A DNA stretch of 53,407 nt from Alphaproteobacteria bacterium (GCA_030831315.1 JAURLI010000077.1:1-53407), one strand, 5' to 3'; shown: positions 1 to 53,407, counted from the first letter of the stretch. Program-made: numbers and translations. The notes: a model not told the origin generated them from the sequence alone.

Positions 1-419
1 AAGGCCTGCGCGACGCCATGCCGCCCTGGAAGGGCGAGGCCCGCCAGCGTCCCTCGGCCAACGACGGCGGCGACGTGTCGTGGAAGGTGCCGATGGTGAA
101 GTTCTATTTCCCGGCGAACATTCCCAATATCGGTTTCCATCACTGGGCCGCGGGCGTGGCGCTGGCGACCTCCATCGCCCACAAGGGCGCGGTCGCGGGC
201 GCCAAGGTCCTGGCCGGTGCCGCGCTCGATTTCCTGATGGACTCCGCGCTGGTGGCCGACGCCAAGCGCACCTTCGCCGAAGAGCTTGGCGGGGTGTCCT
301 ATCATCCGCTGCTTCCCGTGGGCCAGAACCCGCCCGCCGAGCTCAATGCCGACAAGATGGCGCCGTTCCGCGAGAAGATGCGGGCACATTACCTGTCGGA
401 AAAGCCCGAATTCGTCTGA
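1..419 (+). CDS. M20 family metallopeptidase/amidohydrolase, AbgB-like (3' end only)
   Basis: Only the last ~139 residues are inside the window; the reading frame is open from base 3 and ends at a stop at 417-419. The tail carries the late block typical of M20 amidohydrolases of the p-aminobenzoyl-glutamate hydrolase B (AbgB) type: GGDVSWKVP, then a HHWAAG segment, then SIAHKGAVAGAKVLAGAAL. Such enzymes hydrolyse amide bonds with a two-metal site, but the metal ligands lie upstream of the window, so activity cannot be judged. The next gene starts 25 bases downstream on the same strand, so it probably shares a transcript with the aldolase-like and gentisate dioxygenase genes. That hints at release of an aromatic acid from an amide, which is inference only. 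Confidence 0.75.
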   Translation, partial: GLRDAMPPWKGEARQRPSANDGGDVSWKVPMVKFYFPANIPNIGFHHWAAGVALATSIAHKGAVAGAKVLAGAALDFLMDSALVADAKRTFAEELGGVSYHPLLPVGQNPPAELNADKMAPFREKMRAHYLSEKPEFV

Positions 420-443
420 TCCTTTCCAGCAAAAAGAGTTGAG

Positions 444-1142
444 ATGTCCACCATAGATGCCCTGAAAGACTCACTGATCAACGCAGGCCGCATTCTGGCG
501 CGCGAGGGCCAGGGGGACCTGATTTTCGGTCATGTCACCGCGCGCCTGCCGGGCGACGACGAGCATTTCCTGATGAAGCCGCACAATTTCGGGCTCGAGG
601 AAATCACCCCCGATAACCTGATCACGGTGAATATCGAGGGCGAGAAGGTCGCGGGCGCGAGTGCGCGCCATATCGAGGTCTTCATCCATTCGGAAATCCT
701 GCGCGTGCGCCGCGATGTCGGCGCGGTGGTTCATACCCACGCGCCCTACGCCGTCGCTTTTTCGGCCCTTGGCCGGGAAATCCAGGGCATCGGGCATGAA
801 GGCGCGATGTTCCATGCGGGCATCCCGGTCTTTACCGAAACCGCCGACCTGATCGTGGACCAGGCGCGCGGCAAGGCGGTGGCGCGATCGCTTGCCGACA
901 GCAATGTCCTGATCATGCGCAACCACGGCATCGTCACCACCGGGCGCACGATAGAGGAGGCCACCGTCCTCGCCCTCTATCTGGAGCGCGCCTGCCGGGC
1001 GCAATTGCTGCTGGAAGGCTGCGGCGGCGCCATCCATGTCTGTTCCCACGACGACGCTGTCGCCAAGGCCGGCCGCATCCTTCCCCAGAGCCCGAGGGTT
1101 TTCGATTACCTCGTCCGTCGGGTATCATCGGAAAGCCGCTGA
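444..1142 (+). CDS. Class II aldolase/adducin family protein
   Basis: The 232-residue protein has the class II aldolase layout. The metal-binding HTH pair is at about residues 97-99 (VVHTHAPYAV), a third histidine is at about 161 (MRNHGIV), and an acidic residue precedes it (HIEVFIHSE, about 76-84). The family includes fuculose-phosphate aldolases, sugar epimerases and aromatic-acid decarboxylases such as 3,4-dihydroxyphthalate decarboxylase. Because the next gene is gentisate dioxygenase, a decarboxylase or lyase acting on a ring or ring-cleavage product is more likely than a sugar enzyme, but the substrate cannot be read from the sequence. The ATG at 444 is preceded by a weak AAGAG box. It lies in an apparent three-gene + strand operon. 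Confidence 0.85.
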   Translation: MSTIDALKDSLINAGRILAREGQGDLIFGHVTARLPGDDEHFLMKPHNFGLEEITPDNLITVNIEGEKVAGASARHIEVFIHSEILRVRRDVGAVVHTHAPYAVAFSALGREIQGIGHEGAMFHAGIPVFTETADLIVDQARGKAVARSLADSNVLIMRNHGIVTTGRTIEEATVLALYLERACRAQLLLEGCGGAIHVCSHDDAVAKAGRILPQSPRVFDYLVRRVSSESR

Positions 1143-1184
1143 CCCCCGAACAGCGCCCGTAACAGTCAAAGCACAGGAGATTCC

Positions 1185-2237
1185 ATGTCCCACCAGCTCG
1201 GCACGCTCGAAGAACTGCCCAAGGATTACCGCGACGGCCTGACCAGCCTGAACCTCGTGCCGCTCTGGCCGAACCTGCGCGCGGTGTTGCCTTACGGCAA
1301 GCCGGGCCATCGCACCCAGCCGATGCTGTGGCGCTACAAGGATGTCCGCCCCAATCTTTTGAAGGCGGGCGAGCTGACGCCGATTCAGAAGGCCGAGCGC
1401 CGCGTGCTGGCGCTGGCCAATCCGGGCCTTGGCCTCGAAAACATGATGGCAACGCCCAGCATCTACATCGGCATGCAGCTCATCCTGCCGCAGGAGACCG
1501 CGCCCAATCACAAGCATACGCCGTCGGCGATCCGCTGCGTGGTGGAAGGATCGGGCGGTTTCACCACGGTACAGGGCGAGAAATGCCCGATGGAAAAGGG
1601 CGACTTGATCCTGACGCCGTCCGGCACCTGGCACGAGCACGGCCACGAAGGAAAAGGCCCCGTCGTGTGGATGGATGCCCTCGATCTGCCGCTGATCTAT
1701 TACCTCGAGGCTTCTTACTGCATCGATGCGCCGTCCCAGGGCCTTCGCAATGCGCCCGATTCGTCACAGACCCGCTATCGCCGGTCGGGTCTTGTGCCCT
1801 ATGCCAGCCTGAACGCGGTACGCGCACCTTACCCGCTGACGCGCTACCCCTGGACCGAAGTGCGCGAGGCGCTGGTGGCCCTGTCGCAGGACGTCCCCGA
1901 CGGCTCGCCCGCGTGGCTCGCTTACGTCAATCCCGAAACCGGCTTCGAATGCCTGCCGACGCTCGGCTTTTCGGCGATGATGGTGCAGGCGGGTGAAACC
2001 GTGAAACTGCCGCGCCGGTCATGCTCGGGCGTTCTGCACGTGATCGAGGGTGAGGGGCGCGCCGATGTCGATGGCAAGGCCATGTCCTTTGAAGAGGACG
2101 ACACTTTCGCCGTTCCCACTCATGCCAACATCACCATCGAGAACGGCTCGGCCAAGAAGCCGTTGTGCCTGTTCGTCGTCGATGATGCGCCGTTGCAGCG
2201 CAAGCTCGCGTTTTACGAAGAATTTCCGGCGACCTGA
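1185..2237 (+). CDS. Gentisate 1,2-dioxygenase (bicupin)
   Basis: The 350-residue protein matches the usual length and two-cupin layout of gentisate 1,2-dioxygenases, which open gentisate to maleylpyruvate using Fe(II) and O2. The N-terminal cupin holds the expected three-histidine site: H109 and H111 ([10 protein letters not shown]) and H150 (GTWHEH). The C-terminal cupin (about residues 260-340) has lost most metal ligands, as is normal. An AGGAG box precedes the ATG at 1185. It ends one base from the convergent tonB gene. Maleylpyruvate isomerase and hydrolase genes are not in the window. 1-Hydroxy-2-naphthoate or salicylate dioxygenase are close relatives and cannot be ruled out. Confidence 0.85.
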
Positions 2238-2238
2238 T

Positions 2239-2952
2239 CTAGCCGTCCGACAGGCGGAACGTCACCGGCACTTCGACGCTGCCCGCGACGTTGCGCCCGC
2301 CTTGGCGCGCGGGTTTGAAGCGCCATTGGCGCAGCGCCTCCGCCGCGGCGCGGTCGAGGCGGCCGTGGCCGCTCGAGCGGATGATCGTCACATCGAAGGG
2401 CTTGCCCGCAGCATCGACACCAACGCGCAAGACGACGCGGCCCTGTTCCCCGCGCTGGCGCGAGAGCCACGGATAATAGGGCCGGGGGTTGCCCTGCCCG
2501 GGCGCGTTGTAGGCAGGGGGCACCATTGGCGATACCTCCTCGCCGAGGCTTGCCTGTTGCGTCACCGGGGGTGGGCTGTTTGCCGTTGCATCGCTCGTAT
2601 CGCGCGCCGGTTGCGGGGCGATGGCGACGGCGGCTCTGGTTTCCGGCGGCGGGGATGGCCGGCGGGGCGGCGGCGCGAGCGCGGGGTGGGCCGCTTGCTG
2701 CTGCGCGGGCCGTGATAAGGCCGGCGGTTGCGACGGCTTTGGCGCTTTTACAGGTTGCGGTGTTGGTGCCGGTGTTGTTGCCGGTGTGGGATTTTCGATC
2801 ATGACCATCGCCACGCGCTGGGCACGGACCAGTTCCGGTCCTTCTCCCATCAATCCGTAATGGGCGGCGGCCAGGGCTGCCCCATGCAGGACCAGCGACA
2901 GGATGATCGCGACGGCCAGCGGATGGCGTCTTATGGCGGCGCGCAATGTCAT
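2239..2952 (-). CDS. tonB: TonB-like energy transducer
   Basis: The 237-residue protein has one N-terminal membrane helix (about residues 10-31), a long Pro/Ala-rich periplasmic linker (about 50-145) and a C-terminal TonB domain (about 160-235) with the signature RVVLRVGVDAAG...ALRQWRFKPA. TonB passes proton-motive-force energy from ExbBD to outer-membrane receptors. Its start codon overlaps the stop of the ABC ATPase gene by four bases, so it is translationally coupled to the B12 uptake operon and is probably a TonB dedicated to the BtuB-like receptor. ExbB and ExbD are not present here and must be supplied from elsewhere. The start at 2952 was chosen for this overlap and for the hydrophobic N-terminus. 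Confidence 0.9.
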   Translation of the reverse strand: MTLRAAIRRHPLAVAIILSLVLHGAALAAAHYGLMGEGPELVRAQRVAMVMIENPTPATTPAPTPQPVKAPKPSQPPALSRPAQQQAAHPALAPPPRRPSPPPETRAAVAIAPQPARDTSDATANSPPPVTQQASLGEEVSPMVPPAYNAPGQGNPRPYYPWLSRQRGEQGRVVLRVGVDAAGKPFDVTIIRSSGHGRLDRAAAEALRQWRFKPARQGGRNVAGSVEVPVTFRLSDG

Positions 2953-3731
2953 GTGGGGTTTGCCCGAGACAGGGGAATGACGTAGGGGGCGCCCTCGGCG
3001 GTGCCGGTCAGCGCGCGTATGCCGTAAACATGGGCGAGGTTGGATTCGCTCAGGACCGCTCCGGGGCGGCCATCGGCGGCGATCCGGCCGTCCTGCATCA
3101 ACACCAGCCGGTCGCAATGGCGGGCGGCGATGGTCAGGTCATGTACGACGACGACGATGGCTGCACCTGCCTTGGCGCGGGCGCCCAGCACCGCCATGAC
3201 GTCGATGGCATGGGCGGGGTCCAGACCGGCGACCGGTTCGTCGGCGAGCAGCACGGGGGCTTCCACGGCAAGGGCACGTGCCAGCATCACCCGCGCGCGC
3301 TCGCCTCCCGACAGCCGGTTGACGGGCCTGTCGCGGATCATTTTGACGTCGCAGGCCGCGAGAGCACGATCGACCGCATCGCGATCGGCGGGGCCGGGGC
3401 CGCGGAAGGGCCCAAGGTGCGGCAACCGTCCCAGCCCGACGAGGGTTTCGACGGTGACCGCCCATTGGGCGGCGCCCGCTTGGGCCAGATAGGATATGGC
3501 GCGGGCGCGGGCCTCGGTCGCAAGGCCCGCGATGGGCGAGCCGTCGAAGGCGACCTCGCCTGCGCCGGGATCGATCAATCCCGCGAGCACGCGCATGAGC
3601 GTCGTCTTGCCGGCGCCGTTGGGTCCGATCAGGCCGACAACCTCGCCGCCAGATAGATCAAAATCGACGCCCGCCAGGACCTCGCGTCCCTGGAAGGCGT
3701 GGCGGATGCCGCGTGCGGAAAGCCGGGTCAT
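2949..3731 (-). CDS. btuD: Cobalamin/iron-chelate ABC transporter ATP-binding protein (BtuD-like)
   Basis: This is a FecE/BtuD-type ATPase of about 260 residues with Walker A GPNGAGKTT, signature LSGGERARV, Walker B VLLADEP and the switch histidine in VVHDLT. It powers import through the permease encoded directly upstream. The ATG at 3731 overlaps the permease stop by four bases; an upstream in-frame start at 3764 would lie inside the permease gene and is less likely. The substrate is assigned from context: BtuB-like receptor, BtuF-like binding protein and a cobalamin riboswitch. Confidence 0.9.
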   Translation of the reverse strand: MTRLSARGIRHAFQGREVLAGVDFDLSGGEVVGLIGPNGAGKTTLMRVLAGLIDPGAGEVAFDGSPIAGLATEARARAISYLAQAGAAQWAVTVETLVGLGRLPHLGPFRGPGPADRDAVDRALAACDVKMIRDRPVNRLSGGERARVMLARALAVEAPVLLADEPVAGLDPAHAIDVMAVLGARAKAGAAIVVVVHDLTIAARHCDRLVLMQDGRIAADGRPGAVLSESNLAHVYGIRALTGTAEGAPYVIPLSRANPT

Positions 3732-4717
3732 GCCAGCCTCCTGCGTGCGGAAAGCACGAGCCACAGGAAGAACGGCGCGCCGATCAGTGCGGTGACGACG
3801 CCGAGCTTGATTTCGGCACCGGCCGAAAGCACGCGCACAATGATGTCGGCGGCAAGCGTCAGGGCCGCGCCGCCAAGCGCGCTCGTGACGAGAAGGGCGG
3901 CCGGGCGATGGCCTGTGAGCGGGCGCAGCAGGTGGGGCACGACGAGGCCGACGAAGCCGATGGCACCGGCGACGGCGGTCGCCGCACCGATGGCGAGCGC
4001 TGTGCCCGCGATGATCCTGCGCCGAAGACTTGTGCCATCGACGCCGAGCGTCGCGGCCGTATCTTCGCCCAGCGTCAGCGCATCGAGCGCGCGCCCTGTG
4101 GTGAGCAATATGCCGGCTCCCAACGCGATGAACGGGGCGGCAAGGGCAACGTGATCGAGCGAGCGGTCGGCCAGCGAGCCCATCATCCAGAACACGATTT
4201 CAAGTGCCGCGAAGGGGCTGGGGGCAAGGTTGAGGGCGAGCGCCGTCAGGGCTCCGGCGAAACTGGTCACCGCGATGCCGGAAAGAATGAGCGTGAAGGC
4301 GCTGGTATCCCGCCCGGCGAGGATTTGTACCGCGACGACGCCCATGGCGGCGCCCAGGATTCCGCCGAGCGGCAGGGCCAGCGCGAAGGCGGAGGCGATC
4401 CCGGTATAAAGCGTCAGCACCGCGCCGAATGCGCCCGAGGCGGAAACACCGATCAGGCCCGGTTCCGCGAGGGGGTTGCGCAGGTATCCCTGCAACACGG
4501 CACCCGCGAGGCCGAGCGCACCGCCGATCAGCACGGCGAGAAGCGCGCGCGGCAGGCGGACCTCGACAATGATGATGCGTTCCGCTTCGCCCGCGCGGCC
4601 CGTCAGGAATTTGCCGAGGCTTTCGATGCCGACGGCGGCCGGGCCCACGGCCAGCGAGGCGACGAACAGCACCGCCACGGTGATGACAAGAAGCGCTGTC
4701 AGGGCGGCGCGGTTCAT
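3728..4717 (-). CDS. btuC: Cobalamin/iron-chelate ABC transporter permease (FecCD/BtuC family)
   Basis: The 329-residue, strongly hydrophobic protein has about ten predicted membrane helices and the FecCD-family blocks PRALLAVLIGGALGLAGAVL and NPLAEPGLIGVSASGAFGAV. It forms the inner-membrane channel of the vitamin B12 importer with the adjacent ATPase. Start and stop both overlap the neighbouring genes by four bases (4714-4717 and 3728-3731), showing tight translational coupling within the btu operon. Confidence 0.92.
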   Translation of the reverse strand: MNRAALTALLVITVAVLFVASLAVGPAAVGIESLGKFLTGRAGEAERIIIVEVRLPRALLAVLIGGALGLAGAVLQGYLRNPLAEPGLIGVSASGAFGAVLTLYTGIASAFALALPLGGILGAAMGVVAVQILAGRDTSAFTLILSGIAVTSFAGALTALALNLAPSPFAALEIVFWMMGSLADRSLDHVALAAPFIALGAGILLTTGRALDALTLGEDTAATLGVDGTSLRRRIIAGTALAIGAATAVAGAIGFVGLVVPHLLRPLTGHRPAALLVTSALGGAALTLAADIIVRVLSAGAEIKLGVVTALIGAPFFLWLVLSARRRLA

Positions 4718-5598
4718 TGGGCGCCTCCCGCTGCAAGGCGGCCGCGCAAATTCGCCAGCGCTTCGACGCCGGTGACGATCTGCGGGATGGCGCAGGCCCA
4801 GATGTGGTGGGGAACGGCGATGACGGCGCCTTTGGGCACGGCGGCTTCAAGTGCCGGGTGTTCGAGGCTGCGCGCGGCAAGCGACGGATGCTCGACGCTG
4901 AGGCGCGCCAGGATCAGGGCATCGGGTCGGGCCGCGACGATGTCTTCGATGCCGAGGCGGCCGACCCCGGCGATGCCGCGATGTGCTGCAAGGTTATCGA
5001 ATCCCGCGGCATCCATTACCGATTGGGGCAGGCTTTTGGCGCCGGAGGTAATGCCGTTGGGCGCGTAAAGGGCCGCGACGGGGCGGCTTCCGGGCGGTGG
5101 CGCGGGAATGGCGCGAAGGCGTGCCTCGAAATCCGAGAGTACGGCTTCGCCGCGATGTTCTTCGCCAAGGACATGGGCAACGGCCCGGATATGGCGGGCG
5201 ACGTCGGCGAGGCTTTCACCGATCGGCAGTTCGAACACGCGATGGCCGAGGCGCCGCAGAAGTCCGACCGCCGCCCGCGCCGCATAGGGGCCGGCGAGGA
5301 TGATGTCGGGGGACAGGGGCAGGATTTCCTCGACCCGTCCGCGGTTGAGGTGAAAGCCCTTAGCTTCAGTCGCCATCGCCGACGACGCCGGGTCGGCGGC
5401 AAGGAAACTGAGCGATACGATCCGTTCGCGCGGGACGAGCAGCATCGCGATCTGATCGGTGCAGAGGTTGATGGATGCGATGCGACGGGGCTTTTCCGCA
5501 CGTGCCTGGCCGGTAAAAAGGATCAGGGTCGCAACCAGTGCTGCGCCCGCCGCAAGGGCGACATTTCGCAGCAGCGTGGTCGCGGCCCCGTTCATCAT
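4714..5598 (-). CDS. btuF: Periplasmic cobalamin-binding protein (BtuF-like)
   Basis: The 294-residue protein starts with a signal peptide (hydrophobic stretch about residues 9-30, then GQARA-EKPRR). It continues as a class III periplasmic binding protein with the family blocks RIASINLCTDQIAMLL and EEILPLSPDIILAG. It would deliver B12 from the periplasm to the permease. The gene overlaps btuB by four bases upstream and btuC by four bases downstream. A haem or siderophore ligand is possible for this family, but the riboswitch argues for a corrinoid. Confidence 0.88.
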   Translation of the reverse strand: MMNGAATTLLRNVALAAGAALVATLILFTGQARAEKPRRIASINLCTDQIAMLLVPRERIVSLSFLAADPASSAMATEAKGFHLNRGRVEEILPLSPDIILAGPYAARAAVGLLRRLGHRVFELPIGESLADVARHIRAVAHVLGEEHRGEAVLSDFEARLRAIPAPPPGSRPVAALYAPNGITSGAKSLPQSVMDAAGFDNLAAHRGIAGVGRLGIEDIVAARPDALILARLSVEHPSLAARSLEHPALEAAVPKGAVIAVPHHIWACAIPQIVTGVEALANLRGRLAAGGAQ

Positions 5599-7556
5599 CG
5601 CACCGAGGTTGGACCGAAGCGGACGGTCAGGCCGGCAAAGACGGCGCGCCCCGGCGTGCCGTAGCCGAAGACCTCCTGGTATTTCTTGTCCATCAGGTTT
5701 TCGCCGCGGGCGAAAACCCGGACATTCTCGGCGTAATCCCAGTTGAAGCCGAAATTCAGCAGCGCGAAGCCGTTCAGGCGTTCCGTATGCTTCACGGTCG
5801 TCGGCGAATAGCTGTCGTAGACGATGTCGTCCTGCTGGCCGTTGAAGCGCAGCCCGAGATTGGCATTGGCCTTGCGCCCGTCGATCTTGAAGGCGTAGTT
5901 GCCGTTGATGCCCGCGATATGCCGGGCGCGTCGCACGAGTTCCGTGCCGTTGGCATCCTGCGAATAGGTGTAGGTGTAGTTGGCGGTCAGCTTGAACGCC
6001 TCGGCCGGCTTGGCGACGACAGTGAATTCAAGGCCGTCGACCTTGGTGGTTCCGGCGACGTTTTTCGCGCTATTGCCGGTGCCGTCGATGAAGTCCTCGA
6101 AGCGGTTGCGGAAATAGGTCACGTCACCGATCAGGGCGCCCTCGTAGAAGGTCTGCTCGATGCCCGCATCCATGCCCAGCACACGCTCTGAGCGCAGGTT
6201 CGGATTGCCGGTGAAGGTCGAGGTCGTGCCGTAAAGCTCGAACAGTGTCGGGTTCTTGACGCCGCGCCCGAGGCTTCCGTGAAAGCGCGTATTCGACGGA
6301 CGGTGGACATAGGCCGCCGTGCCGCGCCAGGTCAGTTCATCCTCGAACAGGGGATCATTGTCGTCCCAGCGCAGGCTGCCGGAAAGGAATAGGCGGTCCC
6401 ACAGGCCGATCCAGTATTCGCCGACATAACCCCGGTTGACGACGGTGACGCTTTTCGTCGTGCCGTAACCGGAACTGACCTGCTGGTCGGTTTCCTGCTC
6501 GGCGGCCAGTGTGACCCTGTGTTCGGCATTTGCCATCCCCGGCGTCGCGAACAGCACGCTGGTCTGGTAGTCGTACTTGGTCTTGGTGCCATGGGTCAGG
6601 TAGGTACGCTGCTTGCTGGCATTCAGCGTGTCATTGCCCGTCTCGCTGTGGGCCGCGCGCATTGCATGGGTCCAGTTGCCGCCCATGAGGGAAAGATCGC
6701 CCCGAACCATGCCGTGGCGTTCGCGGAAGTTGTTGCCCGATCCGTCGTCCTGAGCGCCGATCTTCACGACGCTTTCGTCGGTTTCGCGCCGCGCGTTAGT
6801 CTGTCGGGCGACAGCTTCGAACTTGAGGTTGTCGAGAGGCTGGATGCCGGCCTTGATGTGGCCGGTGCCGTTATCGTAGAGGTCGGCCTCGTGGTTCCCA
6901 TTTACGGCTTTGGCTTCGGAAATGCCGTTGGTCACATAACGGTTGTAGGTTCCGGTGACGAAAAACCTGTCGCCGCCATAGGCGATGTTGGTGAGGCCGT
7001 CGCGGGTTGCGAAACTGCCGGTTTCGGCCCGAGCCAGACCCGACCAGCCCTTGCCGGGCGTCTTGGTCACGATGTTGATGACCCCGCCGATGGCGTCCGA
7101 GCCGTACAGGGCGCTTTGCGGCCCACGCAGGATTTCGATACGGGCGATGTCGGCGGACATCATGTGGGCCATGTTGAATTCGGACCCGCCCGCGGGGTTG
7201 TTCATCTCGATGCCGTCGACCAGCACGAGGGTCTGGTTGCCTTCCGCGCCGCGCATGCGGATCTGGGTGAAGGCGCCGATCTGGCCCGTGCGGCTGACCG
7301 CAAGGCCGGGTACATCGCGTAGCACGTCGGAGACGACGCGCACGCCGCGTTCTTCAAGCTCCTGTCCGGTCAGAACGGTGACGGCGGAGCCGGTTTCCTG
7401 GGCGGGCAGGGGAACGCGCGAGGCGGAGACGACGACTTCATCGCCGACGCTGGTCGGCGGCTTCGGGGTTTTCGTCTCCTGGGCGAGGACGGCGGGGCTG
7501 ATGCTGATAAGCAGGCCGAGCGCGAGCGGCGCGCGCAGGCGGGTAATGCCGGTCAT
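5595..7556 (-). CDS. btuB: TonB-dependent vitamin B12 receptor (BtuB-like)
   Basis: The 653-residue outer-membrane receptor has a signal peptide (about residues 1-25, ending SPAVLAQ) and a TonB-box-like segment (DEVVVSASRVP). The plug domain (about 45-150) carries the GAEGNQTLVLVDGIEMNNP and RIEILRGPQSALYGSDAIGG blocks, and a 22-strand barrel ends near VRFGPTSVR. The ATG at 7556 was chosen because the signal peptide begins there; the longer upstream open frame runs through the riboswitch leader. It is the first gene of the five-gene btu operon and is controlled by the cobalamin riboswitch upstream. It would import corrinoids using the co-encoded TonB. Confidence 0.93.
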   Translation of the reverse strand: MTGITRLRAPLALGLLISISPAVLAQETKTPKPPTSVGDEVVVSASRVPLPAQETGSAVTVLTGQELEERGVRVVSDVLRDVPGLAVSRTGQIGAFTQIRMRGAEGNQTLVLVDGIEMNNPAGGSEFNMAHMMSADIARIEILRGPQSALYGSDAIGGVINIVTKTPGKGWSGLARAETGSFATRDGLTNIAYGGDRFFVTGTYNRYVTNGISEAKAVNGNHEADLYDNGTGHIKAGIQPLDNLKFEAVARQTNARRETDESVVKIGAQDDGSGNNFRERHGMVRGDLSLMGGNWTHAMRAAHSETGNDTLNASKQRTYLTHGTKTKYDYQTSVLFATPGMANAEHRVTLAAEQETDQQVSSGYGTTKSVTVVNRGYVGEYWIGLWDRLFLSGSLRWDDNDPLFEDELTWRGTAAYVHRPSNTRFHGSLGRGVKNPTLFELYGTTSTFTGNPNLRSERVLGMDAGIEQTFYEGALIGDVTYFRNRFEDFIDGTGNSAKNVAGTTKVDGLEFTVVAKPAEAFKLTANYTYTYSQDANGTELVRRARHIAGINGNYAFKIDGRKANANLGLRFNGQQDDIVYDSYSPTTVKHTERLNGFALLNFGFNWDYAENVRVFARGENLMDKKYQEVFGYGTPGRAVFAGLTVRFGPTSVR

Positions 7557-7794
7557 AGATGTTTTCCTTTTGCGGCTGGCTTGACTGAGCCCCGGACGCA
7601 ACCTTGCGTTCCGTGGCGTTGGAATTGCCGTACGCAAAAGAATCCGCCGCCTGATGGCGGTGGACAGAAAACGGTCTGGACCTGTGGTGATGAACTCTCC
7701 ACGACGGAATCCCCCTGCGACGGCACGTTGCCGCGTCACCGCTAACGGTATTCCGTCCCACCGACACACCCCGGCCTGTGGAAAAGTGACGCTC

Positions 7795-7978
7795 GTGACG
7801 GCAGGTCTCCTGGCTCGCGGGTCGCTGCGCTTTTCCTGCCTTCCCGGTTACCCAGTGGCGTTGGTGGAAATGCGCTCTCCGCTGACAGTTGCGGGGGCAG
7901 CCAAGGACGGGACGATCTCGCGCGTGCGAAGGATGTCCTTCCCTGTTCCCTTTTGATTCCCCGAAGGGAACCGTCACT
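7795..7978 (-). ncRNA. Cobalamin (B12) riboswitch
   Basis: Read on the - strand, the leader contains the conserved cobalamin-aptamer blocks in the right order: GGTTCCC with AAAAGGGAA (about 7972-7948), TGCCCCCGCAACTGT, GCCACTGGG (7859-7851), GGGAAGGC, and the B12 box AGCCAGGAGACCTGCC (7815-7800). It should repress the btu operon when adenosylcobalamin is plentiful. The remaining leader from 7794 to 7557 is without a gene and should hold the expression platform. I cannot tell from sequence alone whether it acts on transcription or translation. Confidence 0.95.
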
Positions 7979-8028
7979 GCGAGGAACATATCCCGGGGCG
8001 ATTTTCCGGGCAATCGTGGAATCGGTAA

Positions 8029-8051
8029 GGTGCCGGAATAATTCCGGCGCC
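8029..8051 (-). terminator. Hairpin behind the MFS gene cluster
   Basis: GGTGCCGGAAT and ATTCCGGCGCC flank a single base, giving an almost perfect palindrome 24 bases past the stop of the last MFS gene. No T-tract follows on the - strand, so it may be a weak or Rho-assisted terminator. It separates the MFS genes from the riboswitch region. Confidence 0.4.
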
Positions 8052-8074
8052 TCCGACCAAAGTCGCAGAAATCC

Positions 8075-9328
8075 CTATTCGGCCGGGGTGGCCGCGCCGC
8101 GGCGCTTCGTCATGGGGCCGCGCGGCAGCAGGATCGTGCCGACGCAAAGCGCCATGAAGATGATCGAGGTGAAGAAGATGTACTGGGGCGGGAAGTTGTC
8201 CAGCACGAAACCGAGGATGATCGGCGCGATACCGCCGCCGACATTCTGGCCGGTAAAGATGAAGCCGAACACCTTTCCCGAAGAGCCCTCGGGAGTTACT
8301 TCGCGCACCATCATGTCACGGGCGGGCCGGATCACGCCGTGGCAGAACCCGGTCAGGCCGAAAAAGAACACCAGCAGCGCGTAATGCACCGAAAAGAAGG
8401 TAATCATCAGGACGGTGACGATGGAAATGGAATAGATCAGCGCCGCGAATCGATCCTGGCGCTGGATATTGTCGGCGATGAAGCCGCCTGCCAGCACGGC
8501 AAAGGAACTGACCAGCATGTAGGTGCTGACGGCGAAGCCCGCGTCTATGGCGGACGTGCCGTGCAGCGCGTTCAGCGCCGGGATGGCGAAAGCGTGCAGG
8601 CCGTTGCCCGCCAGCGTCGACATGGCGAAGAAGGCAAACAGCACGAGCACGGGGCGCGAGAACAAGAGGCGCGCATGGTCGCCCATCTTTTCCTTTTCCC
8701 CGTTCGCTTCCTTTTCCTTGCGGCGCTTGGAGGTCAGAACGTCGTCCTTCAGGCTCGACCACTGGGTCAGCAGGAGGGCGAGGATGGCAAGGCCGAAACC
8801 GGCGACGACCAGCAGCGCCACGCGCCAGTCCCAAAGCGTCGACATGAAGGTGATGGCGACGGGTGCAGCCGAAAAGCCGAGATGGCCCGAAAAAGTATGG
8901 ATCGAGAATGCGCGGCCCATGCGGGCTTCGGATACGGAACCGTTGAGGATCGCGTAATCGGCGGGATGAAACACCGCATCGCCAACACCGCCGATTATGA
9001 CCAGAAGCATCAGAACCCAGTAGTTGGGCGCGAAAGCCATGACGGCGAAGGCAGCAACCATCACGAACATGCCCAGCATCAGCACGGTCTTGGCGCCGTA
9101 GCGGTCGACCATGAAGCCAGCGGGAACCTGGGCCATGCCGGTGGCAACATAGCGCGCGCTCAGCATCGCGCCGAGCAGGGTAAAGCTGATACCCATGTCC
9201 TTGTTGAGGAAGATGAACAGTGCAGGCAGCGCCAGCATGTAGAAGTGGCTGCAGAAATGCCCGGCCGAAACGAGGCTCAGGATCTTTACGTCGTTGCGGG
9301 CAACGTCGGCAGTGGCGGCCTCGGACAC
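8075..9328 (-). CDS. MFS transporter, FSR-like (paralogue 1 of 3)
   Basis: The 417-residue protein has about 12 membrane helices, the MFS loop motif VDRYGAKT (about residue 75) and FHPADYAILNGSVSEARMGR. A lysine/glutamate-rich cytoplasmic loop lies in the middle (KRRKEKEANGEKEK). It resembles the fosmidomycin-resistance (FSR) branch of the major facilitator superfamily. The start is taken as the GTG at 9328, which has a GGAAGG box seven bases upstream and gives an N-terminus aligning with the two paralogues. The substrate is unknown; the setting beside a Pht5-like gene and aromatic catabolism suggests an aromatic acid or a product exported under stress. It is the last gene of a three-gene cluster. 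Confidence 0.85.
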   Translation of the reverse strand: MSEAATADVARNDVKILSLVSAGHFCSHFYMLALPALFIFLNKDMGISFTLLGAMLSARYVATGMAQVPAGFMVDRYGAKTVLMLGMFVMVAAFAVMAFAPNYWVLMLLVIIGGVGDAVFHPADYAILNGSVSEARMGRAFSIHTFSGHLGFSAAPVAITFMSTLWDWRVALLVVAGFGLAILALLLTQWSSLKDDVLTSKRRKEKEANGEKEKMGDHARLLFSRPVLVLFAFFAMSTLAGNGLHAFAIPALNALHGTSAIDAGFAVSTYMLVSSFAVLAGGFIADNIQRQDRFAALIYSISIVTVLMITFFSVHYALLVFFFGLTGFCHGVIRPARDMMVREVTPEGSSGKVFGFIFTGQNVGGGIAPIILGFVLDNFPPQYIFFTSIIFMALCVGTILLPRGPMTKRRGAATPAE

Positions 9329-9345
9329 GGGTTTTCCTTCCTGCG

Positions 9346-10632
9346 TTACTGGGCGCGGGAGGCCTTGCGGGCCTCGCGCGCGGAGCCGAGCACGGCAAGC
9401 ATGCAGATCACCATGAATACGGCTGACGAATAGAATACCCACTGGGGCGCGCCGAAGTCGATCATGGCACCGAACACCACCGGGGCGATGGTGCCGCCGA
9501 TGGCCTGTCCGGAAAAGACGAAGCCGAAGGCCTTGCCGATCGAGCCCTTGGGGCTCGCTGCGCGGATCATCATGTCGCGGGCCGGGCGGATCATGCCCTG
9601 CACCCAGCCGGCCAGGGTGAAGACGCCGACCAGAACGACGGTATTGAGCGGGAAGCGGCCGACGATCAGTGCCAGTATGGCGGTGAGCAGCAAAGCCCCA
9701 CCGGCAACGAGGTCATGACGGCTCTGCTTGTCGGCGACAACACCGCCCGCCAGCACGCCAAAGGCCGAGGCAAACAGGAATCCGGTCAGCGCCGCACCGG
9801 CGATGGCGACGGGGGTTTCATGCAGGGTGACGAGGCCGGCCACTGCCCAGTTGCGGAAGCCACCCGAGCCCAGCTGCTGGAGGGCGAAGAACAGGAACAG
9901 GAACAGCATCGGGGGCGACAGGATGATCTGCTTCACCGCTGCCCAGGTACCCATTTCGGTTTCCGCTGCCGCAACCGCCTGATCGGTGGTGACGACGTCA
10001 GCCGCCTTGGACTCGTCCTTCTTTTTCTTGGCCTTCGGCTTGGCCTCGCCTTCGACGACGCGGTTCCACTGGGTGATCATGCCGATCATCAGGATGAAGG
10101 ACACGATGCAGGAAACGATGATCCCGATGCGCCAGTTCCAGATGGTGGCGATGGTCAGCACCACCACCGGGGCGAGTGCATCGCCGAGATTGCCGGAAAA
10201 GGTATGGGCCGAGAAAGAGCGCCCGATGCGCGATTCGTGGATGGTGCCGTTGAGAATCGAATAATCCGCCGGGTGGAACACGGCATTGCCGCAGCCGGCC
10301 ATGAGGATCAGCAACGCCATCAGCCAGAAATTCGTGGTGATCGAAAACAGGAAGAAGCACAGCGTCATGATCGCGAAACCGACGATCAGCAGCGTCTTGG
10401 CGCCGTACTTGTCGACAAGAATGCCCGCCGGAAGCTGCATGGTGCCCGACGTCAGGTTCTTCGCCGACAACAGCAGGCCCAGCAGCGTGTAGCTGACGCC
10501 CAGATCCTTGTGCAGGAATGGGAACAGCGGCGGCAGCACCGTCGAGAAATAGTGGCTCATGAAATGGCCGCCCGAGACGAGCCCGATCACGGTGACGTCG
10601 CGCTTGAGCGTGCCTGCGGTGGCGTCGGTCAT
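9346..10632 (-). CDS. MFS transporter, FSR-like (paralogue 2 of 3)
   Basis: The 428-residue protein has about 12 membrane helices and is clearly a paralogue of its neighbours: near-identical N-terminal block GGHFMSHYFSTVLPPLFPFL, then VDKYGAKT, NAVFHPADYSILNGT and GMIRPARDMMIRAASP. The central cytoplasmic loop is again rich in lysine (KPKAKKKKDESKAA). The ATG at 10632 follows an AGGAG box; the longer open frame upstream overlaps the preceding gene and is not used. It lies 14 bases from the upstream paralogue and 17 from the downstream one, so the three are co-transcribed. Substrate unknown. Confidence 0.88.
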   Translation of the reverse strand: MTDATAGTLKRDVTVIGLVSGGHFMSHYFSTVLPPLFPFLHKDLGVSYTLLGLLLSAKNLTSGTMQLPAGILVDKYGAKTLLIVGFAIMTLCFFLFSITTNFWLMALLILMAGCGNAVFHPADYSILNGTIHESRIGRSFSAHTFSGNLGDALAPVVVLTIATIWNWRIGIIVSCIVSFILMIGMITQWNRVVEGEAKPKAKKKKDESKAADVVTTDQAVAAAETEMGTWAAVKQIILSPPMLFLFLFFALQQLGSGGFRNWAVAGLVTLHETPVAIAGAALTGFLFASAFGVLAGGVVADKQSRHDLVAGGALLLTAILALIVGRFPLNTVVLVGVFTLAGWVQGMIRPARDMMIRAASPKGSIGKAFGFVFSGQAIGGTIAPVVFGAMIDFGAPQWVFYSSAVFMVICMLAVLGSAREARKASRAQ

Positions 10633-10646
10633 GGACTGTCTCCTGT

Positions 10647-11951
10647 TTACTGCGCTGCCTTGAGGGCGGCGCGCGCCTGGGCGCGGGAATGACGGTAGGA
10701 GCCGTAAACCGACAGGCCGCAAAGCAGCATGAAGATCGCCGACAGGTAAAACACCATGACGGTCTGGCCGATATCGATCAGGAAGCCGAACAGCACCGGT
10801 GCGATGGCGCCGCCGATGGCTTCGCCCGAAAACACCAGCCCGACCACCTTGCCCATCGAGCCGCCGGGGCTCGCCGCGCGGATCATCATGTCGCGGGCGG
10901 GGCGGATGATGCCCTGGAACAGGCCGGCGACGGTGAACACGAACGTCAGCAGCGCGTAGTGCAGGTTGACCTTGGCGACCAGCAGGCAGATCGCCGCGGT
11001 CATGATCAGCGCACCGAAGGCGACGAGGTCGTGGCGGTTGTTCTTGTCGGCAATGACGCCGCCGAGCAGCACGCCGATGGCGGAGGCGAACAGGAAGCCG
11101 GTCAGCGCCCCGCCCGCGGCGGCGGCCGGGGTGTTGTGCAGGGTGACGAGGCCGGCGACGGCGAAGCTCTTCATCGCGCCCGAGCCCAGCGACTGCATGG
11201 AGAAGAACAGGAACAGGAAGATGATGGCGGGCGAGCGCATGATTTGCACCAGCAGCTGCCACGTGGACGGGTTGTGTTCCACCCGCGAGACCGCGTTCTC
11301 GACGTTTTCGCTGCCTGAAACGTCCTCGGCATCCTTCTTTTTCTTCTTCATGCGCTTGGCGATGCCTTCGTGCATCTTCGACCAGCGCGTGGCGAGCCCC
11401 AGCATGATGGCGACGCCGACGATGACGGAGGCGAGCACGCCCACGCGCCAGTTCCAGATCGCGGTCATGGTCAGCAGCACGACAGGCGCCACGGCGGAAC
11501 CGAGGTGCCCGGCAAAGGTATGGATCGAGAATGAACGCCCGAGGCGGCCTTCGTTCACCGTGCCGTTGATGATCGAATAGTCGGCCGGGTGAAAGACGGC
11601 ATTGCCGCAGCCGGCCAGCAGGAACATCGCAGCGATGAGCCAGAAATTGGCGGTCAGCGAGATGACGAAATAGGACAGCACGATGAGGGCGAAACCCGCC
11701 ATCAGGATCATGCGTGCGCCGTACTTGTCGACCATGATGCCGGCGGGAAGCTGGACGGTGCCCGCGGAGATGTGCTTTAGCGACAGGAGCAGGCCGAGGG
11801 CGGCGTAGGAAACGCCCAGTTCGTCGTGCAGGAACGGAAACAGGGGCGGGAGCATCATGGTGTAGTAGTGGCTCATGAAATGACCACTCGACACCAGACC
11901 TACGACCTCAACATCTTGCCGCAGCGCTCCTGCGGCAGCCGTATCCGCCAT
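10647..11951 (-). CDS. MFS transporter, FSR-like (paralogue 3 of 3)
   Basis: The 434-residue, 12-helix MFS protein is first in the three-gene cluster. It shares SGHFMSHYYTMMLPPLFPFL, VDKYGARM, NAVFHPADYSIINGT and RPARDMMIRAASPGG with the next two genes, pointing to local duplication. Its central loop carries a basic run (RMKKKKKDAED). A strong terminator at 12043-12080 separates it from the Pht5-like gene upstream, so it must have its own promoter in the ~90 bases before its start. Substrate unknown; an aromatic carboxylate is a guess from context. Confidence 0.88.
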   Translation of the reverse strand: MADTAAAGALRQDVEVVGLVSSGHFMSHYYTMMLPPLFPFLHDELGVSYAALGLLLSLKHISAGTVQLPAGIMVDKYGARMILMAGFALIVLSYFVISLTANFWLIAAMFLLAGCGNAVFHPADYSIINGTVNEGRLGRSFSIHTFAGHLGSAVAPVVLLTMTAIWNWRVGVLASVIVGVAIMLGLATRWSKMHEGIAKRMKKKKKDAEDVSGSENVENAVSRVEHNPSTWQLLVQIMRSPAIIFLFLFFSMQSLGSGAMKSFAVAGLVTLHNTPAAAAGGALTGFLFASAIGVLLGGVIADKNNRHDLVAFGALIMTAAICLLVAKVNLHYALLTFVFTVAGLFQGIIRPARDMMIRAASPGGSMGKVVGLVFSGEAIGGAIAPVLFGFLIDIGQTVMVFYLSAIFMLLCGLSVYGSYRHSRAQARAALKAAQ

Positions 11952-12042
11952 GACCGTTTCCTCCGGAACTCTTTTTGTGTATTGGCGGGCATTCTAGACC
12001 CCCGGGGCGGGCGGCGAAAGCCCCGGAATTCTGAGTTTTCCG

Positions 12043-12080
12043 CCAAAAAAGAACCGGCGCCGGAAGGCCCGGCGCCGGTC
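12043..12080 (-). terminator. Rho-independent terminator after the Pht5-like gene
   Basis: On the - strand an 11-base-pair stem (ACCGGCGCCGG with CCGGCGCCGGT) and a five-base loop are followed by TTCTTTTTT. It lies 21 bases past the stop at 12101 and ends the Pht5/EutA transcript before the MFS genes. Confidence 0.88.
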
Positions 12081-12100
12081 TCAACGAACGTGCGGCAGGT

Positions 12101-13090
12101 TCAGATGCGGAACTTGCCGTGAACCACCTTGGGGAAGAGATCCTCGGGCTTCAGGTGCCGCTGGGCGATGCCCTGCTCATAGGTCCACTTGAGGAAGGCT
12201 TCCAGCGTGGTGCGGTTGTCTTCGATGCCATAGGGGAAGTAGTCGTCGCCGAGCAGCTTCATCTTTTCCTCGCCCTCGTAGGTGAGCCAGGGGATCGGCA
12301 TGCGCGATGCGGTGATTTCCAGCACGCGGGCGATGGAATTGGCGCGCGCCTTCTCGAAGGCCGTCATCAGGTTGGCGGCGACCCACGGATTTTCCTCGAG
12401 GACCTTCTTCTTCATGGCGATCACGTGCATGATCGGGAAGACCTTGGTCTTCTTGTAGTATTCCGCCTCGACCTCGCGGTAGTTCGGGAACAGGCGCTGC
12501 ACGTTCGGGTTGCCTTCGAGGAAGCTGTGTGGCGCGTGGGCCGAGAAGGCCGCGTCCAACTCGCCGGTTGCGAGCATTTCCGACAGTGACTTGTCGGGCA
12601 TCGGCGTCACCTTCACGCCCTTGGGCAGCTTCAGCTTGACCTTTTCGATGCGACCCGGCTGGTCGACGCCTGCCTGGCGCCAGTCGATCTGGCTCAGCTT
12701 GATGCCGACGTGATCGGTCAGCCAGCCGCGGGTGTAGACCGATGCGGTCTGCGCCCATTCCGGGGTGCCGACGCGCTTGCCCTTGAGGTCGGCCGGCGAC
12801 TTGATGCCCGACTTCTTGTGAACGTAAATGTTCGACAGGCGGAACACGCGGGACGGAAACACCGGCAGCCCGATGATGTCCGGGCGGTCGCCGGAAACCT
12901 GCGCCACGAACTTGGCGAAGGACATTTCCGACATGTCGAAATCGCGGTGCAGCGCCATCCGGTAGAAGATTTCCTCGACCTCGTAGAAGTTGACGTTGAG
13001 GTCGATGCCCTGCGCCGTGACGCGGCCGTTGGCGAGATCGTTGAAGTGATCGTACTCGGAAGTCGCAAACATAAGCGGAAGATTGGACAT
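12101..13090 (-). CDS. 4,5-dihydroxyphthalate decarboxylase (Pht5)-like protein, periplasmic-binding-protein fold
   Basis: The 329-residue protein lacks a signal peptide and starts directly with the first strand of the domain (LPLMFATSEYDHFNDLANG). This and the blocks DMSEMSFAKFV, IGLPVFPSRVFRLSNIYV and LKGKRVGTPEWAQTASVYTR resemble proteins annotated as 4,5-dihydroxyphthalate decarboxylase, an enzyme family built on the NMT1/substrate-binding fold. Known members remove one carboxylate from 4,5-dihydroxyphthalate to give protocatechuate. No phthalate dioxygenase or dihydrodiol dehydrogenase gene is in the window, so the true substrate is open. A cytoplasmic binding protein is the alternative. 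It lies 19 bases downstream of the EutA-like gene and shares its transcript. Confidence 0.7.
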   Translation of the reverse strand: MSNLPLMFATSEYDHFNDLANGRVTAQGIDLNVNFYEVEEIFYRMALHRDFDMSEMSFAKFVAQVSGDRPDIIGLPVFPSRVFRLSNIYVHKKSGIKSPADLKGKRVGTPEWAQTASVYTRGWLTDHVGIKLSQIDWRQAGVDQPGRIEKVKLKLPKGVKVTPMPDKSLSEMLATGELDAAFSAHAPHSFLEGNPNVQRLFPNYREVEAEYYKKTKVFPIMHVIAMKKKVLEENPWVAANLMTAFEKARANSIARVLEITASRMPIPWLTYEGEEKMKLLGDDYFPYGIEDNRTTLEAFLKWTYEQGIAQRHLKPEDLFPKVVHGKFRI

Positions 13091-13109
13091 GATGGTTCGG
13101 TCCTTCGGA

Positions 13110-14639
13110 TCAGGCCGCGGCAGCGCCGCCGGGGGTGGAGAACAGCAGCGATTTGATGACCAGCGGTACGACGTTGGTCGGACGGATCATTTCGCCGATA
13201 TCGACGAAGTCGAATTCCTTCAGCGCCACGCCGTCCACTGAGATGATGTCGGCGCGCACGCCGCATTCCCGGGTCAGGATGTTGCCGATGGTCTTGCCGA
13301 TGTCGCCGTCGAGCATCAGGATCAGGGCCTGTCCGCCCTTGATGGTTTCCGGGAGGCCGCCGCAGATGCCGTCGGCAAGGGCCTTGAGGCGGGCATGCAG
13401 CGGATCGCCGTGCCACTGGAAGGCAAGCGCGACCGCCATTTCGCCTTCCCTGTAGTCGAAGCGGGTCAGCGCTTTCTGGATTTCCTCGGTGACAATGACC
13501 GAATCGATGTCGCCGTCGAGCGACACGTTCGGGCGCAGCACCGGGATGTTGCGTACGGGCAGGGCTTCCTCGTTCGAGATGTAGATGGTGTTGCCCGACA
13601 CCTGGACCGAGAACTGCGAGGCGCCGATGACGGTGGCGCGGATGCCCTGGCCCGGGTCCATCGGCTTGTAGGGCAGACGGCCTTCGGCAAGGGCCTCGGC
13701 GATGGCATCGGCGAGGTAGAGACCGAGGTCGTTGTGGTCCTTGGTTTCGCGCCCGTAGATGAATTCGGACACGCCGCCGGAGAAGGTGATGAGATCGGGC
13801 ACCGGCGTCTTGGGCAGCGGGTCGGTCACCAGCAGGTCCTTGGTGATGCCTTCGGGGTCCTTCTGCATGATGGCGGGAAGGAGCGCGCTGACCATGGTTC
13901 GGGCGATCTTCTTCTTTTCGTCCTCGGTGAGCTTCTTGCCCATCTCGAGATCGACGCCCGCCGCCTTGGCGTGAACGAAGGCGGGGCCTTCGATGCGGAT
14001 CATGCGGCCTTCATCGTCGAAGGCGATCAGGCGGCCGCCCACTTCGATGGCTGCCGTCGCCACCAGCTGGCCACCCTGGCACATGCCGAGCTTGGTCGTG
14101 CCGCCGCCGATGTCGATGTTGAGCACGTTGTTGTGCCCCTTGCGCGAGAGCGCGATGGCGCCCGAGCCGTGCGCCGCCATGGCGCATTCGAGGTGATGGC
14201 CGGCGGAAGCGCAGACGAACTTGCCCGCCTCGTCGGCGAACAGGTGGGTGATGGCCTCTGCGTTCTTGCGCTTGAGGGCCTCGCCCGTGAGAATCACAGC
14301 GCCCGAATCGATGTCCGTGCGCTTGAGGCCCGCCTCGTTGTAGCCGGCCTCGATGAACTTCTGCAGGAAGCCGACGTCGATGGTGTTATCGGGCAGGTAG
14401 GGCGTCAACAGGATGGGAGAGCGCCACAGCACCTCGCGGTTGACGACGACGAAGCGCGAGGACAGCGCCGTGGTCAGGCGTTGCAGGTGCACCTTTGCAA
14501 ACATCAGATGCGAGGTGGAGGAGCCGACGTCCACGCCGACGGTGACAAGTTCGACGTTATCGGCGGCCCAAATGGTGTCCGCGATCGCCTGCTGGTCTTC
14601 CGGCGACATATGGCCGTGATCGAAGCCGAGTTCATGCAT
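13110..14639 (-). CDS. EutA-like ethanolamine ammonia-lyase reactivase family protein
   Basis: The 509-residue protein has an actin/Hsp70-type ATPase fold: phosphate-1 loop VGVDVGSSTSHLMF (about residues 37-50), phosphate-2 loop NIDIGGGTTKLGM (about 173-185) and the later glycine-rich ITFSGGVSEFIYGRE. This is the EutA family, whose known role is ATP-driven exchange of damaged adenosylcobalamin in ethanolamine ammonia-lyase. No EutB, EutC or other Eut gene is visible. The genes around it encode bicupins and a Pht5-like decarboxylase, with 56 bases to the bicupin upstream and 19 to the Pht5-like gene downstream. It may serve a distant B12 enzyme, or the family may have another role here. The function is not assignable from sequence. 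Confidence 0.8.
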   Translation of the reverse strand: MHELGFDHGHMSPEDQQAIADTIWAADNVELVTVGVDVGSSTSHLMFAKVHLQRLTTALSSRFVVVNREVLWRSPILLTPYLPDNTIDVGFLQKFIEAGYNEAGLKRTDIDSGAVILTGEALKRKNAEAITHLFADEAGKFVCASAGHHLECAMAAHGSGAIALSRKGHNNVLNIDIGGGTTKLGMCQGGQLVATAAIEVGGRLIAFDDEGRMIRIEGPAFVHAKAAGVDLEMGKKLTEDEKKKIARTMVSALLPAIMQKDPEGITKDLLVTDPLPKTPVPDLITFSGGVSEFIYGRETKDHNDLGLYLADAIAEALAEGRLPYKPMDPGQGIRATVIGASQFSVQVSGNTIYISNEEALPVRNIPVLRPNVSLDGDIDSVIVTEEIQKALTRFDYREGEMAVALAFQWHGDPLHARLKALADGICGGLPETIKGGQALILMLDGDIGKTIGNILTRECGVRADIISVDGVALKEFDFVDIGEMIRPTNVVPLVIKSLLFSTPGGAAAA

Positions 14640-14695
14640 GGCTAAAAACTGTTCCTTTCACTTGTTGATGGCGCGCCTGAGGGACTGCGGCACGC

Positions 14696-15823
14696 TCATT
14701 TGCTGAGGTAAGGGGTTTCGTCGATGTAGTCGCCCATGTCTGAGCGAACGTTGGTCTTTTCGATGGCATCCAGCCACTTGCGATGCAGGCGCGGATCCTG
14801 GTCTGCGTACTCGACCTGGCGGCCGCCTTTCTTGATGTCGGTGTCGGCCTTGCCGGCGGTGCCTTCGCGGCGGATGGTGGAAAACGGATAGCGGCGCGAT
14901 CCCATGCCGATAGCGAGGTAGCGGGCAGGTTCCGGCGCGGTGTTGAAATGCTGATGGAACATCCACAAGGGCGGGGCGTACATGACCCCGTGGCGCCATG
15001 GCACCTCGACGAAGTCCTGTTCGCCTTCATACCACAGCAGCGTGTAGCCGGTGCCGTTGACCGCCCAGATGTGGATGCCTTCGCCGTGGCGATGGCCCTT
15101 CTTGTACCGCGCGGTGGGGATTTCGGACGTATGGGCGTGCAGGGTTCCGTCGGCGAGGATGAAGGCGATGTTGGAGCCGCCGGCGCCGCGTTCCTTCCAG
15201 GTGATCAGCTCGAAGCTGGTCAGGTCCGGTACGAAGGTGGTTTCCCACATGTGGCGTCCGGGCTTGATCGGCGTGAAGTCGCCTTCGCCTTCGTAGTATT
15301 TCGGATCGCCCATGCGATCGTCGAAAACGAAGTCGTTCTGGAACACGAACTTGTCGTTGTGGAACAGGTTCATGACCAGCGGCGCGAAATGGGTGCAGGC
15401 GAGCAGCGCGCGCTCGGAACCCGACCCGTTGTAGATCTGGTAGCCCGCGTTCAGCGGCAGCGCGAACAGCGACTTCGGCCCCCATTCGAAGGAGTGACGA
15501 CCGTGCACCGTTTCGATGGTGGTGGAGCCGTGGCCTTCCAGCACATAGACGAAGCATTCGTACATGTGCTTCATCGGCGCGGTGCGCTTGCCGGCGGGAA
15601 TATCGAGGAGATAGGCGGAACAGTGATCGCCGCGGCCCTTCACGTGCAGGAAGGCCCCCTTGCAGTCGAAGCGCGGCCACAGGCCGGTGTCCACCGCCAG
15701 CGCGTCGATGCCGAAGCCCTCGTGCACGGGCGGGCCTTCCGCCTTGACCCAGTCGAGATAGGGGTCGAGGAGGAATCGCTTCTCATGGTCGGTTTCGAGG
15801 AGTTTGAGCGTTTCCTCGGCCAT
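14696..15823 (-). CDS. Bicupin protein, paralogue 1 of 4, function unknown
   Basis: The 375-residue protein has two cupin domains. The first (about residues 70-150) has only a partial metal motif (MKHMYECFVYVLEGHGS). The second (about 220-310) has a full three-histidine set: HRH in KKGHRHGEG and the later FHQHFN. The C-terminal tail with EYADQDPRLH is shared by all four paralogues in the window. Three-histidine cupins are often Fe(II), Mn(II) or Ni(II) enzymes, for example dioxygenases or decarboxylases, but I do not recognise a characterised member. No signal peptide, so probably cytoplasmic. The start at 15823 follows GGGAGAG. It is directly upstream of the EutA-like gene. Confidence 0.8.
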   Translation of the reverse strand: MAEETLKLLETDHEKRFLLDPYLDWVKAEGPPVHEGFGIDALAVDTGLWPRFDCKGAFLHVKGRGDHCSAYLLDIPAGKRTAPMKHMYECFVYVLEGHGSTTIETVHGRHSFEWGPKSLFALPLNAGYQIYNGSGSERALLACTHFAPLVMNLFHNDKFVFQNDFVFDDRMGDPKYYEGEGDFTPIKPGRHMWETTFVPDLTSFELITWKERGAGGSNIAFILADGTLHAHTSEIPTARYKKGHRHGEGIHIWAVNGTGYTLLWYEGEQDFVEVPWRHGVMYAPPLWMFHQHFNTAPEPARYLAIGMGSRRYPFSTIRREGTAGKADTDIKKGGRQVEYADQDPRLHRKWLDAIEKTNVRSDMGDYIDETPYLSK

Positions 15824-15925
15824 TGCGCTCTCCCGGGGGTATTTTTTGCGGGCCCTCTGGGGGTCCTGTCAGCCGTTTTGGGCGGCCGGTGCAAAATACT
15901 CGATAGGGTTCCGCCCCGTCCAGCC

Positions 15926-15952
15926 CGGAAGGCCCGATTTTCGGGCTTTCCG
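15926..15952 (-). other. Intercistronic hairpin between bicupins 2 and 1
   Basis: CGGAAGGCCCGA and TCGGGCTTTCCG flank a TTT loop, forming a long imperfect stem 17 bases beyond the stop of bicupin 2. No T-tract follows on the - strand, so it may be an RNA-stabilising or attenuating element rather than a terminator. Confidence 0.4.
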
Positions 15953-15968
15953 AGGCCTGCGGCAGGCT

Positions 15969-17090
15969 TCAGTCCTTGGACAGGTAGGGGGTTTCGTCGA
16001 TGACGTCGCCCATCAGCGACTTGACCTGGTTCCTGGCCAGTTCATCGAGGAAAATCCGGTGGATGCGGGGATCCTGGTCCTCGTATTCGACCTGGTTGCC
16101 GCCGTCCTTGATCGAGGTATCGACACCCTGGTCCCAGATCTGCTTCTTCACTGCAAACAGGGGGTGGCGGGTGGAACCCATCTGGACCGCGAGATAGCGC
16201 GAGGGCGTGGAGCCCGCGTTGAAGTGCTGGTGGAACATGTTTTCGGGCGGGGTGTAGAGGACGCCGTGGTGCCAGTCGACGCGCTTGAAGTCCTCTTCCC
16301 CTTCGTACCAGAACAGCGAATAGCCCTGCCCGGTGACGCAATAGACGTTGGTGCCCGCGGTGTGACGGTGGCCCTTCTTGTAGGTGCCCACCGGCATCTG
16401 CGAGGTGTGGCAGCCGATGGTGCCGTCGGCAAGGATCCAGCGCAGGTTGCTCGACCCGGTGCCGCGCGCGTCCCAGCGCTTGAGTTCGAAATTGGCGATA
16501 TCGGGAACGAAATTGGTTTCCCACTGGTGGCGGCCGGGCTTCACCGGTTTCAACTCGCCTTCGCCCGAGAAGTAGCTGGTATCGCCGAGACGCTCGGTAA
16601 AGGGGATCGGGTTGTCCCAGATGAAACGGTCGTTGCGGAACAGGTTCATGATGAAGCGCAGGTCGTTGTTGCCCGCGAGCCGCGCCGGTTCCGAACCCGA
16701 ACCGTTGAAATGCTGGTACTTGAGGTTGAGCGGGATCTGGAAAAGCGAATTGGGGCCCCATTCGAAGGTGTGCGAGCCGCCGCCGGGCAGTTCGATCTTG
16801 GTCGAGCCGTGGCCCGATTGGACATAGATCACTTCCTCGTAGACATGGCTGAGGATGGCAGACTTGCCGCCGGGCGGCAGTTCGTAAAGGAAGGTGGAGA
16901 TATAGTCGTCGCCGCCGACCAGTTCGCAGATCGCCCCGCGCATGCCGAAGCGTTGCCAGGGCGCCACGTCGATCTTGAGCAGGTCGATGCCGAAATCCTT
17001 GACGATGGGCACGCCCTGCTGGCCCGCCCATTCAAGGAAACTGTCCTTGAGATAGAAATTGCCCGTCGGCGTCGTGGTGGTATCCGACAT
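15969..17090 (-). CDS. Bicupin protein, paralogue 2 of 4, function unknown
   Basis: The 373-residue protein is a paralogue of the flanking genes. The first cupin is degenerate (ILSHVYEEVIYVQSGHGSTK). The second keeps the histidines of KKGHRHTAGTNVY and FHQHFNAGS. The tail repeats the shared GGNQVEYEDQDPRIHRIF block and ends DVIDETPYLSKD, close to the end of paralogue 1 (DYIDETPYLSK), so these two are the nearest pair. It lacks a signal peptide. It lies between paralogues 1 and 3 with gaps of 110-145 bases that contain stable hairpins, suggesting a processed or partly attenuated operon. The reaction is unknown. Confidence 0.8.
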   Translation of the reverse strand: MSDTTTTPTGNFYLKDSFLEWAGQQGVPIVKDFGIDLLKIDVAPWQRFGMRGAICELVGGDDYISTFLYELPPGGKSAILSHVYEEVIYVQSGHGSTKIELPGGGSHTFEWGPNSLFQIPLNLKYQHFNGSGSEPARLAGNNDLRFIMNLFRNDRFIWDNPIPFTERLGDTSYFSGEGELKPVKPGRHQWETNFVPDIANFELKRWDARGTGSSNLRWILADGTIGCHTSQMPVGTYKKGHRHTAGTNVYCVTGQGYSLFWYEGEEDFKRVDWHHGVLYTPPENMFHQHFNAGSTPSRYLAVQMGSTRHPLFAVKKQIWDQGVDTSIKDGGNQVEYEDQDPRIHRIFLDELARNQVKSLMGDVIDETPYLSKD

Positions 17091-17136
17091 TTCGTTTGCT
17101 CCCCGTATCCGGGCTCTTGCGTCCCGGGTAATGAAT

Positions 17137-17174
17137 CGGGCCGCGGCTCCGGATCACCCGGCGCCCGCGGCCCG
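17137..17174 (-). other. Intercistronic hairpin between bicupins 3 and 2
   Basis: The 10-base arms CGGGCCGCGG (17137-17146) and CCGCGGCCCG (17165-17174) are perfectly complementary, and an inner CCGG/CCGG pairing extends the stem. It sits in the 110-base gap between two cupin genes and lacks a T-tract. Confidence 0.45.
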
Positions 17175-17200
17175 TAAAGCTACTACCTCGAACGGACCGC

Positions 17201-18334
17201 TCAGGCGGTCTTCTTCGGAACGAACTTCGATTCGTCGAAGACGTCGCTCATGGCCGACGTCACGCCGTTCTTGTGCAGTTCGTTGAGGAAGATGTCGTGG
17301 ATGCGCGGATCCTGATTTTCGTACTCGATCTGGTTGCCGCCTTCTTCGACGCTGGTGTCGACCCCGCCGCCGAACAGCTTGCGCTTGCTCTCGACGAAGG
17401 GATAGCGCATCGAGCCGAGCGCGATCGCGAGATAGCGCGCCGGGTTGGCGCCGGTGTTGAAGTGCTGGTGGAAGATGCCGTCGGTCGGAACGAAGACGAC
17501 GCCGTGTTCCCAGTCGATGCGCTTGTAGTCCTGGTCCTTATCGTACCAGAACAGCGTGTAACCGGTGCCCTTGACGGCAAAGACGTAGAAGTCGGCGCCG
17601 TGGCGGTGGCCCTTCTTGTAGGACCCGACCGGCATTTCCGACGAATGCGCGTGCATGGTGCCGTCGGCGAGGATGAACTTCATGTTTCCCGAACCCTTGC
17701 CGCGGGCGTCCCACGCCTTCAGTTCGAAACCGGAAACGTCGGGAACGAAGTTGGTTTCCCACATGTTGCGGCCCGGCTTGATGGGAATGAATTCGCCTTC
17801 GCCGGCGAAGTAGTTGTCGCCACCCGTGCGCTCGGAGAACTTGAAGTCGTTGTTGAAAACGAAATCACTGTTGTGGAACAGGTTCATCATCAGCGGCATG
17901 TAATTAACGCAGGAAAACTTCGCGCGTTCCGCGCCCGAGCCGTTGAAATGCTGGTACTTGCAGTTGAGTGGCAGGGCGAACAGGCTCTTGGGGCCCCATT
18001 CGAAAGTGTGCTTGCGGCCGTCCGGCGTCTCGATCACGGTCGAGCCGTGGCCCTCGAGCACGTAGATCGTCTGCTCGAAGACGTGCTTCTTCGGGATCGT
18101 CTTCGTGCCCGGCGCCATGTCGAGGATGAACATGGTGGTGAAGTCGCCGCGGCCATAGAGATGGACCAGCGCGCCATCCACGCCATAGAAGTCCCAGGGC
18201 TTGGTCGGGACATCGAAGAGGTTGAGACCAAGGCCTTCGGCGATCGGGATGTTCTGTTCTGCCGCCCAGTCACCGTAGGGATCGAGAAGGAATTTCTTCT
18301 CCTTGATGGTCTTCATGATCTCGGCCATTGCCAC
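17201..18334 (-). CDS. Bicupin protein, paralogue 3 of 4, function unknown
   Basis: The 377-residue protein has a first cupin with only H84 and E87 (KKHVFEQTIYVLEGHGS). The second cupin has H243, H245 and H289/H291 (KKGHRHGADF; FHQHFNTG), a three-histidine metal site. The tail has the shared GGNQIEYENQDPRIHDIF block. A GTG at 18334 with AAGGAG five bases upstream is the likely start; an ATG two codons later is too far from that box. Upstream a terminator ends the diiron gene, so this gene begins a new transcript. A TGCTATTCT extended -10-like sequence lies near 18383-18391. It is closest to paralogue 4 of the UbiD operon in its first-cupin and tail wording. The reaction is unknown. Confidence 0.8.
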   Translation of the reverse strand: MAMAEIMKTIKEKKFLLDPYGDWAAEQNIPIAEGLGLNLFDVPTKPWDFYGVDGALVHLYGRGDFTTMFILDMAPGTKTIPKKHVFEQTIYVLEGHGSTVIETPDGRKHTFEWGPKSLFALPLNCKYQHFNGSGAERAKFSCVNYMPLMMNLFHNSDFVFNNDFKFSERTGGDNYFAGEGEFIPIKPGRNMWETNFVPDVSGFELKAWDARGKGSGNMKFILADGTMHAHSSEMPVGSYKKGHRHGADFYVFAVKGTGYTLFWYDKDQDYKRIDWEHGVVFVPTDGIFHQHFNTGANPARYLAIALGSMRYPFVESKRKLFGGGVDTSVEEGGNQIEYENQDPRIHDIFLNELHKNGVTSAMSDVFDESKFVPKKTA

Positions 18335-18403
18335 GGAACTCCTTGAAAAGCGAATGGATTGGTATCGTTGCGAGGCGCGCAGAATAGCACAGGAATTTCA
18401 AAG

Positions 18404-18437
18404 GAAAAGGGCGGCGCCACGTAAAGCAGCACCGCCC
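18404..18437 (-). terminator. Terminator after the first diiron gene
   Basis: On the - strand GGGCGGTGC pairs with GCGCCGCCC (9 base pairs including one G-T) and is followed by TTTTCC. It lies 24 bases past the stop at 18462, between this gene and bicupin 3. Confidence 0.75.
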
Positions 18438-18461
18438 TCATCTTGCGCTAAGCTACTGTAA

Positions 18462-19247
18462 TTACGCCGCTTTCTTGACGCCCGCGGCAGCCTTCTTCGA
18501 CTTGCGCTTTGCGAGCGACTTGTTGAGTTCGTCGCCGGCATCGCCGATGCCATTCAGGTAGTGTTCCCAGATCGCCAGGTTCTGGTCGGCGACCTCGAGC
18601 AACTGCTCCTCCATCTTCAGGTCCTTGGCGTGCTTGGCGAGCGCCTTCCAGCCGAGGTCGGAGTGAATCTCATCCGCTTCCTCGTGCAGCTTGAAGAAGC
18701 CGAGCTCGCCGTCGGTGAGGCCGAAGACTTCCTTCCAGCGGGCACGTTCAAGGCCGAACCAGCCCGACTGCTTGATGATGCCGGCGCCGTAACCGCGAAT
18801 GTTGGGACGCTCGAGGATGACATTGGCGAGCAGGCCTTCCAGCCAATGGCAGTGGGACATCACGCCGGCCCAGGCGTTCCAGGCCAGCTGGGTCGACTTC
18901 AGCGGGCGCGCGGCGCGGATCTTGGCGCGCTGCATGCCGATGGTGACGCCGAGGTTCTCGAGGATCTGCCAGTGGGGCAGGCCGCCGCCGAATTCCTCGT
19001 CAGCGATCAGCTCTTCCGACGCCGCGCCGATGATGCGCAGGCGGGTTTCCCAGTCGGGCGTCAGGGTGGCGACGCGCAGCTTGAGAACCGAATTGCGCTG
19101 GCGAGTGTTGAGCCGATGCTGCATGACGAACATCTGGGCGCGGCCTTCGTTGAAGGCCTCGTTGAAGAAACGGGTGTTGGTGCAGAATTCGTCGAGCTTC
19201 TTGTCGAGGTCGGCGATAAAGCCGGTGGCCTTGGGATCACGAGGCAT
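18462..19247 (-). CDS. Haem-oxygenase-like diiron protein (PqqC/CADD/TenA superfamily), paralogue A
   Basis: The 261-residue helical protein shows the ligand pattern of haem-oxygenase-like diiron oxidases: E85 and H92 (EEFGGGLPH, seven apart as in CADD), E137 (HWLEGLL), and H188-x3-D192-x2-H195 (HEEADEIH). Known relatives include CADD, which makes p-aminobenzoate, the fatty-acid decarboxylase UndA and the N-oxygenase SznF; all use O2 at a diiron site. The C-terminus is lysine/alanine rich (SLAKRKSKKAAAGVKKAA), absent from the paralogue in that form. The gene has its own likely promoter and a terminator, so it is monocistronic. The substrate is unknown; the setting suggests an O2-dependent step in aromatic metabolism or cofactor supply. 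Confidence 0.82.
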   Translation of the reverse strand: MPRDPKATGFIADLDKKLDEFCTNTRFFNEAFNEGRAQMFVMQHRLNTRQRNSVLKLRVATLTPDWETRLRIIGAASEELIADEEFGGGLPHWQILENLGVTIGMQRAKIRAARPLKSTQLAWNAWAGVMSHCHWLEGLLANVILERPNIRGYGAGIIKQSGWFGLERARWKEVFGLTDGELGFFKLHEEADEIHSDLGWKALAKHAKDLKMEEQLLEVADQNLAIWEHYLNGIGDAGDELNKSLAKRKSKKAAAGVKKAA

Positions 19248-19321
19248 TGTGGTCTCCTACTGTTTGTTCGTTACTCGTTTAATCACTGGGGCCGGGCCAG
19301 AGGGGGTGACCCGGGGAGGTA

Positions 19322-19335
19322 CTTGCAAATGCAAG
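19322..19335. promoter_or_regulatory. Short perfect inverted repeat, possible operator
   Basis: CTTGCA-AA-TGCAAG is a perfect 6+6 palindrome in the leader of the first diiron gene. It lies about 35 bases downstream of the proposed -10 box and 75 bases before the start codon. TGCA-based palindromes are typical of helix-turn-helix repressor sites, but no regulator can be named. Confidence 0.35.
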
Positions 19336-19369
19336 CATCTGATACCAGCGGCGCCTTCGATGCTCAAAT

Positions 19370-19398
19370 AGTATATTGCTAGAACTAATATAATAAAA
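19370..19398 (-). promoter_or_regulatory. Possible promoter of the first diiron gene
   Basis: The only strongly AT-rich stretch in this part (about 19364-19440) lies just upstream of the gene and downstream of the previous terminator. On the - strand it has TATACT (19375-19370) as a good -10 and a weak TTTTAT 17 bases upstream as -35. Confidence 0.35.
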
Positions 19399-19429
19399 TT
19401 ATATAACGTATTATCCCATTGCATTTCTG

Positions 19430-19468
19430 GGTTAAAAAAGAAAAAGGGCCCCGCAGGGGGGCCCTTTT
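19430..19468 (-). terminator. Strong terminator after the second diiron gene
   Basis: AAAAGGGCCCC and GGGGCCCTTTT form an 11-base-pair stem around GCAGG, followed on the - strand by TTCTTTTTTAA. It lies 20 bases past the stop at 19488 and separates the two diiron paralogues into different transcripts. Confidence 0.9.
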
Positions 19469-19487
19469 CGAAGGAAAACCGTGTTTT

Positions 19488-20255
19488 CTAGCGACGGCGG
19501 CCCTTGGGGGATTTGCCCAGCGTCTTGTTCAACTCGTCACCGGCCTGGCCGATGCCGTTCATGTAGATTTCCCAGATTCGCAGGTTCTGGTCGGCGAGGT
19601 CGAGCAGGCGGTCTTCCATCTTCAGCTTCTTGGCGAAGCGTCCGAGGTTCTGCCAGCCGAGGTCGGAATGAATCTCGTCGGCCACCGTGTGGATCTTGAA
19701 GAACTTGAGCTGATCATCTGTAAGCTCGGGGAACTGCTTCTTCCAGCGTTCGCGTTCGAGGCCAAGCCAGCCGTGCTTGCGGATCGGGCCGCTGCCGTAG
19801 CCGCGGATGTTGGTGCGCTCGGAGATGACGTTGGCGAGCAGGCCTTCAAGCCAGTGGCAGTTGGCCATCAGCCCCATCCACGCGTTCCAGGCAAGCTGGG
19901 TCGTCGGTAGCGGCTTGGCGGCGCGGATGTCGGCGCGCTTCATGCCGATGGCGATCCCGGCTTCTTCCAGCAGCAACCAGTGTGGCTTGCCGCCGCCGAA
20001 TTCCTCGTCCTTCACCAGTTCCTCGTAGCAGGCGCCGAGGATGCGGAGCCGTACGTCCCAGTCCGGCGTGTTGGTGGCGACCTTCAGCTTCAGGACCGAA
20101 TTGCGGTAACGGGTGTTCAGGCGATGCTGGTAGACGAACATCCGCGCGCGGCCGGGATTGAAGCCGGAATAGACGAAATCGACGCGATTGCAGAAATCAT
20201 CGAGAATCTTGTCGAGGTTGCGGATGAATCCGGTCGCTTTGGGATCACGGGGCAT
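19488..20255 (-). CDS. Haem-oxygenase-like diiron protein (PqqC/CADD/TenA superfamily), paralogue B
   Basis: The 255-residue protein is a close paralogue of the gene at 18462-19247, sharing the start MPRDPKATGFI and all proposed iron ligands: E85 and H92 (EEFGGGKPH), E137 (HWLEGLL), and H189-x3-D193-x2-H196 (HTVADEIH). All ligands being kept in both copies argues that both are active. It begins 18 bases downstream of the quinone-oxidoreductase-like gene and probably shares its transcript, which ends at the strong terminator that follows. Substrate unknown. A non-redox TenA-type hydrolase is less likely because that group uses a cysteine and lacks the HxxxDxxH motif. Confidence 0.82.
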   Translation of the reverse strand: MPRDPKATGFIRNLDKILDDFCNRVDFVYSGFNPGRARMFVYQHRLNTRYRNSVLKLKVATNTPDWDVRLRILGACYEELVKDEEFGGGKPHWLLLEEAGIAIGMKRADIRAAKPLPTTQLAWNAWMGLMANCHWLEGLLANVISERTNIRGYGSGPIRKHGWLGLERERWKKQFPELTDDQLKFFKIHTVADEIHSDLGWQNLGRFAKKLKMEDRLLDLADQNLRIWEIYMNGIGQAGDELNKTLGKSPKGRRR

Positions 20256-20273
20256 GCACTCAATCTCCTGTAA

Positions 20274-21299
20274 TTAGGGAATATCCAGAACGATCTTGCC
20301 GAATTGTTCGCCGCGCTCGAGCCGCTCAAAAGCGGCAGGTGCGTCGTCGATGGGATAGACGCTGTCGATCATCGGGCGGATGCGGCCCTGGGCGACGACC
20401 TGCATGAGGCGGCGGCATTCTTCCATGTTGGCGGTGGTGGAGCCGAATATCTGCAACTGGCGCACGAAGATGCGCTGGAGATCGGCGGGCGGGTGACCGC
20501 CCGTGGTCGCGCCCACGACCATGATGCGTCCGCCCCAGCCGGCGGCGCGGAGCGACTGGTCCCAGGTGGCTGCGCCGACGTTATCGCACACGACATCGGC
20601 GCCGCGCCCACTGGTTATCTCGCGCACGCGTTCCCAGATGGTTTCGCGCTTGTGGTTGATGACGTCGTCGGCGCCCAGTTTTTTCGCCCGTTCGAGTTTT
20701 TCGTCGCTCGACGAGGTGACGATCACGCGCGCGCCCGCGAGTTTCGCGAGTTGCAGCGATGCCAGCGCCACGCCGCCGCCGATGCCGACGATCAGCATGG
20801 TTTCGCCGGGCACCATCGGGTGCTTGCTGAAGACCTGCCGCCACGCCGTCAGGTGGCCGACGGGCAGGGCGGCCAGTTCGTGCCAGGACAGGTTCGATGG
20901 CGCCGGCACGAAGTTATGCGCCTTCATCGACAGGTACTCGGCATAACCGCCGTGGCGCTGTTCGCCGATGATGCTGATGTTGCGGCAATAGGGCTGCTGC
21001 CCGGCGAGGCAGTAATCGCAGTGACCGCAGAATTCGCTCGGAAAGGCGATGACGCGCTGGCCGATGGCGAGGCCAGAATCGGCGTCTGCTTCCACCACTT
21101 CGCCTGCGGCATCGACGCCCAGCACCATCGGCATGGGGTGGGTGATGCCCTTGCCGATATCGCGGACGTAAAGATCGACGTGGTTGAGGGCGGCGGCCCT
21201 AACCCGGATCAGGGCGTTGCCGCGTGGCCGTTCGGGCTTGGGAAAGTCGCGCACGGAAAGTCCGTCCTTGCCGCGCCTGTCCAGAACCACCGCTTTCAT
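20274..21299 (-). CDS. Zinc-type MDR oxidoreductase (quinone oxidoreductase-like)
   Basis: The 341-residue medium-chain dehydrogenase/reductase has a structural-zinc lobe with four cysteines (FCGHCDYCLAGQQPYC) and a nucleotide-binding loop (GIGGGVALASLQLAKLAG). The usual catalytic-zinc cysteine and HE pair are replaced by NHVDLY and GVDAAG, as in quinone or enoyl reductases, so it is probably an NAD(P)H-dependent reductase rather than an alcohol dehydrogenase. This also argues against the 6-hydroxycyclohexene-carbonyl-CoA dehydrogenase (Had) that the dch and oah genes would need. It heads the - strand transcript with diiron paralogue B and diverges from the thiolase gene. Confidence 0.8.
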   Translation of the reverse strand: MKAVVLDRRGKDGLSVRDFPKPERPRGNALIRVRAAALNHVDLYVRDIGKGITHPMPMVLGVDAAGEVVEADADSGLAIGQRVIAFPSEFCGHCDYCLAGQQPYCRNISIIGEQRHGGYAEYLSMKAHNFVPAPSNLSWHELAALPVGHLTAWRQVFSKHPMVPGETMLIVGIGGGVALASLQLAKLAGARVIVTSSSDEKLERAKKLGADDVINHKRETIWERVREITSGRGADVVCDNVGAATWDQSLRAAGWGGRIMVVGATTGGHPPADLQRIFVRQLQIFGSTTANMEECRRLMQVVAQGRIRPMIDSVYPIDDAPAAFERLERGEQFGKIVLDIP

Positions 21300-21377
21300 G
21301 AAAACTCCCCCGAAATGGCTGCCGCAGCATACGGAACATTATGCGAAAGTCCACCGGAGCAGCGGGGAAATACACCT

Positions 21378-21416
21378 TTGCAGGCGATGCAGGGGCGCCC
21401 TTGCAGGCCACGCAGG
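21378..21416. repeat. Tandem 16-base direct repeat in a divergent promoter region
   Basis: Bases 21378-21393 (TTGCAGGCGATGCAGG) and 21401-21416 (TTGCAGGCCACGCAGG) match at 14 of 16 positions with a 23-base period, close to two helical turns. They lie between the divergent reductase (start 21299) and thiolase (start 21534) genes, so they could be paired regulator sites. Confidence 0.4.
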
Positions 21417-21533
21417 ACAGCCTTGCGCCCGTCATGGCGGGCGAGTGATGACAAGGCGAGCCCAAGCCCTTATGAATGTAGCCGCTTTTCCGATGACCGG
21501 GCCCGCGCGCCCGCAAACCGCAAGAGGTCGAAC

Positions 21534-22736
21534 GTGAACGCTTTCATCTGTGATGCCGTGCGCACTCCCATTGGCCGTTATGCCGGGGGGCTTTCCTCCG
21601 TGCGCCCCGACGACATGGCGGCGCTGGTCATCAAGACGCTGGTGGAGCGCAACAAGTCCCTCGATCCGGCTGCGATCGACGATGTCATCTTCGGCTGTGC
21701 CAACCAGGCGGGCGAGGACAACCGCAACGTCGCGCGCATGGCGGCGCTCTTGTCGGGGCTGCCCGAAACGGTCACCGGCGTCACCGTCAACCGCCTTTGC
21801 GGTTCCGGCCTCGACGCGGTGGGCGAGGCGGCCCGCGCCATCCGCTCCGGCGATGCGTCGCTGATGATCGCGGGCGGCGTCGAAAGCATGTCGCGCGCGC
21901 CCTTCGTCATGGGCAAGGCGGAAAGCGCTTTTGCCCGCACCGCCGACATCTACGACACCACGATCGGCTGGCGCTTCGTCAACCCGGTCATGAAGAAGCT
22001 CTATGGCGTCGATTCGATGCCCGAAACCGGCGAAAACGTCGCCAAGGATTTCGGCGTCAGCCGCGCCGACCAGGATGCCTTCGCCTACCGCTCGCAGATG
22101 CGCGCGAAGAAGGCGCAGGAGTCCGGGCGTCTTACCAAGGAAATCGTCCCCGTCAGCGTCGCCCAGCGGCGCGGCGATCCGAAGATCGTCGATGCGGACG
22201 AACACCCGCGCGGCGACACCACGCTGGAAGCGCTGGCGAAGCTCAAGCCGCTGTTCGGCGAAAGCTCGTCGGTGACGGCGGGCAATGCATCGGGCGTCAA
22301 CGACGGTGCCGCGGCGCTCGTCATCGCTTCCGAAGAGGCCGCGAAGAAGTTCGGCCTGACGCCGCGCGCGCGCATCATCGCCATGGCGACGGCGGGTGTG
22401 GCACCGCGCATCATGGGCGTCGGCCCGGCGCCGGCGACGGAAAAGCTGCTTGCCATGACTGGCAAGAAGATCGGTGACATCGACGTGATCGAACTGAACG
22501 AGGCTTTCGCCAGCCAGGGCCTCGCGGTCATGCGCCGGCTCGGCCTGTCCGACGATGCAGAACACGTGAACCCCAATGGCGGGGCCATCGCGCTCGGCCA
22601 TCCGCTTGGCATGTCCGGCGCCCGGCTGGCGCTGACGGCGACCCAGGAACTGCACGAGCGCGGCGCAAAGCTCGCCGTCTGCACCATGTGCATCGGCGTC
22701 GGCCAGGGCATCGCGGTCTTGCTCGAAAAGGTCTAG
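21534..22736 (+). CDS. pcaF: 3-oxoadipyl-CoA thiolase
   Basis: The 400-residue thiolase has the length and motifs of PcaF/PaaJ: nucleophile C89 (NRLCGSGLDAVG), GHPLGMSGARLALT and the second active cysteine in CTMCIGVGQG. It cleaves 3-oxoadipyl-CoA with CoA to acetyl-CoA and succinyl-CoA, the last step shared by the box, phenylacetate and beta-ketoadipate routes. The GTG at 21534 (VNAFICDAVRTPIG) has AAGAGG upstream and gives the family N-terminus; the open frame extends much further upstream only by chance. Succinyl-CoA made here could recharge the CoA-transferases at 33470-35883. Confidence 0.93.
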   Translation: MNAFICDAVRTPIGRYAGGLSSVRPDDMAALVIKTLVERNKSLDPAAIDDVIFGCANQAGEDNRNVARMAALLSGLPETVTGVTVNRLCGSGLDAVGEAARAIRSGDASLMIAGGVESMSRAPFVMGKAESAFARTADIYDTTIGWRFVNPVMKKLYGVDSMPETGENVAKDFGVSRADQDAFAYRSQMRAKKAQESGRLTKEIVPVSVAQRRGDPKIVDADEHPRGDTTLEALAKLKPLFGESSSVTAGNASGVNDGAAALVIASEEAAKKFGLTPRARIIAMATAGVAPRIMGVGPAPATEKLLAMTGKKIGDIDVIELNEAFASQGLAVMRRLGLSDDAEHVNPNGGAIALGHPLGMSGARLALTATQELHERGAKLAVCTMCIGVGQGIAVLLEKV

Positions 22737-22833
22737 GCGTTTCAGGCCGTTCCGTCCCTTCATTGACGGGGCGCCCCACGGCTAATAGCCTTTCCTCCAA
22801 AGCGGCCTGAAAGTCCGCGACGGAGGAAATGCC

Positions 22834-23712
22834 ATGTCCATGACCACGGAATTCTCGGTTCGCCCGATCACTCCTGCCATCGGCGCGGAAGTGACCGGCC
22901 TCGACGTCCGCAACGCGACGAAGGACGACATCGCCGCGCTGCACCGCGCGCTGCTCGATCACTGCGTGCTGGTCATCCGCGACCAGCACCTGAGCCCGCC
23001 CGAACAGATCGCCTTCACCGAGAACTGGGGGCCGCTGGTGCGGCGCATCGCCACCGACTTCCTGCACAAGGACTATCCCGACGTTCTCGTGCTTTCGAAC
23101 CGCGTTGTCGCCGGCAAGGCCGAGGGGGCGACGGAAGCCTACGCGGGCTTCACCTGGCATGCGGATCTGACTTACGCGGAACGGCCGAGCATGGGTTCCA
23201 TGCTGCACGCACTCGAAGTGCCGGAGGAGGGCGGCGACACCGCCTTCGCCAACATGTATCTCGCCTATGAAACCCTGCCCGAGGCGACGAAGAAGCGGAT
23301 CGAAGGACTGCAGGCTATCCATATTCGCGACCGGCGCAAGAACCCGCGCGCGAAGATCACGAAGAAGGAAGGCTTCAACCACGACATCGACAAGTATTTC
23401 GATATCAAGGTCCCCGATTCCCTTCATCCCATCGTGACGACCCATCCGGAAACCGGGCGTAAGGTCCTGTTCGTCAATCCGCGTTTCGCCGTCGGCATCG
23501 ACGGCATGGACGATGCCGAGGCGCAGCCCCTTCTCGACGAGTTGTTCGCCCACCAGATCAGGCCGGAATTCATCTACCGCCACAAGTGGCGGCTCGGCGA
23601 TCTCGTGTTCTGGGACAACCGCAGCACGATCCACCTCGCGTGCGGCGGCATCAAGGCGCCGGGCATCCGGCGCCTGCATCGCACTTCGATCGCGGGCGAA
23701 ATACCGGCCTGA
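22834..23712 (+). CDS. TauD/TfdA-family 2-oxoglutarate-dependent dioxygenase
   Basis: The 292-residue protein has the Fe(II)/2-oxoglutarate facial triad: H109-x-D111 (TWHADLTY) and H267 (STIHLACGG), plus R283 (LHRTSIAG) for the co-substrate. The family hydroxylates taurine, alkyl sulfates, phenoxyacetates and other acids. The start has a GGAGG box. It sits 98 bases after the thiolase gene on the same strand, so it may be co-transcribed. Its substrate is not predictable; a step that prepares an aromatic ether or sulfonate for the pathway is a guess. All catalytic residues are present. Confidence 0.88.
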   Translation: MSMTTEFSVRPITPAIGAEVTGLDVRNATKDDIAALHRALLDHCVLVIRDQHLSPPEQIAFTENWGPLVRRIATDFLHKDYPDVLVLSNRVVAGKAEGATEAYAGFTWHADLTYAERPSMGSMLHALEVPEEGGDTAFANMYLAYETLPEATKKRIEGLQAIHIRDRRKNPRAKITKKEGFNHDIDKYFDIKVPDSLHPIVTTHPETGRKVLFVNPRFAVGIDGMDDAEAQPLLDELFAHQIRPEFIYRHKWRLGDLVFWDNRSTIHLACGGIKAPGIRRLHRTSIAGEIPA

Positions 23713-23721
23713 AGGCTTGGC

Positions 23722-24492
23722 CTAAGATTTGTCCGAATAATCCGGGCTGCGCTTTTCGCGGAAGGCGGCGGCGCCTTCCTGATGTTCGGCATGGGGGAAA
23801 CGGGCGCGCTGCTGCGCCGTTTCGGCTGCCAGCGCCGCGCGCAGTTCATCGATCCCCGACAGCATCGTCTTGATCGCGGCGACCGCCGCGCGGGGCCCGT
23901 GCGCCAGCGCCATGGCTTCCTCGATGGCGCGGCTTTCCGCTTCGCCCTTGCCGACGAGGATATCGGCAAGGCCGAGGCGATGGGCTTCGTCGCCGTCGAT
24001 GGCGCCGCGTGACAGGATCAACCGCTTGGCCGCGGTGGCGCCGACGCGCCGCGCCAGCGTGCAGGACAGGCCCCAGTCGGGTCCGAGCGCGATCTTGAGG
24101 AACGAGAACGTGAACTGGGCCGAGGATTCCACCACCACGATATCGGCGAGGCAGGCGAGGCTGATACCCGCCCCCGCAGCGTGGCCGGCGACGGCGGCGA
24201 TGACCGGCTTGGGGAAGGACGCGACGGCGATGGCCGTATCGGCGACGTCGTTCATGCGCGCATCGATCTTGGCCGGGTCGGTTTCGCCCATGGTGCGCAC
24301 ATCGCCACCCGCGCAGAAGTTGCCGCCCGCACCCGTGATGACGACCGCGTGTACGGCGGGGTCGGTATTGAGGGTTTCCAGGATGTCGCGCAGTTCAACG
24401 CGGGTTTCCGCGGTCAGGGCGTTGCGAACCTTGGGTTCGTCAAGGACGATGACGGCAACGTATGGGACGGGTTTATCGACGCGGATCAACAT
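23722..24492 (-). CDS. Enoyl-CoA hydratase/isomerase family protein, PaaG-like
   Basis: The 256-residue crotonase has the oxyanion-hole segments GNFCAGGDVR and AGHAAGAGISL. Instead of the hydratase glutamate pair it has ALGPDWGLSCTLAR, placing an aspartate (D139) where PaaG-type isomerases have theirs. PaaG moves double bonds between positions 3 and 2 of dehydroadipyl-CoA, which is the step needed after BoxD, so this is the likely 3,4- to 2,3-dehydroadipyl-CoA isomerase of the pathway (inference). It lies 17 bases downstream of the FadB-like gene, in one operon, and converges with the TauD gene. Confidence 0.82.
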   Translation of the reverse strand: MLIRVDKPVPYVAVIVLDEPKVRNALTAETRVELRDILETLNTDPAVHAVVITGAGGNFCAGGDVRTMGETDPAKIDARMNDVADTAIAVASFPKPVIAAVAGHAAGAGISLACLADIVVVESSAQFTFSFLKIALGPDWGLSCTLARRVGATAAKRLILSRGAIDGDEAHRLGLADILVGKGEAESRAIEEAMALAHGPRAAVAAIKTMLSGIDELRAALAAETAQQRARFPHAEHQEGAAAFREKRSPDYSDKS

Positions 24493-24509
24493 GGCGCGCA
24501 GCCCCTGAA

Positions 24510-26606
24510 TCAGTTGTTGAGGTCGGCGAAGCTCTTGCCTTCGGCGACCAGTTTTTCAAGAAGTACCGACGGTTTCCAGAACAAAGGATCGCTCGCAGCC
24601 AGCGCCTTGATGCCGTCGAGCACCTTGGGCAAGCCGATGATGTCGGCGGTGCACATCGGTCCGCCGCGCCAGCGCGGGAAGCCGTAGCCGAAGATCTTGA
24701 CCATATCTACGTCGAGCGGGCGTGCCGCAATCTTTTCTTCGACGATGCGCGCCCCTTCGTTGATCATGGCGTAGAGGATGCGGTTCTGGATTTCCTCGGC
24801 CGAAACGGCGCGCCGCGCGATGCCCTTCTTCGCCGATTCTTCCAGGATGATCTTCTCGACGTCTGCGTTGGGCGACGGCTTGCCGTTTTCATAGACATAC
24901 CAGCCGCGCCCGGTCTTCTGGCCGAACCAGCCCTGTTCGCAGAGGCGGTCGGCGATGGCGACGTAGCGCTCCTTGGGATCGCGGGTCGCCGCCGTGCGCT
25001 TTCGCTGGGCCCAGGCGATATCGAGACCGGCGAGGTCCATCACCCGGAACGGCCCCATCGGCATGCCGAAGGCTTCCATGGCCTTGTCGACGTCCCACGG
25101 CAGGGCGCCGTCCTCGATCATGTAATCAGCCTGCTTGCGGGTCTTGGCGAGGATGCGGTTGCCGATGAAGCCGTCGCAGACGCCCGACAGCACGCCGACC
25201 TTGCCGAGTTTTTTAGCCAGTTCGAAGCCGGTGGCAATGATGTCGTCGGAAGTCTTGGCGGGGCGGACGATTTCCAGAAGCCGCATGACGAAGGCAGGCG
25301 AGAAGAAGTGCAGCCCGATGACGTCTTCGGGGCGCTTCGTCGCGGCGGCGATTTCGTCGATATCGAGGTAGGAGGTATTGGTGGCGAGCACGGCGCCCGG
25401 CTTCATCGCCGCATCAAGCTTGCCGAATACGGTTTTCTTGACGCCCATGTCCTCGAACACCGCCTCGATGACGAGATCGGCATCGCCCAGAGCGCCGTAA
25501 TCGAGCGACAGGCCGAGGCGGCCCATGGTTTCCGTCTTGCCTTCGGCGGTCAGGCGGCCGCGGGCGACGAAACCCTCCAGGTTCTTGTCGACATTGCTAC
25601 GCCCGCGTTCGAGTGCGGCTTCGTCCGCTTCGATCACGGTCACGGGGTAGCCCGCGCGCAGGCAGGCGACGGCGATGCCCGCACCCATGGTGCCGCCGCC
25701 GATGACGGCGAGCTTGCCGAGCTTGCGGGGCTTGGCGTTCTCAAGGCCGGGAACCTTGGAGACGGCGCGTTCGGCGAAGAAGGCATGGCGCAGCGCCTTG
25801 GCCTGATCGGAAGACCGCAGTTCCTGGAAGATGGCCCGCTCGCGCTTCATGCCTTCGGCAAAGGGCAGGGCGGCCGCGGCCTCGACCGCTTCGAGCGCGC
25901 GCACGGGGCTGTGCTGGCCGCGCGCGGCGCGCGTGACCTTGGCTTTTTCGGTGGTGAAGAAATCGGCCGCGGCAGGTGGTGCGACGGAAAGCTCCGAAAT
26001 GCGGCGCAGAGGCCTGCCGACCTTCGACAGTGCAAGCTGCTTCGCTGCCGCAAGAAGGTCTTCTTCGCTGTCGGCGATGGCATCGATCAGGCCCGCATCC
26101 TTTGCTTCCCTGGCGGCTACCTGGCGGCCCGAGGTGACGAGGTCGGCGGCTTTTTCCACGCCGCAGAGCCGCGGCAGGCGCTGGGTACCGCCCGCGCCCG
26201 GAATGATGCCGAGGTTCACTTCTGGAAATCCGACGCGGGCCTTGGGCGACATCACGCGGAAGTGACAACCGAGTGCCACTTCGAAGCCGCCGCCGAGCGC
26301 CACGCCGTGAATGGCGGCGCAGACAGGCTTGTCGGTCGCCTCTATGGCGGCGACGACGTCGGGAAGGAAGGGTTCCATTGGCGGCTTGCCGAATTCGCGC
26401 ACATCGGCGCCGGCGATGAAGACGTTACCCGCGCCACGCACGACCGCGGCCTTGATGGCGCCGTCGGCAGCGACGGTCTTCATAGCATCGACGAGGCCCT
26501 GGCGCACGGCCTGCGAGATCGCGTTCACCGGCGGATTGTCGACGGTAATGACGGCAACGCCGTCTTCGATGGTGAGCTTGATGGCCGCGCCGGTTTCTTC
26601 GGTCAT
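24510..26606 (-). CDS. FadB-like enoyl-CoA hydratase/3-hydroxyacyl-CoA dehydrogenase
   Basis: The 698-residue fusion has an N-terminal crotonase domain (about residues 10-190; IAGADVREFG and FPEVNLGIIPGAGGTQR with catalytic glutamates). An NAD-binding domain follows (about 300-480; KLAVIGGGTMGAGIAVACLR) and then the C-terminal dehydrogenase domain; the catalytic His and Glu lie in GLHFFSPAFVMRLLE. It would hydrate 2,3-dehydroadipyl-CoA and oxidise 3-hydroxyadipyl-CoA to 3-oxoadipyl-CoA for the thiolase. The ATG at 26606 gives the family N-terminus; an upstream start at 26690 adds a non-conserved extension. It begins the operon that continues with the PaaG-like gene. Confidence 0.9.
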   Translation of the reverse strand: MTEETGAAIKLTIEDGVAVITVDNPPVNAISQAVRQGLVDAMKTVAADGAIKAAVVRGAGNVFIAGADVREFGKPPMEPFLPDVVAAIEATDKPVCAAIHGVALGGGFEVALGCHFRVMSPKARVGFPEVNLGIIPGAGGTQRLPRLCGVEKAADLVTSGRQVAAREAKDAGLIDAIADSEEDLLAAAKQLALSKVGRPLRRISELSVAPPAAADFFTTEKAKVTRAARGQHSPVRALEAVEAAAALPFAEGMKRERAIFQELRSSDQAKALRHAFFAERAVSKVPGLENAKPRKLGKLAVIGGGTMGAGIAVACLRAGYPVTVIEADEAALERGRSNVDKNLEGFVARGRLTAEGKTETMGRLGLSLDYGALGDADLVIEAVFEDMGVKKTVFGKLDAAMKPGAVLATNTSYLDIDEIAAATKRPEDVIGLHFFSPAFVMRLLEIVRPAKTSDDIIATGFELAKKLGKVGVLSGVCDGFIGNRILAKTRKQADYMIEDGALPWDVDKAMEAFGMPMGPFRVMDLAGLDIAWAQRKRTAATRDPKERYVAIADRLCEQGWFGQKTGRGWYVYENGKPSPNADVEKIILEESAKKGIARRAVSAEEIQNRILYAMINEGARIVEEKIAARPLDVDMVKIFGYGFPRWRGGPMCTADIIGLPKVLDGIKALAASDPLFWKPSVLLEKLVAEGKSFADLNN

Positions 26607-26750
26607 TGGTCTTTCCGCTGATGAAATGGATGCTGAAACGGGCCCCATTCCTATCAACCGGGGAACGCCCGGGCAAGCGGGGTGCTTCACCCGGGCGCAG
26701 GGAAGGCTATAATCCCCCGAAAGTTCTTATTCGCCGCGTGAGGGAGAGCC

Positions 26751-27221
26751 ATGACCAAGGCCGCATTCGAAGACACCATGGGCAAGATCGCCGCCGCCAT
26801 AGCCGAAAAGCCGGTGGACGGCGCGCTGGCGGCCTTTCTGAGCAAGACTTTTCCGGCCGACGGGGCCGAGTTCAAGGCGATCGAGGCGCTTTGCCGGGAA
26901 GGCGAGAAGGACGGCTGGATCTGCGAGCGCGAAATGGGCGGCATCAAGTTCGGCCGCGTCGTCAAGCCGGGCACCAGTGCCGGAAAGTTCTCGATCGACG
27001 TCGTTCGCATGAAGGACATCAAGGGCCCGCACCACGTCCACCCGACGGGCGAGATCGGCATGATCATGCCGATCTCCGGTGATCCGAAGTTCGACGGTTT
27101 CCCGCGCGGCTGGTACGTCGATCCGCCGGGCTCTGATCATTTCCCGACGGTGGAGGGGGGCGATGCTTACGTTCTTTATCTGCTGCCCGAGGGCAAGATC
27201 GAATTCACCGGGAAGAAGTAG
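26751..27221 (+). CDS. DUF4863 / 4-hydroxylaminobenzoate lyase (PnbB)-like protein
   Basis: The 156-residue protein has a small cupin-like barrel with a candidate metal site: H95, H97 and E101 (HHVHPTGE), with H130 (PGSDHFPT) as a later ligand. It resembles the DUF4863 family, whose named member PnbB converts 4-hydroxylaminobenzoate to protocatechuate and ammonium. Members are also found in benzoate gene clusters with no nitro-aromatic gene, as here, so the true role may differ. It is transcribed away from the FadB-like gene and overlaps the 3' end of the convergent Rrf2 gene by 17 bases. My family call rests on recall, not on a search. Confidence 0.7.
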   Translation: MTKAAFEDTMGKIAAAIAEKPVDGALAAFLSKTFPADGAEFKAIEALCREGEKDGWICEREMGGIKFGRVVKPGTSAGKFSIDVVRMKDIKGPHHVHPTGEIGMIMPISGDPKFDGFPRGWYVDPPGSDHFPTVEGGDAYVLYLLPEGKIEFTGKK

Positions 27222-27630
27222 CGCTTTCCCAGTCCAGCGACTTGATCATGGTGGCGAGGCTGATCGACTTCAGCGTCGCCACCGCGATTTCGTCTATTTC
27301 CGATAGCACCAGGCCGAGTGCGCGGCCAATATCCGTTCCCGCAGCCGGGCCGCCGATATCGGCTTCGCCCTCGACGCTGTCGCCGAACAGTTCGATGACA
27401 TCGTAAAGGGATGTGCGCTTGGCGTTGCCGGCGAAGCGGTAGCCGCCCCTGGCGCCGCGCACGGCCTCGACGAGGCCGGCACGGCCGAGATCGCGAAGCA
27501 CCTTGGCCAGGTGATTGGCAGATATCCCGTAGGTTTCGGCGATTTCCGCGGCCGATAGCTGGCGCGACGGATCGCGCGCAAGTGCCAGCACGGCAAGGAT
27601 CGCGAACTGGGTTGCCTTTTGCAGCCTCAT
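27205..27630 (-). CDS. Rrf2-family transcriptional regulator without cysteines
   Basis: The 141-residue protein has the Rrf2 winged helix (AEIAETYGISANHLAKVLRD, about residues 29-48, and the wing VRGARGGYRFAG). Iron-sulfur members such as IscR, NsrR and RirA have three cysteines after the wing; this protein has none in its whole length, so it should sense something other than an Fe-S cluster state. The ATG at 27630 overlaps the stop of the upstream GNAT gene by four bases. The pair diverges from boxC, making it the first candidate for control of the box genes. Confidence 0.88.
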   Translation of the reverse strand: MRLQKATQFAILAVLALARDPSRQLSAAEIAETYGISANHLAKVLRDLGRAGLVEAVRGARGGYRFAGNAKRTSLYDVIELFGDSVEGEADIGGPAAGTDIGRALGLVLSEIDEIAVATLKSISLATMIKSLDWESATSSR

Positions 27631-28121
27631 CGTGCGTCGCTTTCTCTTTTCAGATCGAGCGGCATTTCGAGCTGGATGAACGAGCCGCCGCGCATGCCCT
27701 GGCTGCGAAAAAACGCCATGTTGAGGCCGTCGTCGCGCGCCAGCATGGTGCGCACGGTTTCCATGCCGGCCTCTCTCATGCGCTGGCACAGGGCTTCGTA
27801 AAGCCGCGAACCGAGGCCGCCTTCGCGGTAACGAGGGTCGACGCCGATGGCGAATATCCAGCCGCAGGGGGGAGAGCCGAACTCCCACGCGCGGTCTTCG
27901 CCCATGATGAATCCGCGCACCGTGCCGTGATCGTCTGCGACCAGGAAATAGCGCCCGCGCCGGGTGGCGTAGCGGTGGAAGGCACGCTGCCAGTAGTCGG
28001 GTTTGGCATTGGCGGTGATGGCCGCGTCGATGGCGGCGACTTCGTCCATGTCCTCGGCGCGGGCCACGCGGATGACCGCGGTTTCGCCCTCGACACCCGA
28101 AATTTCCTTGGTATTCGGCAT
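27627..28121 (-). CDS. GNAT-family N-acetyltransferase
   Basis: The 164-residue protein has the acetyl-CoA-binding motif A of GNATs (FAIGVDPRYREGGLGSRLYE, about residues 90-109) and the C-terminal MAFFRSQGM. The ATG at 28121 gives a normal N-terminus; the open frame further upstream runs through the intergenic promoter region. It is translationally coupled to the Rrf2 gene and diverges from boxC. Acceptor unknown: it could detoxify an amine, or acetylate a CoA-ligase or other pathway protein, which would be a regulatory role (inference). Confidence 0.85.
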   Translation of the reverse strand: MPNTKEISGVEGETAVIRVARAEDMDEVAAIDAAITANAKPDYWQRAFHRYATRRGRYFLVADDHGTVRGFIMGEDRAWEFGSPPCGWIFAIGVDPRYREGGLGSRLYEALCQRMREAGMETVRTMLARDDGLNMAFFRSQGMRGGSFIQLEMPLDLKRESDAR

Positions 28122-28157
28122 GGTTAGGGGTCTCCGCCCGTTGCCGTTTTCCGATGC

Positions 28158-28185
28158 TTGACAGGATGGCGGGGGATCGGATACT
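28158..28185 (+). promoter_or_regulatory. Probable boxCB promoter
   Basis: A perfect -35 box TTGACA (28158-28163) and GATACT (28180-28185, 4 of 6 to consensus) are separated by 16 bases. The predicted start near 28192 leaves a leader of about 84 bases before boxC. Confidence 0.55.
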
Positions 28186-28194
28186 TGTAAATAG

Positions 28195-28214
28195 GTAATG
28201 CAGTACCGAATTAC
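28195..28214. promoter_or_regulatory. Inverted-repeat operator candidate at the boxC promoter
   Basis: GTAATGCAGT and ACCGAATTAC form a 20-base palindrome matching its reverse complement at 16 of 20 positions (GTAAT-n-C-n-GTAC-n-G-n-ATTAC). It starts about three bases downstream of the predicted transcription start, ideal for repression. The divergent Rrf2 protein is the obvious candidate ligand. Confidence 0.5.
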
Positions 28215-28275
28215 GTTTTTAGGCCCGGGCGCAACGCCCGCCGCAAGAAAATGCTGACGGAGCAGGTGGAGACCG

Positions 28276-29922
28276 ATGATCGACTTCAGGACAAACCCCG
28301 AAAAGTACAAGCACTGGAAGGTCACCTATGACGGCCCGGTGGCGACGATCGCTATGGACGTCAACGAGAATGGCGGCCTGGTGGAAGGCTACCAGCTCAA
28401 GCTGAACTCCTACGATCTTGGCGTCGATATCGAGCTTTACGATGCCGTCCAGCGCATGCGCTTCGAGCATCCGGAAGTGGGTGCGGTGGTCATGACCTCG
28501 GCCAAGGACAACGTCTTCTGCGCCGGCGCGAACATCAAGATGCTTGGCCTGTCCACCCATGCCTGGAAGGTCAACTTCTGCAAGTTCACCAACGAGACCC
28601 GCAACGGCATCGAGGACGCGAGCAACTTCTCGCATCAGACTTACCTCTGCGCCGTCAACGGCACCGCGGCGGGCGGCGGCTACGAGCTCGCGCTTGCCTG
28701 CGAACACATCATGCTGGTGGACGACAATTCCTCCGCCGTGTCGCTGCCGGAAGTGCCGCTGCTGGCCGTGCTGCCGGGTACCGGCGGGCTTACCCGCGTC
28801 GTCGACAAGCGCATGGTGCGCCGCGACCACGCCGATTTCTTCTGCACCCTGACCGAAGGCATCCGCGGTTCGCGCGCCGTCAACTGGAAGCTGGTGGACG
28901 AGGTCGTTCCGCGCTCGAAGATGGCTGACGAGGTCAAGGCTCGCGCTGCCGAATTCGCGGCGAAGACCGACCGCCCGAAGGGCGCCAAGGGCATCAAGCT
29001 GACCGAGCTTGCGCGCGAGATTTCGGGCGACAAGATTACGTACAACAGCGTCAGTGCCGAGATCGACCGCAACCGCAACGCCGTGACCGTCACCGTGCGT
29101 GCGCCGAAGGAAGCGGTGCCGCAGGACGCGGCCGCCATCCACGCCCAGGGCGACAAGTACTGGCCGCTGGCGGTTGCCCGTGAACTCGACGACCTGATCC
29201 TGCATCTGCGCACGAACGAATCGGTTATCGGTCTCTGGGTCCTCAAGACCGAAGGCGACCCGGAGATGGTCGCCAAGGCCGACGAATCGCTCGAAAAGAA
29301 CGCCAAGGATTGGCTGGTGCGCGAAATCACCCTTTACCTGAAGCGTACCCTCAAGCGCATCGACGTGACCTCGCGCTCGATCATCACCCTGGTGGAGCCG
29401 GGCAGCTGCTTCGTCGGCACGCTCGCCGAGCTTCTGCTGGTGGCTGATCGCAGCTTCATGCTCGACGGCACCATGGGCGGCAAGAATGCGCCCGCCAAGG
29501 TTCGCCTCAACAACATGAACTTCGGCCCGTACCCCATGGGCAACGGCCTGACCCGCCTCGCCACCCGCTACCTCGGCGACGATGCCGGGCTCAAGGCGGT
29601 GGAAGCGGCCAAGGGCAAGGATCTCGACGCCCAGCAGGCGGAAGAGCTCGGCCTCGTCACCTTCGCGCCCGACGACATCGACTGGGACGACGAAGTGCGC
29701 ATCGCCATCGAGGAACGCGCGGCGATGTCGCCCGACGCACTCACGGGCATGGAAGCGAGCCTGCGCTTTGCCGGTCCGGAAACCCTGGAAACCAAGATCT
29801 TCGGGCGCCTGTCCGCCTGGCAGAACTGGATCTTCCAGCGGCCGAACGCCGTCGGCGCTGATGGCGCGCTGAAGCTGTTCGGCTCCGGCAAGCGGGCCAA
29901 GTTCGACGAAAATCGCGTTTAA
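28276..29922 (+). CDS. boxC: 2,3-epoxybenzoyl-CoA dihydrolase (benzoyl-CoA-dihydrodiol lyase)
   Basis: The 548-residue protein has the length and double-crotonase layout specific to BoxC, with the blocks MTSAKDNVFCAGANIKMLGL, NGTAAGGGYELALACEHIML and VEPGSCFVGTLAELLL. BoxC opens the ring of 2,3-epoxybenzoyl-CoA using two waters, giving 3,4-dehydroadipyl-CoA semialdehyde and formate. A GGAG box precedes the ATG. BoxB follows after 52 bases. The formate it makes is a substrate for the Fds enzyme encoded at 40774-46718. Confidence 0.97.
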   Translation: MIDFRTNPEKYKHWKVTYDGPVATIAMDVNENGGLVEGYQLKLNSYDLGVDIELYDAVQRMRFEHPEVGAVVMTSAKDNVFCAGANIKMLGLSTHAWKVNFCKFTNETRNGIEDASNFSHQTYLCAVNGTAAGGGYELALACEHIMLVDDNSSAVSLPEVPLLAVLPGTGGLTRVVDKRMVRRDHADFFCTLTEGIRGSRAVNWKLVDEVVPRSKMADEVKARAAEFAAKTDRPKGAKGIKLTELAREISGDKITYNSVSAEIDRNRNAVTVTVRAPKEAVPQDAAAIHAQGDKYWPLAVARELDDLILHLRTNESVIGLWVLKTEGDPEMVAKADESLEKNAKDWLVREITLYLKRTLKRIDVTSRSIITLVEPGSCFVGTLAELLLVADRSFMLDGTMGGKNAPAKVRLNNMNFGPYPMGNGLTRLATRYLGDDAGLKAVEAAKGKDLDAQQAEELGLVTFAPDDIDWDDEVRIAIEERAAMSPDALTGMEASLRFAGPETLETKIFGRLSAWQNWIFQRPNAVGADGALKLFGSGKRAKFDENRV

Positions 29923-29974
29923 GTGAACGACTGATCTCAGCCGCACTGACTGAGCTACAAGTGGGAGAGTGAAG

Positions 29975-31402
29975 ATGGCCGGAATTGATTACGAAACCAA
30001 GATTCCCAATAACGTGAATCTGGCTGACGATCAGCGCCTGCAGCGCGCGCTGGAGGAGTGGCAGCCGAAATTTCTCGACTGGTGGAAGGAACTGGGCCCC
30101 GTCGGTTCGCAGAACTACGACGTCTACCTACGCACGGCCATCAGCGTCGAGCCGTCGGGCTGGGCGCACTTCGATCATGTCAAGATGCCGGACTATCGCT
30201 GGGGCATTTTCCTCGCGCCGGCCGAGCAGGATCGCAAGATCAACTTCGGCCAGCACAAGGGCCAGCCGGCGTGGCAGCAGGTCCCGGGCGAATATCGCTC
30301 GGAGCTGCGCCGCCTGATCGTGACCCAGGGCGACACCGAGCCCGCCTCGGTCGAGCAGCAGCGCCGTCTCGGCCAGACCTGCCCCTCGCTCTATGACCTG
30401 CGTAACCTCTATCAGGTGAACGTGGAGGAAGGCCGCCACCTGTGGGCGATGGTCTACCTGCTTCAGGCCTATTTCGGCCGCGATGGCCGCGAGGAAGCGG
30501 AAGCAATGCTGCAGCGTCATGCGGGCGACGCGGATAAGCCGCGTATCCTACAGGCGTTCAACGTGGATACGACCGACTGGCTGTCGTTCCACATGTTCAC
30601 CTACTTCCAGGATCGTGACGGCAAGTTCCAGCTGTCCGCTCTTTCCGAATCGGGCTTTGATCCGTTGTCGCGTACCTGCCGCTTCATGCTGACCGAGGAA
30701 GCCCACCACCTGTTCGTGGGCGAATCGGGCATTTCGCGTATCATCCAGCGTTCCTGCGAGATCATGAAGGAGAACAAGCTCGCCGACCCGGCCGATGTTC
30801 GCAAGCATGGCGGGATCGATCTGCCGACGATCCAGAAGTACCTCAACTTCCACTTCTCGATCTGCCTTGACCTGTTCGGCCAAGAACTTTCGACCAACGC
30901 GGCGAACTACTACACGATGGGGATCAAGGGCCGCTACGGCGAGACCAAGATCAACGACGACCATGTTCTGACGGGTGCCACCTACAAGGTGCCGGAAGTG
31001 CGCGGCACCACCATCACGGAAGTCGACGAGCCGGCGCTGAACGCCATCAATCAACGTTTGCGCGACGACTACTACGACGACACCCAGCGCGGCGTCGACA
31101 ACTGGAACAAGATCATCCGTGACCACGGTATCGACTTCCGGCTGGTGCTGCCGAACAAGGCCTTCCACCGCAACATTGGGCCTTTCGCCCAGGTGAAGGC
31201 GACGCCGACCGGTAAGATCATCACCGAGGCCGATTGGGACAAACAGCACGGCTCCTGGCTGCCGACCCAGAAGGACAAGGACTACATCCAGGAACTGATG
31301 AAGCCGGTGACGGAGGCGGGCAAGTTCGCGAATTACATCGCGCCGCCGGCCCGGGGTATCAACCGCCAGTCGGTTGATTTTGAATATGTTAAGTTCCACT
31401 GA
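29975..31402 (+). CDS. boxB: Benzoyl-CoA 2,3-epoxidase, diiron oxygenase component
   Basis: The 475-residue protein matches BoxB. The two diiron ligand pairs are visible as E152-x2-H155 (VEEGRHLW) and E241-x2-H244 (TEEAHHLFVG). BoxB uses O2 and reducing power from the flavoprotein BoxA to make 2,3-epoxybenzoyl-CoA. The ATG at 29975 is preferred because GGAGAG lies six bases upstream; the in-frame GTG at 29969 has no space for a ribosome site. No boxA gene is in the window, so the electron donor must be encoded elsewhere or be replaced. A strong terminator follows. Confidence 0.97.
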   Translation: MAGIDYETKIPNNVNLADDQRLQRALEEWQPKFLDWWKELGPVGSQNYDVYLRTAISVEPSGWAHFDHVKMPDYRWGIFLAPAEQDRKINFGQHKGQPAWQQVPGEYRSELRRLIVTQGDTEPASVEQQRRLGQTCPSLYDLRNLYQVNVEEGRHLWAMVYLLQAYFGRDGREEAEAMLQRHAGDADKPRILQAFNVDTTDWLSFHMFTYFQDRDGKFQLSALSESGFDPLSRTCRFMLTEEAHHLFVGESGISRIIQRSCEIMKENKLADPADVRKHGGIDLPTIQKYLNFHFSICLDLFGQELSTNAANYYTMGIKGRYGETKINDDHVLTGATYKVPEVRGTTITEVDEPALNAINQRLRDDYYDDTQRGVDNWNKIIRDHGIDFRLVLPNKAFHRNIGPFAQVKATPTGKIITEADWDKQHGSWLPTQKDKDYIQELMKPVTEAGKFANYIAPPARGINRQSVDFEYVKFH

Positions 31403-31426
31403 TTTGTAAACTCAGTCGCTTACGGA

Positions 31427-31454
31427 ACGGCGCCCCTAAGGGGTGCCGTTTTCG
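31427..31454 (+). terminator. Rho-independent terminator after boxB
   Basis: ACGGCGCCCC and GGGGTGCCGT form a 10-base-pair stem with a TAA loop followed by TTTTCG. It lies between the convergent boxB and dch genes. Confidence 0.88.
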
Positions 31455-31515
31455 TTTGGGCGGCTATCCAAAGCAGCTGATTGATAGGTTCTTTATGCAA
31501 AAAAACTAATCTTGA

Positions 31516-32286
31516 TCAATGATGACGCCAGGCGGGCCGGCGCTTTTCCATGAAGGCGCGCAGCCCTTCGACGGGGTCGTCGTGGGACATCAGCACATCC
31601 ATGTAATGGCGCTCGACCCAGTCGAGTTTGTCGGACACCCGCTGGGCGTAGCCTTGCCGTGCGGCGAGGATCGCCGAACGCAGGGCCGGCGCGCTTTTGT
31701 CGACGAAGTAATCCTCGAACCATTTGCGTGCCGCGGCATCCGGATCGGCATCGGTGCGGGGGATGAGACCCATAGCCTGAGCCTCGCTTCCCGTCACCGT
31801 GCGCCCGGTCAGCAGCAGTTCTTCGGCGCGGGCCTGTCCGATGCGCTCAGGCAGCAGGACGCTTGCGGCCGGGGCAAAGACGGCAAGGCGGATTTCCGGC
31901 TGGCCGAGGGTTGCATCGGGGGCGGCGAACAGGAAAGTTCCGGCGGCGGCCAGTTCCAGCCCGCCGCCAAGGCAATAGCCCCGAATGGCGACAAGAATGG
32001 GCAGGGGAAATGCCACCATCGTTTTGATGCAGGCATGAAAGCCCGCTAGCATCTTCGCGCAATGCTCGGGCATGTGTTCGGGAATGGATGCCCCGTAGGA
32101 AAAATGCGGTCCGTCGTGATCAATGAGGACAGCGAGCAGGGCGCGATCATCGCGGTGGGCATCCAGCGCCGCGCGCACCGCATCCGCCATCGCCATGTCG
32201 ATCAGGTTGGCGCGCGGGGCGGCCAGCGTCAGGCGTAACAGGCGCCCGTCGCTCTCGGTGCTGACGCGCAGGGGGACACCCGCCAA
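31516..32286 (-). CDS. dch: Cyclohexa-1,5-dienecarbonyl-CoA hydratase
   Basis: The 256-residue crotonase carries blocks typical of Dch: HFSYGASIPEHMPEHCAKML, GYCLGGGLELA and LGQPEIRLAVFAPAASVLLP. Dch adds water to the dienoyl-CoA made by benzoyl-CoA reductase in the oxygen-independent pathway. A TTG at 32286 is the likely start, with AGGGGG upstream inside the end of oah; the next ATG would cut off about 30 conserved residues. It is the last gene of the operon that starts at 38741. No benzoyl-CoA reductase gene is in the window. Confidence 0.85.
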   Translation of the reverse strand: MAGVPLRVSTESDGRLLRLTLAAPRANLIDMAMADAVRAALDAHRDDRALLAVLIDHDGPHFSYGASIPEHMPEHCAKMLAGFHACIKTMVAFPLPILVAIRGYCLGGGLELAAAGTFLFAAPDATLGQPEIRLAVFAPAASVLLPERIGQARAEELLLTGRTVTGSEAQAMGLIPRTDADPDAAARKWFEDYFVDKSAPALRSAILAARQGYAQRVSDKLDWVERHYMDVLMSHDDPVEGLRAFMEKRRPAWRHH

Positions 32287-32290
32287 GGGG

Positions 32291-33433
32291 TCAGTCCCCC
32301 TTCTTGCGCGGCATCAGGCTTTCGGTCAGTTGGTCCGTCCACGGCGCGCCCATGCCCAAAGCCTGGCGCAGCGCGATGAAATCGACCTCGCGGCCGGTTT
32401 CCTTGTTGCCGCGATTGAAGGCGCGGAAGCCCGCGCGGGCTTCCGTCATCATGTTGAAGGCCATCCACGAGCGGGACGGTTCCTTGTTGCGCTGCCAGGC
32501 GTCGAGCTTGGGCTTGCGCAATTCCTCTATCGTCTTGAGGGTGCATTCGGGGAAGGTTTCGAGCAGCACGGTGCAGAGCTTTTCGACCGCGGTATCGAGG
32601 GCGGAAAGATCCATCTGGCCCTTGGCCATCAGGTCCTTGCCTGCTTTCAGGGCATCGCCGGTCTTGGCTTCGCCGAAAACGAAGCGGCCCATGTCGTCCG
32701 TCATGCGGTCGGTCACGACCAACGGGTTGGGAACGTATTTGCCGTCGACCTTCAGCGCGGACGCAATGTCGGAGATCATGCCGAGGCGGTAGGCCTTGTG
32801 GGCCGAGAACGGCTGGCACAGCACGCCCGCGTTCATGGCGTTTTCGGTGCCAATCAGCACGGGCAGGAAGTCCGTCGCGCCGGCGATGGGGGCGGATCCG
32901 TGCTTGGGTCCTGCCTGTCCGAAGCGCGCCATGTCCTGGGCGATGGAGAAATCGCAGGCCATGCCGATTTCTTGGCCGCCGCCGAGTCGCATGCCGTTGA
33001 CGCGGCAGACGGTCGGCTTGTCCACGGTCAGGATTGTCGTCACCAGATCCATGAACAGGCGCATGTACTGACGAAACTCCTGCGGATTGCCCGCGTAGTA
33101 TTCGGCCAGTTCCTGCACGTTGCCGCCGGTGCAGAAGGACGTCGTGCCTTCGCCGGTCAGCACGATGGCGACCACATCGCGCGACAGCGACGCCTGGCGC
33201 ATGGCGACGGTGGCGCCCTTCATCATGTCGACGGTCAGCGCGTTGAGCTGCTTTGGGTTATCGAGGATGACCCAGGCGTTGTAGAGGCCTTCCACGGGCT
33301 TGCCGTCGGGGCCCAGCGCGGGGCGGCGCTCAAGGCGCACGCCGGGCGCGATGGCGGCGCCGGGAACGAGGTTGTGATCGACGAGGTTTTCGGGGCGCGT
33401 CGCCTTGGCGACATCGACGGGGGATCTGGTCAT
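32291..33433 (-). CDS. oah: 6-oxocyclohex-1-ene-1-carbonyl-CoA hydrolase
   Basis: The 380-residue protein has the length and wording of Oah/BamA: LYNAWVILDNPKQLNALT, SFCTGGNVQELAEYYAGNPQ, RVNGMRLGGGQEIGMACDF and RFGQAGPKHGSAPIAGATDF. It hydrolyses the ring of 6-oxocyclohexene-carbonyl-CoA to 3-hydroxypimelyl-CoA in the oxygen-independent benzoyl-CoA route. It is encoded 36 bases downstream of the second CoA-transferase gene and four bases before dch, so it is in the UbiD/CoA-transferase operon. BamA is a widely used marker for anaerobic aromatic degradation, which makes its presence beside boxBC notable. Confidence 0.92.
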   Translation of the reverse strand: MTRSPVDVAKATRPENLVDHNLVPGAAIAPGVRLERRPALGPDGKPVEGLYNAWVILDNPKQLNALTVDMMKGATVAMRQASLSRDVVAIVLTGEGTTSFCTGGNVQELAEYYAGNPQEFRQYMRLFMDLVTTILTVDKPTVCRVNGMRLGGGQEIGMACDFSIAQDMARFGQAGPKHGSAPIAGATDFLPVLIGTENAMNAGVLCQPFSAHKAYRLGMISDIASALKVDGKYVPNPLVVTDRMTDDMGRFVFGEAKTGDALKAGKDLMAKGQMDLSALDTAVEKLCTVLLETFPECTLKTIEELRKPKLDAWQRNKEPSRSWMAFNMMTEARAGFRAFNRGNKETGREVDFIALRQALGMGAPWTDQLTESLMPRKKGD

Positions 33434-33469
33434 GGGGGCGGTCCCTGTTTGCGGCCTCCGCCCGGCGGG

Positions 33470-34687
33470 CTAGATGACGCCGTTTTCCTTGAGCTTCCGG
33501 TATTCCTCGTCGGAGAGACCGAGGTACTGGCGGAAGACGATCTCGTTGTCCTGACCGATCGTGGGTGCGGGGGCGGTGACCTCGCCCGGTTGTTCGGACA
33601 GATCGAAGCCCGGGAAATAATGGGCCTGGTAATCGATTTCCGGATGCTTGCGCACGCGCCAGGTCTTGCGGTGGGTCAGCTGCGGATCTTCGAACAGATC
33701 GGCGCAGGTATTGACGTTGTAGGCGCGCAGGCCCGCGGCCTGAAGCGTTTCGACCAGCGTTTCGACCTTCTGCTTCTTCGTCCAGGCGGCAATGGCCTTG
33801 TCGAGTGCCGCGGTGTTCTTGCGACGCTGGGCAGCGGTCTTGAAGCGTTTGTCGGCGGCCCATTTCTGGCCGGCGAGCTTGGCCAGCGTACGGAACTCGG
33901 CATCCGACCAGCATGACAGCGCGATCCACTGGTCGTCGCCCTTGCACGGATAGGCGTTGTGGGGGCAGGCGACGGCGTCGGCGTTACTGTTGCGCTCGAT
34001 CACCTTGCCGTTGGCGTGGTAGTCGAACAGCGAGCCGGCCAGGAAGAAGGCGCCGCATTCGTACTGCGAAACGTCGATGAAGCAGCCTTCGCCGGTCTTC
34101 TGGCGGCGGTCGAGCGCGGCGAGGATCAGCGGCGTGCCGACCAGTGCCGCGACGAAGTCTATATAGGGACCATAGAGAAGCTGCGGCGTGCCTTCGGCCT
34201 CGCCCGTCAGGCCGCAGAAGCCCGCCAGCGCCGAAAGCTGCGAGCCGAAGCCGCCAGTCGCCGCACGCGGGCCGGTCTGGCCCATGTTGCAGGTCGACAT
34301 GAAGACGAGATCGGGGTTGGTCTTCTTGAGATGTTCGTAGCCCAGCCCGATACGGTCGATGACGCCCGGGCGCATGTTCTCGATCAGCACGTCGGCCCAG
34401 TCGGCGAGCATGCGCGCCAGTTCCAGCCCGCCCGGCTTTTTCACGTCGATGGTAACGTCGTACTTCGAATCGTTGAAGTAGGAGAAGCAGCCCGAACGGT
34501 TGATGCCCTTCTTGCCCTGGGGATAGGGCGGATACTGCAGGCGGAAGCCGTCGGGACGGTCGCGCGCTTCGATATGGATGACGGTGGCGCCGTAATTGGC
34601 CAGCAGCTTGCCGATCCACGGGCCCGCGGCATAACCGCCGACCTCGACCACTTTCAGTCCCTTCAGCGCCATCGGCTGTCCGGTCAT
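33470..34687 (-). CDS. Class III (CaiB/BaiF) CoA-transferase, catalytic-type subunit
   Basis: The 405-residue family III CoA-transferase has the N-terminal block VVEVGGYAAGPWIGKLLANYG, FNDSKYDVTIDVKKPGG, and D177 in GPYIDFVAALVG at the place of the catalytic aspartate. It overlaps the preceding paralogous gene by four bases, so the two are likely subunits of one enzyme. Paired class III transferases next to a UbiD decarboxylase are the known layout of succinyl-CoA:o-phthalate CoA-transferase and phthaloyl-CoA decarboxylase. I infer the same type of reaction here; an isomer of phthalate or another aromatic acid is possible. Confidence 0.82.
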   Translation of the reverse strand: MTGQPMALKGLKVVEVGGYAAGPWIGKLLANYGATVIHIEARDRPDGFRLQYPPYPQGKKGINRSGCFSYFNDSKYDVTIDVKKPGGLELARMLADWADVLIENMRPGVIDRIGLGYEHLKKTNPDLVFMSTCNMGQTGPRAATGGFGSQLSALAGFCGLTGEAEGTPQLLYGPYIDFVAALVGTPLILAALDRRQKTGEGCFIDVSQYECGAFFLAGSLFDYHANGKVIERNSNADAVACPHNAYPCKGDDQWIALSCWSDAEFRTLAKLAGQKWAADKRFKTAAQRRKNTAALDKAIAAWTKKQKVETLVETLQAAGLRAYNVNTCADLFEDPQLTHRKTWRVRKHPEIDYQAHYFPGFDLSEQPGEVTAPAPTIGQDNEIVFRQYLGLSDEEYRKLKENGVI

Positions 34688-35883
34688 GACACCACCACTG
34701 CCTTGGCGCGAACCAGCGCCGAGATATCCTTCGGCTTGAAGCCGTATTCGGTCAGAATCTTGCGGCTGTGCTCGCCCGCCTTGACGGGGGCGGGGCGCGG
34801 CGCGGGCAGGCGCTTGCCGTCGACACAGGCGAAACCGCCAAGGTGGCGTTCCGTCTTGCCGCCGGGGCCGGGCAGGTCGGCCCACAGGCCGCGCTCGGAC
34901 AGTTGCGGGTCGGCGGCGATGTCAGCGACGTTGTTGACTGGATAGCCCAGCATCTCGCGCTCGAAGGCCTGTTTCAGGAATTCGGCCTTGGGCACGGTCT
35001 TGAAGAAGGCGGAGATGGGCTTTTCCATCTCGTCCACTTCGGCTTGTGTCGTCTGGGTCGAATCGAATGTGGCCCAATCGATATCGGCGAGAACACCGAG
35101 ATCGGCGCCCGCGTCACGCATCCAGGCGCAGAGGCCCTCGTTGGTGCGTCGGCCGGCGACGCCGCCGTAAATGATGAAGTTCACGTAGCCGTCCTTGCAC
35201 GGCCAGAACACGCGGTAGACCGCGCCGTGAACCGAGCGGCCGGTCATGAAGGCGCCGGCGCGCTTGGCATTCTGGCCGAGGATGTCGAAGAAGGCGGGCG
35301 CGTGCGCGATGGAGGCGATGGTGGCGGACTGCGCCGACACATCGACATGCTGGCCGCGGCCCGAGGAATTGCGTGCAATCAGCGCGACCATGGCGCCGCA
35401 GGCGGCCTGGCTCGCGGCCCAGGGATGGGACTGCGGCGCGGAAACGCGCAGCGGCAGTCCGCCCGGTTCGCCGGCGAGAGACATGGCGCCACTGGCGGCC
35501 ATGAGTTCAAGGTCGCTCGCCTTCCATTCGGCGCGCGGACCCGTACGCCCGAAAGGCGTCACCGAGACATGAATGAGCTTGGGATTGAGTTCGCGGAGCG
35601 CGTCGATATCGAACAGCTTCGCCAGATCGCTGCCGGGCTGCGCCGTTTCCAGGAGGAAATCGGCCTTGGCCGCCAGCTTAAGGAAGGCGGCTTTGCCCGC
35701 CTTTGAAGACAGATCGAGCGACAGGAGCCGCTTGCCGGCGTTGTTGCCGCGCCACGCGGGGGCGGACAGGTCCGCCCCCGGTGGTTCGATCTTGACCACG
35801 TTGCATCCAAGGTCGGCGAGGAGACGGCCCGCGAGCCAGCCGAGTTCGCCCGTACAGTCGAGCACCCGGTAACCCTTGAGCAT
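34684..35883 (-). CDS. Class III (CaiB/BaiF) CoA-transferase, subunit lacking the catalytic aspartate
   Basis: The 399-residue family III CoA-transferase has LGWLAGRLLADLGCNVVKIE at its start and RGQHVDVSAQ after the active-site region. Where the partner protein has PYID, this one reads QSHPWAASQA, so the aspartate that forms the acyl anhydride is missing. It probably acts as the structural half of a heteromer with the next gene, as described for other two-gene CoA-transferases. It lies 30 bases after ubiD and overlaps its partner by four bases. Confidence 0.82.
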   Translation of the reverse strand: MLKGYRVLDCTGELGWLAGRLLADLGCNVVKIEPPGADLSAPAWRGNNAGKRLLSLDLSSKAGKAAFLKLAAKADFLLETAQPGSDLAKLFDIDALRELNPKLIHVSVTPFGRTGPRAEWKASDLELMAASGAMSLAGEPGGLPLRVSAPQSHPWAASQAACGAMVALIARNSSGRGQHVDVSAQSATIASIAHAPAFFDILGQNAKRAGAFMTGRSVHGAVYRVFWPCKDGYVNFIIYGGVAGRRTNEGLCAWMRDAGADLGVLADIDWATFDSTQTTQAEVDEMEKPISAFFKTVPKAEFLKQAFEREMLGYPVNNVADIAADPQLSERGLWADLPGPGGKTERHLGGFACVDGKRLPAPRPAPVKAGEHSRKILTEYGFKPKDISALVRAKAVVVS

Positions 35884-35913
35884 GTTCCCCGCCTTTCCCT
35901 GATGCGCCGTGAC

Positions 35914-37461
35914 TTAGCGGCCCGTGCGAGCCAGCGAGAGCACCCAGCCCTGCATGCGCGCGCGCATGTTGGCGATCTGCTCGTTGGTGAACCAGTTTTC
36001 CGGCTTCACCTTGTGCACGGGGTACACGGGACGGTGGAAGTCCTGTTCGTAGCCGTAGGGGACGGTAGCGTCGATGCCCATGCCGCCTTCGAACACGGTG
36101 TTCGCGGCCGTCCACTGCTGGCCCACGCCCGCGGTCATGCGCTCGGCCGGCATGAAGGTCTGGCCGATGCCGCCCGGATGCGGGTTCAGGATGTCCGTCT
36201 GCGGGTTCACGCGGGTGGTGAGGCACCACATGATGTCGTCCATGTCGTAGATGTCGACGTCTTCCGACACCGCGATGACCAGACGCGCGCCCTGCGAGCA
36301 GGCGAGGATGGCGGTCAGGAAGTTACGCTGCCAGCCTTCCTCGATCTTGTTGCGCTTCTTCACCTGGATGATCGCCCCGCCCCAGTCCGTCATGCAGTAA
36401 GGAATGTGGACGTTCTGGACGATGCCCGGCTGCAGGCGTTCGCACAGGTTGAAGATCGCCGATTCACGCACCGAGGTGTCGATGTTGGCGTCGTCGGCCG
36501 TGTGCACGCCGAGCGGGAAGATGATCGGCTTGGATTCCGGCTTGCGCATGGTGATCGCGGTGACGTGGAACGTCGGAGCGCGATACGCCTTGCCCATGTA
36601 GCCGGCCCATTCCGGATGGAAGAAGAACTTGCCCTGCAGGTTGGCGTCTTCCGATTCCTTGGTCTCATACCGCTTGTCGCGCGGGTGCAGGTAACCTTCC
36701 AGCACGTATTCCGCGTCGGCCAGCGTGTAGCCGGGAATGGTGCGGCACTTCACGATGCGCACGGGCGAACCCTGAATGGTGCCCGCCATGCCGACTTCCG
36801 AGCAGCCCTTCGGAAGCACGGCATAGTCGAAGCCCGCGCCGGCGAAGTAGGTGCAGGACGGCGGAACGCCGAAGCACATCGTCAGCGGGATCGGCTGGTC
36901 GTCATGATAGTGCTTGGTCATGACCTGCCACATGTGGGAACCCGGCGAGATCTGGAAGGTGCCGACGTTGCCCCAGCGGAAGTTCATGCGGTTGTAGCCG
37001 ATGTGGCTGCCGCCGTCGAAGTAGTCGCCGATGATGCACGAAATGCCGGAACCGATGGTCAGTTCGGTTTCGAGCTCGGTGTGACGGATCGCGGTGATCC
37101 ACTTGTTCACATCGATGTCGTCGGTGATGACGTGTTCCTGGACCGGCGCCTCGTTCTGCGGGACCTCGACCATCGGGGTCGGGTGGTCGATGGCGTGGGC
37201 CACCTTCTTCACGCGATCGAGGGAGTCGCGCCAGCCAAACAGCTTTTCGACGACCTTGATGTCGCCGAACAGGTTGGTGACGGCGCGCGCATGGGGCTTG
37301 CCCTTCACGTTGTTGAACAGGATCGGGCAGCCGCCGTCGAAGTGCTTCTGCAGACCGGTGATTTCGAGGTCGGGGTTGACCTCCTTGTCGGTCTCGATCA
37401 CGTCGCCCTGTTCCTTGAGCCAGGCAAGGGCGCCGCGGAGGGAGGTGATGTCTTTAGCCAT
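35914..37461 (-). CDS. UbiD-family prenyl-FMN decarboxylase, candidate phthaloyl-CoA-type decarboxylase
   Basis: The 515-residue protein has the UbiD core: SLRGALAWLKEQGDVIETDK at the N-terminus, the cofactor region GYNRMNFRWGN (about 155-165), the acid motif AEYVLEG (E251 and E255), FFFHPEWAGYMG, and late DVDIYDMDDIMWCLTTR. UbiD enzymes use prenylated FMN and a metal to add or remove carboxylate on unsaturated or aromatic acids. With the adjacent CoA-transferase pair and benzoyl-CoA genes, decarboxylation of an aromatic dicarboxyl mono-CoA ester to benzoyl-CoA is the best reading (inference). UbiX, needed to make the cofactor, is not in the window. It is the second gene of the operon led by bicupin 4. 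Confidence 0.88.
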   Translation of the reverse strand: MAKDITSLRGALAWLKEQGDVIETDKEVNPDLEITGLQKHFDGGCPILFNNVKGKPHARAVTNLFGDIKVVEKLFGWRDSLDRVKKVAHAIDHPTPMVEVPQNEAPVQEHVITDDIDVNKWITAIRHTELETELTIGSGISCIIGDYFDGGSHIGYNRMNFRWGNVGTFQISPGSHMWQVMTKHYHDDQPIPLTMCFGVPPSCTYFAGAGFDYAVLPKGCSEVGMAGTIQGSPVRIVKCRTIPGYTLADAEYVLEGYLHPRDKRYETKESEDANLQGKFFFHPEWAGYMGKAYRAPTFHVTAITMRKPESKPIIFPLGVHTADDANIDTSVRESAIFNLCERLQPGIVQNVHIPYCMTDWGGAIIQVKKRNKIEEGWQRNFLTAILACSQGARLVIAVSEDVDIYDMDDIMWCLTTRVNPQTDILNPHPGGIGQTFMPAERMTAGVGQQWTAANTVFEGGMGIDATVPYGYEQDFHRPVYPVHKVKPENWFTNEQIANMRARMQGWVLSLARTGR

Positions 37462-37556
37462 TTTCGTCTTTCCAGTTTTTACGGTTGAACTCGGTTGGTA
37501 AGGAAGTGACGGACGAACCGGGCCGCGTCAGGACGCGGCCCGGTTCGGAAAGGTGT

Positions 37557-38741
37557 TTACGAAATCGCCGGAGCGCACTTCGGATTGGACTTGTACTTAG
37601 CCTCATCGATGAAGCGGTTCATCTTGGACTTGGCGCCGTGCTTCGAGAGGTTTTCCAGGAAGATCTCGTGGATCTTCGGATCCTGGTTTTCGTACTCGAT
37701 CTGGTTGCCGCCCTGCTGGACGTTGACGTCCATGCCGAGCCAAACCTGGCGCTTCTCCGCCAGCGTCGGGTAGCGCAGGCTGCCCATGGCGATGGCGAGG
37801 TAACGGGCCGGTTCCGGCGACGCGTTGAAGTGCTGGTGGAACATGCCGTCGGGCGGCGCGAAGACGACGCCGTGATCCCAGTCGACCTTCACCAGGTCCT
37901 GGGCCAGGTCGTACCAAAGCAGCGAGTAGCCGACGCCGGTGACGCACATGACATGGAAGTCGGCGCCGTGGCGGTGGCCCTTCTTGTAGGTGCCGACCGG
38001 CATTTCCGACATATGCGCGTGGATGGTGCCGTCAGCGAGCGAGAACATGATGTTCGAGCCGCCGGCGCCGCGGTTTTCCCACTTGCGCAGTTCGAAGGTG
38101 GCGAGATCGGGCACGAAGTTGGTTTCCCACATGTGCCGGCCCGGCATCTTCGGGATCAGCTCGCCGTCGCCCGCGAAGTAATCCGAATCGCCTTCGCGTT
38201 CCGGGAACTTGGCCGGGTTGCGGAAGACGAAGTCGTTGTTGCGGTAGAGATTGATGATCAGCGGCAGGTTGTTGCAGCTGTAGAAGCGGGCGCGTTCGGA
38301 GCCGGAGCCGTTGAAGTGCTGGTAACGGCAGTTGAGCGGCAGGGAGAACAGGCTCTTGGGACCCCATTCGAAGGTGTGCTTCTTGCCGTCGTAGGTCTCG
38401 ATCTGGGTCGAGCCGTGGCCGTCGATCACGTAGAAGACTTCTTCGAAGATGTGCTTCTGCGGCTCGGTCTTGCCGCCCTTCGGAATGTCGATGACGTACA
38501 TGGCGAGGAAGTCGCCGCGGCCCTTGAGATGGGCGAAGGCGCCGTTGACGCCCATGCGCGCCCAGGGCTTCGTTTCGACGGTCTTCATGTCGATGCCGAA
38601 GTCCTCAATGATGGGGATGCCTTCGGCCTTGCAGAAATTCATGTAGGGATCGACCAGGAACTTGTCGTCGGCGAGGTCGACAACCGCCTGGTTCATCGAA
38701 TCATTGGCAGTGCGTGAGTAGCTCGGAATGTCCGTGGCCAT
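37557..38741 (-). CDS. Bicupin protein, paralogue 4 of 4, leading the UbiD operon
   Basis: The 394-residue protein is a paralogue of the three bicupins at 14696-18334, with a slightly longer N-terminus (about 15 extra residues). The first cupin is partial (QKHIFEEVFYVIDGHGSTQ). The second keeps all three histidines (KKGHRHGADFHVM; FHQHFNASP). The tail has GGNQIEYENQDPKIHEIF. It is 95 bases upstream of the UbiD gene, same strand, and is the first gene after the proposed promoter at 38939-38966. This places the cupin family firmly with aromatic acid activation or decarboxylation. Its reaction is unknown. Confidence 0.82.
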   Translation of the reverse strand: MATDIPSYSRTANDSMNQAVVDLADDKFLVDPYMNFCKAEGIPIIEDFGIDMKTVETKPWARMGVNGAFAHLKGRGDFLAMYVIDIPKGGKTEPQKHIFEEVFYVIDGHGSTQIETYDGKKHTFEWGPKSLFSLPLNCRYQHFNGSGSERARFYSCNNLPLIINLYRNNDFVFRNPAKFPEREGDSDYFAGDGELIPKMPGRHMWETNFVPDLATFELRKWENRGAGGSNIMFSLADGTIHAHMSEMPVGTYKKGHRHGADFHVMCVTGVGYSLLWYDLAQDLVKVDWDHGVVFAPPDGMFHQHFNASPEPARYLAIAMGSLRYPTLAEKRQVWLGMDVNVQQGGNQIEYENQDPKIHEIFLENLSKHGAKSKMNRFIDEAKYKSNPKCAPAIS

Positions 38742-38938
38742 GAGCGTGTCTCCTGATCTCGAGGCTCGTGAATTTCTGGGGCGTGGCGTGCTGGAGTAAA
38801 GGACCGATAAAAACCGCAGTTTTTGTGGGTTTTCTTGCGATCCGCGAAAAGAGTTTTAGCGCCTTTCGCCGGCAGCGTCGTGAACTTGCCCCCCAAGTCC
38901 TGATGTTCGTGTTTCACAGGTGTTTTTGACTGCACAGG

Positions 38939-38966
38939 CTCATATCATCTGCCTGCTATAGGTCAA
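38939..38966 (-). promoter_or_regulatory. Possible promoter of the bicupin-UbiD-CoA-transferase-oah-dch operon
   Basis: On the - strand TTGACC (38966-38961) and TATGAG (38944-38939) are 16 bases apart, about 200 bases before the first gene. The 270-base gap to boxD is otherwise without a gene and is relatively AT-rich, with an inverted repeat CCGATAACATTTCGG at 38988-39002. Confidence 0.4.
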
Positions 38967-39010
38967 TTAGGTTTTCATTATAATTCCGATAACATTTCGG
39001 TATGGCTGGC

Positions 39011-40567
39011 TCAGGCCTCCGCTGCGCCGTCGGCGAGCGTCTTGAGCCAGTCCTGACGACCCTGCACGGCAAGGCGCTGGTGGTAGAACCGCAGTGCCCG
39101 CAGGCCACCCAGTTCCTCGCCGCCGCCGGCCCGGCCCGGGCCGCCGTGGACGCACATCGGCATGACGATGCCGTGGCCGGTCTGGGACTTGCCCACGCTT
39201 TCATCGACCACCAGAACGCGGCCGTGGGCGGCGCCGATGCCCATCACCGCATCGGCGGCGAAAGCCTGATCGGCGGTGAACACGGAAGCGGCCAGCGAAC
39301 CGCCGCCCTTGCGCGCGAGCGCGAAGGCCTGATCGGCGGAATCGTAAGGCATGAGGGTGGAGACGGGGCCGAAGGCCTCGACCTCGTGGACGATGCGGGC
39401 GTCCGCCGGCTTGTCGCAGCGCAGCAGCGTGGGCGCGATGAAGCAGCTGACCTTGGCATCGGCGTCGACGGGCTGAACGTCGCCGCCGGTGACGGGTTTG
39501 GCCTCGGTCTGGAGGCGGGCGAGGGCTTCGAGCACGGCCTTCTGCTGGGATTTCGACACCACCGGCCCCATGCGCACGGTTTCGTTGCGCGGATTGCCGA
39601 CGACGGTCTTGGCGAGTGTCGCGGCAATGGCGCCGCTGACATCCTCGGCCACGGCCCTCGGCACGAAAATGCGGCGGATGGCGGTGCATTTTTGCCCTGC
39701 CTTCACCGTCATTTCGCGCGCCACTTCGCGCACGAAAAGGTCGAATTCGGCCGAGCCCGCCTTGGCATCGGGGCCGAGGATCGAGCAATTCAGGCTGTCG
39801 GCCTCGATGTTGATGCGGGCCGAAGACGAAATGACCTTGGGATGGGCGCGCAGGGTGTGCGCGGTATCGGCAGAGCCGGTGAAGGCGATGACGTCCTGAC
39901 CGGTGATGTTGTCGGTCAGCTCGCGCGCCGATCCGCAGACGAGGCTGAGCACGCCCGCAGGCAGCACGCCCGCCTCGATGACGTCGCGGACCATGCGCTC
40001 GGAAAGGAGCGCCGTCGCCGTCGCCGGCTTGGCCAGCACAGGCACGCCCGCGAGGATGGAGACGGCGGCCTTTTCCCACATGCCCCAGGACGGGAAGTTG
40101 AAGGCGTTGATATGCACCGCGACGCCGTGCAGCGGCACCGACAGGTGCATCGCCTGGAAGGCCTCGTCCTTGGCGAGTCGCTCGAAACGGCCGTCCTTCA
40201 GCGCTTTTGCCGCACCAAGGCTCTCGCCGAGGCGGGCGAAGTACTTGACGGTTCCGATGCCGCCGTCGATGTCGATCGAGGCGTCGATCTTGGTATTGCC
40301 CGAATTGGCCTGGGCCAGGGGGAAATAGCTGTCGCGTTTGGCGGTCAGCACATCGGCGAGGGCCTTCAGCAGGCCCGCGCGCTCGCCGTAGGTCATGGCG
40401 CGCAGTGCCGGGCCGCCGGTGTCGCGGGCATAGGCCATGGCGGCGCCGATGTCGATGCCGGTTGTCGAAGCCCGCGCCAATTCCTCGCCGGTAACGGGAT
40501 CGACAAGGGCCGCGCCCTCATCCTTGCCTTCGACCCATTTGCCGCCGACGTAACTCGCGAGTTTCAT
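39011..40567 (-). CDS. boxD: 3,4-dehydroadipyl-CoA semialdehyde dehydrogenase
   Basis: The 518-residue aldehyde dehydrogenase has the special active-site wording of the PaaZ/BoxD group: general base in NIEADSLN and nucleophile in GQKCTAIRR, plus HINAFNFPSWGMWEKAA. PaaZ carries an extra C-terminal hydratase domain of about 150 residues; this protein ends without it, which fits BoxD. BoxD oxidises the product of BoxC to 3,4-dehydroadipyl-CoA with NADP. The ATG at 40567 gives the family N-terminus MKLASYVGGKWVEG; the upstream extension overlaps the divergent promoter region. It is separated from boxCB by the UbiD operon and diverges from fdsG. Confidence 0.9.
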   Translation of the reverse strand: MKLASYVGGKWVEGKDEGAALVDPVTGEELARASTTGIDIGAAMAYARDTGGPALRAMTYGERAGLLKALADVLTAKRDSYFPLAQANSGNTKIDASIDIDGGIGTVKYFARLGESLGAAKALKDGRFERLAKDEAFQAMHLSVPLHGVAVHINAFNFPSWGMWEKAAVSILAGVPVLAKPATATALLSERMVRDVIEAGVLPAGVLSLVCGSARELTDNITGQDVIAFTGSADTAHTLRAHPKVISSSARINIEADSLNCSILGPDAKAGSAEFDLFVREVAREMTVKAGQKCTAIRRIFVPRAVAEDVSGAIAATLAKTVVGNPRNETVRMGPVVSKSQQKAVLEALARLQTEAKPVTGGDVQPVDADAKVSCFIAPTLLRCDKPADARIVHEVEAFGPVSTLMPYDSADQAFALARKGGGSLAASVFTADQAFAADAVMGIGAAHGRVLVVDESVGKSQTGHGIVMPMCVHGGPGRAGGGEELGGLRALRFYHQRLAVQGRQDWLKTLADGAAEA

Positions 40568-40773
40568 GACTTTTCCCCGTTCTGAAATGATGTGTGCTGG
40601 AGCGCCCGGACGGGCGCGGGCGACAGAATAGCGGAAAGCCCCCGGGCGGCAACCGCCGAATGGGCGCAGGTGGCCCGCCCATTGACAGGCGGGGCGGGAT
40701 GGTCGAAACAGAACGCCTTCCGGGCCTTCGCGGCGCCGGAGAGCAATGACCAGGGCGAGCACGGGCAGCGTAA

Positions 40774-41244
40774 ATGGCCGAAAACAAAACGAAAGAGTCG
40801 GAAATTGCCGTTGCCGCCTGCGCCCGTTTCGGCAATCGCCCCGATGCGCTGATCGAGGTGTTCCACGAAATCCAGGACCGTCTCGGCTGCGTTCCGGCCG
40901 AAACCCTCGGCGATATCGCTGCGGCGCTCAACCTGTCGCGGGCCGACGTCCACGGCGTGCTCACCTTCTATCATGACTTCCGCGACCGTCCCGCCGGGCG
41001 GCACGTGGTCAAGCTGTGCCGGGCCGAGGCCTGCCAGGCCCTCGGCTGCGAGGCTTTGGCGGCCCATGCAGAAGCGCTGACGGGCACCAAGTTCGGCACT
41101 ACCAGCGCCGACGGCAAGGTCACGCTGGAGGCGGTTTACTGCCTCGGCAACTGCGCGCTGGGACCCGCCGCTCTTGTCGATGGTGAGGTTCATGGAGTGT
41201 TGAATACCAATAGGTTAGAAAAATTACTTAATGAATTAAGTTAG
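40774..41244 (+). CDS. fdsG: NAD-dependent formate dehydrogenase gamma subunit
   Basis: The 156-residue NuoE-like protein has the four cysteines of a [2Fe-2S] ferredoxin of the thioredoxin fold (CRAEACQALGC... and YCLGNCALGPAA). It passes electrons in the soluble NAD-linked formate dehydrogenase complex. It starts the + strand fds operon and diverges from boxD with a 206-base gap. The last 50 bases and the following gap are AT-rich compared with the rest of the gene. Confidence 0.93.
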   Translation: MAENKTKESEIAVAACARFGNRPDALIEVFHEIQDRLGCVPAETLGDIAAALNLSRADVHGVLTFYHDFRDRPAGRHVVKLCRAEACQALGCEALAAHAEALTGTKFGTTSADGKVTLEAVYCLGNCALGPAALVDGEVHGVLNTNRLEKLLNELS

Positions 41245-41279
41245 ATGATTTTCTTGAGAAATCACATCAAGAACGGCAC

Positions 41280-42824
41280 ATGAGCGCATCTGGAGAAATC
41301 ACCGTCTTTATTCCCGCCGACACCGCGGCCAGGTCCGTCGGCGCCGACGCCGTGGCGGCTGCGATCGTGGCGGAGGCGGCGCGCCGGAAACTGCCGGTGC
41401 GGGTGGCGAGAACGGGTTCGCGTGGGCTTCTGTGGCTGGAACCGCTGGTCGAAGTGGCGACCCCCCAGGGCCGGGTTGCCTATGGCCCGGTTGCCGCGGG
41501 CGACGTCGCCGGGCTGTTCGATGCCGGGTTCCTTGAAGGGGCCAAGCACCCATTGGGCCAGGGCCTGGTTGCCGAGATCCCAGAGTTCAAGCGCCAGACC
41601 CGGCTGACCTTCGCCCGCTGCGGCGTGATCGAGCCGCTTTCGATTGCCGATTACCGCGCCAACGGCGGCTTCGCCGGGTTGGAGCGGGCCAAGGCCATGA
41701 AACCGGCCGGGATCGTGGCGGAAGTCATGGATTCGGGCCTGCGCGGGCGCGGCGGTGCTGGGTTCCCGGCGGGCATCAAGTGGAAGACCGTTTCGGAAGC
41801 CGCGGCTGACCTCAAATACGTCTGCTGCAATGCCGACGAGGGCGATTCGGGCACTTTCGCCGACCGCATGCTGATGGAAGGCGATCCCTTCACCCTGATC
41901 GAGGGCATGGCCATCGCCGCGCTCGCGACCGGGGCGAAACAGGGGTTCATCTACCTGCGGTCGGAATATCCGGCGGCTATAAATACGATGAAGAAAGCCA
42001 TAGAACTTTCTGAAAAAGAAAGAATTCTTGGCGATCATTTTCGGCTGGAAGTGCGCGTCGGCGCGGGCGCCTATATTTGCGGGGAAGAGACCTCGATGCT
42101 CGAAAGCCTCGAGGGCAAGCGCGGCATGGTCCGGGCCAAGCCGCCGATCCCGGCACTCCATGGCCTGTTCGGCAAGCCGACGCTGGTCAACAACGTGCTC
42201 AGCTTTGCCGCCGTGCCGTGGATCCTTGCCAATGGCGGCAAGGCCTACGCGGCGTTCGGCGTCGGCCGGTCGCGCGGCACCCAGCCGTTCCAGCTCGGCG
42301 GCAACGTTGCCCGCGGCGGGCTTTTCGAACTGCCCTTCGGCGCTGGCCTCGGCGAGCTGGTCAATGACATCGGCGGCGGCAGCCGTTCGGGACGCCCGGT
42401 GCGGGCCGTTCAGGTCGGCGGACCGCTTGGCGCCTACCTGCCGCCCGCGCGCTTCGATCTTCCGCTTGATTACGAGGCTTTCGCCGCCGCGGACGCCATG
42501 CTGGGCCACGGCGGCGTGGTGGTTTTCGATGACGGCGTCGACATGGCCGTCCAGGCCCGTTTCGCCATGGAATTCTGCGCCATCGAGAGCTGCGGCAAGT
42601 GCACGCCCTGCCGTATCGGCTCGACCCGCGGCGCGGAGGTCATCGAGCGTATCCGGACGGGTGAGGATCGGGATAAAAACCTGAGGATTCTCAACGACCT
42701 TTGCGAAGTCATGAAAGATGGCTCATTATGTGCGCTGGGTGGCCTGACCCCGATGCCGGTCAAGAGCGCGCTTGCCCATTTCCCCGAGCACTTCGGGCCG
42801 GCGGCGCGTTCGCGCACTTCCTGA
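41280..42824 (+). CDS. fdsB: NAD-dependent formate dehydrogenase beta subunit
   Basis: The 514-residue NuoF-like protein has the FMN/NAD site (GRGGAGFPAGIKWKTV; CNADEGDSGTFADR; YICGEETSMLESLEG) and the [4Fe-4S] cysteine cluster in SCGKCTPCRIGSTRG. It reduces NAD with electrons from formate. The N-terminal ~140 residues form the extra domain seen in FdsB. It starts 35 bases after fdsG. Two short AT-rich patches (about 41974-42040 and 42660-42735) stand out inside this GC-rich gene. Confidence 0.93.
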   Translation: MSASGEITVFIPADTAARSVGADAVAAAIVAEAARRKLPVRVARTGSRGLLWLEPLVEVATPQGRVAYGPVAAGDVAGLFDAGFLEGAKHPLGQGLVAEIPEFKRQTRLTFARCGVIEPLSIADYRANGGFAGLERAKAMKPAGIVAEVMDSGLRGRGGAGFPAGIKWKTVSEAAADLKYVCCNADEGDSGTFADRMLMEGDPFTLIEGMAIAALATGAKQGFIYLRSEYPAAINTMKKAIELSEKERILGDHFRLEVRVGAGAYICGEETSMLESLEGKRGMVRAKPPIPALHGLFGKPTLVNNVLSFAAVPWILANGGKAYAAFGVGRSRGTQPFQLGGNVARGGLFELPFGAGLGELVNDIGGGSRSGRPVRAVQVGGPLGAYLPPARFDLPLDYEAFAAADAMLGHGGVVVFDDGVDMAVQARFAMEFCAIESCGKCTPCRIGSTRGAEVIERIRTGEDRDKNLRILNDLCEVMKDGSLCALGGLTPMPVKSALAHFPEHFGPAARSRTS

Positions 42825-42872
42825 GGCCCCGACGGCGCGAGACGCAGAAACCCAACTAGGAACACAGGACCG

Positions 42873-45719
42873 ATGTCGCTGATCAAGGAACCTGATTACG
42901 GTACCCCAGCCGGGGAGTCGGACAAGACCGTCACCCTGGAGATCGACGGCGTATCGGTGACGGTTCCCGCCGGGGTTTCGGTCATGCGTGCCGCGGCCGA
43001 GATCGGCACGAAGGTTCCGAAACTCTGCGCCACCGACAGCCTCGACGCTTTCGGGTCTTGCCGCCTTTGCCTGGTCGAGATCGACGGCATGCGCGGCACG
43101 CCCGCATCCTGCACCACGCCCGTGGCCGAGGGCATGAAGGTCCATACCCAGACCGACAGGCTGGCGCGCCTGCGCCGGGGCGTGATGGAGCTTTATATCT
43201 CCGACCATCCGCTCGACTGCCTGACCTGCGCCGCCAACGGCGACTGCGAACTGCAGGACATGGCGGGTGCCGTTGGCCTGCGCGAGGTTCGCTACGGTTT
43301 CGACGGGGCCAATCACCTGGTCGGCGAAAAGGACCAGTCCAACCCCTATTTCACCTTAGATCCGACCAAGTGCATCGTCTGTTCGCGCTGCGTGCGCGCC
43401 TGTGCCGAAACCCAAGGCACTTTCGCCCTGACGGTGGATGGGCGCGGTTTCGCTTCGGTCATCGCGGCGGGGGCAGATGACGGCTTCCTCGCTTCCGAAT
43501 GCGTCAGCTGCGGGGCCTGCGTGCAGGCCTGCCCGACGGCGACGCTGATGGAAAAATCCGTCATCGAGCACGGCCAGCCCGAACATTCCGTCGTCACCAC
43601 CTGCGCCTATTGCGGGGTTGGGTGCTCGTTCAAGGCGGAGATGAAGGGCGACCAGCTTGTGCGCATGGTTCCCTACAAGGACGGCGGCGCCAACGAGGGC
43701 CATTCCTGCGTCAAGGGCCGCTTCGCCTGGGGCTATGCCACCCATAAGGACCGCGTCACCAAGCCGATGATCCGCGATGCGATCACCGATCCGTGGCGCG
43801 AAGTCGGCTGGGACGAGGCGATCGCCTTCGCCGCTGAACGCCTGAAGGCTATTCAGGCCAAGTACGGGCGCGGGGCCATCGGCGGCATTACATCGTCGCG
43901 CTGCACCAACGAGGAAGTCTTCGTCGTCCAGAAGATGATCCGCGGCGCCTTCCACAACAACAACGTCGATACCTGCGCGCGCGTCTGCCACTCGCCGACG
44001 GGCTACGGCCTCAAGACGACCTTCGGCACCTCGGCCGGAACCCAGGACTTCAGGTCCGTCGCCAAGTCCGACGTCATCATGGTCATCGGCGCCAATCCGC
44101 CGGATGCGCATCCGGTGTTCGCCTCGCGCATGAAGCGCCGCCTGCGCGAAGGGGCGAAGCTGATCGTCGTCGATCCGCGCCGCACCGATCTCGTCCGTTC
44201 GCCGCATATCAGCGCTGCCCATCATCTGCAGCTTCGCCCCGGCACCAATGTTGCGGTCATCAACGCGATGGCCCATGTGATCGTCACCGAAGGGCTGGTC
44301 AACGAGCAGTTCGTGGCGGAACGCTGCGAAGCCGAGGATTTCGCGACCTGGGCGAAGTTCATTGCCGAAGAGCGCAACTCGCCCGAGGCGCTGGAAAAAG
44401 TCACCGGCGTGCCGGCGGCGGAAGTACGCGCCGCGGCGCGGCTCTACGCGACCGGCGGCAATGCCGCGATCTATTACGGCCTCGGCGTCACCGAACATTC
44501 CCAGGGTTCGACCATGGTCATGGGCATGGCGAACCTGTGCATGGCGACGGGGAACATCGGACGCGACGGCGTCGGCCTCAACCCGCTGCGCGGGCAGAAC
44601 AATGTGCAGGGTTCCTGCGACATGGGATCCTTCCCGCACGAATTCCCGGGCTACCGCCATGTCAGCGACGATGCCGTGCGCCAGCAGTTCACGGCGCTGT
44701 GGCAGGCCGAGCTCGATCCCGAGCCGGGCCTGCGCATTCCCAACATGCTCGATGCCGCCGTCGAAGGCACGTTCAAGGGCCTCTTCGTGCAGGGCGAGGA
44801 CATCGCCCAGTCCGACCCGAACACCAAGCACGTGACGGAAGGCCTGGCCGCGATGGAATGCGTCATCGTGCAGGACCTGTTCCTGAACGAGACCGCGGCC
44901 TATGCCCATGTCTTCCTGCCCGGTACCTCGTTCCTCGAGAAGGACGGCACCTTCACCAATGCCGAGCGGCGTATCAACCGTGTGCGCCCGGTGATGAAAT
45001 CGAAGACGGGGCTGGAGGAATGGGAAGTCGCCTGCCGCCTTGCGACGGCGATGGGTTTCCCCATGCATTACGACAGCGCGTCGCAGATCATGGACGAGAT
45101 CGCGGTGCTGACGCCGACCTTCAAGGGCGTGAGCTTCGAGAAGATCGACCGCATGGGCTCCATCCAGTGGCCCTGCAACGACGCCGCGCCCGCGGGCACG
45201 CCGATCATGCATCTCGAAAAATTCGTGCGCGGCCGTGGTCGCTTCATGCTGACCGAGTTCGTCGCAACGCCCGAACGCGCGAACCGTTCGTTCCCGCTGA
45301 TCCTGACGACGGGGCGCATCCTCAGCCAGTACAACGTCGGCGCTCAGACCCGGCGCACCGGCAACGTCGCCTGGCATCCCCACGACGTGCTGGAAATCCA
45401 TCCCCACGATGCAGAGGAGCGCGGTATCAACGAAGGCGATCTCGTTTCCGTGTCCTCGCGCATCGGTGCCACCACGCTGCATGCGGTTATCACCGACCGC
45501 GTGCCCGCGGGCGTCGTCTACACCACGTTCCATCACCCGATGACCGGGGCCAATGTCGTGACGACGGAATATTCCGACTGGGCGACCAACTGCCCCGAAT
45601 ACAAGGTGACTGCCGTGCAGGTCGTCCGTTCCAACATGCAGTCGGACTGGCAGAAGGAATGGGCCGAGCGCGAAACCGAGCAGAAGCGGGTGGCCGTCGC
45701 GCCACCGGCGGCGGAATAG
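42873..45719 (+). CDS. fdsA: NAD-dependent formate dehydrogenase alpha subunit, molybdenum enzyme
   Basis: The 948-residue protein has an N-terminal [2Fe-2S] ferredoxin domain (FGSCRLCLVEIDG), then [4Fe-4S] sites (CIVCSRCVRACAETQG; CVSCGACVQACPTA; CAYCGVGCSFKAEM). The molybdopterin domain has the catalytic cysteine in NVDTCARVCHSPTG, a cysteine and not selenocysteine. It oxidises formate to CO2. The length and domain order match FdsA rather than complex I NuoG. The formate is most simply that made by BoxC. It is followed after two bases by fdhD. Confidence 0.95.
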   Translation: MSLIKEPDYGTPAGESDKTVTLEIDGVSVTVPAGVSVMRAAAEIGTKVPKLCATDSLDAFGSCRLCLVEIDGMRGTPASCTTPVAEGMKVHTQTDRLARLRRGVMELYISDHPLDCLTCAANGDCELQDMAGAVGLREVRYGFDGANHLVGEKDQSNPYFTLDPTKCIVCSRCVRACAETQGTFALTVDGRGFASVIAAGADDGFLASECVSCGACVQACPTATLMEKSVIEHGQPEHSVVTTCAYCGVGCSFKAEMKGDQLVRMVPYKDGGANEGHSCVKGRFAWGYATHKDRVTKPMIRDAITDPWREVGWDEAIAFAAERLKAIQAKYGRGAIGGITSSRCTNEEVFVVQKMIRGAFHNNNVDTCARVCHSPTGYGLKTTFGTSAGTQDFRSVAKSDVIMVIGANPPDAHPVFASRMKRRLREGAKLIVVDPRRTDLVRSPHISAAHHLQLRPGTNVAVINAMAHVIVTEGLVNEQFVAERCEAEDFATWAKFIAEERNSPEALEKVTGVPAAEVRAAARLYATGGNAAIYYGLGVTEHSQGSTMVMGMANLCMATGNIGRDGVGLNPLRGQNNVQGSCDMGSFPHEFPGYRHVSDDAVRQQFTALWQAELDPEPGLRIPNMLDAAVEGTFKGLFVQGEDIAQSDPNTKHVTEGLAAMECVIVQDLFLNETAAYAHVFLPGTSFLEKDGTFTNAERRINRVRPVMKSKTGLEEWEVACRLATAMGFPMHYDSASQIMDEIAVLTPTFKGVSFEKIDRMGSIQWPCNDAAPAGTPIMHLEKFVRGRGRFMLTEFVATPERANRSFPLILTTGRILSQYNVGAQTRRTGNVAWHPHDVLEIHPHDAEERGINEGDLVSVSSRIGATTLHAVITDRVPAGVVYTTFHHPMTGANVVTTEYSDWATNCPEYKVTAVQVVRSNMQSDWQKEWAERETEQKRVAVAPPAAE

Positions 45720-45721
45720 TC

Positions 45722-46495
45722 GTGGGCGCGGGCGCTTCCGTTGCTGCCAGCGTGACGCTTGCCGCGGGCGGGCGCCGCGAATGGCGCCTTGCCGAGGAAG
45801 TTCCGGTCAACCTGTCATATAACGGCCGCCCCCATGTCGTGATGATGGCGACGCCCGAAGACCTGGAAGATTTCGCCCTCGGCTTTTCCCTTTCCGAAGG
45901 GGTGCTGGCCTCGGCCGATCTCGTGCGCGAGGTAAGGGTCGAACCGGTCGAGGGCGGCATCATGGTCGATATTGCCACCGCGCCGAAGGCGGAGGTTTCG
46001 CGCGAACGCCAGGCGCGCTCGCTGGAAGGTCGTTCGGGCTGCGGCCTGTGCGGCATGCAGCGCCTCGATCAGGTGGTGCGCAACGTGCGCCCCGTGCGGG
46101 GCGCCGCACCGGTCAAGACCGACGCCATCGCGCGTGCCCTCGCGGCGCTGCCCGAACGTCAGGCGATGAACCGCGTCAACCGGTCCGTCCATGCCGCCGC
46201 CTGGGCCGATGCGTCCGGCGAAATCGGTCTGGTGCGCGAAGATGTCGGGCGCCACAACGCGCTCGACAAACTGATCGGCGCGCTGGCCCGTGCCGGCACG
46301 GACACGTCGCGGGGCTTCTGCGTGATGACATCGCGCTGTTCCTTCGAACTTGTCCAGAAGGCCGCCGCCGTCGGCATCCCTTGCCTCGCCACGGTTTCCG
46401 CGCCGACGTCCCTTGCGCTGGATCTCGCGCGGCGGGCGGGGATGGCGCTGGCATCGGCTTCGCCTGACGGCGTCGTTCTTTTCGAGACCACCTGA
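45722..46495 (+). CDS. fdhD: Formate dehydrogenase sulfurtransferase FdhD (FdsC)
   Basis: The 257-residue protein has the FdhD active-site motif GCGLCG and the blocks GFSLSEGVLAS and GLVREDVGRHNALDKLIG. FdhD/FdsC supplies sulfur to the molybdenum cofactor and binds it before insertion into FdsA. The GTG at 45722, two bases after the fdsA stop, is the likely start; no ATG is suitably placed. It lies in the usual fds order. Confidence 0.93.
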   Translation: MGAGASVAASVTLAAGGRREWRLAEEVPVNLSYNGRPHVVMMATPEDLEDFALGFSLSEGVLASADLVREVRVEPVEGGIMVDIATAPKAEVSRERQARSLEGRSGCGLCGMQRLDQVVRNVRPVRGAAPVKTDAIARALAALPERQAMNRVNRSVHAAAWADASGEIGLVREDVGRHNALDKLIGALARAGTDTSRGFCVMTSRCSFELVQKAAAVGIPCLATVSAPTSLALDLARRAGMALASASPDGVVLFETT

Positions 46496-46502
46496 GGACA
46501 TC

Positions 46503-46718
46503 ATGACGGCCACCGACATCGTTCGCATGGCGAACCAGATTTCCGAGTTTTTCGCGGCCTACCCCCGCGAAACGGCGGTGCGCGAAACGGCAAACCACAT
46601 CCGCAGTTTCTGGGATCCGCGCATGCGCCAGCAATTGTTCGACCACCTGGCCAAGGGGGGCGACGGGCTCAGCGAGATCGCCCTCGAAGCCGGGCGGGCG
46701 CTTTCGGCCAAGGTCTGA
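46503..46718 (+). CDS. fdsD: Formate dehydrogenase delta subunit
   Basis: The 71-residue protein (MTATDIVRMANQISEFFAAY, then SFWDPRMRQQLFDHL) matches the small FdsD subunit that stabilises the complex. The ATG at 46503 is seven bases after the fdhD stop. It ends the fds operon; the next 134 bases hold no gene. Confidence 0.9.
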   Translation: MTATDIVRMANQISEFFAAYPRETAVRETANHIRSFWDPRMRQQLFDHLAKGGDGLSEIALEAGRALSAKV

Positions 46719-46852
46719 GGCCGCGCGGCAAGACTGTTTTCCCCGGATTCCGGTGCTTGCCAAAAAGTGCCTTCGCCCTGTGGACGGGAACGGGTACGAG
46801 AGTGTATAAGCCCGCAAACCCAGCCAGCCGACAGAGGGCGGAGTAGTCAAAA

Positions 46853-47833
46853 ATGGCGGATCTCGAGCTCAAGGTCACCGATATCCGGGACCTGACCGCG
46901 AACATCAAGATGTACGAACTGCGCGCGGCCAAGGGCGGCGACCTGCCGGCCTTCGATGCGGGCGCGCATATCGATTTCAAATTGCCGAACGGGCTGATTC
47001 GCTCCTATTCGCTGGCCAACGACCCCAAGGAACGCGACCGCTACGTCACCGCGATCCTGCGCGATGCGAAGGGGCAGGGCGGCTCGATGTGGATGCACGA
47101 CAACGTCAAGGTCGGCGACGTCCTCGTGTCCTCGCCGCCGTTGCAGAATTTTCCGCTTATCGAGGATGCCGCCAGCACCGTCCTGCTCGCCGGCGGCATC
47201 GGTATCACGCCGATCCTGGCGATGGGCTACCGGCTGAAGGCGCTTGGTCGCAAGGTTCACCTGCATTACTGCGCGCGTTCGCCCGAAGACACCGCCTTCA
47301 TGGACGAAGTGAAGCGCGTGTTCGGCAGTGACGTCACCTTCCATCACGATGGCGGCGATCCATCCAAGGGCATCAAGCTTGCGGAAGTCTTCAAGGATTA
47401 CCCGGCGGGCACGCATCTTTACGTCTGCGGCCCGGGGGGCTTGCTGAATGCGGTCCGACAGGCCGTCGGCCACTGGCCGGAAGGCACGGTGCATTTCGAA
47501 CTGTTTGCTTCGGCCAAGACCGCCGAGCAGGTTGCGGCGGCAGCGGCCAGCCAGGAAAATTTCGAATTCGAGGTCGAGCTTGCGCGTTCCGGCGTGACGC
47601 TGACGATCCCGGCCGACCGCACCATTCTCGACGTCATGATCGAGGAAGGCTTCGGCGTTCCCTACGCCTGCGAGGAAGGCTGGTGCGGGGCCTGCGTCAT
47701 CCCCATGATTTCGGGCAAGGCCGATCACCGCGACGAAGTGCTGACGGACGCCGAAAAGGCCGCCAATACCAAGATACAGGTCTGCATATCGCGCGCTGCC
47801 GTTCCCGGGGAGAAACTCGTCCTCGACATGTAG
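46853..47833 (+). CDS. Phthalate-dioxygenase-reductase-type flavoprotein with [2Fe-2S] domain
   Basis: The 326-residue class IA reductase has the flavin site RSYSLAND (about 50-57), the NAD site LLAGGIGITPI (about 111-121) and a C-terminal plant-type ferredoxin with C273, C278, C281 and C311 (ACEEGWCGAC). This order (FMN, NAD, 2Fe-2S) is that of phthalate dioxygenase reductase and vanillate demethylase reductase (VanB). No Rieske oxygenase partner is in the window. It could serve an oxygenase encoded elsewhere, or donate electrons to BoxB or the diiron proteins here since boxA is absent; that is speculation. It lies 134 bases after fdsD and converges with the LysR gene. Confidence 0.9.
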   Translation: MADLELKVTDIRDLTANIKMYELRAAKGGDLPAFDAGAHIDFKLPNGLIRSYSLANDPKERDRYVTAILRDAKGQGGSMWMHDNVKVGDVLVSSPPLQNFPLIEDAASTVLLAGGIGITPILAMGYRLKALGRKVHLHYCARSPEDTAFMDEVKRVFGSDVTFHHDGGDPSKGIKLAEVFKDYPAGTHLYVCGPGGLLNAVRQAVGHWPEGTVHFELFASAKTAEQVAAAAASQENFEFEVELARSGVTLTIPADRTILDVMIEEGFGVPYACEEGWCGACVIPMISGKADHRDEVLTDAEKAANTKIQVCISRAAVPGEKLVLDM

Positions 47834-47857
47834 TCGGGACGCGTAACGGGATCGGGG

Positions 47858-48787
47858 TCAAACGGGCGCCGGCCTCCACGCCCAGGCCCCGGCATTCAGG
47901 TTTTCCTGAACGACATCGCGCATCAGTTCGCGAATGGCCGCTGCGGCCTTCGATGTGTGGCGCTTGCCCGAATAGACGAGGTACATGTTGCGCGACAGCG
48001 ACGGGCGGTCGAACCGGCGGGCCGCGACGCGGCCGTCCTCAACCTCGCGCTTGACGGAGCCGAGCGGCAGGATCGCGTAGCCGACCCCGTTCACCACCAT
48101 CTCCTTCATCGCCGTCACCGAATCGATTTCCAGAACGACGTTGAGATCGAAATTGCGCGCGCGCGCCGCTTCCTCGACGAGGCTGCGCAAGCCGGACGAC
48201 ACGCTGGGCAGGATCATCGGCAGCTTGGCGATTTCATTGAGGCCGACCGTTTCCTTGTGCGCCTTGCGGTCGTCTGCGGGACAGATGAGACAGAGGTCTT
48301 CCACCAGCAGCGGTTCGCAGACGAGGCCCTGCGCCGCCGACGGGTTGTAGGAGAGCGCCACGTCGATGCGGTCGCTTTCGACCCATTCCATAAGGTCTTC
48401 GCTCATGGCATCGACGATCGCGAGCGACACTTTCGGATAGTCCTGGCGGCAGCGTTCGACCAGCTGCGTGGCGAGAATGAGGTTGAGCGTCGGCGTCAGA
48501 CCGACCGCGACGCGCCCGCGCGGCGGCCCGGCGAGGTCCGTGACCGACTGGCGCGCACGGTCCATCTGGCGCAGGATGATCTGGGCATGTTCGCGCAGCA
48601 GGAGGCCGGCTTCGGTCGGCACGACGCCGCGCGAATGGCGTTCGAGCAGCTTGACGCCCAGTTCTTCCTCGAGCTTGCGAACCTGCAGGCCAAGGGCCGG
48701 CTGGGCCACGTGCAGATAAGTGGCCGCCTTCGAGAAGCTGCGCAGCTCGACGATGCGCAGAAAATATTGCAATTGCCGGATAGTCAT
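47858..48787 (-). CDS. LysR-family transcriptional regulator
   Basis: The 309-residue protein has the LysR winged helix-turn-helix (MTIRQLQYFLRIVELRSFSK... LGVKLLERHSRG) and an effector domain from about residue 90. The ATG at 48787 starts at the usual first residue of the DNA-binding domain. It diverges from tctC, so it most likely controls the transporter genes in response to their substrate. The inverted repeat at 48805-48840 lies just upstream of its start and could be its own site. Confidence 0.92.
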   Translation of the reverse strand: MTIRQLQYFLRIVELRSFSKAATYLHVAQPALGLQVRKLEEELGVKLLERHSRGVVPTEAGLLLREHAQIILRQMDRARQSVTDLAGPPRGRVAVGLTPTLNLILATQLVERCRQDYPKVSLAIVDAMSEDLMEWVESDRIDVALSYNPSAAQGLVCEPLLVEDLCLICPADDRKAHKETVGLNEIAKLPMILPSVSSGLRSLVEEAARARNFDLNVVLEIDSVTAMKEMVVNGVGYAILPLGSVKREVEDGRVAARRFDRPSLSRNMYLVYSGKRHTSKAAAAIRELMRDVVQENLNAGAWAWRPAPV

Positions 48788-48804
48788 TTTTCTTGCGCGA
48801 TTTT

Positions 48805-48840
48805 GCCCTGATATAAGTTTTTTGTCTATATGCGCAGGGC
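48805..48840. promoter_or_regulatory. Inverted repeat between LysR and tctC
   Basis: GCCCTGATATA (48805-48815) and TATATGCGCAGGGC (48827-48840) are imperfect inverted copies, sharing GCCCTG/CAGGGC ends and ATATA/TATAT inner arms. It lies 18 bases upstream of the LysR start in the divergent region. Confidence 0.35.
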
Positions 48841-48999
48841 TTGGAAAACCACCATTTTTGCGATTTTTCATGCAGTTGGGCGGTTGATTACCGGTGCCCG
48901 TCGGGTAAAGTCGGGGCCATCACGGCGCACCCAGAAATCGCGCCACAACGACCAACCATAAACAACGATCCAACAACAGGTACCCGGGAGATTTTCCAT

Positions 49000-50040
49000 A
49001 TGCTTGCAAAAAAGATGATCCGCGCAGCGTTCGCGGCCTCGGCCGCGCTGGCGCTGTCCGTCGCCGTCCAGCCGGCGCAGGCTGAAGATGCCGCTGCCTT
49101 CTACAAGGGCAAGACCATCACCTTCATTACTCCGGGCAGCCCCGGTGGCGGCTATGACACCTACATGCGCGAGATCATCCCGCATCTGGAAAAGAAGACC
49201 GGCGCGACCGTGGTGCCGGTGAACGAGCCGGGCGGCGGTCATCTGCTTGCGGTCAACAAGACCTACAGCGCCAAGGCCGACGGCCTCACCATCCTGCTCA
49301 ATGACGGCGAGGCGAGCCTGCTCGGCGTCGTCCTCGATGTGCCGGGTGCGCGTTACGACCTGTCGAAGATGAACTGGATCGGCCGCATCAATGCTGAAAA
49401 GCGCCTGATCCTGTTCACCAAGTCCTCGCCCTACAAGAACCTGAAGGACGCCATCGCCGGGAAGACCGTGCTCAAGTTCGGCACCACCGGCAAGACCGAT
49501 GCGACCGGCCTCGCGACGACGATGGCTTCCCACGCGCTCGGCCTGCCGACCAGCATCGTCACCGGCTACAAGGGTTCGCGCGAATTCGTGCGCGCCGCGA
49601 TCCAGGGCGAAGTGGGGGCGATCTCGCTTTCCGAAAGCTCGGCGCTTCGCTTCTCCAAGGGTGGCCGCCTGATCCCGGCGGGCACGCTGGCGCGCGAACG
49701 CTCGGCGCTGTTCCCCAAGACCCCGACGGTCTTCGAGCAGCTCAAGATCAGCAAGGAAAACGCATGGTTCCTCGACTTCCATGAAGGCTTCGCCGAAATC
49801 GGCCGTTCGCTGCTGACCGGCCCCGGCGTTCCCGCCGACCGCGTCGCGTACCTGCGCAAGGTGTTCAAGGAAATCCTGACCGACAAGGATTTCGACGCGC
49901 ACATGACCAAGAAGAAGCGCCCGATCACCTATGCCGACGCGACGGCCCTCGACAAGGCGGCGAAGGCCGTGCTCGGCGATCTTTCGGATGCCCGCAAGAA
50001 GCAGGTCAAGGAAATCATCCTCAACAAGTTCTACCAGTAG
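49000..50040 (+). CDS. tctC: Tripartite tricarboxylate transporter substrate-binding protein
   Basis: The 346-residue protein has a signal peptide (hydrophobic stretch to VAVQPAQA, about residue 29) and the TctC/Bug fold with the family start YKGKTITFITPGSPGGGYD and the loop VPVNEPGGGHLLAVNK. It would bind a carboxylate in the periplasm and hand it to TctAB. The ATG at 49000 was chosen because it begins the signal peptide. In terephthalate users a TctC-type protein (TphC) binds the aromatic diacid, so an aromatic dicarboxylate is plausible, but the ligand cannot be read from sequence. Confidence 0.9.
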   Translation: MLAKKMIRAAFAASAALALSVAVQPAQAEDAAAFYKGKTITFITPGSPGGGYDTYMREIIPHLEKKTGATVVPVNEPGGGHLLAVNKTYSAKADGLTILLNDGEASLLGVVLDVPGARYDLSKMNWIGRINAEKRLILFTKSSPYKNLKDAIAGKTVLKFGTTGKTDATGLATTMASHALGLPTSIVTGYKGSREFVRAAIQGEVGAISLSESSALRFSKGGRLIPAGTLARERSALFPKTPTVFEQLKISKENAWFLDFHEGFAEIGRSLLTGPGVPADRVAYLRKVFKEILTDKDFDAHMTKKKRPITYADATALDKAAKAVLGDLSDARKKQVKEIILNKFYQ

Positions 50041-50096
50041 GCTCATTCGGCTCGGACCCGTCGTAACGAAGCGGCGGGCCCGTCCGATTCCCGATC

Positions 50097-51590
50097 ATGG
50101 AATATTTCACACTGCTCTCTGAAGGTTTCCTCCGCGTCATGCGGCCGGACATCATTCTCATCATGCTGGCGGCGATTCCGTTCGGCCTGATCTTCGGCAT
50201 CGTGCCGGGACTCTCGGGCCTGACCGCGCTCGCCATCCTGCTGCCTTTCATCTACGGGATGGAGGCGCTGCCGGGTCTTGCCCTGCTGCTCGCCTCCCAC
50301 GCGGTGATCTACACGGGCGGCTCGGTTTCGGCGATTATCCTCGGCATTCCCGGATCGCCCCCCAATGCGGCGACCGTCGTCGACGGCTACCCGATGGCCC
50401 AGCAGGGGCGTGGCGGGCAGGCGATGGGCGCGGCGCTGATGGCGTCCGGCCTCGGCGGCGTGTTCGGCGTGCTGGTTCTGGTGGCGATCCTGCCGGTGCT
50501 GGAGCCGATCGTGCTGTCCTTCGGTTCGCCGGAGACGTTCTTCCTCGCCCTCATGGGTGTCACCTTCATCGCCATCGTCGGCGAAGGCCCGATGCAGAAG
50601 GGCCTGATCGCGGGCGCGCTCGGCATCTTCCTCGCGCTGTTCGGCTACCAGCCGACCACCAGCGTGCCGCGTTTTCACTTCGGCTCCGATTACCTGCTCG
50701 ACGGCTTCCGCATCATTCCGCTGGCACTCGGCCTGTTCGCCGTGCCGGAACTGATCGCGCTGTCGGCCAAGGGCAAGTCGGTTGCGCAGACGGGTTCGAT
50801 CAGCGGCGTGACTTTCGGCCAGGTGATGGAGGGCTGCGCCGCCGTGTTCAAGCACTGGTGGCTGTTCATTAAGTCCTCGACCATCGGCGCCGTCGTCGGC
50901 ATCGTGCCGGGGGTGGGGGGCGAAACCTCTCCCTTCGTCGCCTACGCGGCGGCGAAGCAGTCCTCGCGCACGGCATCGACCTACGGACAGGGCAACATCG
51001 AAGGCGTCATCGCGCCGGAAAGCTCGAACAATGCGAAGGAGGGTGGCGCGCTGGTGCCGACGCTCGCTTTCGGCATTCCCGGTTCGACCGGCATGGCGCT
51101 GCTGCTCGGCGGCTTCCTCATTCTCGGGCTGGAGCCGGGGCCGGAGTTCCTCAAGGAACACATGGATCTCGGCGTCGGTCTGGCCATGGTCGTTGCCATC
51201 GCCAATGTCATGGCGGCGATCGTGATGATCCTGCTCGCCAAGTACATCGCGCGGCTGACCTACCTGCGCGGACACATCCTGGCGCCGCTTCTGCTCGCTA
51301 TCATCGTGCTCGGCACCTATGCGTCGAAGAACAACCCGATGGACGTCGTTTACGTCTTCGTCTTCGGCGCGCTCGGCTACCTGATGAAGGAGCTGAATTA
51401 TTCGCGCGCACCGCTGATCCTCGGCTTCGTTCTGACCAACGCGATTGAAAGTTACCTGCACATTTCGCTGCGGTCCTTCGGCCCGACGTTCTTCATGCGG
51501 CCGATTTCGCTCATCATCATCGGCCTTCTGGTGCTCGGCCTCGTCTGGCCCAGCATTTCGCGCCGCCTGCGGCGCGGGAGGGGCGCATGA
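50097..51590 (+). CDS. tctA: Tripartite tricarboxylate transporter large permease
   Basis: The 497-residue membrane protein has about 12 helices and the TctA signatures FGIVPGLSGLTALAILLPF, GIPGSPPNAATVVDGYPM and the repeat-related GIVPGVGGETSPFVAYAAAK. It forms the transport channel, driven by an ion gradient. It follows tctC by 56 bases and overlaps tctB by four bases. The order C-A-B differs from the common C-B-A. Confidence 0.93.
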   Translation: MEYFTLLSEGFLRVMRPDIILIMLAAIPFGLIFGIVPGLSGLTALAILLPFIYGMEALPGLALLLASHAVIYTGGSVSAIILGIPGSPPNAATVVDGYPMAQQGRGGQAMGAALMASGLGGVFGVLVLVAILPVLEPIVLSFGSPETFFLALMGVTFIAIVGEGPMQKGLIAGALGIFLALFGYQPTTSVPRFHFGSDYLLDGFRIIPLALGLFAVPELIALSAKGKSVAQTGSISGVTFGQVMEGCAAVFKHWWLFIKSSTIGAVVGIVPGVGGETSPFVAYAAAKQSSRTASTYGQGNIEGVIAPESSNNAKEGGALVPTLAFGIPGSTGMALLLGGFLILGLEPGPEFLKEHMDLGVGLAMVVAIANVMAAIVMILLAKYIARLTYLRGHILAPLLLAIIVLGTYASKNNPMDVVYVFVFGALGYLMKELNYSRAPLILGFVLTNAIESYLHISLRSFGPTFFMRPISLIIIGLLVLGLVWPSISRRLRRGRGA

Positions 51591-52042
51591 AAAAGCTCGA
51601 AATCATCCTGCCCGCCCTGATCATCGTCTTCACGCTGTTCGTCGTCGGTGCCGGGGCCTTCTATTACAATTACTCGATGGCGGTCATGCGCTTTCCCTAT
51701 TTCGTAGGCGCGGTGCTGATCGGTCTATCGGCCTGGCGGCTGGTTCAGGCGATCCAGGGCAAGCGTCTTCCGGGCGAACCCGAGGAATTGCAGGAACCGA
51801 CGACGGAAAGCATGGCCGAGTTCACGCGCACGGCTCTGTGGCTGGTGGCCATCCTGCCGGCGGTGTGGCTGCTCGGCTATCTCGTGGGCATCCCGCTCTA
51901 CCTGCTCGCCTATTTCCGGGCCCATGGCGAAAGCTGGCTGATGTCAGTGTCGTTGTCGCTCGGCGCGCTGGCGGTGACGTATTTCGTCTTCATCGTCTTC
52001 CTGCGCGTCAACCTGCCGGTCATGCCGCTGGGATTCCAATAA
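51587..52042 (+). CDS. tctB: Tripartite tricarboxylate transporter small membrane subunit
   Basis: The 151-residue protein has four predicted membrane helices (about residues 7-28, 38-55, 82-100 and 110-140), matching the TctB family. Its start overlaps the tctA stop by four bases, so the two are translationally coupled. It completes the transporter. Confidence 0.85.
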   Translation: MKKLEIILPALIIVFTLFVVGAGAFYYNYSMAVMRFPYFVGAVLIGLSAWRLVQAIQGKRLPGEPEELQEPTTESMAEFTRTALWLVAILPAVWLLGYLVGIPLYLLAYFRAHGESWLMSVSLSLGALAVTYFVFIVFLRVNLPVMPLGFQ

Positions 52043-52052
52043 GTTAGATCCA

Positions 52053-52076
52053 GAGTCCGGCGTTCGCGCCGGACTC
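52053..52076 (+). terminator. Hairpin after tctB
   Basis: GAGTCCGGCG and CGCCGGACTC are perfectly complementary around a TTCG loop, 10 bases past the tctB stop. The following GTCTTTC is only a short T-tract. It probably ends or attenuates the tct transcript before the aldehyde dehydrogenase gene. Confidence 0.65.
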
Positions 52077-52154
52077 GTCTTTCGCTCCGATTCGGGCGAA
52101 GATCACCCCAAAAGAACGGGGCCGCGGTTTTGCGGCCCGATAAAGGGAGCCGTC

Positions 52155-53407
52155 ATGCCGTCCGACACGACATCGCTATCCAATGAAATCGCGCCCGTGC
52201 ATGGGCGCATGCTGATCGACGGCGCCTGGGTCGAGGGCAGCGCGCGCCTTGAAGTGCGCAACCCGGCGCGTCCCGAGGAACTGGTCGGCACCGCTGCGCG
52301 GGCGACCAACGACGATATCGACGCTGCCGTCGCGGCGGCCAAGGCGGCACAGCCCGCCTGGGCGGCCAAGGGCTATCGCGCGCGCGCGGCACTGATCAGC
52401 GAGGCGTTGAAGCGCCTCGAGGCCGATGTGGACGCGCGCGCCGTTCTCTACAGCCGCGAAAACGGCAAGACGCTAGCCGAAGCCAAGGGCGAGTTGGCGA
52501 GCGTCTATCTGCGCCAGCGCCTGACCCTCGATCTCGTCGATGAGTTGGAGAACGAACGCCTTCTGACCGACGACAGCGGGCGCACCTTCGTAACCCGCAT
52601 TCCCTGGGGCACCGTCGTTTCGATCGTGCCGTGGAATGCGCCGGTGCCGCTTGCCTTCATGCAGATCATCCCGGCGCTGCTCGCGGGCAACGCGGTGCTG
52701 GTGAAACCGCCCGAGACCTGCCCGCTGGCGCTGACGCGCTCGGTGGAACTGATCGCCGATCTGTTCCCCAAAGGCGTGCTCGGCCTCGTCACCGGCCTGC
52801 CCAACGAGATCGGCGAGCGGCTGACATCGCATCCGGACGTCAACAAGATCGCCTTTACCGGCTCGATCCCGTCGGCGCGCATCATCGCGGCCAATGCCGC
52901 GCAGACGATCAAGGGCACGACCCTTGAACTTGGCGGCAACGATCCCGCCGTCCTGCTCGACGACGTCGATCTTTCGGACAAGACGATGGACCGCATGGCC
53001 GGTGTCGTGTTCCGCATGACCGGGCAGGTCTGCATGGCGATCAAGCGGGTTTATGTCCCGACCAAGATGCGCGACCGCTTCCTCGATGCCTTCGCCAAGG
53101 CCGCCGACAAGGTAGTGGTGGGCGAGGGGCTGCGTCCCGGCGTCACCATGGGGCCGCTGCATCAGGAAAAGGGCCTGATCCGCGGCCGCGGGCTGGTGGC
53201 GGAAGCCGAAAAGCGCGGCGCCCAGGTCATGAAGCTCGGCAAGATCGACGACGTGGAGACTTTCAACAAAGGCTGGTTCATGCAGCCGATGATCGTCACC
53301 GATGTTCCCGACGACGTCGGCCTGATGAGCGAAGAACAGTTCTGCCCGGCGCTGCCGGTAGCGACCTACGACGATCTCGACGAAGCCGTGAGCCGCGCCA
53401 ACGACAG
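52155..53407 (+). CDS. Aldehyde dehydrogenase family protein (5' part, runs off the window)
   Basis: The first 417 residues are present, and the frame is open to the last base. The Rossmann-type blocks VSIVPWNAPVPLAFMQIIPA and KIAFTGSIPSARI, the general-base glutamate in LELGGNDPAVLL and the nucleophile cysteine in TGQVCMAIKR are all visible, so it should be an active NAD(P)-linked aldehyde oxidiser. An AAGGGAG box lies seven bases before the ATG at 52155. It is of the general ALDH type, unlike boxD. The aldehyde is unknown. It follows the transporter on the same strand after a hairpin. Confidence 0.92.
   Translation, partial: MPSDTTSLSNEIAPVHGRMLIDGAWVEGSARLEVRNPARPEELVGTAARATNDDIDAAVAAAKAAQPAWAAKGYRARAALISEALKRLEADVDARAVLYSRENGKTLAEAKGELASVYLRQRLTLDLVDELENERLLTDDSGRTFVTRIPWGTVVSIVPWNAPVPLAFMQIIPALLAGNAVLVKPPETCPLALTRSVELIADLFPKGVLGLVTGLPNEIGERLTSHPDVNKIAFTGSIPSARIIAANAAQTIKGTTLELGGNDPAVLLDDVDLSDKTMDRMAGVVFRMTGQVCMAIKRVYVPTKMRDRFLDAFAKAADKVVVGEGLRPGVTMGPLHQEKGLIRGRGLVAEAEKRGAQVMKLGKIDDVETFNKGWFMQPMIVTDVPDDVGLMSEEQFCPALPVATYDDLDEAVSRAND

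Follow-up and report, generated by a model that had tools for sequence, protein, structure and literature searches.

A putative phthaloyl-CoA decarboxylase module linked to box genes in an alphaproteobacterial genome

On which acid might a UbiD-family decarboxylase and a pair of class III CoA-transferases act when they are encoded beside the genes of the oxygen-dependent box pathway? The question is raised by a window of 53,407 nucleotides (the whole stretch of DNA analysed here), which is contig C62 in the genome of an uncultured alphaproteobacterium (G000; 2.7 Mb in 89 contigs, 99.2% complete). The genes of the block probably specify an aerobic hybrid route that leads from ortho-phthalate through phthaloyl-CoA to benzoyl-CoA and on into the box pathway; we infer the substrate, the direction of flux and the aerobic operation. 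Enzyme identities within the block were assigned from homology and synteny, boxB, boxC, boxD, oah and dch were called with the curated cut-offs of TIGR/NF models, and the genome-wide statements on G000 come from family (profile) searches.

Organisation of the gene block

The features are given below (EbN1, Aromatoleum aromaticum EbN1; Pcd, phthaloyl-CoA decarboxylase).

28276..29922, plus strand: boxC, 2,3-epoxybenzoyl-CoA dihydrolase (TIGR03222, 943 bits, cut-off 712)
29969..31402, plus strand: boxB, benzoyl-CoA 2,3-epoxidase (TIGR03225, 856 bits, cut-off 499)
31516..32286, minus strand: dch, cyclohexa-1,5-dienecarbonyl-CoA hydratase homologue (TIGR03189, 324 bits, cut-off 292)
32291..33433, minus strand: oah, 6-oxocyclohex-1-ene-1-carbonyl-CoA hydratase/hydrolase homologue (TIGR03200, 565 bits, cut-off 464)
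33470..34687, minus strand: CoAT2, predicted class III CoA-transferase catalytic subunit, SptB-like (56% identical to EbN1 RS22140; GPYID present)
34684..35883, minus strand: CoAT1, class III CoA-transferase subunit without the catalytic Asp, SptA-like (58% identical to EbN1 RS22145)
35914..37461, minus strand: ubiD, predicted UbiD-family Pcd (82% identical to the EbN1 Pcd and the solved Pcd; EbN1 Pcd clade)
37557..38741, minus strand: bicupin gene, directly upstream of ubiD (conserved orthologues, bicupin fold model)
about 39011..40564, minus strand, start inferred: boxD, 3,4-dehydroadipyl-CoA semialdehyde dehydrogenase (NF008868, 789 bits, cut-off 444)
40774..45719, plus strand: NAD-linked formate dehydrogenase genes (TIGR01591, 911 bits, cut-off 666; NF004638, 207 bits, cut-off 198), with subunits gamma at 40774-41244, beta-like at 41280-42824 and alpha at 42873-45719
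46853..47833, plus strand: flavin/2Fe-2S oxygenase reductase (Fer2, NAD_binding_1, FAD_binding_6)
49000..52042, plus strand, tctC start approximate: tripartite tricarboxylate transporter TctC, TctA and TctB (TctC 58 bits, TctA 420 bits; TctB assigned from position and length only)

The genes named in an earlier note on this DNA are thus all present: ubiD, two coupled class III CoA-transferases behind it, oah, dch and the three box genes, whose equivalogs all score above cut-off. On the minus strand, ubiD, CoAT1, CoAT2, oah and dch are transcribed in this order with gaps of 30, -4, 36 and 4 bp. The ATG of CoAT2 at 34687 overlaps the TGA of CoAT1 by 4 bp (ATGA), and the start was set there, the mechanical CoAT2 reading frame reaching 34885 being over-extended. 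On the opposite side of dch, boxC and boxB are convergent with it, and boxD lies upstream, past the bicupin gene. Because 269 bp separate boxD from the bicupin gene, and 95 bp with an inverted repeat separate the latter from ubiD, transcription of boxD and the bicupin gene may be separate from that of the ubiD operon.

The bicupin gene stands ahead of ubiD in every genome of family f1 with enough upstream DNA, and its orthologues are 68-88% identical, with invariant His256, 258, 302 and 304 in the C-terminal half. Its model (pLDDT 85) has a bicupin fold, and paralogues occur near other UbiDs of G000. As to its function, sequence and fold searches of the PDB returned generic bicupin matches only (TM about 0.45).

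The decarboxylase, the CoA-transferase pair and their substrate

The window UbiD shares 82% identity with both Pcd proteins of EbN1 plasmid 2 (RS22190 and RS22150) and with the Pcd of PDB entries 8oz5 and 8pmk (alignments of 508-511 aa; for the PDB Pcd, 82.5% in a one-gap alignment of 508 aa), against 26% with the third UbiD of that plasmid. In the UbiD tree, the box-linked UbiDs of the window's family form one clade with the Pcd of EbN1, of one member of the Burkholderiaceae and of one gammaproteobacterium (support 100/99, and 98/98 in a second tree). The UbiDs of G002 and G006, genomes of the same family, fall outside it. A topology uniting all UbiDs of the family in one clade without EbN1 was rejected (topology test, p 0.00015); a strict nesting of the EbN1 Pcd within the family's box-linked UbiDs was not upheld, since the alternative passes the AU test (p 0.31). 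These relationships support the assignment of the window UbiD as a Pcd that would convert phthaloyl-CoA to benzoyl-CoA. A UbiX-type protein of 196 aa (G000:C13:13504; 45% identical to EbN1 UbiX), a potential source of prenylated FMN, is encoded outside the cluster. As all known ortho-phthalate clusters have UbiX within the cluster (PMC13040137), this location counts against the hybrid-route reading.

Both CoAT1 and CoAT2 contain a CoA_transf_3 domain. CoAT1 and 29/29 homologues, EbN1 included, show PQSxxW in place of the GPYID of the active subunit and lack the catalytic Asp, a pattern suggestive of a heterodimer in which one subunit is dead; several relatives encode both subunits fused in a single ORF of about 740-830 aa. 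Both transferase trees joined the proteobacterial pairs (100/100) and placed the window's family in a separate clade beside that of EbN1. The histories of UbiD and of the transferases are therefore not identical. An identity of only 56-58% to the EbN1 transferases also counts against the hybrid-route reading.

The block resembles the ubiX-ubiD-CoAT1-CoAT2 segment of EbN1 plasmid 2 (NC_006824) in its ubiD-CoAT1-CoAT2 order, in the 82/58/56% identities and in the dead-subunit signature. It differs in carrying a bicupin gene in place of ubiX ahead of ubiD and in its flanks (box, formate dehydrogenase, oah and dch), whereas the plasmid block is flanked by ubiX and a TAXI/TRAP transporter amid transposases, with no box genes near. 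Taken together, the EbN1 clade, the match to the solved Pcd, the orthologous transferases and the shared order bear out the proposal that an SptAB-like pair and a Pcd feed the box pathway. The earlier note had left the substrate as phthalate or an isomer. According to a 2026 review, the transferases of EbN1 and PA01 take ortho-phthalate and reject its isomers (PMC13040137); because of this specificity, and because the window UbiD groups with ortho-phthaloyl-CoA decarboxylases, homology favours ortho-phthalate as the substrate, and not isophthalate or terephthalate.

Linkage to the box pathway and the missing reductase

The neighbourhood recurs in other genomes. boxD, the bicupin gene, ubiD, CoAT1 and CoAT2 are syntenic in G000, G001 (a relative in the same genus), G005 and G010 and partly in G004 and G009, usually with formate dehydrogenase and a reductase gene; boxB and boxC share a contig with the block in G000, G001 and G005. 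Formate dehydrogenase lies beside boxD in G001, G005 and G010 as well, and the flavin/2Fe-2S reductase is syntenic in G004, G005 and G010. In the genus of G002 and G006, the bicupin-ubiD-CoAT block lies away from box. BoxA was absent among the window proteins scanned, and the flavin/2Fe-2S reductase is a possible electron donor for BoxB. Formate is released by BoxC, which the adjacent formate dehydrogenase fits. The TctCAB transporter possibly serves in aromatic acid uptake.

Family searches of G000 gave no class I benzoyl-CoA reductase (PF01869, none above cut-off; PF06050, none) and no class II BamB-type reductase (PF01314, none). Such searches are able to detect a reductive pathway, since they found bcr, dch, oah and had together on one contig of G002; PF01869 matches lie on the oah contig in both G002 and G011. 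G001 and G005 have oah and no PF01869 match above cut-off. Within the window, a candidate had at 20274-21299 was rejected, as its 81 bits fall short of the 339-bit cut-off. G000 encodes cytochrome oxidase subunit I (COX1), and NarG gave no match above cut-off in the genome. The missing benzoyl-CoA reductase goes beyond the earlier note: it strengthens the aerobic reading and would leave the hybrid route as the only benzoyl-CoA route in G000.

In such a route, the CoAT1/CoAT2 heterodimer, with one catalytic and one dead subunit, would move CoA from succinyl-CoA to phthalate, and UbiD, with prenylated FMN made by the UbiX encoded elsewhere, would turn the unstable phthaloyl-CoA into benzoyl-CoA. 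BoxB, BoxC and BoxD would then carry out O2-dependent epoxidation and ring opening, and formate from BoxC would be oxidised by the neighbouring formate dehydrogenase. The earlier note went further and let this route replace the usual phthalate dioxygenase, which is more than the evidence bears: G000 encodes a Rieske protein with similarity to phthalate 4,5-dioxygenase (7fhr, E 3e-59) and the window a relative of 4,5-dihydroxyphthalate decarboxylase (9jp7, E 1e-64). The two could form another phthalate route.

The hybrid route has no use for oah and dch, and their presence counts against it. Their distribution is patchy: G000 and G001 carry both genes, G005 only oah, and G004 only dch, beside boxB. 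Oah has NALT in G000, G001 and G005 and NSYT in two reductase-linked copies, and the NALT form may reflect a changed role or relaxed selection. The operon might be what is left of a benzoyl-CoA pathway from a facultatively anaerobic past, when the organism had a reductase, its hybrid role being incidental; this would agree with the patchy retention of oah and dch and with G002, which has oah, dch and had with bcr on one contig. However, ubiD, the transferases, box and formate dehydrogenase are intact and syntenic across genera, and oah and dch are no pseudogenes, having intact frames (oah in G000, G001 and G005; dch too) and being 75-84% identical in two species of the window's genus, which makes a mere remnant highly unlikely. 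Another reading, in which the transferases are a benzylsuccinate-type pair (BbsEF) and UbiD acts on another acid, draws on the PDB, where the nearest solved heterodimer is BbsEF, subunit by subunit (CoAT1 to 9fn0_A, a BbsE-type chain, and CoAT2 to 9fn0_B). The identity of 56-58% to the Pcd-linked pair of EbN1 is far higher, and gene order and Pcd linkage are the same, so that we consider BbsEF membership exceedingly improbable.

Spread, age and significance of the module

Where the DNA behind ubiD was long enough (40 genome loci), both transferases directly follow ubiD in 20, which belong to Pseudomonadota, Chloroflexota and MAGs labelled Deltaproteobacteria/Myxococcota; the other 20, Binatia loci among them, have no transferase pair directly behind ubiD. 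The linkage of ubiD-CoAT1-CoAT2 with box is not chance, because the order recurs on the EbN1 plasmid and in these 20 of 40 loci of several phyla, and further genera of the family share the box neighbourhood. Identities among the compared UbiDs range from 62 to 91%, which would not fit an origin of the module within the plastics era; the enzymes look far older than plastics.

This divergence bears on the substrate. The module might act on a natural aromatic ortho-dicarboxylic acid that is not phthalate, such as a hydroxylated or heterocyclic analogue, with phthalate use by denitrifiers as a later recruitment. At 62-72% identity, the Pcd-type UbiDs that come with a CoA-transferase pair in marine Alphaproteobacteria, Chloroflexota and Myxococcota/Deltaproteobacteria MAGs are far too diverged for an origin decades ago, and the transferases have diverged more than UbiD. 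On the other hand, the window UbiD lies within the EbN1 Pcd clade and, at 82%, resembles true Pcd much more closely than those relatives do, and a feed into box needs benzoyl-CoA or a close analogue. We therefore regard this alternative as unlikely and retain the hybrid route from ortho-phthalate.

Ebenau-Jehle et al. 2020 reportedly described, in Thauera chlorobenzoica and Aromatoleum evansii, a phthaloyl-CoA route that yields benzoyl-CoA, which then enters the O2-dependent benzoyl-CoA pathway. An aerobic hybrid phthalate route is thus already known in principle, having been published in 2020 for denitrifiers (doi 10.1128/AEM.00498-20), as it is cited in PMC9516798. The window's putative route resembles it in both stages. 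In contrast to these denitrifiers, which also degrade phthalate anaerobically, G000 is without a detected benzoyl-CoA reductase and has the genes physically joined; compared with the box pathway as such, the one in G000 would be fed by a decarboxylase module. The literature searched contained nothing on box together with UbiD/phthalate, or on boxB with dch and oah. What is new here is the physical linkage to box, the absent reductase, the alphaproteobacterial family, the phylogeny that groups the denitrifiers' Pcd with box-linked enzymes, and the spread over several phyla with deep divergence.

It is conceivable, and we propose it only tentatively, that aerobic, reductase-less, box-using bacteria are the home of the phthaloyl-CoA module as an ancient and widespread system for aromatic dicarboxylates, and that denitrifiers obtained their "anaerobic, xenobiotic" Pcd from it by horizontal transfer; in the window's family the module would work with a bicupin partner, and oah/dch would have taken on a new use. 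The main interest of the locus lies in its reductase-less aerobic setting and in the history of Pcd. The block may serve as a genetic marker for an aerobic phthalate route missed by dioxygenase-based surveys, and because the module has diverged across genera and phyla, its age and natural substrate can be tested. To conclude, an aerobe that lacks the reductase and has pcd, spt and box together in a single block would show that phthaloyl-CoA chemistry can operate with O2 as the sole outlet for benzoyl-CoA.

Further UbiD genes in the genome and in other loci

The window's own genome holds 13 UbiD matches, and at least six divergent UbiD genes lie on a single contig of it, C56, at about 20-50 kb (loci L080 and L081), where cupin genes and genes for TctC-type receptors are interspersed among them. 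At L021 (14105 onward) and on contigs of two relatives (G009:C461 and G010:C56), the CoA-transferase gene CoAT2 is immediately followed by another UbiD gene; this second Pcd-like enzyme (69%) falls in a separate branch of the tree.

Other possible aromatic-degradation genes and a tandem pair

1185-2237 (+), gentisate 1,2-dioxygenase-like protein (2d40, E 4e-62)
12101-13090 (-), 4,5-dihydroxyphthalate decarboxylase relative (PDB 9jp7, E 1.3e-64)
18462-19247 (-) and 19488-20255 (-), haem-oxygenase-like 'iron-containing redox enzyme' proteins (PF14518)
26751-27221 (+), 4-hydroxylaminobenzoate lyase-like protein (PnbB; 158 bits)

The PnbB-like gene is close to boxC and is kept in the relatives G001 and G005. 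The PF14518 proteins are encoded in tandem and have an N-terminal motif in common. 4,5-Dihydroxyphthalate decarboxylase itself belongs to the other route by which phthalate is degraded aerobically.

Bicupins and EutA-like ATPases

13110-14639 (-), EutA-like ATPase (PF06277, 393 bits)
14696-15823 (-), 15969-17090 (-), 17201-18334 (-) and 37557-38741 (-), predicted bicupin paralogues

The four bicupins of the window are paralogous to one another, and more paralogues are present on genome contigs C56, C39 and C59, close to UbiD genes or a Rieske gene; His256, 258, 302 and 304 were invariant in the 22 bicupin sequences compared. EutA-like ATPases adjoin these bicupins repeatedly, in the window and at loci L091 (1705-3186), L026 and L035; the pairing extends to Chloroflexota, where it is found beside the block of ubiD and CoA-transferase genes.
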